Translations under genes and position numbers: made by a program
NCBI GenBank assembly: GCA_037893245.1
Contig: JBAIAA010000074.1
Location: 1,426,001 to 1,490,000 of the forward strand
Length of the DNA stretch: 64,000 nucleotides
Origin: Crossaster papposus
Lineage: Eukaryota; Echinodermata; Asteroidea; Velatida; Solasteridae
Direction: 5' to 3'
Notes under the pieces: model-generated
Databases searched by the model: none
Told to the model about the DNA's origin: nothing
The model's input: the letters and a program-made list of their open reading frames with translations, nothing else
Part shown: one piece after another, positions 1-64,000 of the stretch
Layout: each line of letters begins with the position of its first letter
Numbering within the stretch: the first letter of the stretch is position 1

Positions 1-879
1 TGTGTGACACCATTGCATCTGTTGAAGTCATCAGTCACCCCAAGTATGTTACCCTCAGAGTTCATGTATGCCCCTCCACTCTGCCCTGCCATCACCCCTG
101 TCATAAGCCAGAGGGGGTTCAGTGCCTGATCTTTAGGGTCCTCCTGTGGCCCCATTTGTTGCCTAGGAGTTTAGTTGTATGTGTCAGGAAGCATGTTGAA
201 CCATTGCTCTGACGAAAATCAATTTTGACAGCTCACTTTCTGTCTTTCAAGTTACCTCTGTCTTCTCATGGCGGAATAAGGAGTGGTTTTCCTGTATCTT
301 TTCCTCCTTTTCTATCTTTTCCTGTAGAACCTTGATTCCTTTTCATTTTTTTTATTTTTTTTGCAGCATTGTCTGTGTAAAAAGTATTTTCTTTATTACA
401 CATTTTAGGTGGCTCGTAATCCTGTGTTACTGCAGATCGTTTTGTGTGATGAATAGTTTAGGCAAACAAATATTGGAATCTAAGATGCATTTTATGTTAT
501 TTTGAACAAGGTGCAATAATTTTTGTGTGTGAATCTTTTACATCTGTATATTTTATGATCATGTACACATGTTGTGCAGCTTGCATACATAATTGTACAA
601 CGTCTTTGATGTCATACGGTATCGTCGGGAAAAAGGGGGGAATGTTAATTAGTTTTTCATCCGCGTGCACATGCTTTTTGGCTGCTGCCTAAAAAACCCT
701 GTTTTCCTCCAATTAAAAAAATTTAAACAAACAAAAAACGACAGAAATCAAATCATTTTTTACATCGCCACCTTTCTCCCAATCAAAATTTTATTCTTTT
801 GCAACTTTTTAGTCCATAATGGAGTCTAATTATTATCATCTGATGCAACGCAATGTAATTCAAGTCTTTATAAATTCGT

Positions 880-901
880 CCCCCCCCCCCCCCCCCCCCC
901 C
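880..901 (+). repeat. Poly-C run, 22 bases
   Basis: Uninterrupted cytosine run followed by further C-rich sequence. It is one of many long C or G homopolymers in the window and may be length-variable or mis-sized in assembly. Confidence 0.95.
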
Positions 902-1265
902 TCCCCTGCCCCCAAATTGATCTTACAAGAAACATGTTTTTGTTGCCAAGGTTGCTGATTTACTTGTTGAAGGGGAAAAAATTCCTGCAACTGTGCTGGA
1001 AAAGATGAATGGGCTGATTTTCATTCTCACAGGCCTTTGGGGTCAGGGGTCAAGCATCTGTACTCCATCAGCACTGGGCAGGCAGAATAAATATTGGCCA
1101 CACTCTGTGGTCCTTGACTGGGCCATGACTGGAATGGGGAATTGTAGAAAGACTGTGGTAATGGGGGCAAAGAGAACTTCTAGAATAGAAAAGAATCTAG
1201 AACCATGTAGCTTCTTGACGAATTTGTGTTCATAAATTTACCAACATTAATTAACCCTAATCCCC

Positions 1266-2300
1266 CCCATGGTTCCCTGTGACTTGCCTGCTAAACCTAA
1301 TAGTCTAACTGTGACTCGTGTGACTTTACTGCTCAATCCAAAGCCGTGTTTTGGTTTACTTTTTTTGATAAAACTTACCGAGACGATGGTTACTTTTTCC
1401 ATTTTAAGTCCAGTGCGGACAACCTAGGACGTTTTCCTCTCAGTTACATTTTCCGAGTCCAGTGGTTACTTTTACCGGCCAACTGCTGCCCGGGAAAACT
1501 TCCCAGGAAACTTTTCCCTAGACGATAAGTCCAGTGCGAACAGCGCGAGTCGGTAAAAGGGCTTAGGAAAACCATAGAGAAATTCCTTTCTCTATGGGAA
1601 ATCGTACATCCGGTCCCCTAGTGCGATTTCATGCTACACAAGACACCGCGCATGCGCTCTTTGCATTGTTTACGTGCGCGCGCTGATGCATGCACATCGC
1701 ATTGTGATCACATTCGCCTTCATGAGTCATTATAATGACAGCTCGGCTACTTCTCCCGCCCGCGGTCTCTGTAAAATTTGTCCGTGTCGAAAGTCCAAGT
1801 GCGAACAGTGGTAACATTTGACCATTTTTTATTTTACCATCGTCTCAGTAAAACCTTCCCCCCCCCAAAAAAAAAGTCCAGTGCGAACACGGCTCAACAC
1901 ACCGAGTTGTTTGGTACCAGTGAAGTACATATCAATTAATTTTGCCCACTAAATCCAACTGGATTTAACTGTGTCTTATTTTGCTGGTTTGCCGTTGAAT
2001 CCAACAGAGTCCAACTGGGACTCATATGACTTTACTGCTCGATCCAACACAGTCCAACTCACTGGGTTGTTGGTTTAATACCTGAATATATCAAATGACT
2101 TGTCCACTAAATCCATCAGGATCTAACTGTACGTGTCTTATTTGTTTGTTTGCTGTTGGATCCAACAGAGTCCAACTTGGCATTATTTACCAGTATCCCA
2201 ACAGAATGCGATTCTGATTGCGTTCTGGAATATATCAAATGACTTGCCTGCTAAATCCAACAGGTTCCAGTGGGATCCTGTTGGATTCAGCAGGGTAAGA
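1266..2300. repeat. Interspersed repeat copy 1 (CCAACAGAGTCCAACT-type), split by an insertion
   Basis: The motif 'aatccaacagagtccaact' and variants recur, with phrases such as 'gacttgcctgctaaa' and 'caactcactgggttgttgg'. A second copy at 15107-15430 shows the same order of phrases. Comparing the two shows copy 1 is interrupted near 1342-1894 by a separate inverted-repeat element. Family identity unknown. Confidence 0.7.
1342..1894. mobile_element. Non-autonomous terminal-inverted-repeat element nested in an older repeat
   Basis: Ends are AGCCGTGTT on the left and AACACGGCT on the right. Homology between the arms continues inward through 'gagacgatggt' (left, about 1380) and its complement (right, about 1835). 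It sits inside the older repeat 1266-2300, whose sequence resumes with 'caacac' after the element. A 3-bp duplication (CAA) is plausible but weak. It has no transposase reading frame. Confidence 0.65.
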
Positions 2301-2799
2301 GTTTTAAAAAGGTGGATAAATTCTAATCTGGGGCCAATTCCATATAGCTGCCTAAGCACAAATAAATTGTGTATGCATTTTCCCAAGTATACACAAAAAA
2401 TATATATTAGGGGGAAAAAGATGCTAAGTCTGTAAGCCAATTGCTAAGCTAAATTTGGTGTTTTGGAAGAGATTATGATTACAGGAAATGGACATCAGAC
2501 CTCAATGTGGATAATACAACACCCGGGTCTCTACTTAATCCTTTGCACTCAGCCCCGCGCTACATCTGACTTATAAGTCCCTTAAAAGCTCCTGGGGGTC
2601 CAAATATTCCCCCAAAATATAGCCCTATTTGTAAGCTTTCCAATGATACATAATTATATGGGATTTGTACACTGTAAATGATATTTGTATATACAAACTT
2701 GCAACACATACAAAATCTTCGAAAACAGGCCTGAGTTTAAAGGGTTAACACTGCCTATTTTTAATTCCCTTGTATCCTGGTTTTCCTTCTATGTTGCAG

Positions 2800-2947
2800 G
2801 CATTCCAGCAAGATGGATACCAGCCGGCTGTCGGATAGCTCCAGTGGTAGCTCCTCGGGCGAGTCTGATGACGACAGCAGCTCTGGTAACGACACGGATA
2901 GCGAGAGCGATGCTAGCTCTAGCGACCATGAGTCATCCCCTCCGCAG
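2800..2947 (+). CDS. AFF: AFF-like exon A: acidic Ser/Asp-rich segment
   Basis: The exon lies between acceptor 'tatgttgcag' and donor CAG|gtcagt. It starts with one base of a split codon and ends in phase 0. The 49 full codons are dominated by Ser, Asp, Glu and Gly (SSSGESDDDSSSGND), like the serine-rich transactivation region of AFF proteins. An ATG at 2813 is in frame close to the exon start. An alternative promoter start there is possible, but the upstream acceptor argues for an internal exon. Confidence 0.8.
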
Positions 2948-5900
2948 GTCAGTCGGTGTCCCCTGAGGTCCCATCGTGGGAGCTGTCCTTGAGCTAGTGT
3001 CAAATGTGCAGAGATACAAACTGAGGGTGTTTATAGTGGATGGGTGGTTGGGGTTGGTTCAGTGATTAGACCAAAGATAAGGGAGACATGGAAACTTGCT
3101 AAGCATAGATATATGATTAGCTAAAAAAAAGGGTTACCAACCAAATTGCCGTATGATGCATATTGCTGGTGACTGGTTCTCCGCTGATTTTTGCTTAACG
3201 GTATTTTCCACTTAGCAGTTCTGTGAAATTCGTTCTAGGCCTAATTGATCGGTATCACCATCCATGGCCATTATCCAATTAGCAATTGTTTATGGACTGT
3301 TGAACATCATATAAGATTACAAATCTTAGACAGACAAAAAAAAAAATTCAAATACACGCAATATTCGGTCGCATGTGCGCCCTGTTTGTCAAATTTACTG
3401 CCAATGCTCAACCAGACTGTTATCACGTTTCATTACTAGTCTCGTTTGCAACACATTGGCCAAGCTCGTTTAGAGTAGTTTGTTCCAATCATTTTTTTAA
3501 AGTTTTTTTCTATTCTCGGATGGTGAAAATATTTGAGTGGGGTCCGGGAAGTAGGCATTATTCAGATACGCGTTCTAACAAATGACTGGAAAATGCGAAA
3601 AGCTATTTCTTCTACTTTTGGCAATAAGTGGTCGCACGAACGTCTGTGTGTACATCTGAAATCTGAGACAACTCCTGTATTCGGTCAGAGACGGCGTGTA
3701 TGCAATAATTCCCAGTATTACGCTACTGCGCATTTCATGCATCGCATTCGTTGTCTTAGGGGCGTGGCTAAATCACAAACAGCAGGTGTATGGCTCTGCT
3801 TTACTATTAGCCAAAACAAACCCTGCTTACTGTTATGACGGTCAGCATACCGGTCCAATTTCATGGCTCTGCTACAAACCTCAAAAACTTGCTAAGCATG
3901 ACAAATTATTCTTGGCAAAACAGGGTTACAAACATATATTGTTTGTGGCTGGTATTCAGCTGGTTTTTACTTAGCATGAAAAGCCCTTGGAGTTTGGGCT
4001 GGCAACTTGTAATTAGTGAGCAAATTGTAATTATGCTAAGCAAATTGTGATCAGCAGCTCCATGAAATTTGCCCCAGGTATTTAACATTTTAGCTTATGT
4101 ACATTCTATGGATTCTGTGAACTGCTTATAGGGTTAGCACTGTTTTCACAGAATGGTGTTTGTAAGAGCAGAATTGTGTGGTTAGCAAGGATGCAAAATT
4201 GGGTCCGATCTCCACATTCACTTGTATGTGAGGTTTTCAGATTGTCATATTGTTTGAGGCTCGTCAATTTAATGATCTTTTTTATATTTAAAACCAGGAC
4301 AAACCTGCCCACAAGTCCTACAACCTTCACGATCTCATTAACAAGAAGATCACCGAGGGCAAGAAGTCGCCGGGAGCGCTTAACGTCCCCAAGCAGCCTC
4401 CGCTCAGCAACCTGCCGGCTGCTGCTAATACCGCTGCCACACCACCAACCCTCTCAATCAAGGAGACGCAGTCCTTCCCCAACACCAACCAGCACAGGTC
4501 CACTGTGGTGGGAGGTAGGCGGGGCGAAGGCAGCGGGGGCTTCGTTCTAGGCATCAACGACCTGACCACCACGCTAACTCCACCTGAGGATTATGATAAG
4601 GGAAACTTTGGCAAGTATGACGACAACAGCATCAATGACTTCAACAAGTTGCTAACAGAGAAAAGGACGCCATTGTCAAAATCTCCAGTCAGAACCGGAT
4701 CGAGTGCCGGCAAACAGAGTGTAAACAAACGGGGACCCAAGAAGGTTTTGGAAAAGTCCCCCTCGGTTGGGAAGCCTAAAACGGCTTCCCAGACTAAGAG
4801 CGACACGTCGACAAAGGAATCCAAGAAAGGTGCTAAGCCGAGTAAGCAGTCGAGTAAAAGCGGTGCTGAGACCAAAGTAGAGACCAAGGCAAAGAGTTAC
4901 AAGACATCTTCAAAGAATGATAAGAAGACCCCACCTCGAGTGAGAACTCCTGAAAAGAAGTCGGCCAAGAAACCGACATCCAAGGAGTTTGTGAGCGATA
5001 CTGACAGCAGTGATTCCGACGACGAGTTGGAAAGAACGCCGTTGTCGAAAAGATTGAACGGAGCAAGTAAGCCCCACGCGGTCTCGAGCCCCGCTCACAA
5101 ACCCAGTGCGCGTGCTGAAATCAAATGCAAAGCATCTAGCAAGGGAAGCAGAACTAAAGAGAAATCGAACGCTGTGAAAGTGGAGAAAGAAGTATCTCTT
5201 GCCCAGCCCGGCCTGGACCATGTCTTCACGTCCATGATTGACCAGCCCCTGGGGCTCATCAAGGAGCCGTTGTTGTCGCCGATTAAAAACGAGGACCCTG
5301 AAAAGCCGGCTTTGACGCCGACGCTGCATCAGCAGGAGATCGCGTACAAAGACGGGATCCCCTCGCTCATGGTCAAACTCAACCTTGCCCTCATAAACCG
5401 GGTGCCTGGGTTACCTGGGTTACCTGTGTTGCCTGGGTTACCTGGGTTGCCTGGGTTGCCTGGGCGACCCAGGCAACCTTGTAGAACAGAAAGGACCTCG
5501 CCGAGGCACGGTTGCAGTGCCTCGGAAACTCACCATAAAAATGAACTTCTAAAGTATGAGGAGGAGAGACCGCCTTCATTAGTCAAAGTCCATAAAAGAA
5601 AACAGGAGGATCTCGACGAGGTTTGTAAATCTGTAATTGTGTAGCCTTTAGGATGACATTACCCTAAGATTTTTGATAAGACTTGGTTTTTCTTGACAAT
5701 GACAATTATTTTGGTTACCCATCTTTGATACGATGCCTACAACCATAGAACTTCTCCATTACTCACAGCATGTGATGCCAAATTCAAAATTCTTCCTTGT
5801 CCATACAATAAACTCTCTTTTTTTCTGTTGATCTTAGACGCTTTATATCAAACCATCAGATGCTATCCAAGATTTAAATTAATGTACAGATTTTTCTTTG

Positions 5901-8900
5901 TGGCTCTTAGAATTTGAAGCAACTCGACAAAGTTGTGGAAGCCACGCGTGCATAATTCAAGGCTGTAACATAAGCAGTTTTGAGTATATCTGAGATATAT
6001 GCACATAGAAAAGCCACTCCTAGCTTCTTATCACTTATAAACAAACGCTGAACATTAACCCTTGCTCTTGTTTACACTCCAACACACTTCAATAGTCGCC
6101 CCCAAAAACAACCTATGTTTTTTACATAGCCCTCCGAAGCACTCAAAGGAATGCCGTAGGAAACCGCATTTCAACTGGGTCATGCTACTAGTCCATGGTA
6201 TATTACACTCATAAGCAAAGCCATATGCCCATTTATTAACCACAGAAGTGCGTGCCCTTCACTGCACATGCTAAGAATCCTCTAACGCACTGCAGCTGAA
6301 GTACATAGATAGGTATGTGCCACTGTCTTCCAGTGAGCCACTCTAATAGAGGAAGGGTTAATCAACACGCCACCACCTGGTTCCACTTGAAATGACTTTC
6401 TGGGTTTTGGGCGTTTTAACATTTGAGACACCCCAAGCATTATGTTGTCTCTTGAAAGCTCTTGAAATGCCACAGCCAGAAGCTTCATCTATTGATATTT
6501 GCTTAGCAGCTTAGTAGCTTAGCAGCTTTTAGCCTGCCCAAGAGACCACATTGTGCTGGGTAGTATGAGTGTTGAGTATGCGAACTAAAGCATACGCTAT
6601 CCATATATGCTTACTCGATCATTCTAGTAAAGAGCGAAAACAAGTCCTCCTTTATAACACGACCAAAAACGAACGCAAGAGTTTTATAATGGCAGTACAT
6701 TTTCTGTCCTGATTTGCTCGCTGTGCTCAATTCGCCTCATAGGATCCAGTCAAGGAATCCGTGTGCAAGAAACCAAAGAGCGAGAGCAGTGGGAAGTCTT
6801 CAAGAAGTCTTCACAACAAAGAGCCTGAACACAATGAGTAAGTTTGTTGCGGAAAGCGAGGCTTTCGGCCCATGTTTAGAGAAATAGGCAGTCACTTGAA
6901 GTGAAGAACAAACCGGGTTTTGTTTGTGTAAAATACCCGAAAAGGAAAATGTCCGAAACATTGGTGTCTTGTCTTTAGGCCATCGTTACATAAAAGTAGC
7001 AAACGTTTCCTTGACACATAACTTACACCTTGACTGAAGCTCTGTGGAGAATGTGCATAGATCATGAGTAGTGTGAAAGTACAAAGTCAATAATAGCCCC
7101 TATCCTCCAAAAACCTCATTTTGATTAGTAACCTCAATCCTGCAAAATCACCCAGCATTAGTTTAGGCTTTATGACCTGGATCCTGCATTATCCTCCAGT
7201 GGCAAAACCCCAAATGCCCTCAATCCTGCAACTTCCTCTGATGTATCAACTACCAAGTGACCTCAATCCTGCAATTTGCAAATAGGATTTTGAAGGATTC
7301 CAGATGATTAGGGTTAAAGGAACTACTGCATGTTAGTTTAAATGCCTGTAGAACTATTTAGATGTGTTGCACTTTCTAAAGTGTATTAGCTGTGTCTGTT
7401 AAGTATTTGCCATAATATTGCATCTTCATCATGTTCTCTTTGACCTGAAATTTGAAGGTTTGAAAAGGCAATAAGATAAGTAGTTTGCAGTAACACCACG
7501 GTAATACTCTTTAGTGAGATGTGTGGTTCTGAAAAGGACCGAAGAGAATTTGACGTTTAATAAACTCAACGTTTATAAATCCTGTTTGGTCTGTCGTTAG
7601 GTTGTCATCTCTACCAGACAGCGACACTGTCCTTGATCGGAGGCGGCCCATCGAGCGCCGCGGCAGCACCAACAGTGTCTCCAGCCTGTTATCCTCACAG
7701 AGCAGCTGCAGCAGTAGTCGCCGGAGCGACCGTGAGGCCCCACCCTTGCAGCCCACCAAGCGGCGCAAGAAAACTGCCAATGATTCCATGGACTCAAGCT
7801 GCAGTAGTAGTAGCAGTAGCAGCAGCAGCGGCAGTAGCAGTAGTGGTAGTGGTAGTAGAAGTGGTAGCAGCAGTAGTAGCGGCGGCAGCACGAACTATCT
7901 CAATGCACCTTCCAACGCGGCCGTGCTCAATGCCAAGAGGCACCCCACGGTGTGGAGCTCACCCCCACCGCCCCAGGCCGAAGAGCGGGTGGACAGATCG
8001 CAGGATCCGACCAGCGTGTCGAACGACGTGACCTGCACGAGAAACGGGCACCGGTCTGTCAGCGAGGAGTTTGGAGACGTTGGCGGCAACGCGGCGGATT
8101 ATGTCAGGAACTCCTACAATCCACATGCCAGAAAGAATATGACGGACAGGCAACCGATAGGCTTGCAGTTTGAAGAAAGGTAGGATCGGGCTTTTGGGTA
8201 TTTTTTGTTATATATCACTTTTCTGGTTATGTGTGAACTGATAGATGGCCCCATCTTTAAGTCACAAGTGACTAGGGCCAATTCGAGCGATTCACAATAC
8301 CTAGAAGCTGCCGTTGGCGGCGCAAATCCTACTATACACGCAGTGCATCATGGGGAAAAGTCGGCATCAGTTTGAAAAATGGTATTCATTTTGCATGAAC
8401 TGATCAGTTTTACGTCTTTTTGGACGCGCACGATTAAAGTTCAAATTTTTTTTCTGCAAATAACAATGTTTTCATTAACGACGCTTCCGGATGCATTTAT
8501 GTTTGTGTTGTACCTCGCGTGAACAATGAAGATTAGATATTTCACTACAGTATGATGTACGGAAGGAGTCGACCCTAAAGTTTAAAAGTGGCTCTTTTGA
8601 GTCAAACGCTTGGTGGCGCACTGCATTGTGAATCGCCCGAATTACATGGAGCTGCTAGGTACACAAATGGAGCTGCTATTTACTAAAATGTGCTAAGCAT
8701 GACAAATCTTTCTTGGCAAAAAAACATGGTTACAGACCTAATTTTTCGGTGATTGTTTGCGATTGATATTCAGCAGGTTTTTTGCTTAGCATGGGGTTTT
8801 AGCTGGTAAGCTGGGTTTTTTTATTGAGCAGGATTTCTTTTTTACTAAGCAATTGTTTGTGCTTAGCAGCTCAATGAATTGGGTCTCTGCTTAGAATACT

Positions 8901-9360
8901 GTCAGAGGTGATTAGTAGTGAAACAGCATTTAAACAAAACCAACAAACACAACACAGTAGTCGTGATGAAAAGGACGATCTTGGCACTAGACCATTTGTA
9001 GATCATATCATATCACAAATCTTACTTCCTGATGCTTCATTTTCACATCAGGCTTCGGGTAATTGAGGGCACGAAATGCTGCAATTAGAACAACTACAGT
9101 GTCCCTAAGCCATGGGGCTAGTTTCACTCATGGAACACGCTGTCAACATCAATCACTCATGTGTGTATGCATACCTTGAGGGCTGAGAGAAATCCCTTGT
9201 AGACCACAGTTCTTCATCGCTGGACCAACCTTCACCAAGTGCACGCGCAGTTGTGTGTTTGGGAATATCGCCCCAGGTGTAGACACAAGGCAGATTTATG
9301 AGCCCACTGTTCCTTTAAGCAATCCTAGCAAGAACTCCCACCGTCGTCTTAATCAGGCAC

Positions 9361-9401
<41 letters not shown>

Positions 9402-12400
9402 CTTCACCCCAGGCCGTACGCTCGATATGCTTTGCACGTAAAGTCAATGGACTTTAGCTTGGGGACTTTTTAAAATAGCCGAGCCGGTTACAAATCACAC
9501 AACACATGGCGGCTTCCAGACTTGCTCTTTTTCTCACTACACGCGCTCGACAAAAAATAGCGAGAGGAAAAAAAATGGGGAAAACAGAAAAAGTAACGGA
9601 GACTGAGTCGGCCAAATGCCTGTTAATCTGCCCCCTCAGGAAGCCGGCAATGCCTGTGATCAGTGTTGGGGAAACAAGGTTTTATGTTTGTACAGGAGTG
9701 GGCTTAAAGCAGCAATACAGCTCCACACACATTGTAAAATTAAGAGAGATAAAACAAACCTCTGATTAATCCTGGTTTTCTCTTTAAGAAGATCTAGACC
9801 GTTAGGGTTAATTTGTAAATGTGGTCGTTTTAGTTTTTACTTTCTGAGCGAGATGCTTCGTTGAGAGCTAGTTGGGAGCTAAATTAATAAATAAATGAAT
9901 GCACCTATTATTAATTGGGCTGTGACAATTGTAGGATTGTTGAATATGAATTTGGTTTATTTGGTTTTAAATTTGGATTCCAATTTTTTTCATTTGAATA
10001 GAAATTTTTAAAAAATGGCTAACAATTGGATTTGTCGTAAATGTAAGGGACACATAGCACATGATTTGATGACCCTACATGTGATACTGATTTATCCACA
10101 TTTATTACCTACTGTTACAACTATCACAACCTATCAAAAATCCAACTTTATCTGCGTTTATTCTATAAAGAGAAAAATTGTCCAATCTTGCTGTGCAAAT
10201 GCAGCGCGCGCAGCTTGGATACCGAACTGGCGGTACATGTATATTGTTTATATTCTGCGTTGTTATCATAGAGGTGCTTTTAATACCATTTTAGTATCAA
10301 TCTACTGGATGAATTGTAGAGGATACTCATTTTTTGTATCAAGCTTTCTACAGTTTCAATTTATATCGTGTCTCAACGCCTATCCTATAAAGGTGCTTTT
10401 GTAGGTGGTTATTTTGAAATACCTTCTTAACCAGTTCGCGCCGGGATTATTTTAACATCGCCGAGCCGACGGGCGGGATTATTTTTAACGAAACTCGATC
10501 CGAAGCGTGTTCAGGCCTATAGTGCTGGGTAGCACACCCACGCATTTCCGGCCTTGCGCGCTGCTGACATACATTTCCGAACTTGAACTTGGCGTATATA
10601 TTCGTCATCCGTTTTGAATTTGGGGAAATTTTTGCGTTTATATTCGTCATCCGGCGCGAACTGGTTAAGCATCCTGTGCAATCATGGCACCTGGTGGGCT
10701 GTCTTCATCAAGAAAAGTGGAATGTTTGTATCATGTCTCAATGATGATTGGCAATGGCCGACCGTCATCTGATCATCTGTACTTCGCCTAATTCCCCAGA
10801 TTTAGTTAGTCCACATTTTGCTTGCATTCAGTAACAAATCTGTGCTTGGGTGCAAACCAGCTCGTAAGGATAATTAGTTGGGCTGTACATTTAGATGTGT
10901 ACATCAACAGAAGGGTAAAAAAGGTTTGATTTTCCTCCCTTCCTTAAAGGTAGGATACACCATTTGCAGATATCGAAACTATTTACTACCGAGTTATTAA
11001 GAAATATCGTACTTATTTGAAAGTGAATAATGATTCTAGGCATCCAGCAAAATGATTGTGCTAGATATCCTGTAATTACTCCGAAAACAATAGTTTTATA
11101 AAACAAAATTCGCAAAAAAATCCATGATAACATAATAATAATTGCCCGATGCCGGTTAAAAACAAATGTTGTTTTTCATACTTTTCTCGGCATCCATGAT
11201 TATACACCTTCGGACAGGTCAGTTAAATTATATTTACCATAAAATACAACCCCCAAAATTCACCCATTCATGATAATTCAAGCAATTACCAAAGGTGTAT
11301 GATACATTTAAAGGTAAGACTAAGATACACCATTGGTAATTGATTGAATTGTCAGGAATGAGTAAATTTGGCACGTTGTATTTTATAGTAAATATTTTTA
11401 ACTGACTTGTCAATGTCAGTAGTATTATGATCATAGATGCTGAGAAAAGCAAGAAAAACAGCGTTCAGTTTCAACCGGCTTCGGGCAGTGGTTCTTATGT
11501 TGTTCTTGTTTTTTGGCGATCGCGAATTTTTGTATATAAAATTCAATTTTTCGGAACAATTACAGGATATCTTGTGCAATCATTATTTACTTTTAAATAA
11601 GTCAGATATTTCCTAATAATTCATTAGTAAGATTTTTTTCAATATCTGCAAATGGTGTATCCTACCTTTAAGACAGTACAATGACATGGCATTGCCTTTA
11701 ACAGTCTCTACCACTAGCACAACAAACTAAGAAGACAGCAGGTGATACTGTGTCTGTATCTAGCCCCTCCCTGCCCACTGCTCCCAAGCACATACAGACA
11801 GCCAAGGCAAAAGGATTTGTAATTCAATACCTTAACCCAAACCAGTGCTGTGTGTGTGTGTGGCTGCTAGCTGCCTGGCTGGCAGGTGTCACAACATGAT
11901 TTTAATATTAGGTTTTGCCCAACACCACTGTTGATTTGCTGGCTTTTTAAGCCGTTGCGGTGTCCCAGCTTGTCCCCTTTTGTTGGTCTGGTGTGTGGAT
12001 ATCTGCAAGACGGTCCATTGCAACTGTGATAATTTGCTGATATCCTTCCACTCGGTCAAGTTGTTTCTTGAGGGGACAATGGCAAATCGATCTAGTCTGC
12101 AAGACCTGTTTGTGACCCAGTGTTTTTTTGTACTGGTTTTTTATTTTCCCACTTTCTCTTTCTATTGTACTTGGAAAAGAAAAACATTTTATTTATCTCA
12201 AATTGTCTTATGTCACTCCCTCCCCACCCCCCCCCCCCCCCCCCCCAAAAAAAATCATTGTACATGTATAATGCCATTGACAATAGGTCGTTTTCCTGGT
12301 TAAATGAGAGTGCTGTAACGACACCATTTTGGGAGCAAACGACTAGAAAAAATGGTGTTTATTAAAGTAGCTTAGGAACTCGACTTATATCTAAAAACTA

Positions 12401-15400
12401 AGCATTAGAAAACACAAATATTGGTTGGAGATGTAAATTATCTTTGAAACTTGGCTATGGATTACGCAGTGTTCATTTTTAACCGGCATCGGGCAGTTGT
12501 TGATGATTTGCTTTATATGAAATTCAATTTTTTCAAAACAGTTGCAGGATATCTAGCGCAATCATTTGGCTGGATGCCTAGAATTTACTTTCAAATTAGT
12601 AAGGGTTTCTCCTAGAAATAGTTCCTAATGCACTCTGGAAAGCAGATCATTGTCATTCTCTTTACTAGTGTACTATTTTCAGTTCAGTACCAAAATCAAA
12701 TAAAAAACATTTACATAAGCAAAACATAAGTTTAAAAGACATTGTTTAACCAGTTCGTGCCGGAGGACGTAAATACACGCAAAGTTTTTCCCCAGATTCA
12801 AAACGAATGACGCATAAAAATGTCTGTCAGCATCGAGCAAGGCCGGAAATGCGTGGGTGTGCTTCTTGGTACTATCGGCCTGAACCCGCCATGGATAGAT
12901 TTTTGTTAAAAATAAACCTGGCGCGACTGTTTTAAAGATGGATGATACTGCGGAGAAGCCCATAAAGAAGCAAAGCTTGTAAGGAATGGGCTCCTGAAAG
13001 CATGCATGTACATTGAGCCAAGTACATTTGGGTTTGTTGGCTAGAAAAGTGCACAAGCAGACAAGTGTACAAGAAATCGAATGCTCGTAATTGATCCTCT
13101 GAATATGGGTTCAATGTACATGCTGCTAACAATAGAAATATCCCACAAAAACTCACAAATAACAAAAAAAAAATATATATATACTTCTACGACTACGACA
13201 GGTCAGCAATGCAAGTACAGTGTACATGTACATGTATGATGAACCAATTAAATCGTCAATTTAACAATCAGAGAGCATTCAAAAGATTGATTGCCTTGGA
13301 CCTGTCACGGTAGTCTAGTGGATAGTGGGATGAGCTAATGATTAAAGGTCTGGTTCCAATCATAGAGCTGTTTCTTTATCTATGTTCCAATTCGCCAGGA
13401 CTTATTTTTCTTAGTCAAATTATCTTTGGGCAATTTTAAAACGAAAAGACACCGAGAACATCAGTATTTCGTAGTCTGCTGTCAAGATCGCACTTGACAC
13501 TTTTACCTAGAAACCCTTCGCTGCGGTTTAAAAGAAACACATGTGGCTAATATGCGGCTGCCTCGTTATGGCGCCATTAACTAACAGCAGGAAATCACAG
13601 GGACAATTCATCAACCCCCCTCCCCCCTCTCTGATCTGGCAGGCTTCATGTTGATTTCATTACAGTATTCCCACCTGCAAATGGCACTAATCATTTTTAG
13701 TGGAGGGGGGGGGGGGGAGGAGGGGGAAGGGTGATGAATCTAGCCAAGGGACATGTATTCATGACTTGGAAGAGATCTCACAGTAGCTTGAGTTGCCTAA
13801 GGCCTGACAACAAGCTGTGATGCTTTAGGTTTCAGCATGCCATGCACTGATGGCAAAATCAGGTGGAGAAGGTGGGAGGGAAGGAAATGGCAACAAGGTG
13901 TTAATAATCATCACTCTGGCAAATACTACTTAATCACTTCAATATTTTCTGTAGTGTTTTTGGGGGAATTGGTGAGCTTGCTGTGAATGCACACCTTGCC
14001 TGGGCTTATTTAAAGCATGGAGGTAGGAAAAAGGTAGTATACACCATTTGCAGATATCGAAAATATTTACTACCGAATTATTAAGAAATATCTTACTCAT
14101 CTGAAAGTAAATGTTGATTCTGGGCATCCAGCAAAATGATTGCGCTAGATATCCTGTAATTCTTCCGAAAAATATAATTTTATAATGAAAAATTCGCGAT
14201 CGCCGGACGGCGAGCGCGAAAAAACAAAGATAACATAAGAATAACTGCTCGATGCCGGTTGAAAAAAACTGCTGTTTTTCGTGCTTTTCTCGGCATCCAT
14301 GATTCTAAAACTTCGGACAGCGCAGTTAAACGATATTTACTATAAATACAACCCCCCAAATATACTCATTCATGATAATTCAAGCAATGACCAATGGTGT
14401 ATACTACCTTTAAAATGATGTCGTTTAACCTTACTTAAATCAAATTGAAACCAAAGAATGGTGTATTAGCCCTCGACCTTTTCATGGTACTTTCTAGTTG
14501 AGTTGAAGCAATAGTTGATATACACTTTATGTTTCTAATGATTGTACACTAATTATTTCTATGGGCAATATTGGCAAAGTATTGCACATGGCTGAACTTT
14601 GTCTTTCTGAGTAATTTTATAAATTTATTAAAACCGTTTTTTATTCTCCTTGTTCCTGTTATAGCAGAGATGTAGTGTTAGTTTATAATTCTGATGCACT
14701 ACGAAATGCCGTTTTTTACCATGAGTGATTATAATTAAATGGTAAACTACCTTCCCAACACATAATAAAAATAATCATTAGGATAAGGAACATCTATTAG
14801 ATTCGTTTGAAATTACGACTTCAAAAAGTAACAAAATATATGAGAAAAACTGTTAAACAATGGAAATGAAAAGGTGTAAATAAAACATTATTATTGAAAT
14901 ATAGGTACCAAACCTGCCAAAACCTGCAGTTGGAGTTTGTTGTGTTCGAGGTAGTTAGGGTGAAAGTAAAAAAACGGCGTACAGCTACATAAGTTTTCCT
15001 TGTTGAGAAAGCACAGAATTGTCATAAATTTAGAGGTAGTTATTCTTGGCAAACTGCAGCCCATGCATTGATATATAATTTGTTTCTTAACCTTTGATAT
15101 CCTAATGGTTCCCAAGGACTTGCCTGCTAAATCCAACAGAGTCCAACTGTGACTCTGCTCTTATTCCTCCATGATCCAACACAGTCCAACTCACTGGGTT
15201 GTTGGGTACCTGAACATATAAAATGACTTGTCCGCTAAATCCAACAGGATCCAACTGTGTCTTATTTGTTTGTTTGCTGTTGGATCTAACAGAGTCCAAC
15301 TTGTCGTTATTTACCAGTAACCCAATAGAATGCGATTCTGAATGTGTTCCGGAATATATAAAATGACTCGCCTGCTAAATCAAACAGGTTTCAATGGAAA

Positions 15401-18400
15401 TGTCAACTGGTTGGATCCTGTTAGATCCTGTTACTTCTCTACAAAGCAGCTAACCATCTAGCAGCCATTGACATCAACAAATTTACAATCGACAAGGAAG
15501 CTAGTCAACATTCCACAACCAGACAAACATCAGCCACTTCATTTAGAAAACTTCCCACTCAGAAGGACTGCTACAAGCTTTCCTTCTTCCCACGAACGAC
15601 TGCACAATGTAATTCTCTCCCGCTATTAATAAGGCAATCACCTACCTTAGAAAACCTGAAACATCAGCTAAGTTCCAGCAATTTGCTTGAACTAACCAGG
15701 GGAGCTCTTCACTAAAAATGCTTGCTGCCTTGCTCCGCATCAGCGCCCTGTGCTTGGATATCCACCTGATGGAGATTGCACAGTAGCCAACAGATACAGA
15801 TTCAGCAGGGTTTAGGTTAAGGTTAATGTAAATATTTTTAATGTACTTGCAAGAAGAGATCTTTTATAAAACCTCTCATGTCTGTTCTTCTTTTTTTAAT
15901 TTTACAGCCAGCAGTTTACTGCAGACAGTTATCTTGCCGAAGGGAAGAAACTCAAACACCAAGCCGATGCACAGGTAGTGTATATCTTAGAAAAAAGGGG
16001 GAAAAAGGAGAATCGTATTTAAAAAAATTCAAAAAAAACACAACCGACTTGAATGAACTTGATCAGACTCGGTCCGGCCAGCCGACCCTAAGTAGCTCCG
16101 TGGTCGAACAACAGGATAATAGGACTAGGAAAGCAGGAGGTGGTGGGTTAGAATCCAACCCAAGTAAAGTTGGGTTGGGTTGGGCTTGGGCTTGGGTAGG
16201 AATTGTGTTCTCGCTAGCCCGTGGATACAAATGCAATATAATATTGACATCTTCGTGACGCAAATGTCCATATCATAAAATATTTTAAAAAGCAACGATA
16301 ACTTCGGGGACACCCTCCTCCCCCCCCCCCCCTATCCCAATCTCACTTCTGGCAACAATTATCCCCCACTTTACCCACTTCACCCAAAACACAAACAAGA
16401 ATATAGGTAAAAATATAGCAAAATATCTGCTTGAAACAAAAATAAATGGGGAAAACAATAAGGCAAACAAAAAGATCTGCTTGAGATTACATGACATTTG
16501 ACTTTCTGGTGCACATCGTATGTAGGTACATGTATGTACATGTAGTGTAGTCAAGTAAATATTGTAATTTATGGGTCTTCTTTTCCGGGCCATTAAAATA
16601 GGGTAGATCCAATTACGGGAAGCAGAAACAAAATATAATTTCAGGAAAATTGATTCTTTAAATTGCAACCTATTTACCCCCTTCCATTCTTTCGTCGACA
16701 ACAATTTAACAAGAAGCGAAATAAGGCAATTTGGGTCTGACAATCTGCGTTGGGCTCAGCTTGGCACTTGGCAACAAGTCAAAACAGCCACACCCTCCAT
16801 CCGGCTGATAATGTGCCCACTGGCTCACTGCTGGCCACACCCGTAATCCCTTCACCAACCAAATTTTGTTGTTGTCGTAGTAACCCATGTTCTTTCAAGG
16901 TTACGCTTCGTAATTGAGTCTTTTGCTCAAATTATGAACTCTAGATATCCGGTACATTTACTTCGCCAAGTTGGACATATATATCTCAACTCGAGTTTTC
17001 CAAAGTACGTGTGAAACTGGGTCCTATGTTTACGAGTGTTGTGGCAGTGCACTGTCTTCAACCCCTTCGGGAATGCTGTTGTCAGCTACGCTATGCCGTA
17101 GAACATGGCCTGTGTCACAGCTGCACGCTTGGGTCCATTGTGCAGTGCAGTTGCTGGACAACAGTCATGTGTATAGGAATTAATACCGGCATGAAGGGTT
17201 AAATCTCTGTTAGCTGTTTAAGATTTGGTGGGATTTTTTCCTTTCATTATTTTTTTTCCTTTCATTATTTTTTTTCTTTGCTTAGATAGTTATATAACAT
17301 TAGGTACACGTTTGTTGCACTGCACTTTCTAGAAAAGATATATTTTATTTTAGAAATGTCTATTCACATTTTTATGAGAGCAATCTTTAAATAGTGCAAA
17401 GGTCACACATCACTTCACAAAGTCACAAATTCTTGTCAATTTTTTTTGCCAACCTGAAGAAAGAGGTCTGTACCAAGAAGTAACTGATACCTCCTCTGCT
17501 TGTATTAAATCATTCACAGTTAGAGGTTGTGTCACAGTCACACCTCCAACTGTTCTTATCTCCCGAAGCCACTCATTACAGAAATGTCAAAAAGCAACTA
17601 CTGCTCAAAACCGTGATGGCAGTTATCTCAATTTCAACAAGTAGTAACTGGCCTCCGCCATCTGTTATTAAAGCTGCATCAGACCATTTATCAGTTTTTC
17701 CCCAAAAAAATTACGTTTGAATCAGCAAAAGAACTCAAAATCCAAGGACAGATGCTTGACAACTAAAACCTGATGAAGGTTTATATCTCTTTGAATGCTG
17801 TATATTCCGAGAAAACTAAATTCTCTCAGAGTTTGATTTTCAATTCAAAATTGGCCGAGTCACATTTGGAATTGCGACCACACTCGGCATTAAGGGCGCG
17901 TTCGCATTCAGCCGATTGTACAAGTAGCTACGTGCGTGTCACGTGCTAAACAGACCAATAATAGCAACCATGTGCGCGCACCGTTTGCGGATAGCAAATT
18001 AACTACTAATGGAAATTTCCAAAAATACGCCTCTGAGACTCATTTTCGGAAAAACAGTCTTATATAATTTTTGTTCTTCAAAGTGACAGCATTCCAGAAG
18101 GAATAAATTCACATGGTTACTTTTTGGATAGCTGCAAAAGGCAGACTTTTGCTTTAAAGTGCCGCATTTAACATGCGACTCTGAACGCTGCTGACTCGGT
18201 TAAAACACCTGGACATGTAGCACTCTTACCAACGAAAAAAAAATCATTTCTGCCAAATGGATATCTCGTACCTCCCTGGGAATACAGATATAGAGTAACT
18301 GTTTCCTCTCTTCCCTGATAACATGTCCCCTCGCACGTTAAGCGGGACATTCCTTGGGGAAATTTGGGATTTGGCAGAATTATGACCTGCACCACTTTAG

Positions 18401-21400
18401 TGTAACCCCTAACCTTTTTGGCGTGATGGGCAGGGCTTGCTGTTGGTGAAATGTTAGGTCCCCCTTTGTACCGAAGTGCAGTTTCGGTACAGTCCTGTGT
18501 ATGATTAATACTTTGGATATATACTAATGCTGAATCATGCATGTAGGTCTTTAGTGTAAGACTTCCTACGCTGTTTTTTGGGGGGAGACATGGTGCTGCT
18601 GACAGATGAGGTGTCTCATCAATATCCTCAGCGTGTGCCCAAATCTTAATTTCCTAACGGTTTCAAGTTACCGGTATAGTCTTCTGAATGTAATGTAATG
18701 TGGCATTTTACGATTTTTGGATGAAATTCTTGCCAAAGCGTACAGAATATGAAGTATAGCAGTCAGATTGAGACGGATGACCTTGTTGTTGACATAATTT
18801 GACCCCATTTTGCGCTGACCTGTGAGGCGTTTTGGCCGTTGGCGAAATGAGACAGAACTGGGCAGACATCAAAATGAGAGTTTGCAAATATTTGGAAAAA
18901 AGAATACTATTCTCCTCATGATACTGCTTGTTACATTTTACGCAGACATTTTGTTAACACTTAATGGCTGTTTCAAGTTTGTACTTACCACCAACATGTA
19001 AACGAAAATAATAATACTGACAAAAAGGCTGTTAAAGTTTCAATTTAAGTATTCAGATTAATGATTTGTTTTTCTTTTTAAAATCTTTGTTTAAAAACAC
19101 CCCATTCATTTTGTTTTCTTCATTTTTCTCTACTTCAGCCTGTACCCATCCAGTTCCGTTTAATTTTGCCAGAAAGCCTTACAATTGTGATGACGTCAAG
19201 TTGTATGAAATGTGCACACATTAAAAAATAGAGATAAACCCTTGATATTGTTATTAATGGCTTTTGCTTCCCAAAGATTGACCTATTATTTGTTGGATTG
19301 TTTGATTTTTGTGATCTGCACAGAGTGACAAGAACGTGAAGGCACTGACGTACTTTGACGCGGCGCTATCGTTTATCCTGTGTGGTAACGCTATGGAGAA
19401 TGACCCCGTAGTCCCTGTCGAGAAAGCCATTACTATGTATTCAGATACCTGCGACATTATCAAGTAAGTTCAAAGCCTGAGAAGACCAAATTTAAAAACT
19501 TAAAAAAATTGCAACCCGCTTACATATCTATGACACTAGCTCTCTGTGTTCATGTACGAGTAAGAAATATCCGTAACCAGAATCCAATCTGCGTCTTAAC
19601 CAGTTCGCGCCGGATGACGAATATAAACGCAAAGTTGTCCACAGATTCAAAACGGATGACGCATAAACACGCCACGAGCAAGGCCGTTAAAGAGTCTTTC
19701 AGCAGCGAGCAAGGCCGGAAATGCGTGGGTTTGCTTCCCGATACTGGCTGCCTGAACCTGCTCCGGGTCGAGTCTGGTTAAAAATAACCCGCTCTTCGGC
19801 TCTGTGATGTTAAAATAATCCCGAGATGAACTGGTTAATTATTGTTGGGCGAGTAGTGGATTTTGGTGCTCGAGTAATAACTCGCAAGTAGTCGAGTACT
19901 TGTGAGCAGCTAACAGATTTCTCATAAGAGCAGAAACACTAATACACATTATGACGTGAAGTGACAGCCCATTATTCAGCAGTGAGATGACCTTTCTATG
20001 CAACGATTTGGGTCATTTATTTGTTTGGAGTGAAATCCTGGGGAGAGTGAAGTAGAGCAAATGATTCCTGAACCAGTTCGTGCCGGGATTATTTTAACAT
20101 CACCGAGCTGAGGGGCGGGATTATTTTTAACGAAACTCAATCCAAAGCGGGTTCAGGCCGATAGTGCCGGGAAGCACACCCACGCATTTCCGGCCTTGCT
20201 CGCTGCTGACACACATTTCCAGCCTTGGTCGTGGCGTGTTTATGCGTCATCCGTTTTGAATCTGGGGAAAACTTTGCGTTTATATACGTCATCCGGCGCG
20301 AACTGGTTAATTGCTAGCTTCATTTACATACATCCAGAAACCGGTTAGTAGTTTTTGTTTCCAAGTTGACACTGTGAAGACACATTGCTACTCGCAAGTA
20401 CATAGCCGTGTCTGAAAGATCAGGATGCAAAAAAGAGCTTGTTGGCAAAATTGAAGACATGAGTGATTCATACAGCTTGGTCTTGATTCTCTCCCCCCTC
20501 CCTTGTCTGGTGCAGATTCATCTTAAAATTTAAAGGCAGTCACTTAAACCAAGATGCTCTGAGCATGGACAAGAAACTAGCAGTATTATGGTGAGTACAG
20601 CTGAGGTTAGAACGGTGTGTCCCTTTGGGGTCTCGAATTCTCAACCCACGTGGAAAACAAAATGGACGGGGTATTCGGGGCTCTGTCCACGAAGGAGGGG
20701 GTGCTTTTTGTCCGCTTCAGAGAACCTGAAAATGGGTTGGGGTTTTATTTGGAAAAGGGTATCATAGTCACAAATGTGAGTTGAAAGAATTTGTCATGAT
20801 GTGAGGGAAATGAATATTTTGGTGAAATTTGGTCCAGGATTCTCAACTACACGAATTCGAAGGAATATCCACACGTGGTGTGTAACGTTTGACTAGGTGA
20901 GTTAGTCTTTTATACGCACTCTGGACCTCCGAACAATATAGGTCCACACGATGCGAGAAGAGGTTACGGTTTGTGGACTTGCCCAGGTCCACAATCCGTT
21001 TTTCAGTTTCCGAAAAAGAGCGCTAGAGGAAAAACGGGTTAGGGTTATATATAGAAAAGATAGAAGGAACAGCTGAGAGGCCCAGAATCAAAATTTGAGG
21101 GTACATTTGTTTTGGGGAAGCGAGAAAAATGAGTATTTAGTCAACGTTTTTTTAACTACACGAAGACAAAGGAATGTCCACAGTACGTATGTAAGGTAAA
21201 GCTAAATGGGCCACCCTGTGTAAAGTGTAAAGTTTGACCACTAGTCATCAGTAATAACCGATATCATTTTATTCTCTCTGCCGTTGCGTTGTTCAATAGC
21301 CACCGTTGCCTAGGGCTCCTGTACATGAAGATGTTCAAGATGAAGAAGGCGAACGGAATGAAACTTGCCAAAGTGCTCGGTGAGCACTTCCGAAACTCTT

Positions 21401-24400
21401 CCAAGACCCAGCAGGCCGCCCAAGCTCCTTTGTCTTGGAGCTCCTCAAAGTGAGTTGGATTGGAAAACCAAACAAATTCAAAATCTTTTTGTTTGGTGGC
21501 CGTCTTCGCGAAGCTGAACATTTCTTGAGCAAAAAAAAAAAAGATTACCTAACCTCATCCATATTCATAGGGAGAGTGTGACCTAGTGGTTAGGGCAGAG
21601 CTGTAACAAGTCCCTGACCTTTGTGACTCGAGTCATTTTAAAGAATCGAGTCGGGTCATTTTAAAGAATCGAGTCGGGTCATTTTAAAGAATCGAGTCGG
21701 GTCATTTTAAAGAATCGAGTCGAGTCACAGTGTGTAGTTGAGTCGAGTATTTAGCTCGAGTTAATTCGAGACACAATTATTTGAAACACAAGGTGAGAGT
21801 CCACGACACGATGTATGGTTTGTTGTATGTTTGTTGTGTCACGGAGAAAGAACGGCCGATTTAAATGTGTAACTATGTATGTGCGTACATTGTATGTATG
21901 TACATAATTATTCGCGAACATAAGCGTGTCGGGAACATAAACCGGCAACAATGTAAGTTAGTACATAATTCTTTTGCAAAGTTTTGCTCTTATTTTTTGA
22001 ACTCAAGTTTTATTAGCCTTCACTCGAGTCGAGTCATTCTAATGAGGGACTCGAGTCGAGTCAAGTCATTTACTCAAAGGGACTCAAATCGAGTCATTTG
22101 TAATTGTGACTCAAGTTGAGTCATTAACTCGAGTCATTACAACTCTGCATTAGGGTTCGTGACACATGATCAGACGGTCAAGGGTTCGATTTCAGCTACC
22201 GGCCATATGTTGTGTCCTTGGGCAAGCACCTTCACCCCAACTTGCCTCTCTCCACCTAGGAGTGTATATGGGTACCGCCATTAGCTGAGGAGTAACCTGT
22301 GATAGACAAGCATCCCGTCCAGGGGCAATAGGAATATTCTCAGTCGTTTCATGCTAATGAAACCAGAGTTAAACAGCAGCCTGATGAGCCATTTGTGATC
22401 TGTCACCACAAAATGAGAGTAAAGTCGGAAATATTGAAAATTTGAGATATTGGTATTTTCAAATTCTTAAGAAAGATAGCTTTCCAATGGTACATAACAC
22501 TTGGTGGTTTTTGCGATAAATACTTTTTACAGCGCTCTAGAAAGTCATGGGTTTCACAAAACATGTTTGTTAGAAAACTTACTTTTACATCCTAAACAAA
22601 ACACTTACAAAACAGGACAAGTAGGGTTCGGTTGACGTAGCAACGGCTATGTTCTAATCATTATTTCTTCTCAAAATTGTCCACACATACAAACTATTGT
22701 ATAAACAACAAAATATCAAAATTTCGAAAACGTGGAATACTTACGAGGACCTGATTTGCACTTTTAATTACCGTGTTAATTAGACCACGAATGGACTTTA
22801 ATCCAAACACTAACTACGCAAACACTACGCAAAATCGCGTAATTTCAGAGGTTTTCGATCATCTCATCTCACCACAAAAATGCGATTATGTAGAGGAGGA
22901 CTTCGGCTTTCCAAATTACGCAAAGTCTTAAAATTGACCACCCCTTCATATTTTTCCTTTGGATGGCCATATCTCTAAATCACATTGTGCGACTTTACTC
23001 TCATATTGTGGTGACAGGTCACATATTGGCTCGGGACAGAGTTGGCTCTGTTTTGTTGGGCGTTTACATTTATGATTGAGAGCTGAATTCTCACCGGTCT
23101 ATTCACCATCACGTGTCGGCTGCTAGTGTTTGCTGTTTCCTAAGCACGCAAGCGATGATTCACAGACGGGTAAAATACATATGCACGGTAGACTAGCGCC
23201 AGGTCACCCCGTTGTCCCTTGATGAGGCAATCGAAGAACACAAAAGTGAGCATGCGCAAATATCGCACATGTACATGTACATGTGCAAACATCACACTAG
23301 CTACAATGTACATGTCCTGAAAGCACAGAAACCTGTTGCTATTATATCTGATGCGTATAATATAACTTGACTATTGTTTGTGTCTACTGTATTGTCGCAG
23401 TGTGTATTGAGTTTCTGTGAATCCTCTTCATGTTGTCTGTCCGTTGTAATTGTTAAAGGGACAGTATACCTTTTGGGCAATTATCCAAAAGAAGCGACCA
23501 AGTTACTGTTCAATGGCTTACTTGATGTAAAGATAAACTCTCTGTGAAATTATTGCCTTTGCCAAGCTGTAATTTTAACCAGTTCGCGCCGGGGATTATT
23601 TTAACATCACCGAACCAAGGCGCTGGATTATTTGTAACGAAACTTGATCTGAGGCGGGGTTCAGGCCGATGGTACCGGAAAGCACACCCACGCATTTCCA
23701 GCCTTGCTCGCTGCTGACAGATATTTCCTGCCTTGCTCGTGGCTTGTTTATGCGTCATCCGTTTTGAATCTTGGGAAAACTTTGATGTATATACGTCCTC
23801 CAGCGCGAACTGGTTAAAGAAGAAGTACACAAACGTATCTAAGAGACGCATTAAACAAGTACATTCCATTAGTAGTTGGTTCAAAATATAAATCTTAGAA
23901 TATTAATTATTTTTGAATATACAGCATTCACAGAGCTAAAATTTTGCCAGGATAGTTGTCAGGCACCATTCTTTAGATTTTGAGCAATTTTGCTGCTAAC
24001 CGACAAATGGTATACTGTAACTTTAACCACTTGCCAAATAATGCTTTCTCATAGCTTTTTTTCCTTCCTGTGGCCCTCAGAAGGCTCTTAGCAGAAGTGC
24101 TAGATCAGTGAACCGAGTATAGCCAAACCCTCATATTGAAAAATACGTCACTCCACAGCAGCATATCAACCGATCTGGGGGCAATTTTATGAAGCTGCTA
24201 ATTACAGAAATTTGCTTAGCACAAAATAGTTTTGCTCAATAAAACCAGGTTCCCAGCCAAGACACCAGGTTCTTTTTTCATGCTAAGCAAAAACCAGCTA
24301 GATATCAGTCACAAACAGTATACGTCACCTGAATATTTTGTCTGTAACCCCATTTTTAAGGAAGAATTTGTATGCAAAGCAATTTTGTTTGTGCTTCATA

Positions 24401-25978
24401 GCGTCTTTGTGAAATTGGCCTGTTTTGTTTGTATTGCTTGTTTCCCCATGTTTGCTTGGTGTGTTCCCGTGTAAAATCCTGCTTGTTTGTTTGTACCCCT
24501 CTGTGATCTGTGTTTTTTGTAGGCACCCCGACATGCGCTGTCTAACGCCCCTGTTGAACCACCAGCTAACCTCCACCCTCCCCTCTTCGTCACCATCCCT
24601 GTGCAACAGGTACACGGGCACCCCTTCCCCAATGTCCCCTACGCCATCCCCCGCCGGGTCGGTCGGGTCGGTCGGCAGCATGGGCTCCCAGGGTAGCAGC
24701 ATCAACAACAACGGGGACGCCGGTGCCACGTCGTTGCAGCCGTCCTCGTTACCTCAGGTGCAGCTTACCAACAAGCTGACCAACGGTGTGCCCCACATTA
24801 TGTCCTCGCCGGCCAACGTCTCCGTCCCGCAGCGTATTTTCACTATGATGTCCACCTTCATTCAGAACTCCAGCTATGGGTACTACGGCCTGGACTACTG
24901 GGAACAGGCTGACGTTCTGGCTCAAGAAAACATAGGTGGGTAAACCTTCATTTATATAGGGTGGTAAAATACAAATGCAACCTCGTACTTACACTATTCA
25001 GAGACCTACATTTTGTATATACATATATGGATAGGAAATGTTGTTGGAAGGAAAATGATACCAAGGACTTCCGATTCGGTTCAGTAGTTTTGATTCCAGA
25101 GCCATTTTTGTGAACCAAAGTCAGGAGCTCTAATTAGGATTAGCGCACAGTGAACATCCAAGCCCCCAAAAAAACTTGACCTTTGCTTACAAAATGGCGC
25201 TAAAATCCAACATTTCCAAGCCAAACACGTCAATCGTTGAGGTCTCTAAACAGTGGAAGTGTAAGGTTGCATTTATTTTTACATGTATAGGTTCCTATCC
25301 TTAAAAGTAAGAAATTGGACTTCTACCTCAAAAACACTGATCTATTAGGCCACACCCACCTTAGCAACTGCCTAGCGACGTGGCGCACGCCTTGCCGCAA
25401 TTTTCTTTATTTTTTTCAATGACATATTTAAATGGGGTGTACACTATGAGATTTCGGACTTTACTTCCTTTTTTTTTTTTTTCATTTAAACAATTTAAAA
25501 TAGAAGACAAAATGAAATCGAACCTATAAAATTCCGGATCTTATTTTCCTTTTCAAAAAATCCTCCAAAGCCGCAAATTAGAAGAACAAAATTGAACTTA
25601 AAAAAAAAGGAACGTGAAAGATTCGAACACTAAACCTCCAATCTCTACGCCATGCACTGTATAAACTGTTATTTAACTGAGCTGTCAAAATGCTTGGCTG
25701 AAGATATGAATTCATTGCATTATATACGTACCTATATTATATACGTACGTATATTAAAAGTATTGTAGAGGACACTCAACAATCTATCGTTCAGCACTTG
25801 CCTTTACCACCGAGCTCGTCATCGTTAGATCTTAACACCCTTCCTCTTTCTCATTTTCCCGGCAGAGTTTTTCCAGGAGTTGGACTGCGAGTTTGGTCAC
25901 CTCACCTTGCACAGCAGCACCCTGGACCTGGTCCACTACGCCAGACTTGGTCTGAGGCAACTCAAGAGTGAGACGTGA
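2800..25978 (+). CDS. AFF: AF4/FMR2 family protein (AFF4/lilliputian-like), 3' part of gene, 10 exons
   Basis: The join is 2800-2947, 4298-5620, 6743-6837, 7601-8179, 15908-15974, 19324-19463, 20516-20590, 21300-21449, 24523-24935, 25866-25978. It gives about 1034 residues with no internal stop and GT/AG at every junction. AFF proteins are nuclear, intrinsically disordered scaffolds of super elongation complexes that bind P-TEFb, ELL and AF9/ENL. In order the sequence shows an acidic/Ser-rich stretch (2813-2947), a SLMVKL motif (5366-5383), a KRRKK basic cluster (about 7760), a poly-Ser tract, and the C-terminal homology domain from QQFTADSYLAE (15908) to the end. That domain contains KKLKHQADAQ, ALSFILCGNAME, a TGTPSPMSP linker and DYWEQADVLAQEN. 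The N-terminal P-TEFb-binding region is not in the window. Vertebrates have four paralogues (AFF1-4); invertebrates usually have one, so no numbered symbol is assigned. Confidence 0.93.
3076..3240. repeat. GCTAAGCA-type inverted-repeat element, diverged copy
   Basis: Contains 'cttgctaagcat' at the left and 'cacttagcagttctgtgaaatt' at the right, an imperfect inverted arrangement shared with copies at 3852-4078, 8640-8885, 24177-24422 and 60989-61080. It probably belongs to an old non-autonomous DNA element family. Confidence 0.6.
3852..4078. repeat. GCTAAGCA-type inverted-repeat element
   Basis: Begins 'ggtccaatttcatggctctgc' and ends with 'agctccatgaaatttgcccc', which is close to the reverse complement of the start. 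The interior repeats 'gctaagca' and 'cttagcat'. Same family as 24177-24422. Confidence 0.7.
4298..5620 (+). CDS. AFF: AFF-like exon B: long disordered central exon with SLMVKL motif and a coding 9-nt repeat
   Basis: A 441-codon exon, phase 0 at both ends, from acceptor 'aaaaccag' to donor GAG|gtttgt. The N-terminal part has KSYNLHDLINKKITEGKK. The middle is rich in Lys, Ser, Pro and Thr, typical of the disordered AFF centre. GIPSLMVKLNLALINRVP (5354-5407) resembles the short conserved leucine-rich motif in AFF paralogues. Directly after it a run of 9-nt units encodes Gly-Leu-Pro repeats (about 5400-5470). The exon closes with VHKRKQEDLDE, a small basic cluster. Compositional bias makes alignment outside the motif uncertain. 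Confidence 0.9.
5400..5477 (+). repeat. In-frame 9-nt minisatellite encoding Gly-Leu-Pro repeats, with a hairpin at its end
   Basis: Units GGTTACCTG/GGTTGCCTG repeat about seven times inside the coding exon and keep the frame. The last unit runs into an inverted copy, so 5453-5477 reads GGTTGCCTGGG-CGA-CCCAGGCAACC, a perfect 11-bp stem. Confidence 0.9.
5621..6742. other. AFF-like intron, no recognised features
   Basis: 1122-bp phase-0 intron. I see no exon, RNA gene or clear repeat in it. Confidence 0.6.
6743..6837 (+). CDS. AFF: AFF-like exon C: short Lys/Ser-rich exon
   Basis: 95-nt exon between acceptor 'cgcctcatag' and donor AATGA|gtaagt, 31 codons plus two bases. It encodes DPVKESVCKKPKSESSGKSS and a following Arg/His/Glu-rich tail. 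The frame agrees with both neighbours. The composition suits the disordered basic part of AFF proteins but has no diagnostic motif. Confidence 0.75.
6838..7600. other. AFF-like intron with a dispersed CCTCAATCCTGCAA motif
   Basis: 763-bp phase-2 intron. Between about 7100 and 7280 the phrase 'cctcaatcctgcaa' or a close variant occurs four times at irregular spacing, a decayed tandem repeat. Nothing else is recognised. Confidence 0.6.
7601..8179 (+). CDS. AFF: AFF-like exon D: basic nuclear-targeting cluster and poly-Ser tract
   Basis: 579-nt exon from acceptor 'ctgtcgttag' to donor GAAAG|gtagga, entered and left in phase 2. It encodes two Arg-rich patches (LDRRRPIERRG and TKRRKKTAND). The second is a plausible nuclear localisation signal. 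A Ser/Gly tract follows, built from AGC/AGT/GGT codons (7797-7894), then a Pro-rich and polar stretch ending DRQPIGLQFEER just before the C-terminal homology domain. AFF proteins carry a similar basic and Ser-rich region at this place. Confidence 0.88.
7797..7894 (+). repeat. Coding AGY/GGY trinucleotide repeat (poly-Ser/Gly)
   Basis: A run of AGC, AGT, GGC and GGT codons encodes about 30 residues of almost only Ser and Gly. The interrupted codon pattern suggests an ageing, fairly stable trinucleotide repeat. Confidence 0.9.
8284..8639. mobile_element. 356-bp MITE with AATT duplication, nested in a GCTAAGCA-type repeat
   Basis: The ends are near-perfect inverted repeats: 'cgagcgattcacaat' on the left and 'attgtgaatcgcccg' on the right. 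AATT is present on both sides (8280-8283 and 8640-8643). The outer sequence joins 'gggccaatt' to 'acatggagctgct', the start of the GCTAAGCA-type repeat, so the insertion is clearly nested. Confidence 0.75.
8640..8885. repeat. GCTAAGCA-type inverted-repeat element (left end cut by the 8284-8639 insertion)
   Basis: Runs from 'ttacatggagctgctagg' to 'agctcaatgaattgggtc', with internal 'gtgctaagcatgac' and 'tgcttagcatgg'. Its first bases lie left of 8284. Confidence 0.7.
9363..9398 (+). repeat. Poly-C run, 36 bases
   Basis: The longest uninterrupted C run in the window, inside an AFF intron. It can form i-motif/G-quadruplex structures and may be mis-sized in assembly. Confidence 0.95.
10427..10668 (-). 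mobile_element. TTAA-flanked MITE (CCAGTTCGCGCCGG family)
   Basis: 242 bp bounded by TTAA, with terminal inverted repeats CCAGTTCGCGCC / GGCGCGAACTGG. TTAA duplication and short inverted ends are the hallmark of piggyBac-type elements, so this is probably a piggyBac-mobilised MITE. Other copies: 12746, 19596, 20069, 23575, 27370, 29519 and 63672, plus a fragment near 57862. Confidence 0.85.
10944..11671. mobile_element. Two TTAA MITEs (AGGTAGGATACACCATT family) fused head to head
   Basis: Copy one is 10944-11311 and copy two is 11308-11671 in opposite orientation; they share one TTAA. The outer ends are 'ttaaaggtaggatacacc' and 'ggtgtatcctacctttaa'. The arms share phrases such as 'gatatcctgtaatt' with their complements, so the pair could form a long hairpin. 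No reading frame for a transposase. Confidence 0.8.
12465..12632. repeat. Fragment of the AGGTAGGATACACCATT MITE family
   Basis: Shares 'aaccggcatcgggcagttgt', 'ggatatctagcgcaatcatt' and 'ggatgcctagaat' with complete copies, but both ends are missing or decayed. Confidence 0.65.
12746..12935 (+). mobile_element. TTAA MITE (CCAGTTCGCGCCGG family), internally deleted
   Basis: The left end 'ttaaccagttcgtgccgga' is clear. The right end is degraded ('ggcgcgactgttttaa'). About 190 bp against 242 in full copies. Confidence 0.75.
14028..14413. mobile_element. AGGTAGTATACACCATT MITE
   Basis: Left end 'aaaggtagtatacaccattt' and right end 'accaatggtgtatactacct', followed by TTAA on the right. The left TTAA is mutated. 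The interior matches copies at 10944, 27773 and 39410. Confidence 0.8.
15107..15430. repeat. Interspersed repeat copy 2 (CCAACAGAGTCCAACT-type)
   Basis: Uninterrupted counterpart of 1266-2300, with 'gcctgctaaatccaacagag', 'aactcactgggttgttggg' and 'ttggatcctgttagatcctg' in the same order. Confidence 0.7.
15908..15974 (+). CDS. AFF: AFF-like exon E: start of the C-terminal homology domain
   Basis: 67-nt exon from acceptor 'ttaattttacag' to donor CACAG|gtagtg; the first base completes a Ser codon. It encodes QQFTADSYLAEGKKLKHQAD and AQ. The AFF C-terminal homology domain begins with a closely similar segment carrying a KxLKHxADA core, which makes this exon strongly diagnostic despite its size. 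Confidence 0.92.
15975..19323. other. AFF-like intron, 3.3 kb, few recognisable features
   Basis: Phase-0 intron. A minus-strand open frame at 18168-18542 resembles no family I know and is not called. A C-rich run lies near 16320. No clear mobile-element ends were found. Confidence 0.55.
19324..19463 (+). CDS. AFF: AFF-like exon F: C-terminal homology domain helices
   Basis: 140-nt exon from acceptor 'tgatctgcacag' to donor ATCAA|gtaagt. It encodes SDKNVKALTYFDAALSFILC followed by GNAMEND and AITMYSDTCDIIK. The ALxFxxCGNAME core and the MYSxT motif are characteristic of the helical AFF C-terminal homology domain, which supports homo- or heterodimerisation of AFF scaffolds. Confidence 0.95.
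19596..19838 (+). mobile_element. TTAA MITE (CCAGTTCGCGCCGG family)
   Basis: 243 bp, TTAA at both ends, with left arm 'ccagttcgcgccggatgacg' and right arm ending 'gagatgaactgg'. A short extra segment around 19680 appears to duplicate the 'gagcaaggcc' phrase. Confidence 0.85.
20069..20310 (-). mobile_element. TTAA MITE (CCAGTTCGCGCCGG family), inverted
   Basis: 242 bp. The left TTAA has mutated to TGAA and the right TTAA is intact. Opposite orientation to the copy at 19596. Confidence 0.85.
20516..20590 (+). CDS. AFF: AFF-like exon G: C-terminal homology domain
   Basis: 75-nt exon from acceptor 'tctggtgcag' to donor TTATG|gtgagt. It encodes FILKFKGHLNQD-type sequence (here FILKFKGSHLNQDALSMDKK, then LAVL). 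Both split codons join cleanly (Lys before, Cys after). It fits the segment preceding the LCxRCLxLLY motif in AFF proteins. Confidence 0.92.
20591..21299. other. AFF-like intron, no recognised features
   Basis: 709-bp phase-2 intron with 'cacacgtggtg' and 'tgtccacagtacg' phrases of unknown meaning. No clear element ends. Confidence 0.55.
21300..21449 (+). CDS. AFF: AFF-like exon H: C-terminal homology domain core
   Basis: 150-nt exon from acceptor 'ttgttcaatag' to donor TCAAA|gtgagt. With the previous exon it encodes CHRCLGLLYMKMFKMKKANG, then MKLAKVLGEHFRNSSKTQQA and QAPLSWSSSK. The RCLxLLYxxMFxxK and FxNSSK motifs are diagnostic of AFF family C-termini. Confidence 0.95.
21596..22147. mobile_element. 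hAT-like non-autonomous element rich in GACTCGAGTCGAGTC repeats
   Basis: The ends are CAGAGCTGTAA on the left and TTACAACTCTG on the right; a CAGAG start is typical of hAT ends. The flanks GGTTAGGG and CATTAGGG match at 6 of 8 positions, as expected for an aged 8-bp duplication. Inside are four 23-bp tandem units (about 21630-21725) and many GAGTC/GACTC motifs. It has no transposase frame. Confidence 0.75.
22395..23023. mobile_element. 629-bp element with 29-34-bp terminal inverted repeats
   Basis: The left end 'tgtgatctgtcaccacaaaa' continues to 22428. The right end at 22990-23023 is its reverse complement with about two mismatches. It is inserted at the SINE phrase 'gagccat...ttggctcgg'. 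No coding frame; superfamily uncertain. Confidence 0.75.
23453..24026. mobile_element. TTAA-flanked element (AAAGGGACAGTATACC ends), host of a second MITE
   Basis: Left end 'ttaaagggacagtatacc', right end 'ggtatactgtaactttaa'. The complete 243-bp CCAGTTCGCGCCGG-family MITE at 23575-23817 interrupts it. Confidence 0.75.
23575..23817 (-). mobile_element. TTAA MITE (CCAGTTCGCGCCGG family), nested
   Basis: 243 bp with TTAA at both ends and inverted ends 'ccagttcgcgccgg' / 'cagcgcgaactgg'. It lies inside the 23453-24026 element, so it inserted later. Confidence 0.85.
24177..24422. repeat. GCTAAGCA-type inverted-repeat element
   Basis: Begins 'gggggcaattttatgaagct' and ends 'gtctttgtgaaattggcc'. 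It has internal 'tttgcttagcac', 'catgctaagcaa' and 'accaggttcccagcc'. It lies 100 bp before the next AFF exon. Confidence 0.7.
24523..24935 (+). CDS. AFF: AFF-like exon I: Ser/Pro/Gly linker and last conserved block
   Basis: 413-nt exon from acceptor 'gttttttgtag' to donor CATAG|gtgggt. The first third is variable and Ser/Leu-rich. It then encodes TGTPSPMSPTPSPAGSVGS, a Gly/Ser-rich linker that AFF proteins carry inside the C-terminal domain, a Gln/Asn-rich insert, VSVPQRIFTMMSTFIQNSS and GLDYWEQADVLAQEN. The last two blocks match the VxxPQRIxxM and YDYWExADxLAxEN pattern of the family. Confidence 0.95.
24936..25865. other. AFF-like intron with a diverged repeat
   Basis: 930-bp phase-1 intron. 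About 25040-25330 shares phrases ('gattcggttcagtagtttt') with 41785-41850, suggesting an unnamed interspersed repeat. Nothing else is seen. Confidence 0.5.
25866..25978 (+). CDS. AFF: AFF-like terminal exon J with stop codon
   Basis: From acceptor 'ttcccggcag' to TGA at 25976-25978. With the split Glu codon it encodes EFFQELDCEFGHLTLHSSTL, then DLVHYARLGLRQLKSET-stop. The EFFxxLD, LHSS and LVxYxRxGLxxL patterns are the canonical end of AFF proteins, so the C-terminus is complete. Confidence 0.95.
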
Positions 25979-26250
25979 CTCCTACCGTCCGACTGAAACG
26001 GAAAATTGTTCCATTCCCGCCTGGTCATCAGCTGACCTCACGAAGAACGGCGCTTGAACCAATTTCAGTCAATTTCAGAAAATCGTCCACAGTTATTTTT
26101 TTTGTTTGGGGGTGGGGGTTCACCGTGGCACCTTGTATCCTTAGTTGACTTTTTAGTGAGAGGCTAATTGTCCTAAGTTGGTGTCGGTGCTTTGGTACCA
26201 GACGCATAACCCCCCACCTGGTAATAAAGATGCTGGTAACTGCGACAATT
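25979..26250 (+). other. Probable AFF-like 3' untranslated region with AATAAA
   Basis: The sequence after the stop contains AATAAA at 26223-26228, a plausible polyadenylation signal about 245 bases downstream. Another AATAAA lies at 26581, but inside the hAT-like insertion. No transcript evidence is available to choose between them. Confidence 0.5.
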
Positions 26251-26268
26251 GCACGTTATTTGTGAGGT

Positions 26269-26704
26269 ATGGCTGTTTCGAATAAATCAAATATTCGAAT
26301 ATCAACTGAATATTCAAATAGCAGTTTGCTGGTTTGAATATTCGTGGGCCGGTACTACACATCGCATAATGTTTTGTGCTTTTAGAGAAGAGGTATTTTG
26401 TCGCAGAGCTTGATGAATCCCGGGAGCCAGAAGGCGCCGGGACAATGCTGCCAGGGCTCCTGGTAACCAGAGTTTTCTGTGCTATAACAACTGTATATTT
26501 TTTCAGAGAATCAAACTTAATAATCACGTACCAGAAAGTTACACAGATCACCAGGTGCAAGCAACAAATATTCACCCACAAATAAAGTTTAATATCATCG
26601 CCATTCAGTTAATTCGTATTCCTGAAATCCCAACAATTTTTTTTTCAAAATAAATGCAGTTTTGAATATCAAATAATAAATTATTCGAAAATGAATAGCC
26701 CTAT
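26269..26704. mobile_element. hAT-like non-autonomous element just beyond the AFF-like 3' end
   Basis: The right end, read inward, is ATAGGGCTATTC; the left end is ATGGCTGTTTCG. Both continue into AT-rich 'attcgaat' sequence. The flanks TGTGAGGT (26261-26268) and TGTGAGGG (26705-26712) agree at 7 of 8 positions, consistent with an 8-bp hAT duplication. Confidence 0.7.
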
Positions 26705-26914
26705 TGTGAGGGGTTGTGGCAAAATTAGACGGAACTGGACAGAAGTTGAAATGAGGGGTTGGCAGGTGTCAGGAAATACTGTTTGTTTCGCTTCAATCGG
26801 ACATTTTGTGGACAAGTTGTGGCTATTTAAGAATTGCATTAATCAACAAGTCGAAAAGGTAAAATACTGAAGTTTCGCATATACTTTGGTATACTTGAAA
26901 AGGAAAGATATACC

Positions 26915-27130
26915 CAGCATGATATGATACCGAGAGATTCCCCCTTTTAACCCCCATACCTATACACTCTCTAGACTATTGTTACCTAATGCACCCCTCC
27001 CCCTAAAAACCTTTAAAAAATCCTGATATTATCAGAATGCTGTGGTTTAAAACCACAGTATTCCGCAAGCACAATGACCACCTCAAAGGAGGGGTGGTTT
27101 CTCCGTCTCATAAATTGCTTTATATGAAGA
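26915..27130. repeat. Interspersed repeat (CTAGACTATTGTTACCTAA-type)
   Basis: Shares 'ctagactattgttacctaa', 'acaatgaccacc' and 'ttgctttatatg' in the same order with 40744-40945, and a fragment with 36305-36360. Class unknown. Confidence 0.6.
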
Positions 27131-27369
27131 AAGATGCCAATAGTTTCCCCTTAAAAACACTTTTATTATCTGACTATTATAATATTTCTTTACAAGTATG
27201 GTTAGTAGATATATCAGATTATAAATATTGAAAAAGGAAATTACTCCCATGTTATTTAACCCTCATCTCTACTAAGCCCTGTGCCCAGTTCCATTTCATT
27301 TTCCCAGAATGCCTCGCATAATGTCGTTGCTTCCTTTGTCACAAAAACAGAATGTGTCGCCCGCAGACT

Positions 27370-27578
27370 TGAACCAGTTCGCGCCGGATGACGTATATAA
27401 ACACAAAGTTTTCCCCAGATTCAAAACAGGTGACGCATAAAAACGTCACGAGCAAGGCCGCAAATGTCTGTCAGCAGCGAGCAAGGCCAGAAATGCGTGG
27501 GTGTGCTTCCCGGTACCATCGGCCTGAACCCGCCTCGGATCGAGTTTCGTTAAAAATAATCCCGCGCGAACTGGTTAA
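27370..27578 (+). mobile_element. TTAA MITE (CCAGTTCGCGCCGG family), short copy
   Basis: 209 bp. Left TTAA mutated to TGAA, right TTAA intact, and a deletion near the right end compared with 242-bp copies. Confidence 0.85.
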
Positions 27579-27772
27579 ACAAACCAAAAAGTAATAAACC
27601 AATATCTTGAGCCAACTGCATATTGTGTCCTCCACCCCAGGGAGATAGAGAGAGTGACACAAAGACAAGTTGGCAACAAACTCATTTGTAAATTGGGATC
27701 ACTCACAGGTTGAGCAAATCTCTAATTGCAGTAACATCTCGGCCTTCTTGTATACAAGTGGTTTAAAGGTAG

Positions 27773-28119
27773 TATACACCATTGGTCATTGCTTGAATTA
27801 TCATGAATGAGTAGATTTGGGGGATTGTATTTTATAGTAAATATCGTTTAACTGAGCTGTCCAAAGTTTTACAATCATGGATGCCGAGAAAAACACAAAA
27901 AACAACGGTTTGTTTCAACTGGCGTCGAGCAGTTATTCTTATGTTATCTTTGTTTTTTTCATTATAAAATTATTTTTTTCGGAATAATTACAGGATATCT
28001 AGCGCAATCATTTTGCTGGATGCCTAGAATCAACATTTACTTTCAAATGAGTAAGATATTTCTTAATAATTCGGTAGTAAATATTTTTGATATCTGCAAA
28101 TGGTGTATCCTACCTTTAA
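27773..28119. mobile_element. TTAA MITE (AGGTAGTATACACCATT family)
   Basis: 347 bp between TTAA sites, with ends 'aaggtagtatacaccattgg' and 'aaatggtgtatcctaccttt'. Complete copy of the family seen at 10944 and 14028. Confidence 0.85.
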
Positions 28120-29518
28120 ACATTAGGTTATGATCACACAACTTGGATCTTGCACATAGTTAGAAGTACATGTACCCCTAATTAACAACTCTGCCCACGA
28201 CGTTGACAGACGACCTGTATGTTGGACCCCTATTTATTACGAAAATCAGTAGCCCAAATTGGTTCCTGTGGCTACAAAAAGTATGATGTTTTAATAGTAT
28301 CGTGACATATAATCCCCAAATAGAATAAAGCATGTAATATATTGATATATTTTAATAATTCCTAAATTATTTTGCATAGGTTTTTTGTTTTTGTTTTTTT
28401 GGTAGCTTGTTAATACATATTTTGTGAAGAGCTAGTCATTCCACACTGCTCCATTAAGTATTTCAGATCACGAGCAGTCTCTTATAGAAATTGAACAACC
28501 ATGTTCCATTGTTTTTTAGTTCCTTTCATAGCATTTTTAAATGAATTTGTCGCTGAATTTAATTCAAATTCAACCGCCGGCTATGTATTTTAAAGATCAT
28601 ATACAACATTTGCTTTTGCAAGGGGGCAAAAAAGCTTAGTTTTTTTCTCCAATGATGGGATATTAATACAAAATTCCACCATGATTTTACAGGAATATTC
28701 ACTTACAGTCCAGTTAATTTTTTTTTTTAATTTTTTTTTTGTATATTATCTATAAAGTACATCTGGGGAAAACCAAAATTGATTAGGGTGGGGGGAAGTA
28801 TTAACAAAAATTTTAAGAAACGACTGTTAGCATGAGCGGTTTTAGTTTGCTCTGGGAAAGCTGCATAATTTGCATAATTTATTGCCAAACTTAAACAGCC
28901 AAGTGTTTGGAAGCCAGCACATATATAAACCGGCACGTCGTTTGTGTGTTCCAAGTGTGTCTCGCACGTACGTCGTTCATATTCTCCTAAAACTCTCTTT
29001 AAAAGTGCACTGTCGAATTGTCAATCGTGTCACGCTATGGTTATATAGCGAAGATGATGAATATAGTATAGAGACTTTATATTATGCAGAGTGGTGATAT
29101 ATATGAATTGTAATATATTTATTCTTTGATATTTTGCTAAAATTAGTAAATACAATTAATTCTGCCCTTCCAGACAAAATGTGTACGGCTATGAGTTGGC
29201 AAAGGTTACGGTAACATTTATTGGGAACCCACCAAATTTCCATGGAGAGAGTAAGAGAAATTTCCCATCAAGGTCCGCGTAAAAAGGTGCTCAGATCTTC
29301 GTTATAAAATTACAAATTTTTTAATGAACATTTTTTTGACAGAAAAAAAGAAATACCCACTGGTAATGTTTAAGTATTCATTGCTAATTATCAATTCTAA
29401 TTCTAATTATCCATTTTAAAGCAGCTGTTTCTAAACAAAATAAAAATATAATAAACGCCAACCAAAATACTTCAGTTGTACTTCCACGAGCTACACTTGG
29501 TAATGTACATAAATCATG

Positions 29519-29760
29519 TTAACCAGTTCGCGCCGGAGGACGTATATACACGCAAAGTTTTCCCCAGATTCAAAACGGATGACGCATAAACACGTCACGA
29601 GCAAGGCCGGAAATGTCTGTCAGCCGCGAGCAAGGCCAGAATTGTGTGGGTGTGCTTCCCGGTACTATCGGCCTGAACCCGACTCGGATCGAGTTTTGTT
29701 AAAAATAATCTTGCGCCTCGGTTCGGTGATGTTAAAATAATCCCGGCGCGAACTGGTTAA
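29519..29760 (+). mobile_element. TTAA MITE (CCAGTTCGCGCCGG family), complete
   Basis: 242 bp with intact TTAA on both sides and well-preserved inverted ends, among the best copies in the window. Confidence 0.88.
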
Positions 29761-32700
29761 GACCGATAATATAATAACAATTGACCCAATAGTGTTAGTA
29801 TATTTTACTACACTATCAGTCAATCTGTTGTTACATTATCGATTAGTGATACATTATCAGTTGGTTAGTACAATATCAGTTGTAACAGGCAGTAATTTAA
29901 CTTGGATTTCATGGTATTATGTCTCACAGCCGATTTCACCAAAGAGTGTGTATCTATTGCGCCTTGCGCAGGACTTAAGCAAGTTAAAGCAACACGTTTA
30001 TTGTGCAGCTGCAACGTATTATCAATTTTCGTTTAACAACATTTTAATAATATAATCATCTTTGATGTATAACAGTTTTGTCCGACTTTCTTTTAAAAAA
30101 ATTGCAGCAAAAGTCACAAGATAAATTGTGTCGCAAGTAAAGTAGCAATTCGTTTACTTCAAACACAAAGCTGAGAGTGTCGTGTATGAGCCCTGAAGTT
30201 GAAATTGTCATTTTAATAAACTGAAAGGTTGCGCAACATAAAATGTTGGGCAACTTTTAGGCAATAAATTGTGACACAAGTGGACTTGCAGCTACTAAAT
30301 TATGTTTTGTGAAATTGGCTGGATGTTCACTATCCCAGACAATGTCTAGGAAAGCGTTCCCAAGAAACCTGTGAACTATCCAAATGAACATCTGGAGTGC
30401 TCTTATAAGTATAAGATGGATTTTCAAAATTATTCTTTTATAACTTGTCAACTTACTATGTTGGTATAGGGGCAAAGTGGGATTTCTCAACAAGATCTGA
30501 AAACTTACTTAAAATGCCATCGTGAAGTACTTCATATAAAATTTTAAAAACAAGATAATGTGAACAATTTAAATTTCGCTTTTTTTTTTATAAACAAAAA
30601 ATGAATAAGAGGCCTTTAAATAAAATTAAACTTGTTGAATTTGGAGAAACTAAAAAAGTATATAAATTTACATAACCTTAAGTATATAATATGAAATCTC
30701 AACAATAAATAAATAAATACATTAACTTTAATACCTTGTCTGGTCCAAACGTTGTACTTAAAAAATGTGAATAGCCCCCTCACCAGGAAGTAGAAAGTGA
30801 ATTGAAAATCTATAAAGTGCCTGTATCTACAACAACAACTAATTATTATGAAATTGGACAGTTTTTGTGTCTCTAAAAAAAATCCAATCAATGGTTACGA
30901 TCATGTTTCCCTAAATGCCTGTAATTCTAACTTAGAAAAACAAAACAAATGGCCTTAAATTTGAATTTAAATATTCTTCGTTTGTTAAATTTAACAACAA
31001 ATCTTGTTATAAAGACAACACACCCTTTTTTTAATTATTTAATTTTGTGTTTATAAATTAATTAATTTGTTATTAATTATATTCCCCTTTTTGCGGGGGG
31101 GGGGGGTAGTTTTCAGTCCAAATTCTGAATGATTTTAGACATTGAATTGTTGCAATTGAAATGCAGTGAATTGAAATAGAAGACAAACAATTTCAAGAGT
31201 TTTCCTGGGGAAAAAAACACCTGCCTCATTCGTATTTTGTTTTAAAAAGCCCGGATGGGAAGCTAGTTTATTTTTCTACTTGGCCTGAGATAGTGCACGT
31301 TTCATCCCAATTCTTTGCAACTGTTAAACAGTTCATTTAGGGTGTGAACAAAACACCATAAAACATTATCACAAACACGCGCAAACATGGAAATGTCAAT
31401 ATTTATTAAACAATTATTGTGACTTTGAATTTCAGTTATTTTGTGGCCTGCAGAGTGCGCACAAACCACATACAACTATACTCAAAGTAACGTTTTTTTG
31501 TTTTTTTGTATTTTGGTCAGCAAATGGAAATAGATAATTAATCCTAGTGTGTGTAAAATCCTATTATACAAAATCGAACTGTTGGGGTTAATTAATGTGG
31601 AGCAGTACTTCTCTGTTCTAAAGTTAATTTGTTGCTAAATAAATTGGTTAATATATATTTTATTATTATAATTGTTTTAATTTTTTACGTTTACTCGCAA
31701 ACTAGGATTTATCTTTCTCAATACGAATCCTGAATGACATACATGTAGAGCAGTGCGTTTGGTGCGTCATCTTGAAAAAATGCAGTCCAGAAATTACTTA
31801 CGATGTTATAATAATCTACGAAGATAAACATATTTATGCATAGATCTAACTTTGAACTTTCTTGACCGATATTTGTAAGGGAACATTCCTGTAATGATTG
31901 GTTAACGAGAGGCCAACGAATTGTCTGTAGAAATTGAAGTGACCATTAACTTTGGTATTATTTATTATTATTTTTTTTTATTTTTTTTTTATTTGAAGAA
32001 AGCAAGGAATCCTTTTTTTTTGGGGGGGGGACTGTAAGGTAGTTCTGCATATATTAAACAGCAGAAATAACACTGGGGGTACAGATGTGCTTAGATATTC
32101 TTTTGTGATTACTGTATATTTATTGAAGAAAAGAGTTACTGAGAAAGTGTTAATAAGCGAATACACAAGGTTTCTGGACATGAAAATAATGCCTTTAGAG
32201 AAGGTTATTTTGATGAAACTTCAGGCAATGGGATATAATTGATGAATCTATATTAGTCTGTACAATATGAACATATGATATTATATACTGCCAAACTGTA
32301 TTTAACATGTTAACGGTGTACGACAAATGCCGACAACGCTATTACTTCAGTTGCCTTGCCACGTAATTTTGTAACGTCAGAAAAACGTTTCAAAAACAAA
32401 TTGTACATTATGAATTTGTGTGCCGATGTTTGACGTCATTTTTCCGCTGTGACCTCGAGGTTAACACAAAGGTTTAACAAAGCGAGAATATCCTATTGGT
32501 CTGATTTTAATAGTCGATGGTTGTATTTTCACGCTTTGGAGTCTCATTGCAATTGCTAACCTGTTTTTTTTTCGTTTTTTTCTAACTTCTTCACAGGCAC
32601 TGATTTTCTGTTTCCTAACATTTGTCCATAATTATTTTGCTCAAGCAACCATGTTTTGTTTGTGCTAAAAATAGTTTTAATGCTTAATCATGCCACGTTG

Positions 32701-34818
32701 AAATTCACTTTGTGCCTAGGTCTTTACAAAAAGTAAAATAACGATATTTCGTGCATGTTGGGAATGTACACGGTGTCGGTGTTGGTTGGGTGCACGCATT
32801 GATGTACTTTTGTTGTATGTCAGTCTACTCATGGAGCAATAAACTCCATTGTCTACTCTAAAAACCAAGTTTAACCTTTCTCTACAATTGAAACTTCTGT
32901 GTGGGCGGATTTAGCCATTTGTATTGAAATGGCGTCCTTGATAAATGTCGACCCAAACAACAGTACATGACAATATTAATCTGGGTGTGTAGTATCATGG
33001 TATTGTACACACCAAGTTGAACCAATGAGTAATTTTAACTTTCCCAGCCAAGTAATAGTGCAGAATCATCTTGTTGATTTTAGGGCGTGTTTTTTTATGT
33101 CATTGTATTTTATTTTGTTTTGCAACCTCTGTTGTGGATATTGCTATTTCACTGCAAGGCAAGCAAGTTGAGGCTACATGCCCTAAGTATTACAATTACG
33201 GCTACTACATGTATTGGGGGGGGGGGGGGGGTAGTGATGTGAGATTACAATTACGGCTACTATGTGTATTGGGGAGGGGGTAGTGAGGTGAGATATCTCA
33301 GCTCCCGCACTGTACAAACTGTTTTGGTTTGGGAAAAAAGTCATGTTTTTACCTTTGCTGAAAACTAAAAAATGTAAGACTTTTTTTTCTGGTAAAATGT
33401 ATCCTACCTGTGCTCCCAATGTTTTGATTCTGTTTCTGCTGCCCCAGAAATTCTAACTGTGCATGTGCGGCAGATAAATGCACACAAAGCTATGGGGAAC
33501 GTGGCAACCGCATTTTGTGCATTCGTTTTGTGTGCGATGGAAATATTTTGTTCGAACAAATGTTTGGTCACACAAAACGCCTGAAAAAACTTTGTTGTCC
33601 AAACTTGTGTTAATGTTGGTTTAGAACACGACGATCTCTTCAGATTTGCTGGTACCCGCTATGCTTTTGCAGGCATACAATGAAATGTTTATCTCGAAAG
33701 AAAGATCATCCAATCCTCCAATGTGCACATGCGCAGTTAGAATACTGAACTGGCTTTTTCTTTAGGTTTTTAAAGAGAGGATTGAGGGAGATTTTTTTTC
33801 TCCAAATATCTAAAATTGAGATATGATATCTGGACACCAAAAAGGCCCCGGTCTGTCTCGAATTGACTAAATGCTTCCATTTGTAATGTTCCTGTACGGT
33901 TTGGCAAGAATGATGACCACCACGTCTGCTTGGTGTTGTGGGTTTTTTGGTCTAAAACTTGATATTATCATCAAAATGAACTAAAATGTCCACGAAGATA
34001 TGCGAAGGAATTCAGAAATAATGGACAAAACATGTATTTTTCTACCGAGTATTTGAATAATGATCATGTGCGCTTTCAAGTTCTGTAGGTTTTCAGAGCA
34101 ACCTTTGTAAAAAAATTAAAAAAAAGTAGAAGAAAATTTAAAGAAACAATCGGTGAATTTCAGTGAATTGTCAACCGATAGACATTGATATATTTTTTTT
34201 GTTAGTATGGTACATTGTATGAGCAGAGATCACTGAGCGACAGTGATACTGTGCGAGTATTTATTTGACCATTTGTGAGAATTGAACAGAATGGGATGAT
34301 TGCACAAAGTATTAAAAAACTTTGAACAAGTATTGGAAAAGTTGAAATTGAAATACGACAAATTTTTGTAATGTGTTATTTATGCCTTATGGTTGCACTG
34401 GATTAGACGCAACTCATTTTTTTGCTGTCCCATTTTACGACGGTGTCGTCATAAAGCTAGTATGTCTTTGCCAATTGCTTATTTTCTGTGTATATATTTA
34501 TTGTGTATGATATTACTTCTTGTTTTTTCTCTTGTTGCAAAGATGAGAGAAAATGGCTTATTTATAAGCCACTTCAATAAACGATGGAAAAATGTTGAAC
34601 ATTAAAACAAACAAAAAGTTGAAAATGTTATGAACATTAACAGCCTCACTGAATAAAACATTCAAAAGTGTGCAAGTTAAAAGACTGAATTGTGTTAGTT
34701 TGTTTCATGTCTATTTCCAGCACGATTATTGTTAATTCTTTCTGGTAATTAAACCAAGGCACTGTAGCTCGTAAGCCTGAAGAAACCTGCAGAGAGGAGA
34801 TATTGAGAAGAAGGTACA

Positions 34819-34950
34819 CTTTTAGAGGTGGGAGGAAAACCAAGGAATCAGGCAGGGACTGAAAACCAAATCCACGTAATGGCCCAGACATGGTTCGAAC
34901 TCGGGTCACAGTGGTTAAAGGCGAGGAAATAACCGCTATGCAAACCCGAC
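34819..34950 (-). mobile_element. tRNA-derived SINE, minus strand, partial
   Basis: The reverse complement of 34819-34950 matches the SINE at 35132, including the tRNA-like head and the 'ttttcctcccacctctaaaa' body. It has no tail. Confidence 0.75.
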
Positions 34951-35131
34951 TACCCACAACCCGACTTCAGGATACAGTACAGTGCAATTGAAAAAGTTAA
35001 CAATGCGAATGGGAAATTTTGTGAAAGGAATGTCATTACCTATTAACATTCCCTTTTTGCATTTCAAATTTCGCATGCACACATTCGCATGTTTGTATCC
35101 TTGTGGAGACATCTCTTTGTTCTCGGGGGGA

Positions 35132-35417
35132 GTCGGGTTGGTGTAGCGGTTCTTTCCTCGCCTTCCACCACTATGACCCGGGTTCGAATCCGGCCTGGGC
35201 CAATATGTGGATTGGGTTTTCAGTCCCTGCCTGACTCAGTGGGTTTTTCCCCAGGATATTCTTCTGGGGTTTTCCTCCCACCTCTAAAACTGTAACTTCT
35301 TCACATTAATTGTTGAATGAAATAAAAAATTGTTGAATGAAATTTGTTCCCGCCGTGAATATGGCCATTGATGCTGGTACGGCGTTAAACCCTAAAAACT
35401 CACTCACTCACTCACTC
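35132..35417 (+). mobile_element. tRNA-derived SINE with ACTC tail
   Basis: The A-box-like TGGTGTAGCGG (35139-35149) and B-box GGTTCGAATCC (35181-35191) have tRNA spacing. A non-tRNA body and a terminal (CACT)n run follow. The lack of a folded acceptor stem and the long tail exclude a functional tRNA gene. Confidence 0.8.
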
Positions 35418-36477
35418 TTTGTTCTCGTGTACAAAATGGTTAGAAAATTGGCGACTTTGTTTCAAAGTGCTCATATTTCAACCACAATTAATTTTCTGGG
35501 TTGAAATGTTGACCCAAATACCCTTTATTATACCCAAACACAACACTAACCCTAACCCACATCTTAACCCTAGTTTTTGAGTAATTTTGAGTCGAATAGT
35601 CGATTCAGATATCTATTTTGTGAAAACCTTGTGGAGACCTTTATATAAATTATCCTGTAGATATGTATTCATTCCCATTGTCCCCGTTGTGTTCACGTCA
35701 CCACAGGGTACCATAATTTCCACCAAATTTTCCCACTTGTGTGAAAAGGTGTAAAAATATAAGTGTCAAAAGGTAAAAATGGTTTCTCACTTGTGTTGAA
35801 AGGTGTGTACGAGCCTCCACCTAGTTGTGGTGACAGGCTCTTTTGTTTGGAAAAGACAGACCGAGTAGTGGGGACATTTTTGAGTCCCCATAGCGCGTTT
35901 GGTGGGTCTTCAGTAAAGGTAGAACAAGGTAAAATTGGGTTAGGGTATAATGAAAGAAAATGTCGAAGAAGACAAATTTGGGTGATGTTGGAAATGTTAG
36001 AGTGTTCTGAGTTTGAGATTAGAGAGATTTCACTTAGCACACAAACCCTATGGATTGTCCCCATAACGCAATGTACCAAAAGAATTGATGAACATTCTGT
36101 GAAAAGGTGTGAAAACGAATTCCCTGAACGAAAATGAATTCCCTGGGAAGAAAAAGTGTGTAAATGATTTTCCATTCTCACGTTAACTGTATGTGACAGA
36201 AAGGGACCTCCCCTCTTATTTCCCCATACTCTGCTGTAAACAAGTCATTGTTAGTGCACCATTTTTCCTTTTGTTAAAATGTTCGTAGCGCCGCTAAAAA
36301 CACACTGACTATTGTTACCTAACGCACCCCCAAAAAAAACCAAAAGAATTCCTGAAATTCTGAGAACACAATTATTATAAAAACACAAAAAGGGGGGGGG
36401 GGGGGGGCTCGGTCACATGTCCTGCTGCAAGTTGGATTATCGGAGTTCAGGTTGCCTGTTTATGACTTACATATTTA

Positions 36478-37227
36478 AAGGCACCACTCCTATAGGGCAC
36501 CACTCCTATAGGGCACCACTCCTATAGGGCACCACTCCTATCATGAAGGCACCACTCCTATCATGAAGGCACCACTCCTATCATGAAGGCACCACTCCTA
36601 TCATGAAGGCACCACTCCTATCATGAAGGCACCACTCCTATCATGAAGGCACCACTCCTATCATGAAGGCACCACTCCTATCATGAAGGCACCACTCCTA
36701 TCATGAAGGCACCACTCCTATCATGAAGGCACCACTCCTATCATGAAGGCACCACTCCTATCATGAAGGCACCACTCCTATCATGAAGGCACCACTCCTA
36801 TCATGAAGGCACCACTCCTATCATGAAGGCACCACTCCTATCATGAAGGCACCACTCCTATCATGAAGGCACCACTCCTATAGGGCACCACTCCTATAGG
36901 GCACCACTCCTATAGGGCACCACTCCTATAGGGCACCACTCCTATAGGGCACCACTCCTATAGGGCACCACTCCTATAGGGCACCACTCCTATAGGGCAC
37001 CACTCCTATAGGGCACCACTCCTATAGGGCACCACTCCTATAGGGCACCACTCCTATAGGGCACCACTCCTATAGGGCACCACTCCTATAGGGCACCACT
37101 CCTATAGGGCACCACTCCTATAGGGCACCACTCCTATAGGGCACCACTCCTATAGGGCACCACTCCTATAGGGCACCACTCCTATAGGGCACCACTCCTA
37201 TAGGGCACCACTCCTATAGGGCACCAC
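36478..37227 (+). repeat. Minisatellite array 1: 20-bp GGCACCACTCCTATCATGAA and 16-bp GGCACCACTCCTATAG units
   Basis: A few 16-bp units open the array, about 17 nearly identical 20-bp units follow (about 36526-36880), then a long block of 16-bp units. Within-array identity is close to perfect, which points to recent expansion. Confidence 0.95.
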
Positions 37228-37619
37228 TCTTGTGTGCGTAAGTCTCTGTGCTGACTATACCTCATTTGAACATTTGAATTGGGTGTGTATTTATGGGTAG
37301 GTTGGAAACCTAACGTTACCCCACAATTTTAATATCAGAGTTTCCTTTTCAGCTTGTTCATAAAGGTCTCCGCTATAATACTGCCACGTCGGTGAGTCAA
37401 TAGAAGTGTTTACAGTGAAGTTTGCAAACTGCAAATTTACTAGCGTCACCAATTCGGTTTCTTTTCATGTAGCCTGGTTTCATTTTGAAAACGACAGGAA
37501 AAACATAGACTATCGTGTCAGATGTAAACAACCGTGTTTTTTTTCTTTTCTCGGGAACGGTAAGACATTAGGTTGGATTTCCTTTCAACCATATGTTTGA
37601 AATAGGATCAATAAAAAGA

Positions 37620-38142
37620 AGGCACCACTCCTATCATGAAGGCACCACTCCTATCATGAAGGCACCACTCCTATCATGAAGGCACCACTCCTATCATGAA
37701 GGCACCACTCTTATCATGAAGGCACCACTCCTATCATGAAGGCACCACTCCTATCATGAAGGCACCACTCCTATCATGAAGGCACCACTCCTATCATGAA
37801 GGCACCACTCCTATCATGAAGGCACCACTCCTATCATGAAGGCACCACTCCTATAGGGCACCACTCCTATAGGGCACCACTCCTATAGGGCACCACTCCT
37901 ATAGGGCACCACTCCTATAGGGCACCACTCCTATAGGGCACCACTCCTATAGGGCACCACTCCTATAGGGCACCACTCCTATAGGGCACCACTCCTATAG
38001 GGGCACCACTCCTATAGGGGCACCACTCCTATAGGGGAACCACTCCTATAGGGCACCACTCCTATAGGGCACCACTCCTATAGGGCACCACTCCTATAGG
38101 GCACCACTCCTATAGGGCACCACTCCTATAGGGCACCATTAT
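37620..38142 (+). repeat. Minisatellite array 2: same two units, same order
   Basis: About a dozen 20-bp units are followed by 16-bp units, with three 17-bp variants near 37997-38040. It repeats the architecture of array 1 about 912 bp downstream. Confidence 0.95.
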
Positions 38143-39096
38143 TGTGTGCGTAAGTCTCTGTGCTGACTATACCTCATTTGAACATTTGAATTGGGTGTGT
38201 ATTTATGGGTAGGTTGGAAACCTAACGTTACCCCACAATTTTAATATCAGAGTTTCCTTTTCAGCTTGTTCATAAAGGTCTCCGCTATAATACTGCCACG
38301 TCGGTGAGTCAATAGAAGTGTTTACAGTGAAGTTTGCAAACTGCAAATTTACTAGCGTCACCAATTCGGTTTCTTTTCATGTAGCCTGGTTTCATTTTGA
38401 AAACGACAGGAAAAACATAGACTATCGTGTCAGATGTAAACAACCGTGTTTTTTTTCTTTTCTCGGGAACGGTAAGACATTAGGTTGGATTTCCTTTCAA
38501 CCATATGTTTGAAATAGGATCAATAAAAATACAAAACATGATCTTTTGGAGACTTCAGGACATAGTGCCCCTTTAACAATCCAGCCCCAAACATGTTTCA
38601 AGTCCAACAAATACAGACTGCAAAAATGTTGTCAAGAGAAAATAGTTCAGTTTGGTTTAAAGGTCATCAGGGTTTAAAGGTCATCGGGGATGAAGAGTGA
38701 CCTAGAGATAGATTATTCAGAATCTGACCACCTGATTATCGGATTAATCGTTGACCAGAACCCGAGTTGACCACGCTGAACGTAATTTTATTATTTTTGG
38801 ATTATGGAGAGTGTTGTTAGTACAGTATTAACAACCGGGCCCTAATTCTAAACATGGTCGGCCTTTATCTTCAATCTATTCTTTGACTTCGGGAATGTTT
38901 TTTAATATGCAAATATTCCCATTATTATTTGCACTTTTCAGAAACGACCCTGACGTTTGAGTGACTGCGACTCGAATTCCAATTGAAAGGAGCTCTTGCG
39001 TTCCATCGCCGATTTGTTAACCCCAAATCGACCCATGCTTTTTTTATTTAATTTTTTTCCGATTTGCATTGAACAGAACTAAATATCCTACCGCTT

Positions 39097-39300
39097 AGGG
39101 CGTTTTCGAATCCCTGGCTTCGATTCCGTCTGTGGCTTAAGGCGATTTTAGATTCACAACTGCAGAAATTCCGGCCATACCTGTTGTGCTTCAGAAACAT
39201 TCAATCGATTGATATGAATCCACAAGTTCAAATATTTCCATTTGCTTCTCAGCGGCAAAGCCGAAAACGATTCGTGTACAAAACATAACGGAGGCTTTTC
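39097..39300. repeat. GGGCxTTTTCGAATCC-ended MITE, diverged copy
   Basis: Begins 'agggcgttttcgaatccctg', contains 'gtggcttaaggcgatttt' and 'caatcgattgatatgaatcc', and ends 'ggaggcttttcgag'. Related to 41921-42166. Confidence 0.6.
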
Positions 39301-39409
39301 GAGGGGAAAAAAAGGAAAAAAAGAGGGACAATTTATTGGAGGCGTATATTGTGTATAGGTTGGGTTTATTTTGAATATGTATATAACCCCGATGCAAAAT
39401 TCCAGTAAT

Positions 39410-39628
39410 TATTCTGATTCGCGATTGCAAAAAAAACACAAAAATAAATTGAATATAACTGCTCGACTCCGGTTGAAAACAAACGATGTTTTCGTGCTTT
39501 TCTCGCCATCTATATGATTGTAAACTTCGGATAAGTCAGTTAAACGATATTTACTATAAAATACAACCCCCTAAATCTACCCATTCATGACAATTCAAGC
39601 AGTTACCAATGGTGTATCCTACCTTTAA
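39410..39628. repeat. Partial AGGTAGGATACACCATT-family MITE
   Basis: Keeps one end ('aatggtgtatcctaccttt' plus TTAA) and the adjoining half. The other half is missing. Confidence 0.7.
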
Positions 39629-40050
39629 TCTTCATTGTCTTATACCTATGTGTACCTCATAAGGATAAGAAGTGGCTATTCAAACAGTTTCTCGACCAAA
39701 CTTTTTTTAAAGTTAATGTCATGTATGGTGGCTTGTTGAACAATGTTTGGAAATTCACAATACCAAGAACCATTAGCTTGAATACGCATTTCATGTAGCG
39801 GTTATAGTTTCGCTACCTATGTTATCCGGGTTTTTTTCACGTTTAAAAAAATTACAAATATATACGTGTAAAATCTTGATAGCGTTTGAATAGTTGTAAA
39901 TCGCAACTTGTTCGTGATGAATATTTTTACCATAATTGTTTTCATTACACTCTAACCAAAATATAACTTGATCGGTCCTTTTCCTAAAAAAAAAGTAAAA
40001 AAAAGTTAAAAAAAATAAAAAATAATAGATTCATTTTTGGGTCATTTTGA

Positions 40051-40100
40051 CCCCCCCCCCACCCCCCCCCCCACCCCCCCCCCCCCCCCCCCCCCCACCC
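40051..40100 (+). repeat. Poly-C tract with single A interruptions
   Basis: About 50 bases of C broken by isolated A residues; the longest pure run is C23 (40074-40096). It lies about 300 bp upstream of the second gene's start codon. Confidence 0.95.
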
Positions 40101-40368
40101 AATAACTTTTAACCTTTTACAGCTTAACGATACTAAAAAGGGTTCGCAGATTTAACAAAAAATCGATTTGGTTTAAACCTATTCACGGGGCTAAGTTGCT
40201 CATTGCATTGTGAATTTGTCATGCGTTACAAGTTCACAATACACGTACATGTACATGTACATGTACACTATACTTCGACGCACAGACTCCAGTCTATCGC
40301 TAGATAGTTCAAGGGTGTGGTTGACTGTGGTACAAAAACTGCTTTCTACTACTGGTGGGAAAATATAC

Positions 40369-40443
40369 ATGCCATCTTGCCGGTGCGTCCAACGTACCTG
40401 GAAAATATGGCTCCGACAGGGCATGGCTACTCGCGACAGCTAG
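40369..40443 (+). promoter_or_regulatory. Possible upstream ORF overlapping the secreted-protein start codon
   Basis: An ATG at 40369 opens a 24-codon frame that stops at TAG 40441-40443, overlapping the main start (40407) in another frame. If the mRNA includes it, it could lower translation. The transcription start is unknown, so this is tentative. Confidence 0.3.
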
Positions 40444-40556
40444 CCGTGGCGATCCTCATAGCAGTCTGTTTGTCCGTTGATGCTTCTCACTACAGAGGCG
40501 GCACAGTCCGATGGAGGGTTTTGGGGCTAGACCCAACGAATAGCAACCAGGCAATA
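40407..40556 (+). CDS. Secreted-protein exon 1: signal peptide and RGGT motif
   Basis: The ATG has A at -3 and G at +4. The 50 codons end in phase 0 at donor CAATA|gtaagt. Hydrophobic residues 12-24 form a signal core with probable cleavage after VDA (residue 26), leaving [20 protein letters not shown] as the mature start. This RGGT-x-x-W motif right after a signal peptide is typical of the family. Confidence 0.88.
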
Positions 40557-43500
40557 GTAAGTTCACTTAATACAGTTATGTGCATGTACATTAAACCTTC
40601 CGGGTATAATTCATGTTGCATTGCGCGCCATAACTGAAGTTAGGTTTTTAATTGCACTCTTTGTGGGGACAAAACTTTCGGCGGCTGAAACTTTTTTTCA
40701 GAAGGTTTCTCTTACTAGGCATTATATTTAACGATTGGTCTCTCTCTTGTATACCCAGCAAGACATGGGACCGAGCAACTCCCCCTTAGTCTCCCATACC
40801 TATACACTCCCTAGACTATTGTTACCTAACGCAACCCCCCCGCCCCCCTAAAAACCTCAAAAGAAACCATAACATTCCACAAGTACAATGACCACCACAA
40901 AGGAGGAAGGTTCTCTCCGTCCCATATATTGCTTTATATGCTCTATTTCATTGGTGTACTAAAATGTGCATCGGATTGTCTGATCCGAAAAACCGATCTG
41001 AACTCTCCAAATCGATTCGATCCGACCCGATCCAAACAACGCAAAACCGATACGATTCGACCCGACCCAACCCGACCCGACCCGACCCGACCCGACCCGA
41101 CCCGACCCGACCCGACCCGGCTGAAATGACGGAAAAGCCTACTCACGCCTGTTTCGGGTCTGGTCGGATCGGGTCGGTTTCGGTTTATGGGGTCGGAATT
41201 GCACAACATTAATGTGTAGTGTACAGAGTGTCGCCCAAAATGGTACAAGTGGAACGCGTCGTGTTGCTCCTTGGATATTCAGCATTTTCTATTGATGTTT
41301 GTATTCCATTTGTTTTACACTATTTGTTGTTGTAAATTCAAAGATATTGTTTGAGTAACCACCAGCATTCATAGTGTGCAACTTTTATAGAAAGAATGCT
41401 TTTCACACTTTTTTTATCTCCTTTGAGTTCACAAATAAGGGGAAAGATGTGTTTAGTCTTCGGATTAGACCAGTCCTATAATAATCAAACTAAAAAGTGA
41501 CACAACATCGATTTTGGGTATAGCGTTTAATTATCTCAGGACTGACAAAACCAAATCGGATGAAGTAAAAATATCTAAAAGCCAAATTGGTAGTCAGGCT
41601 TTTTGAGTAATGTGTAGCAATTTTCATAACTTTATGATTAAAAAGATGTGTTCTACTTGCACCATTACCTTGAGACGTCCAGCATAGTTTGGTATATAGT
41701 TAATATTATACACGGTGGTACAAAAGATACCCTCCGACAAGAAAAACTAGTTTGGATAGACTTTCTATCTTTCTAGAGGAAAATGACCAAGATCACCCGA
41801 TTCGTTCCAGTAGTTTTCATTATAGTGGAACAAAGTCGGGGATCAGTTAGACATTGATCAAAATAGTTTGAGACGGCAAAAAAAAGGCCTGTCCAATCAT
41901 GGTCCGACTGACCACGGACTATGGGCCTTTTCGAAACCGTTGCTTCCTCTTTGGCTTTGGCTTCGCCTCCGAATTCCGAAATACTGAGAAGCAAATAGAA
42001 ATGGAAGAAAATTGAAATAGACTAAGTTTTGGGTTCACATCAATCGAGTGAAAGTTTCTGAAGTACAACAGGCGTAAGAATGTGGCTGGAGATCTTGCAG
42101 TTGGGAGTCAAAAATCGCCTTAAGCCAAAGACGAAGACGAAGCCAGGGATTCGAAAAGGCCCTTAGTTTCAGAAAAAGATCCCTAAAATTAAAACTACTG
42201 TATTAGTTATTAGTTATTATTATTTCTGGTAATGAAACCAATATTCCTGACCCCGGGATTTCACGCCCAATGCATTTTCATCCGAATGGGCGGCGGCAGG
42301 ACCAGCCTAGAAAAGAATGAAATGATTTTGTTTACCAGTCATGATGTCATCATTGGGTGGATTACAAAATTATGACCAGCACCTCAGCATACACAAATCC
42401 TTTCACAAGCCTTTTAGTTTTAGACCTTGTTAAAACTTTGAAATTTCGAATGCGGGGGTTGCTTTTAGGAAATTTTTTTTTACACAGGCTGCATGACGAC
42501 TAATATAAGCTTGCCATGCCAGTTGTTGAAGCTTCAGCTCATTGAATTCTATAATTGAGAAAACAGGAATAACATGCACATTTCTTAGAGGTTTTGTAAT
42601 AATTAATTTCGTTGCCAATTAACGCACGTAAGGAATTGCCCACAATGCAAACTTTCTTCAATAGCATTCAAGAATGTTTTCTTCCGAACACTGTAAACAC
42701 ATTTACGTGAATCTACCTATGGCAGCAATGGGTGCCAAATATTTTCCGTAGATAAAAGTTTACGGTCACCGTAAATACCGGGATTACCCCTAAGTTACGG
42801 TGATCGTAATTGTTTTTTTCTTTTCAGGGAATGATACTATCAATGATACTATCAGAGGTATAATTTGTACCCGTCCTAAAACAATGTTTTAGGCAATATT
42901 GTCGCAATTCCGGATATTGCAATTATAATACTAGCAGAGGCCTGTTTTCCTTCCTCCATGACCGCAGGGTAACTCTGGACGAAAGTGGCGCCGCGTGAGT
43001 GAGCGTAGTCTTGGTGCAAGACGTCCCTGTTTTGTATTTCCACAAATTTCCGCTAATAGAGGGCGCTATCACTCCACCAACCGCTATCACCCACGATCCG
43101 CTATCGCTATCTTCGCCTGGAGCGGATCGTGTCGTGAGAGCAGTTCGTGTATGATAGCGCCCTCTCGTGGGAAAAATTGTGACAAATCAATACGCGAAGG
43201 TCTTTCACCAAGACTAGAGTGAGCGCCGGGACCTTGCCGAGTCTCCGCTGTAAACACTGACTATACTTCGTTCCGATCCCTTGTTATAGCGCGGTATAAT
43301 CTATTCAAACAACTTCAAGGTTTTTCAAAAACTCCAGCAATACACGTGTCCCCACACATTTTTATGTTATTTCACGATGTCACAAAGGTATCAGACGGTA
43401 CCATTATACTGTCGTGAGAAGGGTCGGTTTTTTCCCAGTTAATTAACTCAATGAATAGAAAATATGGACGAGGCCAAGGTCACTTACTGTGACAATATAA

Positions 43501-46500
43501 CAATGGATTTTGTGCCAAGTAACAATATATTATTATTGTTGGTAAGTCGTGTTTCTTTTGTTAGATTTTAAGAGTGTAACTCAATTGCCCATCGCGGTCA
43601 TGTACATGAGGGCTTCACTGGCTTGGGCACACCGCGAGTCGAGAGATCGAGAGCGTTCCAAAAGTTTGCTTCCGAACTTTTCTCAGACGACATATTTACG
43701 AAGACGCCATTTTCAATCGTGTTCGCTGAATCCATCAAGCCATGCTTTCAAGATTGTTGAAAAACATTAATGTGGTTGAAAATTATAGGTTTTTCCAGTA
43801 TAAATCACACAAATTCCATATAATGAAACTTTCATTTCGTCTCCAAACAAAGCCGAGCTTAATTCTCAATTTAGATTTCAAAAGGTTTCCCGAAATGAAT
43901 TTCATTTGCCTTTTCAAATCAACCGTCGAACGCACCCGCCTTAAACATTAATGGTGCACTCCTACAGATTCCGCTCTAGTTACGCCGCTGGTTCTGTGAT
44001 TGGCAAGACCGTAAAACCACGGTTAAACCAAAGTCCTCACCCGACCTTTTAAAATGTTCTGAACAGAAAACAAAATTCAATTCCCCATTCTACAGAAATA
44101 TAGTTTTGACTGGCAGTGGCACCGAGACTTGAGCCTGTCTGTATTTTTGTACCCAGTCTGCGCCACTTTAATAAATAATATTTATTCTATTACTCTTTGA
44201 AGTTGACCATCGGTTTCATTTCCCCCTGAATGCATTTGGAGGCATACAATCGGGCGCCAACCGTCTACAATCTTTGAAAACTTGGGTGTGTGATAACCAG
44301 TGTATGATTTTATTGGTAAAATAAATATAGAATGTACCAAGGTACAAATCAAGATGAATCTTGTTATTTTTTCAAGTTTGGCAATGTTATTGGTAGGCCT
44401 ATCAGACTAGTGTGTGTGCTTTTGTTTACAGCGGCCGGTGACGAACTATGTGACGTCAAAGCCTGTCTGCGCGAACGTTCGCCTGCGTACGTTGAAAGTT
44501 AATTGGCGCCAGTTTGAGGAAACTGGCGATTGTTAGCAAAATTCCATTGTCAATATAGCTCCATGGTTACAAGACCTCCAGTCAGTCCGCAGCGCACTGA
44601 AAAGCCGTTCCTTTTATGTGCGATTTATGCATGGCACTTTGTGCGTGACCTCGTTTTTGAATACTTAATGAGCTGGCGACAACGCCTGGAATTTGGTCCG
44701 AAACATACGTTTTATTCACTGGCTGTCAATATTATGTATATTTTCTTTTGGATAAGGAAACATTTTGTTATATTATCAAATCAGATTGGAAATTATATGA
44801 CATTTAGAGGGTGAAATTTATAACGTAAAAAAAGCTCCCGAACCAACAAATTGACCTTTAAAAAAAGACGAATTTTGTCCACCTTCTGGCAGCGGCCACA
44901 ACCCAATTTCACACTGATGTTAAAGATAATTTCATATTCTATCACAAAACTGTAGATTTGGGGTTGATATTAACTTAGTCCAGTCAGGGCGCAGAAAATT
45001 ATAACGTTCTCAATAAATTAACAAACGGAACATCCCGCCATGACAGTCCATAGTCTTCCTGCGCCCTCATTGGTCGAAAATGACGTCATTGAAAAAGGCT
45101 TCGTGGTAACGTGTAGTTCATGCACATTTCAATACGCAGTTTTTTGTGTATTTTTTTAATTGTAAGCTCAAGCGAAAAGGATTCTGCCAATCAGTATTTT
45201 GTTTAATCTTTTTAACAGTGGACTGATTAAAAAATAATAATATTGCCTGCGTAATACAATGTATACAGCCAAATATACACAAAAAAAGCAACAAATGAAG
45301 TCGTTGTTTACAATTTATATCTGTATTGTGAGGTTGGTTTATAAAAGAAACTGCACTTTTTATTTGAAACGTGCATGTTATTGCTTACATTAATATACCC
45401 TGTTGATGTTATACGACTTGAATACAATTGTTAAATTAAACCCTGAAATTGTAAAAACTTATTTTAATTACATCATCATGTACATGTACATAAATACAGA
45501 TTGAAGAAATGACCAAAATTAGGGTTGATAATGAGATAATAAATGTTTAGCAATTAGGCAAAACATTAACAAAAATATGGCCAACATTCAAATTAAAATA
45601 ATGACAACATAGTGAAGATGATAATTACATGTACCATCATCTTTGGCATAATGTTCAATGTGCAAACCATTAAGATTTATTATAAAAGTAAATAAAGTTT
45701 TGTTTATCTTTGCTTGATGTTTTTGGCATAGTTTCTTTGTCATTAAATTATTGTAAATATTAAATTACAATGTATACCCGCTTCTAACATTGCAAAAACA
45801 AATGATTTTAAATAAGACATAAATTTAGTAATATAGATGTTAATGCACATAAATTATATCACTGAATAGAAATAATACAATCTGCATTCATAAAGTAATA
45901 TGCTGTTTGTGTCAAATTTACATTGTAGCTCAAAACTTTGTTGGCATAGTTTTTGGCATTAAGTCCTAGATGATTTGACAAACTGACCCGACTCGACCAG
46001 ACTCGGTTTCGATCTGTTTCAGCTGCACTGTGTTTGCACAACACTGACACAAAGTCATGTATATTATTTAAAACACTAAAATACAAAAACATTTAAATCT
46101 GCATGTACAAAGCACGTGCTGCATATATCCACCAGTACATTTAAATCTTCAACTATTTTCAACACTTCTTTGGAAACCCAACTCTAGATTATTTGTCCCA
46201 ACATGAATCATTACAAATACAATATGTCAGGCACAGTTGTGAGGTTGATGTCATGCTGATGAAGCAGATACTTTCTAAGGCCAGAAATTGTAGTACCGCG
46301 ACCGAGTCACTACCTGCAAATCAACCAACTTTAGTAGTGATGTTCTCTTTCAGATACTTTGTGAGAGAATATCCAAGGACAAGAGCTTTGCCTTTGGCCT
46401 TCTGTAGAGGTTCCCGACATGCTGGCAATGGCTGCGATGGCTGCGGTGGGCATGGCCATGGTGGTGGACGGCATGACTACTACCTAGTATAAGAAACATA

Positions 46501-49500
46501 TTGGAAGACAGAAATATGAACTATGAAGTTTAGCACAATAATAGCAGTAACTATTATTATTAAACAATTTGTTATAATTTTGAACAGAAACATAGGCCTA
46601 AGTCGTTTTTATACATGAAAGAAAAATCAATTTTGTATGCATGACATGAAGGCAGAAACCTAACTTTATCATATAAATAAGCCACACAATTAAAACAAAA
46701 CAATTAATTTTGTTTCTGTTGGCTACTGTGCAATCACCATCTAGTGCATATCCAGCACATGTAGGCCTACATGTACATGTACATGTACATGCACCCCTGT
46801 GTGCATAACACACGCTCTGCGTATGTACAAGCCGAAAGACATGGCCGAAAAAGTTGAAATCGCGCGCACGAAAATCGTCGCAAAATACATGAAAAAAATG
46901 TCGCCACAGGCTAAATTGTATATCAAACGAAAGATCATTGCTTCCTTTATCGATGTGTAGTAATCATTTTTGGCAATATTTGTTAGTCCAGTCAGGGCGC
47001 AGAAACTAAACACACGACAACAAATTTCCTTAAAATCATACCATAACTTCGAGTGAACAAAATTCTGCCAAAAACATACTGAATCTCGTCATATTTTATA
47101 TCATTCGATTCAGAAAATCGTTCGCTTTCCACTTACCACGCCATCTTGGAGAATCACTGCTTCGTTTGCAACGTGTAGCTCGTGAAAACAAAGCGGTCGA
47201 ACTCTCGCAATTACTCGCGTAAATCTCGTGGCCGATTTGCGACGCCGGCCCTGCAAATAAAGTTCGGGATATGACCTCATTAACGCGGGCGCTGCGGACT
47301 GACTGCCTCGTGTTGTTTATTCTGCGATTACGTAAACGTCACCAACGCGTGATTGCCCACGACTGATCTGATAGAATCACCACGATTACTCCACGATTAA
47401 GACCACGATTTCAATCGTGGCGCGAATCGTGATAGTGGGAACCTTACTTCTAAAGTTCTACTACATTTTTGGTGAAACTAAATAAGATGCAGTGACCAAA
47501 AGGTGTCTGGTGCGAAATAGTGTCCAGTGGTCATGCGCAGTAGAGGCAGGCGGTCTCACTTCTCCGGCGTGCTAGCTTCTCCCAGGGAGGAATCCTTCTT
47601 ATTCCTCCATGCTTCTCCGAAAAGGAAATAACGCTTCAACACGCATGCGCAAAATTGGGCAGTGGTTTACATTTTTGCCTATTATTCTGTGCCGAGTTCT
47701 TTGGTGATGTGCTGGTGAACGTAAGATTGTAGGATGTGTCTACGTAGTTCAGGGTACCAGTAGAATCCAGGGCGCGTGCGACAAAATTGTACTACTGCTA
47801 TGCTGTACTAGACTAGTACCAGTCGGTCTTTTGCTTCGAAACGGCGGCGTCGGCAGCAGACATGACGGCCAGACTCGCTTCTGACAAGAAAAAGAGCGAT
47901 CGTATTATCTTCTATCTATCTGATGACTGTTGCATTTATTTATAATAATATTAATAACGAATATTTGTAATGCGGTGGCCGGTACGGTATCCATAAACAA
48001 GATTTATACACGGTCCGCCCATATCCTTCTTATTCCTCCATGGTCCGCCTCATGAGTGCTCAGACTCAGGGATATAATTAAAGCTTCCCCTCAGTTCAGT
48101 CAATCATCCCCTGATGAAAACAACTTGCTACAATCTTCAAATTAAGTTATTTTTCAATTTGTCCCTATATAGTTATCTGAGTGATCATCAGAAAATTGGT
48201 CCTGAAATCAGCCACACTTTGTCATAAATGCGATGAAAAATATGGTGATAGCGCCCTCTGTTGGTAGCCCGGCATCAGGAGAAGTGAGCACAGCGGATAA
48301 ATGAGTATGTGATTGTAACGTGCTGACTTATCCGCTCAATCCGCCCGGAGAAGCTAGCACGCCGGAGAAGTGAGACCGCCACACCGGACACTATTTGGCA
48401 CGTACTACGTGCCAAATAGTGTCCGATGCAAAATAGTGTCCGGGCGCGCATTCATGCATTGTGGACAGTATTTGGCATGCAGGGGGCTGACAGTATTGTG
48501 GCGGAACCGGCGGAGGACCTAGATGGGGACTGGTCTTAATATCCCAGGACTCCAACCAACTCCTATTATCCAACAAATATATTTATTAGCCTCGCGCAAG
48601 GATGAGCGGCTATCCAGACGTGCGCAAGGGGGGACAATTAACGAACGGCGGCCTTAGCCTATAGTAGGGGCGGTTCGTTTGGTGGAAATATACCACCGTT
48701 CTGTGATTGAGAGGGTAACTTGAATGTAATATAACAGAACACTAATTATTTGGTCCTAATAAACCTCACAATACAAATAAACCTCACAGTGACAAGTATT
48801 CCGAAGACGAACAATAATTGGTCTTATTCTCTTGATCCAAGCTTCAATTATAATACTTAAATGCAATGATCCTTAAATACAATGGTCCTCACGTGGTCAA
48901 CTGCACCACGGGCTAGGCTAACTTATACTAATAAACCTTAGTGGTCAACTGCACCACTTAACTAAACTTATAACTTGTGATAATCCTCACTGTGCTTATA
49001 CAATATAATCCTCACTGGGCTTATACAATATAATCCTCACGTGTGATAACCCTCACACCTGTAACAGTTAATACAATTATAATCCTTATCCTTATGTGAC
49101 AATATAAATGACGACAAAATAAGTGGGGTAATTAACAACGGGTAGGCTGATTAACTATGCACAAATAAATCCAACGTGGTCACGTGAATTGTACTTTGGG
49201 GTACTTAACAATAATAACCCTCACACAACCTTGTGTAACCCTCAAGTGAGCTCAGCCTAGGAAATAGTAACCTTCCACAAGTTTAGGTAACCCTCGCACA
49301 AGTTTGGGTAACCCTCACGAGAACTCAGAACAGGGAACAGTCGGCCTAATCCTTTATGAGTTTGGTAACCCTCGCACAAGTTTGGGTAACCCTCACAAGA
49401 GCTCAGAACAGGGAACAGTAATCCTACACGAGTTTGGTAACCCTCACACAAGTTTGGGTAACCCTCACAAGAGCTCAGAGCAGGGAACAGTAATCCTACA

Positions 49501-52500
49501 CGAGTTTGGTAACCCTCGCACAAGTTTGGGTAACCCTCAAGCTAGCTCAATGATTACAGGATCGCCTCGCAGTAACAACGACTGGCAACCCACACAAATC
49601 AATGTCCCACTAGCCAACAAAACCTCGGATTACAAACCTTACTCCCACTTGCTGTAATACCAATCTCGACACAATAATTACTAGTTATACCCCAGTACAA
49701 TTCCACCTACCGGTCTCAACGGTGTGCAGCTTCTGCCGTCAGTTCAGCGCTACTGAGATTATTAGATTGCGAACAACGAACTCAACGATTGTAGGTCAAC
49801 TCGCCCCCTGACCGACTCGCCCCTTACCAACTCGCCCCTTACCAACTCGCCCCCTGACCGACTCGCCCCCTGACCGACTCGCCCCTTACTAACTCGCCCC
49901 CTGACCGACTCGCCCCCTGGCCGACTCGCCTCCTGACCGACTCGCCCCCTGACCGACTCGCCCCCTCGTTTGATTTATGGACCTTGTACGATCGATGTAC
50001 ATCATGTATATTCGTTACCATAAAATTCGTCATTTTGAGGAATAAAAACGAACTCTCAACTTAGAAATTTTGCGGACTGATCAGAGGAATCAAAAAATAG
50101 GCTGCAAGAATGCGACTTCCAAGAAATCAATGGAAACGGACAACTTTCTAATAATATTCTTCCTCAAGTTGTGTACACTTATTTACATTAGGCATACAAA
50201 GAAATTATTCAAATATTATAATTAAGGAGAAATCTACAATGTGATGGACTAGACTGGACTCCCGCGAACACTAAATCATGACGACGATTCCGAACCCCCG
50301 CGCATGTTTGGCAAACTTTTGGAAACTTCCAAATCGTTCGCGTGCCCCGCAAAAACCCACCCTAAAGCATGCATAAAAACGGTTTATGGATGTGTCTTTA
50401 AAAAGTTCGTGCTTTTTATGTTCTGAATATTCTCAGGTCTAACACAACATACCAAACGTCTTATAAAATGTGAAAATCACATTTAACACCATTGGACATA
50501 CAAAATACCCAAAACAGTCCCCCTTCTCCAAAAGTAGCAACCTCATTGGTCAAATTAGCGACTTTATTGTATTCACTGTCAGCTCTTTGATCTGGGTTTT
50601 TCACCATCTTTCACCACGTTTGGCGGACTGATCAGAGGGAGCCGACAGTTTTGTAGATGAGCGTCGTAACACCCAGTTCAATCCCTCATTAAGAGCGTTG
50701 GTTTTCGTAACAAAGAATGGTGGAGTGATTGACAGATTCCCTATAGCTTCCTTGAAAAGCCCTATTGGGTTGGAAAGCAGTAAACAAAATCGCATCAAAT
50801 TATGCGATCAACTTGTCCCCCCGCGCTCCGAAAAAACCCTCATACAAACAAGAACCAAACATGATTATTCCCCCCCCCCCCAATTTTCTTTAAATATATA
50901 AATGTATAAATAAATTGTTATGAGTTTAACTTTTTTGGCTTCGAGGATTTAGGCCTACTGCTTTGTCTTTAATTTCCACCACCGAAACGAACATCAAAAG
51001 GTATTTTCTAAAACTTAGATAAAAATAATCGAGATTAGGGCCTATGCAAGAGAATAATCAAGGAAAAAGTTTACCCACATCGTCTTTTCAGTTGTTAAGT
51101 TCTACGAGGGCAAATGATACAAATTATAGAATTAAAAATACATGTAAATCAAACCAGGGGGCGAGTCGGTCAGGGGGCGAGTCGGTCAGGAGGCGAGTCG
51201 GCCAGGGGGCGAGTTAGTAAGGGGCGAGTCGGTCAGGGGGCGAGTCGGTCAGGGGGCGAGTCGGTCAGGGGGCAAGTCGGAAAGGGGCGAGTAGGTAAGG
51301 GGCGAGTCGGTCAGGGGGCGAGTTGACCTGACACCAACTCAACGTATGACTCTCCGCACAGACGCTGTCTTCCGGACAACTGACAATCAGGCCAACACAA
51401 CCACATTTCAGCAGGCCCCAGGTCGGGTGCAATACGCGCTGCTGATTGGTTGCAGTGACCGCGCGCATTAATTATTAACAAACTAGACTTCATTACAAGT
51501 CGGCATATACCTGTACCCTGTTTCGCCACAGTATTTAGCAGGATCTGTATAATAAACGGACAGTATTTGGCAGGGTCTGTATAAACAAACGGACAGTAGG
51601 CCTACTTGGCAGGATTCATGGAACATTTTTTCCAGGATCTGTAGGCCCCACCATGTATTGTAACGATTCCGGGTCGCCTAATGTCAGTCTGGGCTAACCC
51701 CTAAGTAAAATCAAGTCCCAGTTATCTGCCGGAATCTTTAATGAAGTGTAGCTGAGTGAGACAGGATTCTTGGAGGGAATGTGGGGAGCAATAAAAGATA
51801 ATGTCCACAAGAGGGAGTAATTCTTTCAACCAATCAAAATGGTAATTCAGTTTATTGAAACTTCTTGAGTACATCTGAGCTGAACATCTTTAAAACAGCG
51901 CCCTCTATTATTGTAAACAAAGATATTCCAATAAAGCTGTGGCATGAGATTATTTAGTGGTAGCGTGGATAGCTTTAAGGATTCGATGGCCGCTATTTCT
52001 GTCGTCTGTTATACAACAGGAATATAGCTCAAAAACATTACAGCGCATAAACTATACGGTACTTTCTTTTAGTCTTTATTACTATCGTCGGATTTTACAC
52101 ACACAGAAATGTCCATGTGGTTTTCTCCGACAAAGCCCAATAGCGCAGATCTAGGCACGGTTGGGGGCTTTCTAAAATATGCCTTGAGGTCTTGTCTTGA
52201 GATCTTGCGCGGCCTGCTCCGACGGAACAGAACAGAACCCCAATAATCGGAAATCAGCGGAATTTATAGGCACGATGCGGACGCGCTCTACACGTGCGCG
52301 GAACGCGCATCTCATACAACAGCGATGATTGGCCAGATAATACAACAGTCTACGGTAGCAAGTTGTAACAACACAACAGTACATGTATGTCTGTACTGGT
52401 GCGGCTCACAGTCGTTTTGCACGCACGTACGGTATTGTTGTACATATGTATGTGTGTGTACGTACGTACAGCATGCAATACGTTCATTCAGTAAATTACG

Positions 52501-55500
52501 GCATAAACACACTACGTGGAGTCAGCGTAAGTACAGCTGAAAGTTCATCCCCGAGGAATTATGACTGAAACAAGATCAAAGCATACAATTCAACAAATGT
52601 TATTACATGTAGATACACTTCAAGATTCCAGCTAGGCTAGAGTCAGTTATAAACGAAGTTTCTAGAATTGGGATATTATTAAAGCCGGCTAGGTCACACC
52701 GGACAAGGACCCAACAAGGACCACCCAGGACCACCCCGGACAACCCCGGACCACAGTTTTATCAGTCCGGGGTGGTCCGGAGCGAAAAAGCGACCGACGA
52801 CCGTCAAAACTCCTTCACGCCGGACCCAACAAGGAAGCATACGGACGAACAAGGAGTCAACAAGGATGAGCACGGATCAACAAGGAGGTGACACGGACCA
52901 AGCACGGACCGCATACGGTGTCTACACGGATGACCCCGGACCGGCACGGACCAGCACGGAAGAGACACGGACTATGCCGGATCACCCCGGACTCAACAAG
53001 GACTGCCACGGATGCTACACGGATGCTACACGGACCGCCCCGGACCACCCCGGACCACAGCATTTTCCCTATAAAAACATGAACCTTGTATGGTCCTTGT
53101 TCGTCCGGGGTCATCCGTAGCCTTGCCGTGTCCGAATAAACCATCCCGGATGCCCAAGGATGAACAAGGATGAACAAGGAGGCACTAAGGATGAACACGG
53201 AGCCAACAAGGACCCAACAAGGACCGCCCCGGACTACCCCGGACCACCCCGGATTAAGCCATCGCCCCGGATCACCCCGGATGTTTTAAACATTTTAAAA
53301 CGTCCGGGGCCGACTCCCGGACCGCCAAGGATCATCCCGGACCATCCCGGACCGCCCCGGACGAACAAGGACCCAACAAGGATCGGACCCCGGACTGCCC
53401 CGGACCACGTCCGGGGTGGTCCGGGATGGTCCGGGAGTCCGGTGTGACTGGGGCTTTAGCTAGCCAATAATATTAATTCAGTTAACTCTCAATAAATAAG
53501 TGTCTTGGCGATTTTCGCCACAGTATAAACGGACAGTATTTGGCAGGACAATATTCTTAGCAGGATCTGTATTAAAAATCTATGAATAGTTCGCTGCTGG
53601 TTATCATTCATTCCAACAGGATATATAGCTTCCCCCTGAAATAAACTGAAAAACATCTTCCAAATAACGTTTATCAACACTATCGTCAACAGCCATGGTC
53701 ACCCTAAAAAGCACAACTTTTGCAATAACCAAATATAACACCAAATATAAACTAGACATGTGTTTGTGGACAAACACAAGGCTGTTTCGGGTCTCTAAAT
53801 TGACTTTCAACTTTTGCAATAACCTAAACACCAAATATAAAAAGAGAGATTTACTCTTAATATTACCTGTTAAAGTAAATGCATTAAAGTAAACAGGGTT
53901 TCAAATGTGAAATTAGAACGTAATGTGCAGATAAATCGTGAATTTAAGGGGGAAAATCACCAAACTGTTAAAGCATGGAAGGGGTACGTACGTTACACTA
54001 GCACGTAGTGCTAATTTACTAAGTACTAAGCGGACCAGAACGTTGTGAACTGTGAAACTACATGTAGTTGGAAATGAAAGAGTGTACGTGCCACTGCCAG
54101 CAGTGTGTGCTGGACGAAATGGAAATCGAACAACTAAAATGATGTTACAAAGTGACAAATGTTAAAACGAGTAAGTACTAAAACTAAAAGGTGCTGAAAA
54201 TGTAAAAAATCGAATAAATCATAAATTTTTAAAAAGTCACGACACCAATGGTAAATAACGAGTATACGTACATGCACGTGTTTTGAAACATAATTTAACA
54301 GTCCCACGAAAAACACACAGAAGTTCTTGGACAAAAAAAGTTACGCTAGGCCTACTACACAAATCCTTAGCAATCACAGATAAAAAGGAAAGCTTTCAAA
54401 TATATGGCAAAAGGAACTTCAAGATAAAAAGCAATTTTATTTGTAACACGTCTTTTCAGCTCAAGAGCAAGAGGGCGGACACTATTTTGGCAAGCTTCCG
54501 TAAACAATGTGACGTCATAGGCGCACGACCAATCACATGGCGGACCGGACACTATTTCGCACTGGACACCTTTTGGCATGACACCAGTAGGACAACATAA
54601 TTTTAATCGGATTAATGAAGTAAAAGGTCCTGTAGGGGTCATTAGAGGTCATTCTCGAGGGTGACATGAAGTCACGAAGGGGTGTAAATGGAGGTGTTTC
54701 CTACCTCCATGTCAATAGCAACAAACGTTAAAGTTATACCCCAATTTTGTTTCCTTTGCGATAACTGCATAAACAATATACACAATGTGTATACTAGGAA
54801 GAAAAACCAAGGTTCCCGGATGTCCACCGCGAGAACGCAAATGTAGGCCTAACTCTACTGCTTTCACGAGGGATGCATGCAGTGACCCTTGTCTGGATAG
54901 ACAACATTCTTCATTAGGTTACTGAGGTAGTGTAGGGGTCATTGGAGGTCATTGTATGTTGGGCCTGCGCAGTTTCAGGTTAGTTCTTAAAAGAAAATAT
55001 GTACAACTAAGTTGTACATTATACCTTCCTTCATGTCCTTGCTTTCATTGATTTGGATTAACTTTGGGTGGAACTATAATAAGTTTTAAGACACAATTCT
55101 TTATTGGATTACTGAGGTCAAAGGCCATAGAGATCATTGATTGTATACGTTGTTAAAGTAAGTAAAACATTTCTAGGAAATGTATTTCCGTACATGCTTT
55201 TATGGATTTTGATGAAACTTTGACACAGACCCTTTATAATTGGATGGGAAGTAAGTTTTTTATGGGATTACTGAGGTCAAAGGTCATGTAGAGGTCATTG
55301 TTCAAATATGCCTAAAATGTTTATTTCTTTGTCTATTTTGATGGATTTTAATATAACTTTGTTGTCGATCCTTGGATGAGGGTTCATCACAGCTCTTTCG
55401 AAATAGCAGGTCAACTTTCATCTAGGGGTCACACACAGAAATTGTTGAAAAGTTAAAAACGTTTGACTTGTTTTGACTTTTGGACCGAAAAGGTATTTGA

Positions 55501-58500
55501 ATGGAAATATAAATACACATGTATGTGCTTGGTCAGTATGAAACAAGGACATATACCATTTGTCGATAATCGTGCATTTTTATCATTTAAAGCAGAAAAA
55601 GGGAGGGGGGGGGGGGGGGGGGGGGGGAGGGGGCCCTTCGAGGCTGCGATTGCGAAACGCTGTGGTACCGTCCATTCTAAAAATAGGGGGAACAATTTTT
55701 TCACTAAAAAAATTAAGAATTTTTGGCATCCAATCTTAACATCTTGTATTTTGTAGTTGAAAAAAGGTTGTTATTTACCTTAAATTTTATCATCCAATGA
55801 CAAAAATTGTATCGAAAATTTAAAAAAGCAGTCGAAAAAAATGAACGTTGACGTACCGTTGATGCACGTGGAGATTGTGCACAAATACCCCACCGACGTC
55901 AACAAATACCTCCCCTAAAAAGGGCAAAAATAATTAATAAATTGTGAAAAATCCCGCTTCGAACCCACTAATTTTTTTCCATGATGCGTTAAAAAAAAGG
56001 ATGTAGCAGTGATATAATTGTTAAAAAAATCTGTCTGTGAACCCCATTCGTTTTATTGTGTTGTTTTTGAACGAAAATGGCAGAAAATGACATCTCCCCA
56101 AACAAATTCGGGGAGCTCATAGAGTGCAAATTTGTACGTGTTTAAATGGGGCGCTTCGAGGTAGCGATCTATACGTATTTACTGTGTGAGATGTACGACT
56201 CGTGCGTGAGCGTGGAAGAATGAATGAGATAAATTCCAACGTTGGTGGCGCACTTTGTTGGGCCCCCCCTCCGCCCCACCCCCCCCTCCCCCCCCCTCCC
56301 CCCCCCCCCCCCTCCCCCCTCCCTCCCCCCTCCCCCCCCCCTCTCCCCCTCCCCCCTCCCCCCCTCCCCCCTCCCCCCCTCCCCTCTCCCCCCCTCCCCC
56401 CCTCCCCCCCTCCCCCCTCCCCCCTCCCCCCCTCCCCCCCTCCCCCCTCCCCCCTCCCCCCTCCCCCCTCCCCCCTCCCCCTCCCCCTCCCCCCTCCCTC
56501 CCCCCCGAGACCAACGTAGCATTAACATGTGCGCCGTGCATCGTTCAAACACTTGCGCGCTATTTTGAAAAATGTTCAAAGGTGCGACTCTAACACGTAT
56601 TTTTTGAAATGACATTCTTTTGTTATTGTCTTCAAAATGAAAGCGTGCCAGACAGAATTTAATTGAGAGCTCACGCGGCACAGACTGAACATTTTTAAAT
56701 CAATTAACCTTTAATTTTCTTCTTGCATATATACAGATCGAGGTTTCTCACAGAATTTCCTTGCTCGATGAACTCACTAGTCAATACTGCACAGAAGATG
56801 TGGTGACCAGTGGCGAACGAATAATACTAAACAAAGACTTGTCATGTATCAGGGAGGAGGGTAGTGGCAGCTGTCCCAGTAACCCCAACTTTATAGATGG
56901 AAGAGATTTTGTCTGCACTGATTACAACGAAGGGATACCGTGGAGCTCCGGTGTGAACACTGTGACGGGTACCTTTCCAGTTGGCAACTCTGATCCGTTT
57001 TACGTTGGGTAGGTATATCTCTGAGTCTCACCCAGTTGATCTGGCCAATTATTACATCCAGATCTATACCGTTCTACATCTAGTCACAATCGGGCAACTA
57101 CACTTTTGAAATTATGCAAGTGCAATGTCTGGACGAGCAGCTAGCTCACACTGATGCAAAATTGATGCACTATTGCTAGTTGCGATAATCGTAACCCACC
57201 ATCCTCCCGACGGTCGAAGACCGGAGGGAGGATGGTGAGTTACGATTATCGCAACTACGCTATTGCCTATAATAATTAACACCTCTTCAAAATTAAAAAA
57301 CAAAACTAAAGAAAAGATACATTTTCAGAGTTTTATAATTTAACAATTAACTCGTAAGTAATTCAACAATTAAAGGAATACTTTTAGTTTTCCTACTTTC
57401 AGTGTTTTGAGTTGCTGTTTCCTGTGGTGAGACAAACTGACGTGGGTTAATACATAACCTCCGCATTTGGAGAGGACATAGGTAACAAACAGAAGGTAGA
57501 AACAGACTTTTGTTTGAAAAGGAGCTGCATGATGTAGTGATGAACTCCACAACAACCATAGTTAACTTGTAGAAAACAGAAGCAAAAAGCATATCTTATC
57601 ATAGAATTTTGTATTCTTCGTGTTTCAAAATGCAGTTACAACGGGTGTTGTTGGGCAAAAGATGTTCCAACTGTTATAGCCAACCTGAATTATTTTGGTT
57701 TGAGATCAACCATGATTCTTACTCGGCGCACAGATGGAGAGATAAACAACCCCCCCAGCACATTAATGTTTCCTGAGGTGCGAGTTCAGATCGGATGCAC
57801 AACGAATATCCGCATTCCAAGTAAGAGCTTGATAATAATGAGGGGGATAATTATAGTTTTTCTAACCAGTTCATGTCGGATGCCGTGTATACACACAAGG
57901 TTTTTCTAGAATTTAAAACGAATGACGGATATAAACACAGTGACCAGCCCGCTACGAGCGAGGCTGAAAATAAAGTAATTTTATAAGTTCTTTATGCTTT
58001 CATGGGATGTAGTGACCCTTGCATGGGTGGGAAGCCACAATTCTTTGTCAGATTACTAGGGTCAAAGGTCATGTATTCAATGTAATTGTTTAAATATGCT
58101 TCAAATGTTTTTTTTGTCTACAGAATTTGATGGATTTGTATGTAACTTAAATGGGTTATCTTTGGGTGGAGGTTCGTCACAACAGTTTTGAAATAGTCAA
58201 AGGTCATTTAGGGGTCATTTGAGGTCATTGTTTAAAAATGCATACAATATTTCTTTAAAAAACACAAAAAAACATAGAAATCGACTCAGAGTGACTAAAA
58301 CTCATTATTTGAGATTCATCTGATTTTGCTCAGATTTGATTTCTTAAAATGTAATTGTCATTTTTTGCACTTCTACGTAGGTAGTATACGCCATTTAAAA
58401 AAAGAAAAAATAATAAATTATACAATTTTTATGAAATATCTCACTTGACTGTTAAGTGAATCACAGGCTCAAGCATCCTATGATATCACAGCACTGGTGG

Positions 58501-61500
58501 GCTGTGATCTTCAAGAAAAGTCTAATTTTGTTATCAATTTGCGATGATTGGAAAAACCAAGCCTCCAATTTATTCTATTTAGTTAATGCCCATTTTTTTG
58601 GCGATACGCGACACATTCATGAATGTGTCACAGCCAACTAGTCTGGTTTCATATTAAGTTGATAATTCTCTGACTTATGTATACAAATTGCTCTGTTTAG
58701 TCTTAAGGAAGTTAGGGAATCAGACTACAAGAACAGCATTTTTTCTTGGTTTTTCCAGCAGCGTTACAATATTTATCATAAAATATGAATCTCCTAACCT
58801 ATTCGTTTTTGAAAATTACAGCAAAAGCAAATGATTTTTACCACCTTACCCCCTCACTGCTTTTTCTAGAAAGTATCCTGAATCCGCTACAATCCACCAA
58901 GTTTGGTTTGCAACCCCCTCACTGCTTTTTCTAGAAAGTATCCTGAATCCGCTACAATCCACCAAGTTTGGTTTGCAAAAACTGCTGGTGTCCTGAGTCC
59001 ATCAATAATCCACCAGCAAAAGTTGATGGACTCTGGCGGATTCAGGATACCATGGTGGCATACACAAAATTGCAGTGTGTTTCTCCATAGAGTCCATCAC
59101 CTAAATTTCTGAATCCTGAATCCATCAAACTCCTGCAGTAATGCTTGGCTTAAAATCCTCAATCCATCACACTCCTCCAGTTTGTTTAATATGGAGGTAT
59201 CCTGATTCGCTAAAATCCTCCAAAACAGGAAATGAATTTTGATTGACTCATGGTGGTTAGGGTTGAGGAAGAAAGAACAATTCAGATACATTGTTCTCTC
59301 AAATCATTTTGTCTTGTATCTGTTGCATTATTCAACAGTTATAGATAAAGACGCCAGCGATGTTGTGTCCTGTCGTAGGGGAAGTAATCCAGACTCCTTA
59401 GCTGACTCGTGCTTTTCACTGTGCGAGACCATCGACGTGGCTTTTAATCCTGCCGGAGTTGAGGTACGATTCTGGGGTTTTTTTGGTCTGAATAAACTGA
59501 AGTAAAAAACAATTATTAGAAGAGTTACTAGCATTCCTGCTCGTTTGTTTATTTTGGCAGGTAATTCATATCGAATCCGAATAGTGAAATGGGTATAATC
59601 TGTAGTAATGACTTCAGAACTTTTCAGTATTAAAACAAAATGTTATAAAATGTATGGTTAAAAATTGTAGTATGTTTTTTGTCATACGACTTATTTTTAA
59701 ATATAAAATGCACTGTAATCCTTGTTTGTTTTGAAGGGGTCCTGTGTAATCCAAGTGTCCCCGATTACGGGAGTTTCTAGGAATTTTTACGGTGTGGCCG
59801 TAGTTGTGGAAGACGCCTACCCATCTAGCCCTACGGCGTTGAGTACTGTACCGCTTCAGTTTGTGCTGAGACTGTATGGACAAGATGGGGTGTGTCTGGA
59901 GGAACCAACATTTGTCACTAGCACACCGGATTTTGGTAGTGTAGTGAATGCTCCGGATGGTTTTGACATCGTGGCCAGAAGTTCTGCTGATGTTCTTACG
60001 TAAGTAAACTGCATACAGTTCACCAATAAAACCTACGACCTCTGTTCCGGTGTTCTACCAACTGAGCTTACCAGCATAATGTTGGCAGTTCACCATTATT
60101 TCAAAGTTTTTGTTCAAAGGGGCGCTATAGTCAGGAGTCATCAGCCTGTCTTTGTCATGTAGCGAGACTATAACCATAAGCATAGGTGGACGAACCCCTA
60201 TACCCCTATACCCCCTATACCCCCTATACCCCCTATACCCCCTATACCCCCTATACCCCCTATACCCCCTATACCCCCTATACCCCCTATACCCCCTATA
60301 CCCCCTATACCCCCTATACCCCCTATACCCCCTATACCCCCTATACCCCCTATACCCCCTATACCCCCTATACCCCCTATACCCCCTATACCCCCTATAC
60401 CCCCTATACCCCCTATACCCCCTATACCCCCCTATACCCCCCTATACCCCCCTATACCCCCCTATACCCCCCTATACCCCCCTATACCCCCCTATACCCC
60501 CCTATACCCCCCTATACCCCCCTATACCCCCCTATACCCCCCTATACACCCCTATACACCCCTATACACCCCTATTAACCCCTATTAACCCCTATTAACC
60601 CCTATTAACCCCTATTAACCCCTATTAACCCCTATTAACCCCTATTAACCCCTATTAACCCCTATTAACCCTATACCCCTCCCCCCTGAAAAAAGGGTTG
60701 TAATAAGACCTACCCTGAGTGCGTTGTATTACTGACAGCATCACTGAGATTGTGACCCTATCACCGCTGATGACCAACAAGACTGCACTGACCACCGTGC
60801 CGAACACTGAAGGAAGACATTCCAGTATAACAGTGACTCTAGGCCAACCGGAAGGCGAGGTTGTGGAAGACCAGATCATGTGCTTCTATGCAAGCCAGTC
60901 AAATGGGTAGGTGTCTCTTTATGTTACTGGGTCATTCACAGATAGTCAAACATTTCTTTCACTTCCCTAACGTGCATTTGTATACAGAAACCAATTTCAT
61001 TAAGCTGCTAAGCACAAACATTTGCTTAGCTCAAAAAAGTCTTGCTCAGTAAAAACAGGTTATGAGCCAAAAATAAAAAAATCCTTGCTTTTTTTTCTCG
61101 GCATCCATGATTATAGAACTTCGAACAGCTCAGTTAAACGATATTTACTATAAAATATAACCCTCCCCAAATCCACCATTCCTGATAAATTAAGCACTTA
61201 CCAATGTTGTATCCTTCCTTTAAATCCACCCATTGCTGATAAATGAAGCACTTACCAATGGTATGTACGAACGTTAAGAAACAAATTAAAAAAATATGCA
61301 GTTCAACAACTTTTGACTTCTGAGATTTATAGATCAACAAAGGGCGAATTTAAGGCAAAGTTCATTTTAAATTTTTCTATTTTTTTTCCTATTTTTCTCC
61401 AGGGTTTCAAGTACACCTCGCTGTATCACCGTGACCTATCGTAAGAACCAGTAATCGCATCTTGTAAAACCAAATTTTCAAAAAGATCGGGAGCAAACGA

Positions 61501-62907
61501 TTTTCCAATGATTTGTTTGTTTGTTGAGTATGTAGCTAGCGGCTGTTTGTAATCACTCTTGGAGCGATAAGCTTTATGCGAATGCAAGGGGTATTTGACA
61601 TAGGGAAATTTCCATTCGAGTTGAGATGTGTTCACTTTTGGTGAAATCGCAGCCTGAAAAATTGTCTCGGCGTCACCAATTCAAATTCACGTTCACACTA
61701 AGTATGTATCGGTCTTAACGTAGTATACACCATTTGCAAAACAAAAGTATTGATTTATTATGAAATACCTTACTTGACTGTAAGTGAATAACGAACTCAA
61801 GCATCCTGTGACATCACAGCACCTGGTGTGCTGTGGATATCAAGGAAAGTGGAATTTTCTTTACAATAAATCCGTAAATCAGGGCAATTAAGCCAACTAG
61901 TCTGGTTTCCTAACCCAATTATTCCCTGATGTATATACATTGCTCTGTTTCGTCTAAAGGAAGTCAAGGAACCAGACTGCAAAAACAGCTTTGTTTTGTT
62001 GGTTTTCCGAGCATCTATGAACACAAAACCTCATACCAGATGAGCGTCACAATATTTACTATAAAATATGTTCCCCATAAACCCATCAATTTATTTTTAA
62101 ATAGCAAAAGCAAATGTTGTATTCTACCTTTAAGAAGAACATTCAGAACATTCCTTACTGGCAGCTGTGAAACTAAATTGGGAAGGATGTCACATTATTA
62201 CCCCGGTCATTGGGCTCACGAAACATTCCAAATACCATCTTAGCTCCCTGGGGAGTATACAGCTCAATGCTGCCATTTCGGCACAAAGCAGCTAAATCAA
62301 CCACAATAACCATCTTCGCCCTCACAGTTACTTATTTTACTCCTGGGTGGAGAGAAGCAATGAGTGACAAAGCGGCTGGGCACACGTACCATAGTCCCAG
62401 ACTGGAGTCCAACCCACAACTTTTGGCTTTACTGTTGTTTTCTGCTTTGGAGCATTGAATTTGTAATCTGTATGTAAAGCTACAGGTTGTGGGTTCGAGT
62501 CCGGCCTGGGACTACGGTTCATGTGCCCTAGAGCAAGGCACTTTGTCACTCATTGCTTCTCTCCACCCAGGAGTAAATGGGTACCTGTCAGGTCAGAGAT
62601 GGTTATTGTGGTTGATTTAGTTGATTTAGAGCTGTATACTCCCCAGGGAGCTGAGATAGTATTTGGAATGTTTCATGGGCCCAATGACGGGGAAATCTCA
62701 GCGCTTAAAAACACTTGTATTAAGCGCTATATAAATGTTATTTATTATTATTATTATTAATTGTATTCTTGAATTATTTGACAGCTCTACCCCCACCAGA
62801 TCCCTGTTTAACTGGACCTTGCGACAATGGAGGTACCTGCACGCCTTTTTCAGGAACGTATATGTGTACTTGCCCTCTAGGATACTCGGGCAATAATTGT
62901 GAAACAG
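40407..62907 (+). CDS. Secreted cysteine-rich protein with EGF domain (5' part of gene, 8 exons)
   Basis: The join is 40407-40556, 56737-57008, 57636-57820, 59339-59463, 59737-59999, 60739-60906, 61403-61440, 62785-62907. It gives 441 residues with every junction in frame and GT/AG splicing; the gene continues past the window. Residues 1-26 are a signal peptide ([13 protein letters not shown] core). Residues 27-400 resemble the N-terminal module of a large family of uncharacterised invertebrate extracellular proteins: [18 protein letters not shown], a GCCW motif, [17 protein letters not shown] and VPLQFVL, then MCFYAS and RCITV. An EGF domain follows (from 62797). Role is unknown; adhesion, matrix or recognition functions are only guesses. 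The family match is from memory of the sequence pattern, without a named Pfam domain. Confidence 0.85.
40744..40945. repeat. Interspersed repeat (CTAGACTATTGTTACCTAA-type), second copy
   Basis: Matches 26915-27130 in phrase order ('acctatacactccctagact', 'tccacaagtacaatgaccac', 'ttgctttatatgc'). Confidence 0.6.
41035..41122 (+). repeat. CCCGA pentanucleotide repeat
   Basis: Tandem CCCGA units, pure over about 41078-41117 and degenerate before. Flanking CGATCCGAC and GGTCGGATCGGGTCGG phrases are inverted versions, so the block may be the core of a decayed palindromic element. Confidence 0.85.
41921..42166. mobile_element. MITE with GGGCCTTTTCGAA ends
   Basis: Left 'gggccttttcgaaaccgttg' and right 'cagggattcgaaaaggccc' are imperfect inverted repeats extending into 'tttggctt' / 'aagccaaa' phrases. 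About 246 bp; related to 39097-39300. Confidence 0.75.
43006..43216. mobile_element. 211-bp element with 17-bp inverted ends and perfect 9-bp target duplication
   Basis: The left end TAGTCTTGGTGCAAGAC and right end GTCTTTCACCAAGACTA pair with one mismatch. GAGTGAGCG flanks it exactly on both sides (42997-43005 and 43217-43225). Inner arms 'agggcgctatca' and 'tgatagcgccct' form a second inverted repeat. A 9-bp duplication is typical of Mutator-like elements. Confidence 0.85.
44579..47305. other. 2.7-kb segment bounded by 17-bp perfect inverted repeats
   Basis: CAGTCAGTCCGCAGCGC at 44579-44595 is exactly inverted at 47289-47305. Inside, a 23-bp sequence occurs twice in direct orientation (44975-44997 and 46983-47005). 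Most of the interior is AT-rich without a coding frame. It may be a decayed DNA transposon; no target duplication was found. Confidence 0.45.
47549..48380. mobile_element. 832-bp element with perfect 34-bp terminal inverted repeats
   Basis: 47549-47582 (starting 'ggcggtctcacttctccggc') is the exact reverse complement of 48347-48380. The phrase 'tccttcttattcctccatg' occurs twice inside. No coding frame and no clear target duplication. Confidence 0.8.
48385..48425. repeat. Perfect 41-bp palindrome
   Basis: Two 20-bp arms (CGGACACTATTTGGCACGTA and its complement) around a single C at 48405. It lies four bases outside the 47549-48380 element, so it may be two element ends fused tip to tip. Confidence 0.9.
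48720..49250. repeat. Decayed tandem repeats with CCTCAC motif
   Basis: Phrases such as 'ataatcctcactgggcttat', 'aataaacctcaca' and 'gtggtcaactgcaccac' recur at short distance, indicating old tandem duplications that lead into the cleaner array at 49270. Confidence 0.6.
49270..49545 (+). repeat. Minisatellite, about 65-70-bp unit, 3-4 copies
   Basis: The unit contains 'ggtaaccctcgcacaagttt', 'gggtaaccctcac' and 'gagctcagaacagggaacag', then 'taatcctacacgagttt'. Copies differ by a few bases. Confidence 0.85.
49788..51335. mobile_element. Foldback-type element: 16-bp tandem repeats as long inverted termini
   Basis: Both ends are about 170-bp arrays of a 16-bp unit (ACTCGCCCCCTGACCG on the left, 49798-49966; its complement on the right, 51157-51325). 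Variant units occur in matching order on the two sides. The outermost bases are ATTGTAGGTCAACTCGCC and GGCGAGTTGACCTGACACC. The 9-bp sequence AACTCAACG flanks both sides exactly (49779-49787, 51336-51344). Tandem-repeat termini plus a 9-bp duplication are the hallmarks of Foldback elements. The 1.2-kb middle shows no transposase. Confidence 0.85.
52692..53449. repeat. GGACC/CCCCGGA minisatellite with inverted ends
   Basis: Degenerate 10-12-bp units such as 'accccggaccac' and 'aacaaggaccc' fill 750 bp. The first bases (GTCACACCGGAC) and last bases (GTCCGGTGTGAC) are exact inverses, and both flanks carry AAAGCC/GGCTTT. The whole is therefore probably another tandem-repeat-filled foldback-like element. 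No target duplication was found. Confidence 0.75.
54600..55440 (+). repeat. Diverged tandem repeat of about 160-170 bp with AGGTCA half-sites
   Basis: At least four monomers share 'attactgaggtcaaaggtca', 'aggggtcattggaggtcatt' and 'gatggattttgatg' phrases. Another fragment lies at 57975-58330. AGGTCAAAGGTCA (55274-55286) is a perfect DR1 arrangement. Confidence 0.75.
55274..55286 (+). promoter_or_regulatory. Perfect DR1 nuclear-receptor-type site inside a repeat
   Basis: AGGTCA-A-AGGTCA matches the DR1 element bound by RXR/HNF4-type receptors. It lies in a repeat monomer within the large intron; function is untested. Confidence 0.35.
55605..55632 (+). repeat. Poly-G run
   Basis: About 20 consecutive G bases with flanking G-rich sequence, able to form G-quadruplexes. 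Confidence 0.9.
56263..56507 (+). repeat. Polypyrimidine block, about 245 bp of C-rich CCCCCTCC units
   Basis: Almost pure C and T on the + strand, mostly CCCCCCTC/CCCCTCC, ending 230 bp before exon 2 of the secreted-protein gene. Such tracts can form triplex or i-motif structures and are prone to assembly error. Confidence 0.95.
56737..57008 (+). CDS. Secreted-protein exon 2: first cysteine block
   Basis: 272-nt exon from acceptor 'gcatatatacag' to donor GTTGG|gtaggt, 90 codons plus two bases. It begins [12 protein letters not shown], matching the family pattern in which the RGGT motif is followed by V-E-V-S-x-R-I-S. Four Cys follow (QYCTED, LSCIRE, GSCPSN, FVCTDY), then [19 protein letters not shown]. 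No stop in frame. Confidence 0.88.
57009..57635. other. Secreted-protein intron 2 with a long hairpin
   Basis: 627-bp phase-2 intron. Its only notable feature is the hairpin at 57177-57257. Confidence 0.7.
57177..57257. repeat. Near-perfect 81-nt hairpin
   Basis: Arms 57177-57209 and 57225-57257 pair over about 32 bp with one mismatch. The apex CGGTC-GAA-GACCG extends the stem after a GA/GA bulge. Size and pairing resemble a pre-miRNA, but near-perfect pairing also fits a tiny MITE. Confidence 0.85.
57636..57820 (+). CDS. Secreted-protein exon 3: CCW motif
   Basis: 185-nt exon from acceptor 'caaaatgcag' to donor TCCAA|gtaaga; the first base completes Gly. It encodes [20 protein letters not shown], then [12 protein letters not shown] and [17 protein letters not shown]. 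The paired cysteine with Trp, the R-x-D-x-G-x-x-N-x-x-P segment and the VRxQxGC segment are strong family landmarks. Confidence 0.9.
57862..57970 (+). repeat. Fragment of the CCAGTTCGCGCCGG TTAA MITE
   Basis: Starts 'taaccagttcatgtcggatg' and keeps the left half of the family consensus; the right half is missing. Confidence 0.7.
57975..58330 (+). repeat. AGGTCA-type repeat fragment
   Basis: Matches monomers of 54600-55440 ('ggatgtagtgacccttgcat', 'gggtcaaaggtcatgta', 'aggggtcatttgaggtcatt'). GGGTCAAAGGTCA at 58059-58071 is a DR1-like site. Confidence 0.7.
58377..58845. repeat. Diverged TATACxCCATTT-type element
   Basis: Shares 'ctcaagcatcct', 'atcacagcac' and 'tgtatacaaattgctctgtt' with the better-preserved copy at 61714-62133. 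Confidence 0.6.
58849..58978 (+). repeat. Exact 65-bp tandem duplication
   Basis: 58849-58913 and 58914-58978 are identical, starting 'ccccctcactgctttttcta'. The phrase 'tcctgaatccgctacaatcc' recurs in weaker form down to about 59220, so the duplication sits in an older decayed repeat. Confidence 0.92.
59339..59463 (+). CDS. Secreted-protein exon 4: cysteine block
   Basis: 125-nt exon from acceptor 'tattcaacag' to donor TTGAG|gtacga. With the split Ile codon it encodes [20 protein letters not shown], then [20 protein letters not shown]. In relatives this segment follows VRxQxGC and reads DxDxDxVxCRW, so it is in the right place and order. Confidence 0.88.
59737..59999 (+). CDS. Secreted-protein exon 5: VPLQF block
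   Basis: 263-nt exon from acceptor 'ttgttttgaag' to donor CTTAC|gtaagt. It encodes [20 protein letters not shown], then [29 protein letters not shown] and a closing [12 protein letters not shown]. The LSxVPLQFxL motif followed by a Cys pair is a family signature and is well preserved. Confidence 0.9.
60000..60738. other. Secreted-protein intron 5, mostly a CCCCCTATA array
   Basis: 739-bp phase-2 intron. About two thirds of it is the minisatellite 60196-60690; the acceptor lies only about 50 bp after the array. Confidence 0.85.
60196..60690 (+). repeat. CCCCCTATA minisatellite with a unit-length shift
   Basis: About 25 nine-base CCCCCTATA units (60200-60425) pass into ten-base CCCCCCTATA units, then CCCCTATACA and finally CCCCTATTAA units. 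Each class forms its own block, a sign of successive expansions. The complementary strand is GGGGG-rich. Confidence 0.95.
60739..60906 (+). CDS. Secreted-protein exon 6
   Basis: 168-nt exon from acceptor 'attactgacag' to donor AATGG|gtaggt. It encodes [20 protein letters not shown], then [20 protein letters not shown] and SQSNG. The P-x-x-x-x-x-x-x-x-M/FCFYA pattern before a Cys-Ile-Thr-Val strand is a family landmark and supports the call, although the exon is otherwise variable. Confidence 0.85.
60989..61080. repeat. Truncated GCTAAGCA-type repeat
   Basis: Has 'aaccaatttcattaagctgc', 'taagcacaaacatttgctta' and 'aaaaacaggttatgagcc'; the remainder is missing, replaced by a fragment of another MITE (61088-61224). 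Confidence 0.65.
61088..61224. repeat. Fragment of the AGGTAGGATACACCATT MITE family
   Basis: Contains 'ctcggcatccatgattatag', 'gttaaacgatatttactata' and the end 'gttgtatccttcctttaa'. Confidence 0.7.
61403..61440 (+). CDS. Secreted-protein exon 7: 38-nt micro-exon
   Basis: From acceptor 'atttttctccag' to donor CTATC|gtaaga. It encodes only [13 protein letters not shown] together with split codons. It joins ASQSNG before and PLPPPDPC after, recreating the RCITV strand that ends the family module. Its short length makes it easy for gene finders to miss. Confidence 0.8.
61714..62133. mobile_element. 420-bp TTAA-flanked element (CGTAGTATACACCATTT ends)
   Basis: TTAA at 61714-61717 and 62130-62133. 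The ends 'gtagtatacaccatttgc' and 'gcaaatgttgtattctacc' are inverted. Internal 'aagcatcctgtgacatcaca' is shared with 58377-58845 and, in part, with 10671. Confidence 0.75.
62203..62440 (-). mobile_element. tRNA-derived SINE, minus strand
   Basis: Reverse complement of most of the SINE at 62475-62760, at roughly 80 percent identity by eye. It includes the 'cctgggtggagagaagcaat' and 'agctccctggggagtataca' blocks. Confidence 0.8.
62475..62760 (+). mobile_element. tRNA-derived SINE with TTA tail
   Basis: B-box-like GGGTTCGAGTCC at 62491-62502. The body includes 'cattgcttctctccacccag', then the widely seen 'aagcgctatataaatgttat' segment and a (TTA)n tail. Confidence 0.82.
62785..62907 (+). CDS. 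Secreted-protein exon 8: EGF-like domain
   Basis: 123-nt exon from acceptor 'ttatttgacag' to donor AACAG|gtaaga, phase 1 at both ends as in most EGF exons. The six cysteines are spaced C-x4-C-x5-C-x8-C-x-C-x8-C in [14 protein letters not shown] and [14 protein letters not shown]. The domain lacks the Asp/Asn-Asp/Glu start of calcium-binding EGF. The protein continues beyond the window, probably with more EGF or other modules. Confidence 0.93.
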
Positions 62908-62918
62908 GTAAGATTATC

Positions 62919-63312
62919 TTAAAGGGGCATTATGTCTCGGAATTGTCCACGTGCTACAAAATGCGTTTTGAATGAAATCATGTTAATCACGAAAGTGACC
63001 CCCAAAACTCGAGCTGTTTGGTTGTAGACGTGATTTCAGTCGTAAAGTGTTCACCTTTTGCGGACAGGTTGAAAACCACATTGGTGCTGTATGTAATTTA
63101 TGTGACACACACAGGTGTATCGAACATAGAATGAAAACGACAGGAAAATTGTGTGGCTACACCCTTGTGTCCTACAAGTTTTTTTCGTCTTTTCTCGAGA
63201 ACAGTAAGACATTAGGTTGGTTTACTTTTAACAAGATGTTTGAAATAGGATAAGTAAACAATCCAAAACATAAAATTGTTTGGGATTTTAGGACTAAATA
63301 CTGCCCCTTTAC
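62919..63312. mobile_element. 394-bp TTAA-type element, relative of the minisatellite host
   Basis: Starts 'ttaaaggggcattatgtctc' 12 bp after the EGF exon donor and ends 'tactgcccctttacc', the final TTAA having mutated. Shares 'gacaggaaaa', 'agtaagacattaggttgg' and 'tgtttgaaataggat' with 37230-37619 and 38143-38576. Confidence 0.78.
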
Positions 63313-63671
63313 CTTAGAGAGTTGAAAGCTTCTGATTGGTCGAAACTCGATCACATGGGCGGGCGTTGTGGGTAGCAGAGAACCGGCTTTCAAGAAAAAG
63401 CGAATATTAAAATGTTACCTTTAGATTTGGTGCTTTTGCTGGTTCAAACGATAAAAATGCACAACTGCATGACAAATAATATACTGTAACTTAAACTATA
63501 CACTGTCCCACTAAAATTGCACTCACTCATATGCCTTATTCACAGGTCGAACATCTTAAATTGAAAGCGCAGTAAAATCTTCATATTTGGAATTTGCAAA
63601 TAGAAATGATGAAATAAAGTTAATTGCAAATGAATATCAGTCTGCTCTAATGAATAATTTTAAATTTGCTA

Positions 63672-63913
63672 TTAACGAGTTCGCGCCGGATGACGTATAT
63701 AAACGCAAAAATTTCCCCAAATTCAAAACGGATGACGCATAAACACGCCAAGTTCAAGTTCGGAAATGTATGTCAGCAGCGAGCAAGGCCGGAAATGCGT
63801 GGGTGTGCTTCCCGGCACTATCAGCCTGAACCCGCTTCGGATCAAGTTTCGTTAAAAATAATCCCGCCCGTGGGCTCGGCGATGTTAAAATAATCCCGGC
63901 ACGAACTGGTTAA
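63672..63913 (+). mobile_element. TTAA MITE (CCAGTTCGCGCCGG family), complete
   Basis: 242 bp with TTAA at both ends. The left arm is 'cgagttcgcgccggatgacg' and the right arm ends 'ggcacgaactgg'. It lies in the intron after the EGF exon. Confidence 0.88.
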
Positions 63914-64000
63914 TGATACGCTAATATTTTAAGCCACAAAAAATTGAAAGCGAGGCTTTCATCAATGCTTAAATAGTCTGGCTCCATCCAATTCAAAGGT

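Follow-up and report, generated by a model that had tools for sequence, protein, structure and literature searches.

Around positions 49788-51335 of the stretch of Crossaster papposus DNA analysed here (64,000 nucleotides, hereafter the window), two arrays of a tandem unit of about 16 bp face each other. The question raised by this arrangement is whether the arrays are the ends of a transposable element and, if so, what kind of transposase would have moved it. The reading that we favour, with a probability of roughly 0.8, is that 49788-51335 is a foldback-type, non-autonomous DNA transposon, inserted by cut-and-paste with a transposase that came from elsewhere and was most likely Mutator-like.

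Arms, tips and flanking direct repeat

The facing arrays noticed in the first-pass annotation were confirmed as paired arms of 185 bp each, a left arm at 49793-49977 (plus strand) and an inverted right arm at 51145-51329 (minus strand), which lie 1,167 bp apart. In the alignment of the arms 173 of 186 columns are identical, and the other 13 include two gaps. Read inward, both arms begin with AGGTCA, continue with 11 units and end with GTTTGATTTA, with inner and outer boundaries common to both. Ten of the units in each arm are full units of 15 or 16 bp (consensus ACTCGCCCCCTGACCG), whereas the innermost, the 11th, runs into GTTTGATTTA. Tandem Repeats Finder reported the arrays at period 16, with scores of 252 and 247. 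Eighteen units were tabulated, nine per arm, the tenth full unit and the merged 11th unit of each arm being left out; 12 of these were 16 bp and six were 15 bp long. Their invariant columns include ACT and GCC, and variation is found mostly in the second half of the unit (C-TGACCG versus TTACCA and variants). Foldback-type elements are characterized by inverted ends that are built of tandem repeats. In part of the Phantom/Muta group a terminal motif precedes short tandem repeats in subterminal position, as AGGTCA precedes the units of 15-16 bp here.

The element is 1,548 bp long and lies between two exact plus-strand copies of AACTCAACG, at 49779-49787 and 51336-51344, which bears out the earlier observation of a 9-bp direct repeat on both sides. 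A target-site duplication is a further mark of foldback-type elements, represented here by the exact repeat at one copy, and its length falls within the 8-11 bp given for MULE duplications (PMC6446971). When pairs of points 1,537 bp apart were drawn in the window, with replacement and with the window's own repeats included, the 15-bp flanks of the two points had an exact 9-mer in common in 269 of 200,000 draws; with random point pairs the number was 159 of 200,000. Since such a 9-mer is shared in only about 0.1 per cent of the draws, the duplication of AACTCAACG at this single locus is unlikely to have arisen by chance. Its exact length may differ slightly from 9 bp, given an alternative direct match of 11 of 12 bases (49776-49787 and 51333-51344) that takes in three bases of the right tip.

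An exact inversion of the outermost 13 bases had been claimed for the arms. Exact outer inversion does exist, but it extends over 36 bp and does not reach the duplication, starting 5 bp inside it on the left and 6 bp inside it on the right. The tips that remain outside the inverted match, ATTGT at 49788-49792 and GACACC at 51330-51335 (both given for the plus strand), do not form an exact inverted pair. They could also be decayed inverted repeats, because TGT is common to both with a one-base gap.

It was also proposed earlier that variant units follow the same order in the two arms and that each arm was copied or corrected as a whole. Between the arms, the inner block that carries the GGCCG and CTCC variants is in register, but the TTACTA unit is the sixth in the left arm and the seventh in the right, as would follow from the loss of a unit to one side of it and a gain to the other. 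Five of the ten full units are identical in place. When the ten full units of one arm were permuted, as many identical units were obtained in 2,153 of 100,000 shuffles, a summed unit distance as low as that observed in 5,048 of 100,000, and an alignment score as high as that observed in 160 of 3,000. With statistics as weak as these the common order is suggestive at most, and joint copying or correction of the two arms is no more than a possibility.

Interior of the element and search for relatives

The interior (49978-51144, 1,167 bp) has no recognizable coding sequence in the frames tested, in agreement with its earlier description as non-coding. The region 49700-51400 has 50 stop-to-stop ORFs, of which ten were scanned against Pfam. 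None of these ten had a family above the curated cut-off, and one family, SdiA-regulated, came up below it (E 0.22). The longest frame lying wholly in the interior has 89 amino acids. Its single weak match to a solved structure, a yeast mitochondrial ribosomal protein (E 0.027), was judged to be fortuitous, as no ribosomal family was assigned to this ORF by Pfam; a captured gene piece is conceivable. No Rfam family reached its gathering score in the whole window, a permissive RNA-family search of 49700-51420 yielded one match of 19.7 bits, far under the gathering score of 48.5, and ARAGORN detected no tRNA in the window.

A 20-bp direct repeat in the interior is present in two plus-strand copies (50068-50087 and 50619-50638), which are 551 bp apart and alike at 19 of 20 bases. 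Three more matches to its core, GACTGATCAGAGG, were found in the window at two mismatches, all on the minus strand (9653, 9759 and 48089). The repeat may mean little, as short repeats are common in the window: an exact 17-mer repeat was present in 851 of 2,000 random window pieces of 1,167 bp, and in the element interior there was none.

Two of the units were searched for elsewhere in the window, and no second match was found at up to two mismatches. An exact 23-base unit pattern had no match in viral contigs and none in prokaryote genome contigs, where an animal repeat is not expected. Ten of the 163 ORFs listed for the window were scanned against Pfam, and no transposase was found among these or among the ten ORFs scanned in the element region. 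The ten window ORFs had two Pfam families above cut-off, both of which indicate an animal: 24413-24940 has an AFF4 C-terminal domain and 62724-62972 an EGF domain. A third window ORF had a match to the unrelated family B-block_TFIIIC below the cut-off (E 0.098).

Relation to described elements and probable origin of the element

Drosophila FB elements make a 9-bp duplication and contain a minisatellite. The present element shares these two features with Rehavkus as well (PMC6446971), although Rehavkus-1_TC is 9.5 kb long and its inverted ends contain units of 164 bp (PMC10218199). Tetris of Drosophila virilis is similar in its foldback layout, its 8-10-bp duplications and its middle part without apparent coding capacity, but it differs in having units of about 220 bp and arms of up to 1,735 bp (PMC4079207).

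Muta1 of Aedes aegypti, which has been termed a type-2 foldback element, has 145-bp inverted repeats with a 10-bp terminal motif and a 12-bp repeat that is present nine times, with spacers of 3-4 bp; it makes 8-9-bp duplications, and its transposition was demonstrated in yeast (PMC5225508). It has more than 300 putative derivatives, most of which have the inverted repeats alone in common, and in the same mosquito 10 of 12 long-ended MULE families carry short subterminal tandem repeats (PMC5225508). Muta elements have been grouped with Phantom (PMC6446971). The Crossaster element resembles Muta1 and Muta5 in its short terminal motif, in subterminal units that recur about every 15-16 bp and in the length of its duplication, and its unit structure recalls the repeat-plus-spacer layout of Muta1 (PMC5225508). 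Muta1 and Muta5, both MULEs, have nine units, inverted repeats that measure 145 and 151 bp, duplications of 8-9 bp and many derivatives with other interiors (PMC5225508), whereas 11 units, arms of 185 bp and non-inverted tips are found here.

Tm1 of Meloidogyne, a Mutator/foldback element with a Phantom-like transposase, has non-inverted 7-bp tips inside 9-bp duplications, tandem units of 13-15 bp, a distinct inner motif and inverted repeats that are, within an element, 93.15% identical on average, and a member of 1,080 bp lacks obvious coding sequence (PMC3169594). Non-inverted tips, a 9-bp duplication, short tandem units, an inner motif and arms that are about 93% identical are all seen in the present element. 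In contrast to Tm1, its tips are 5 and 6 bp long, its unit and tip sequences are different, and no extra unit follows the inner motif (PMC3169594). In a visual comparison of the unit ACTCGCCCCCTGACCG with the motifs given for Tm1 in PMC3169594, the unit, tip and inner-motif sequences of Tm1 were not encountered here. Nor is there, unlike in Tm1, a histone hairpin reported by Rfam, since no family reached its gathering score. Taken together, the descriptions of Muta1, Muta5 and Tm1 include a terminal motif, repeat units of about 15 bp in tandem and duplications of 8-10 bp (PMC5225508, PMC3169594). The claim that the family looks undescribed must therefore be given up as far as the architecture is concerned. 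It could hold only for the sequence family; the literature was searched for the kind of element, which is well described.

By analogy with these elements, membership of the present one among the MULEs is probable. A transposase, most likely Mutator-like (of the Phantom/Muta or the Rehavkus/FB type), would be supplied in trans from elsewhere in the host and would bind the tandem units of 15-16 bp in both arms, thereby pairing the ends. The paired element would then be cut out and inserted at a 9-bp staggered cut, and filling of the gaps would leave AACTCAACG on both sides. We infer that the units would act as repeated transposase-binding sites, and that the interior would be filler or captured DNA. 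In Galileo, several transposase-binding sites lie within the long repetitive ends and are bound by the DNA-binding domain of the transposase, whereas for Foldback and Phantom elements such a role of the units was untested as of 2013, according to PMC3688188. Transcripts of the long arms, which are of opposite sense, could fold back and seed small RNAs, as has been discussed for long MULE ends (PMC6446971).

The exact 9-bp repeat at paired inverted arms, the identity of the arms, their common inner boundary, the lack of a Pfam family above cut-off in the ten element-region ORFs scanned and an anatomy like that published for Muta1 and Tm1 argue for this origin. Against it count the single copy in the window, the lack of a transposase among the ORFs scanned and ends whose inversion stops short of the outermost bases. 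The anatomy does not by itself fix the class, because foldback ends have evolved in more than one superfamily (PMC3169594). Thus, of the earlier proposal of a Foldback-type element linked to Mutator-like transposases, the first part agrees with the anatomy and the 9-bp duplication, and the second is to be read as the most likely link.

Sea-urchin TU elements have inverted arms of units of about 15 bp, heterogeneous middles and 8-bp duplications (compared with 9 bp here), and they speak for the idea of a foldback-type element that owes its mobility to a transposase from another superfamily, its ends having arisen by convergence. Galileo, in which foldback-like ends are combined with a P-type transposase (PMC3688188), would be the precedent, and the authors of the Tm1 study regard foldback-like elements as not necessarily related by descent (PMC3169594). 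The 9-bp duplication together with the tip-plus-short-unit layout is nevertheless best matched by described MULEs, and we consider a transposase of another superfamily unlikely. Slightly less probable still is that a non-MULE transposase serves these ends of 15-16-bp units, with the arms kept alike by gene conversion; the end design of Muta1 and Tm1 would then have originated independently in another animal lineage. The remaining explanation invokes no transposition but a minisatellite array inverted or duplicated through recombination, with a 9-bp repeat beside it by chance. Tandem arrays are indeed abundant in the window (54 rows, some overlapping), and an array plus its flank is duplicated at 36480-38529, but the presence of 11 units with the same inner and outer boundaries in both arms, and a chance near 0.1% of finding so close a 9-mer, make this origin very improbable.

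As a single copy, a foldback-type transposon of the Mutator-like kind would be ordinary. The element extends the end design consisting of a tip and short tandem units, in a clear case, to a further genome. Should its partner be a MULE, this design spans mosquitoes, nematodes and Crossaster papposus, and the units as transposase-binding sites become a testable idea.

Other repeats in the window

Just upstream of the element, at 49267-49539, there are tandem repeats of 72 bp and 21 bp that contain the word GTAACCCTC. The region 36480-38529 consists of two direct arrays of a 16-bp unit, GGCACCACTCCTATAG, each followed by the same flank. It looks like a recent duplication of array plus flank, or a duplication in the assembly, because the flank stretches 37230-37617 and 38142-38529 are 100% identical over 388 bp.

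An inverted pair at 34809-34955 and 35127-35300 is 83% identical over 120 bp and 94% over 33 bp. The words GGTTCGAATCC and TGGTGTAGCGG in this pair recall a tRNA-derived SINE; ARAGORN gave no tRNA at this place. A dispersed repeat of about 200-250 bp occurs in both orientations, at 10425-10668, 20066-20314, 27372-27568, 29519-29762 and 63668-63916, and its inverted copies, among 25 of the 308 inverted pairs, are 86-94% alike. At 60195-60679 a tandem unit with a period of 10 is repeated about 51 times, and the word TAGGCCTA is over-represented, with 8 occurrences seen and 0.85 expected.
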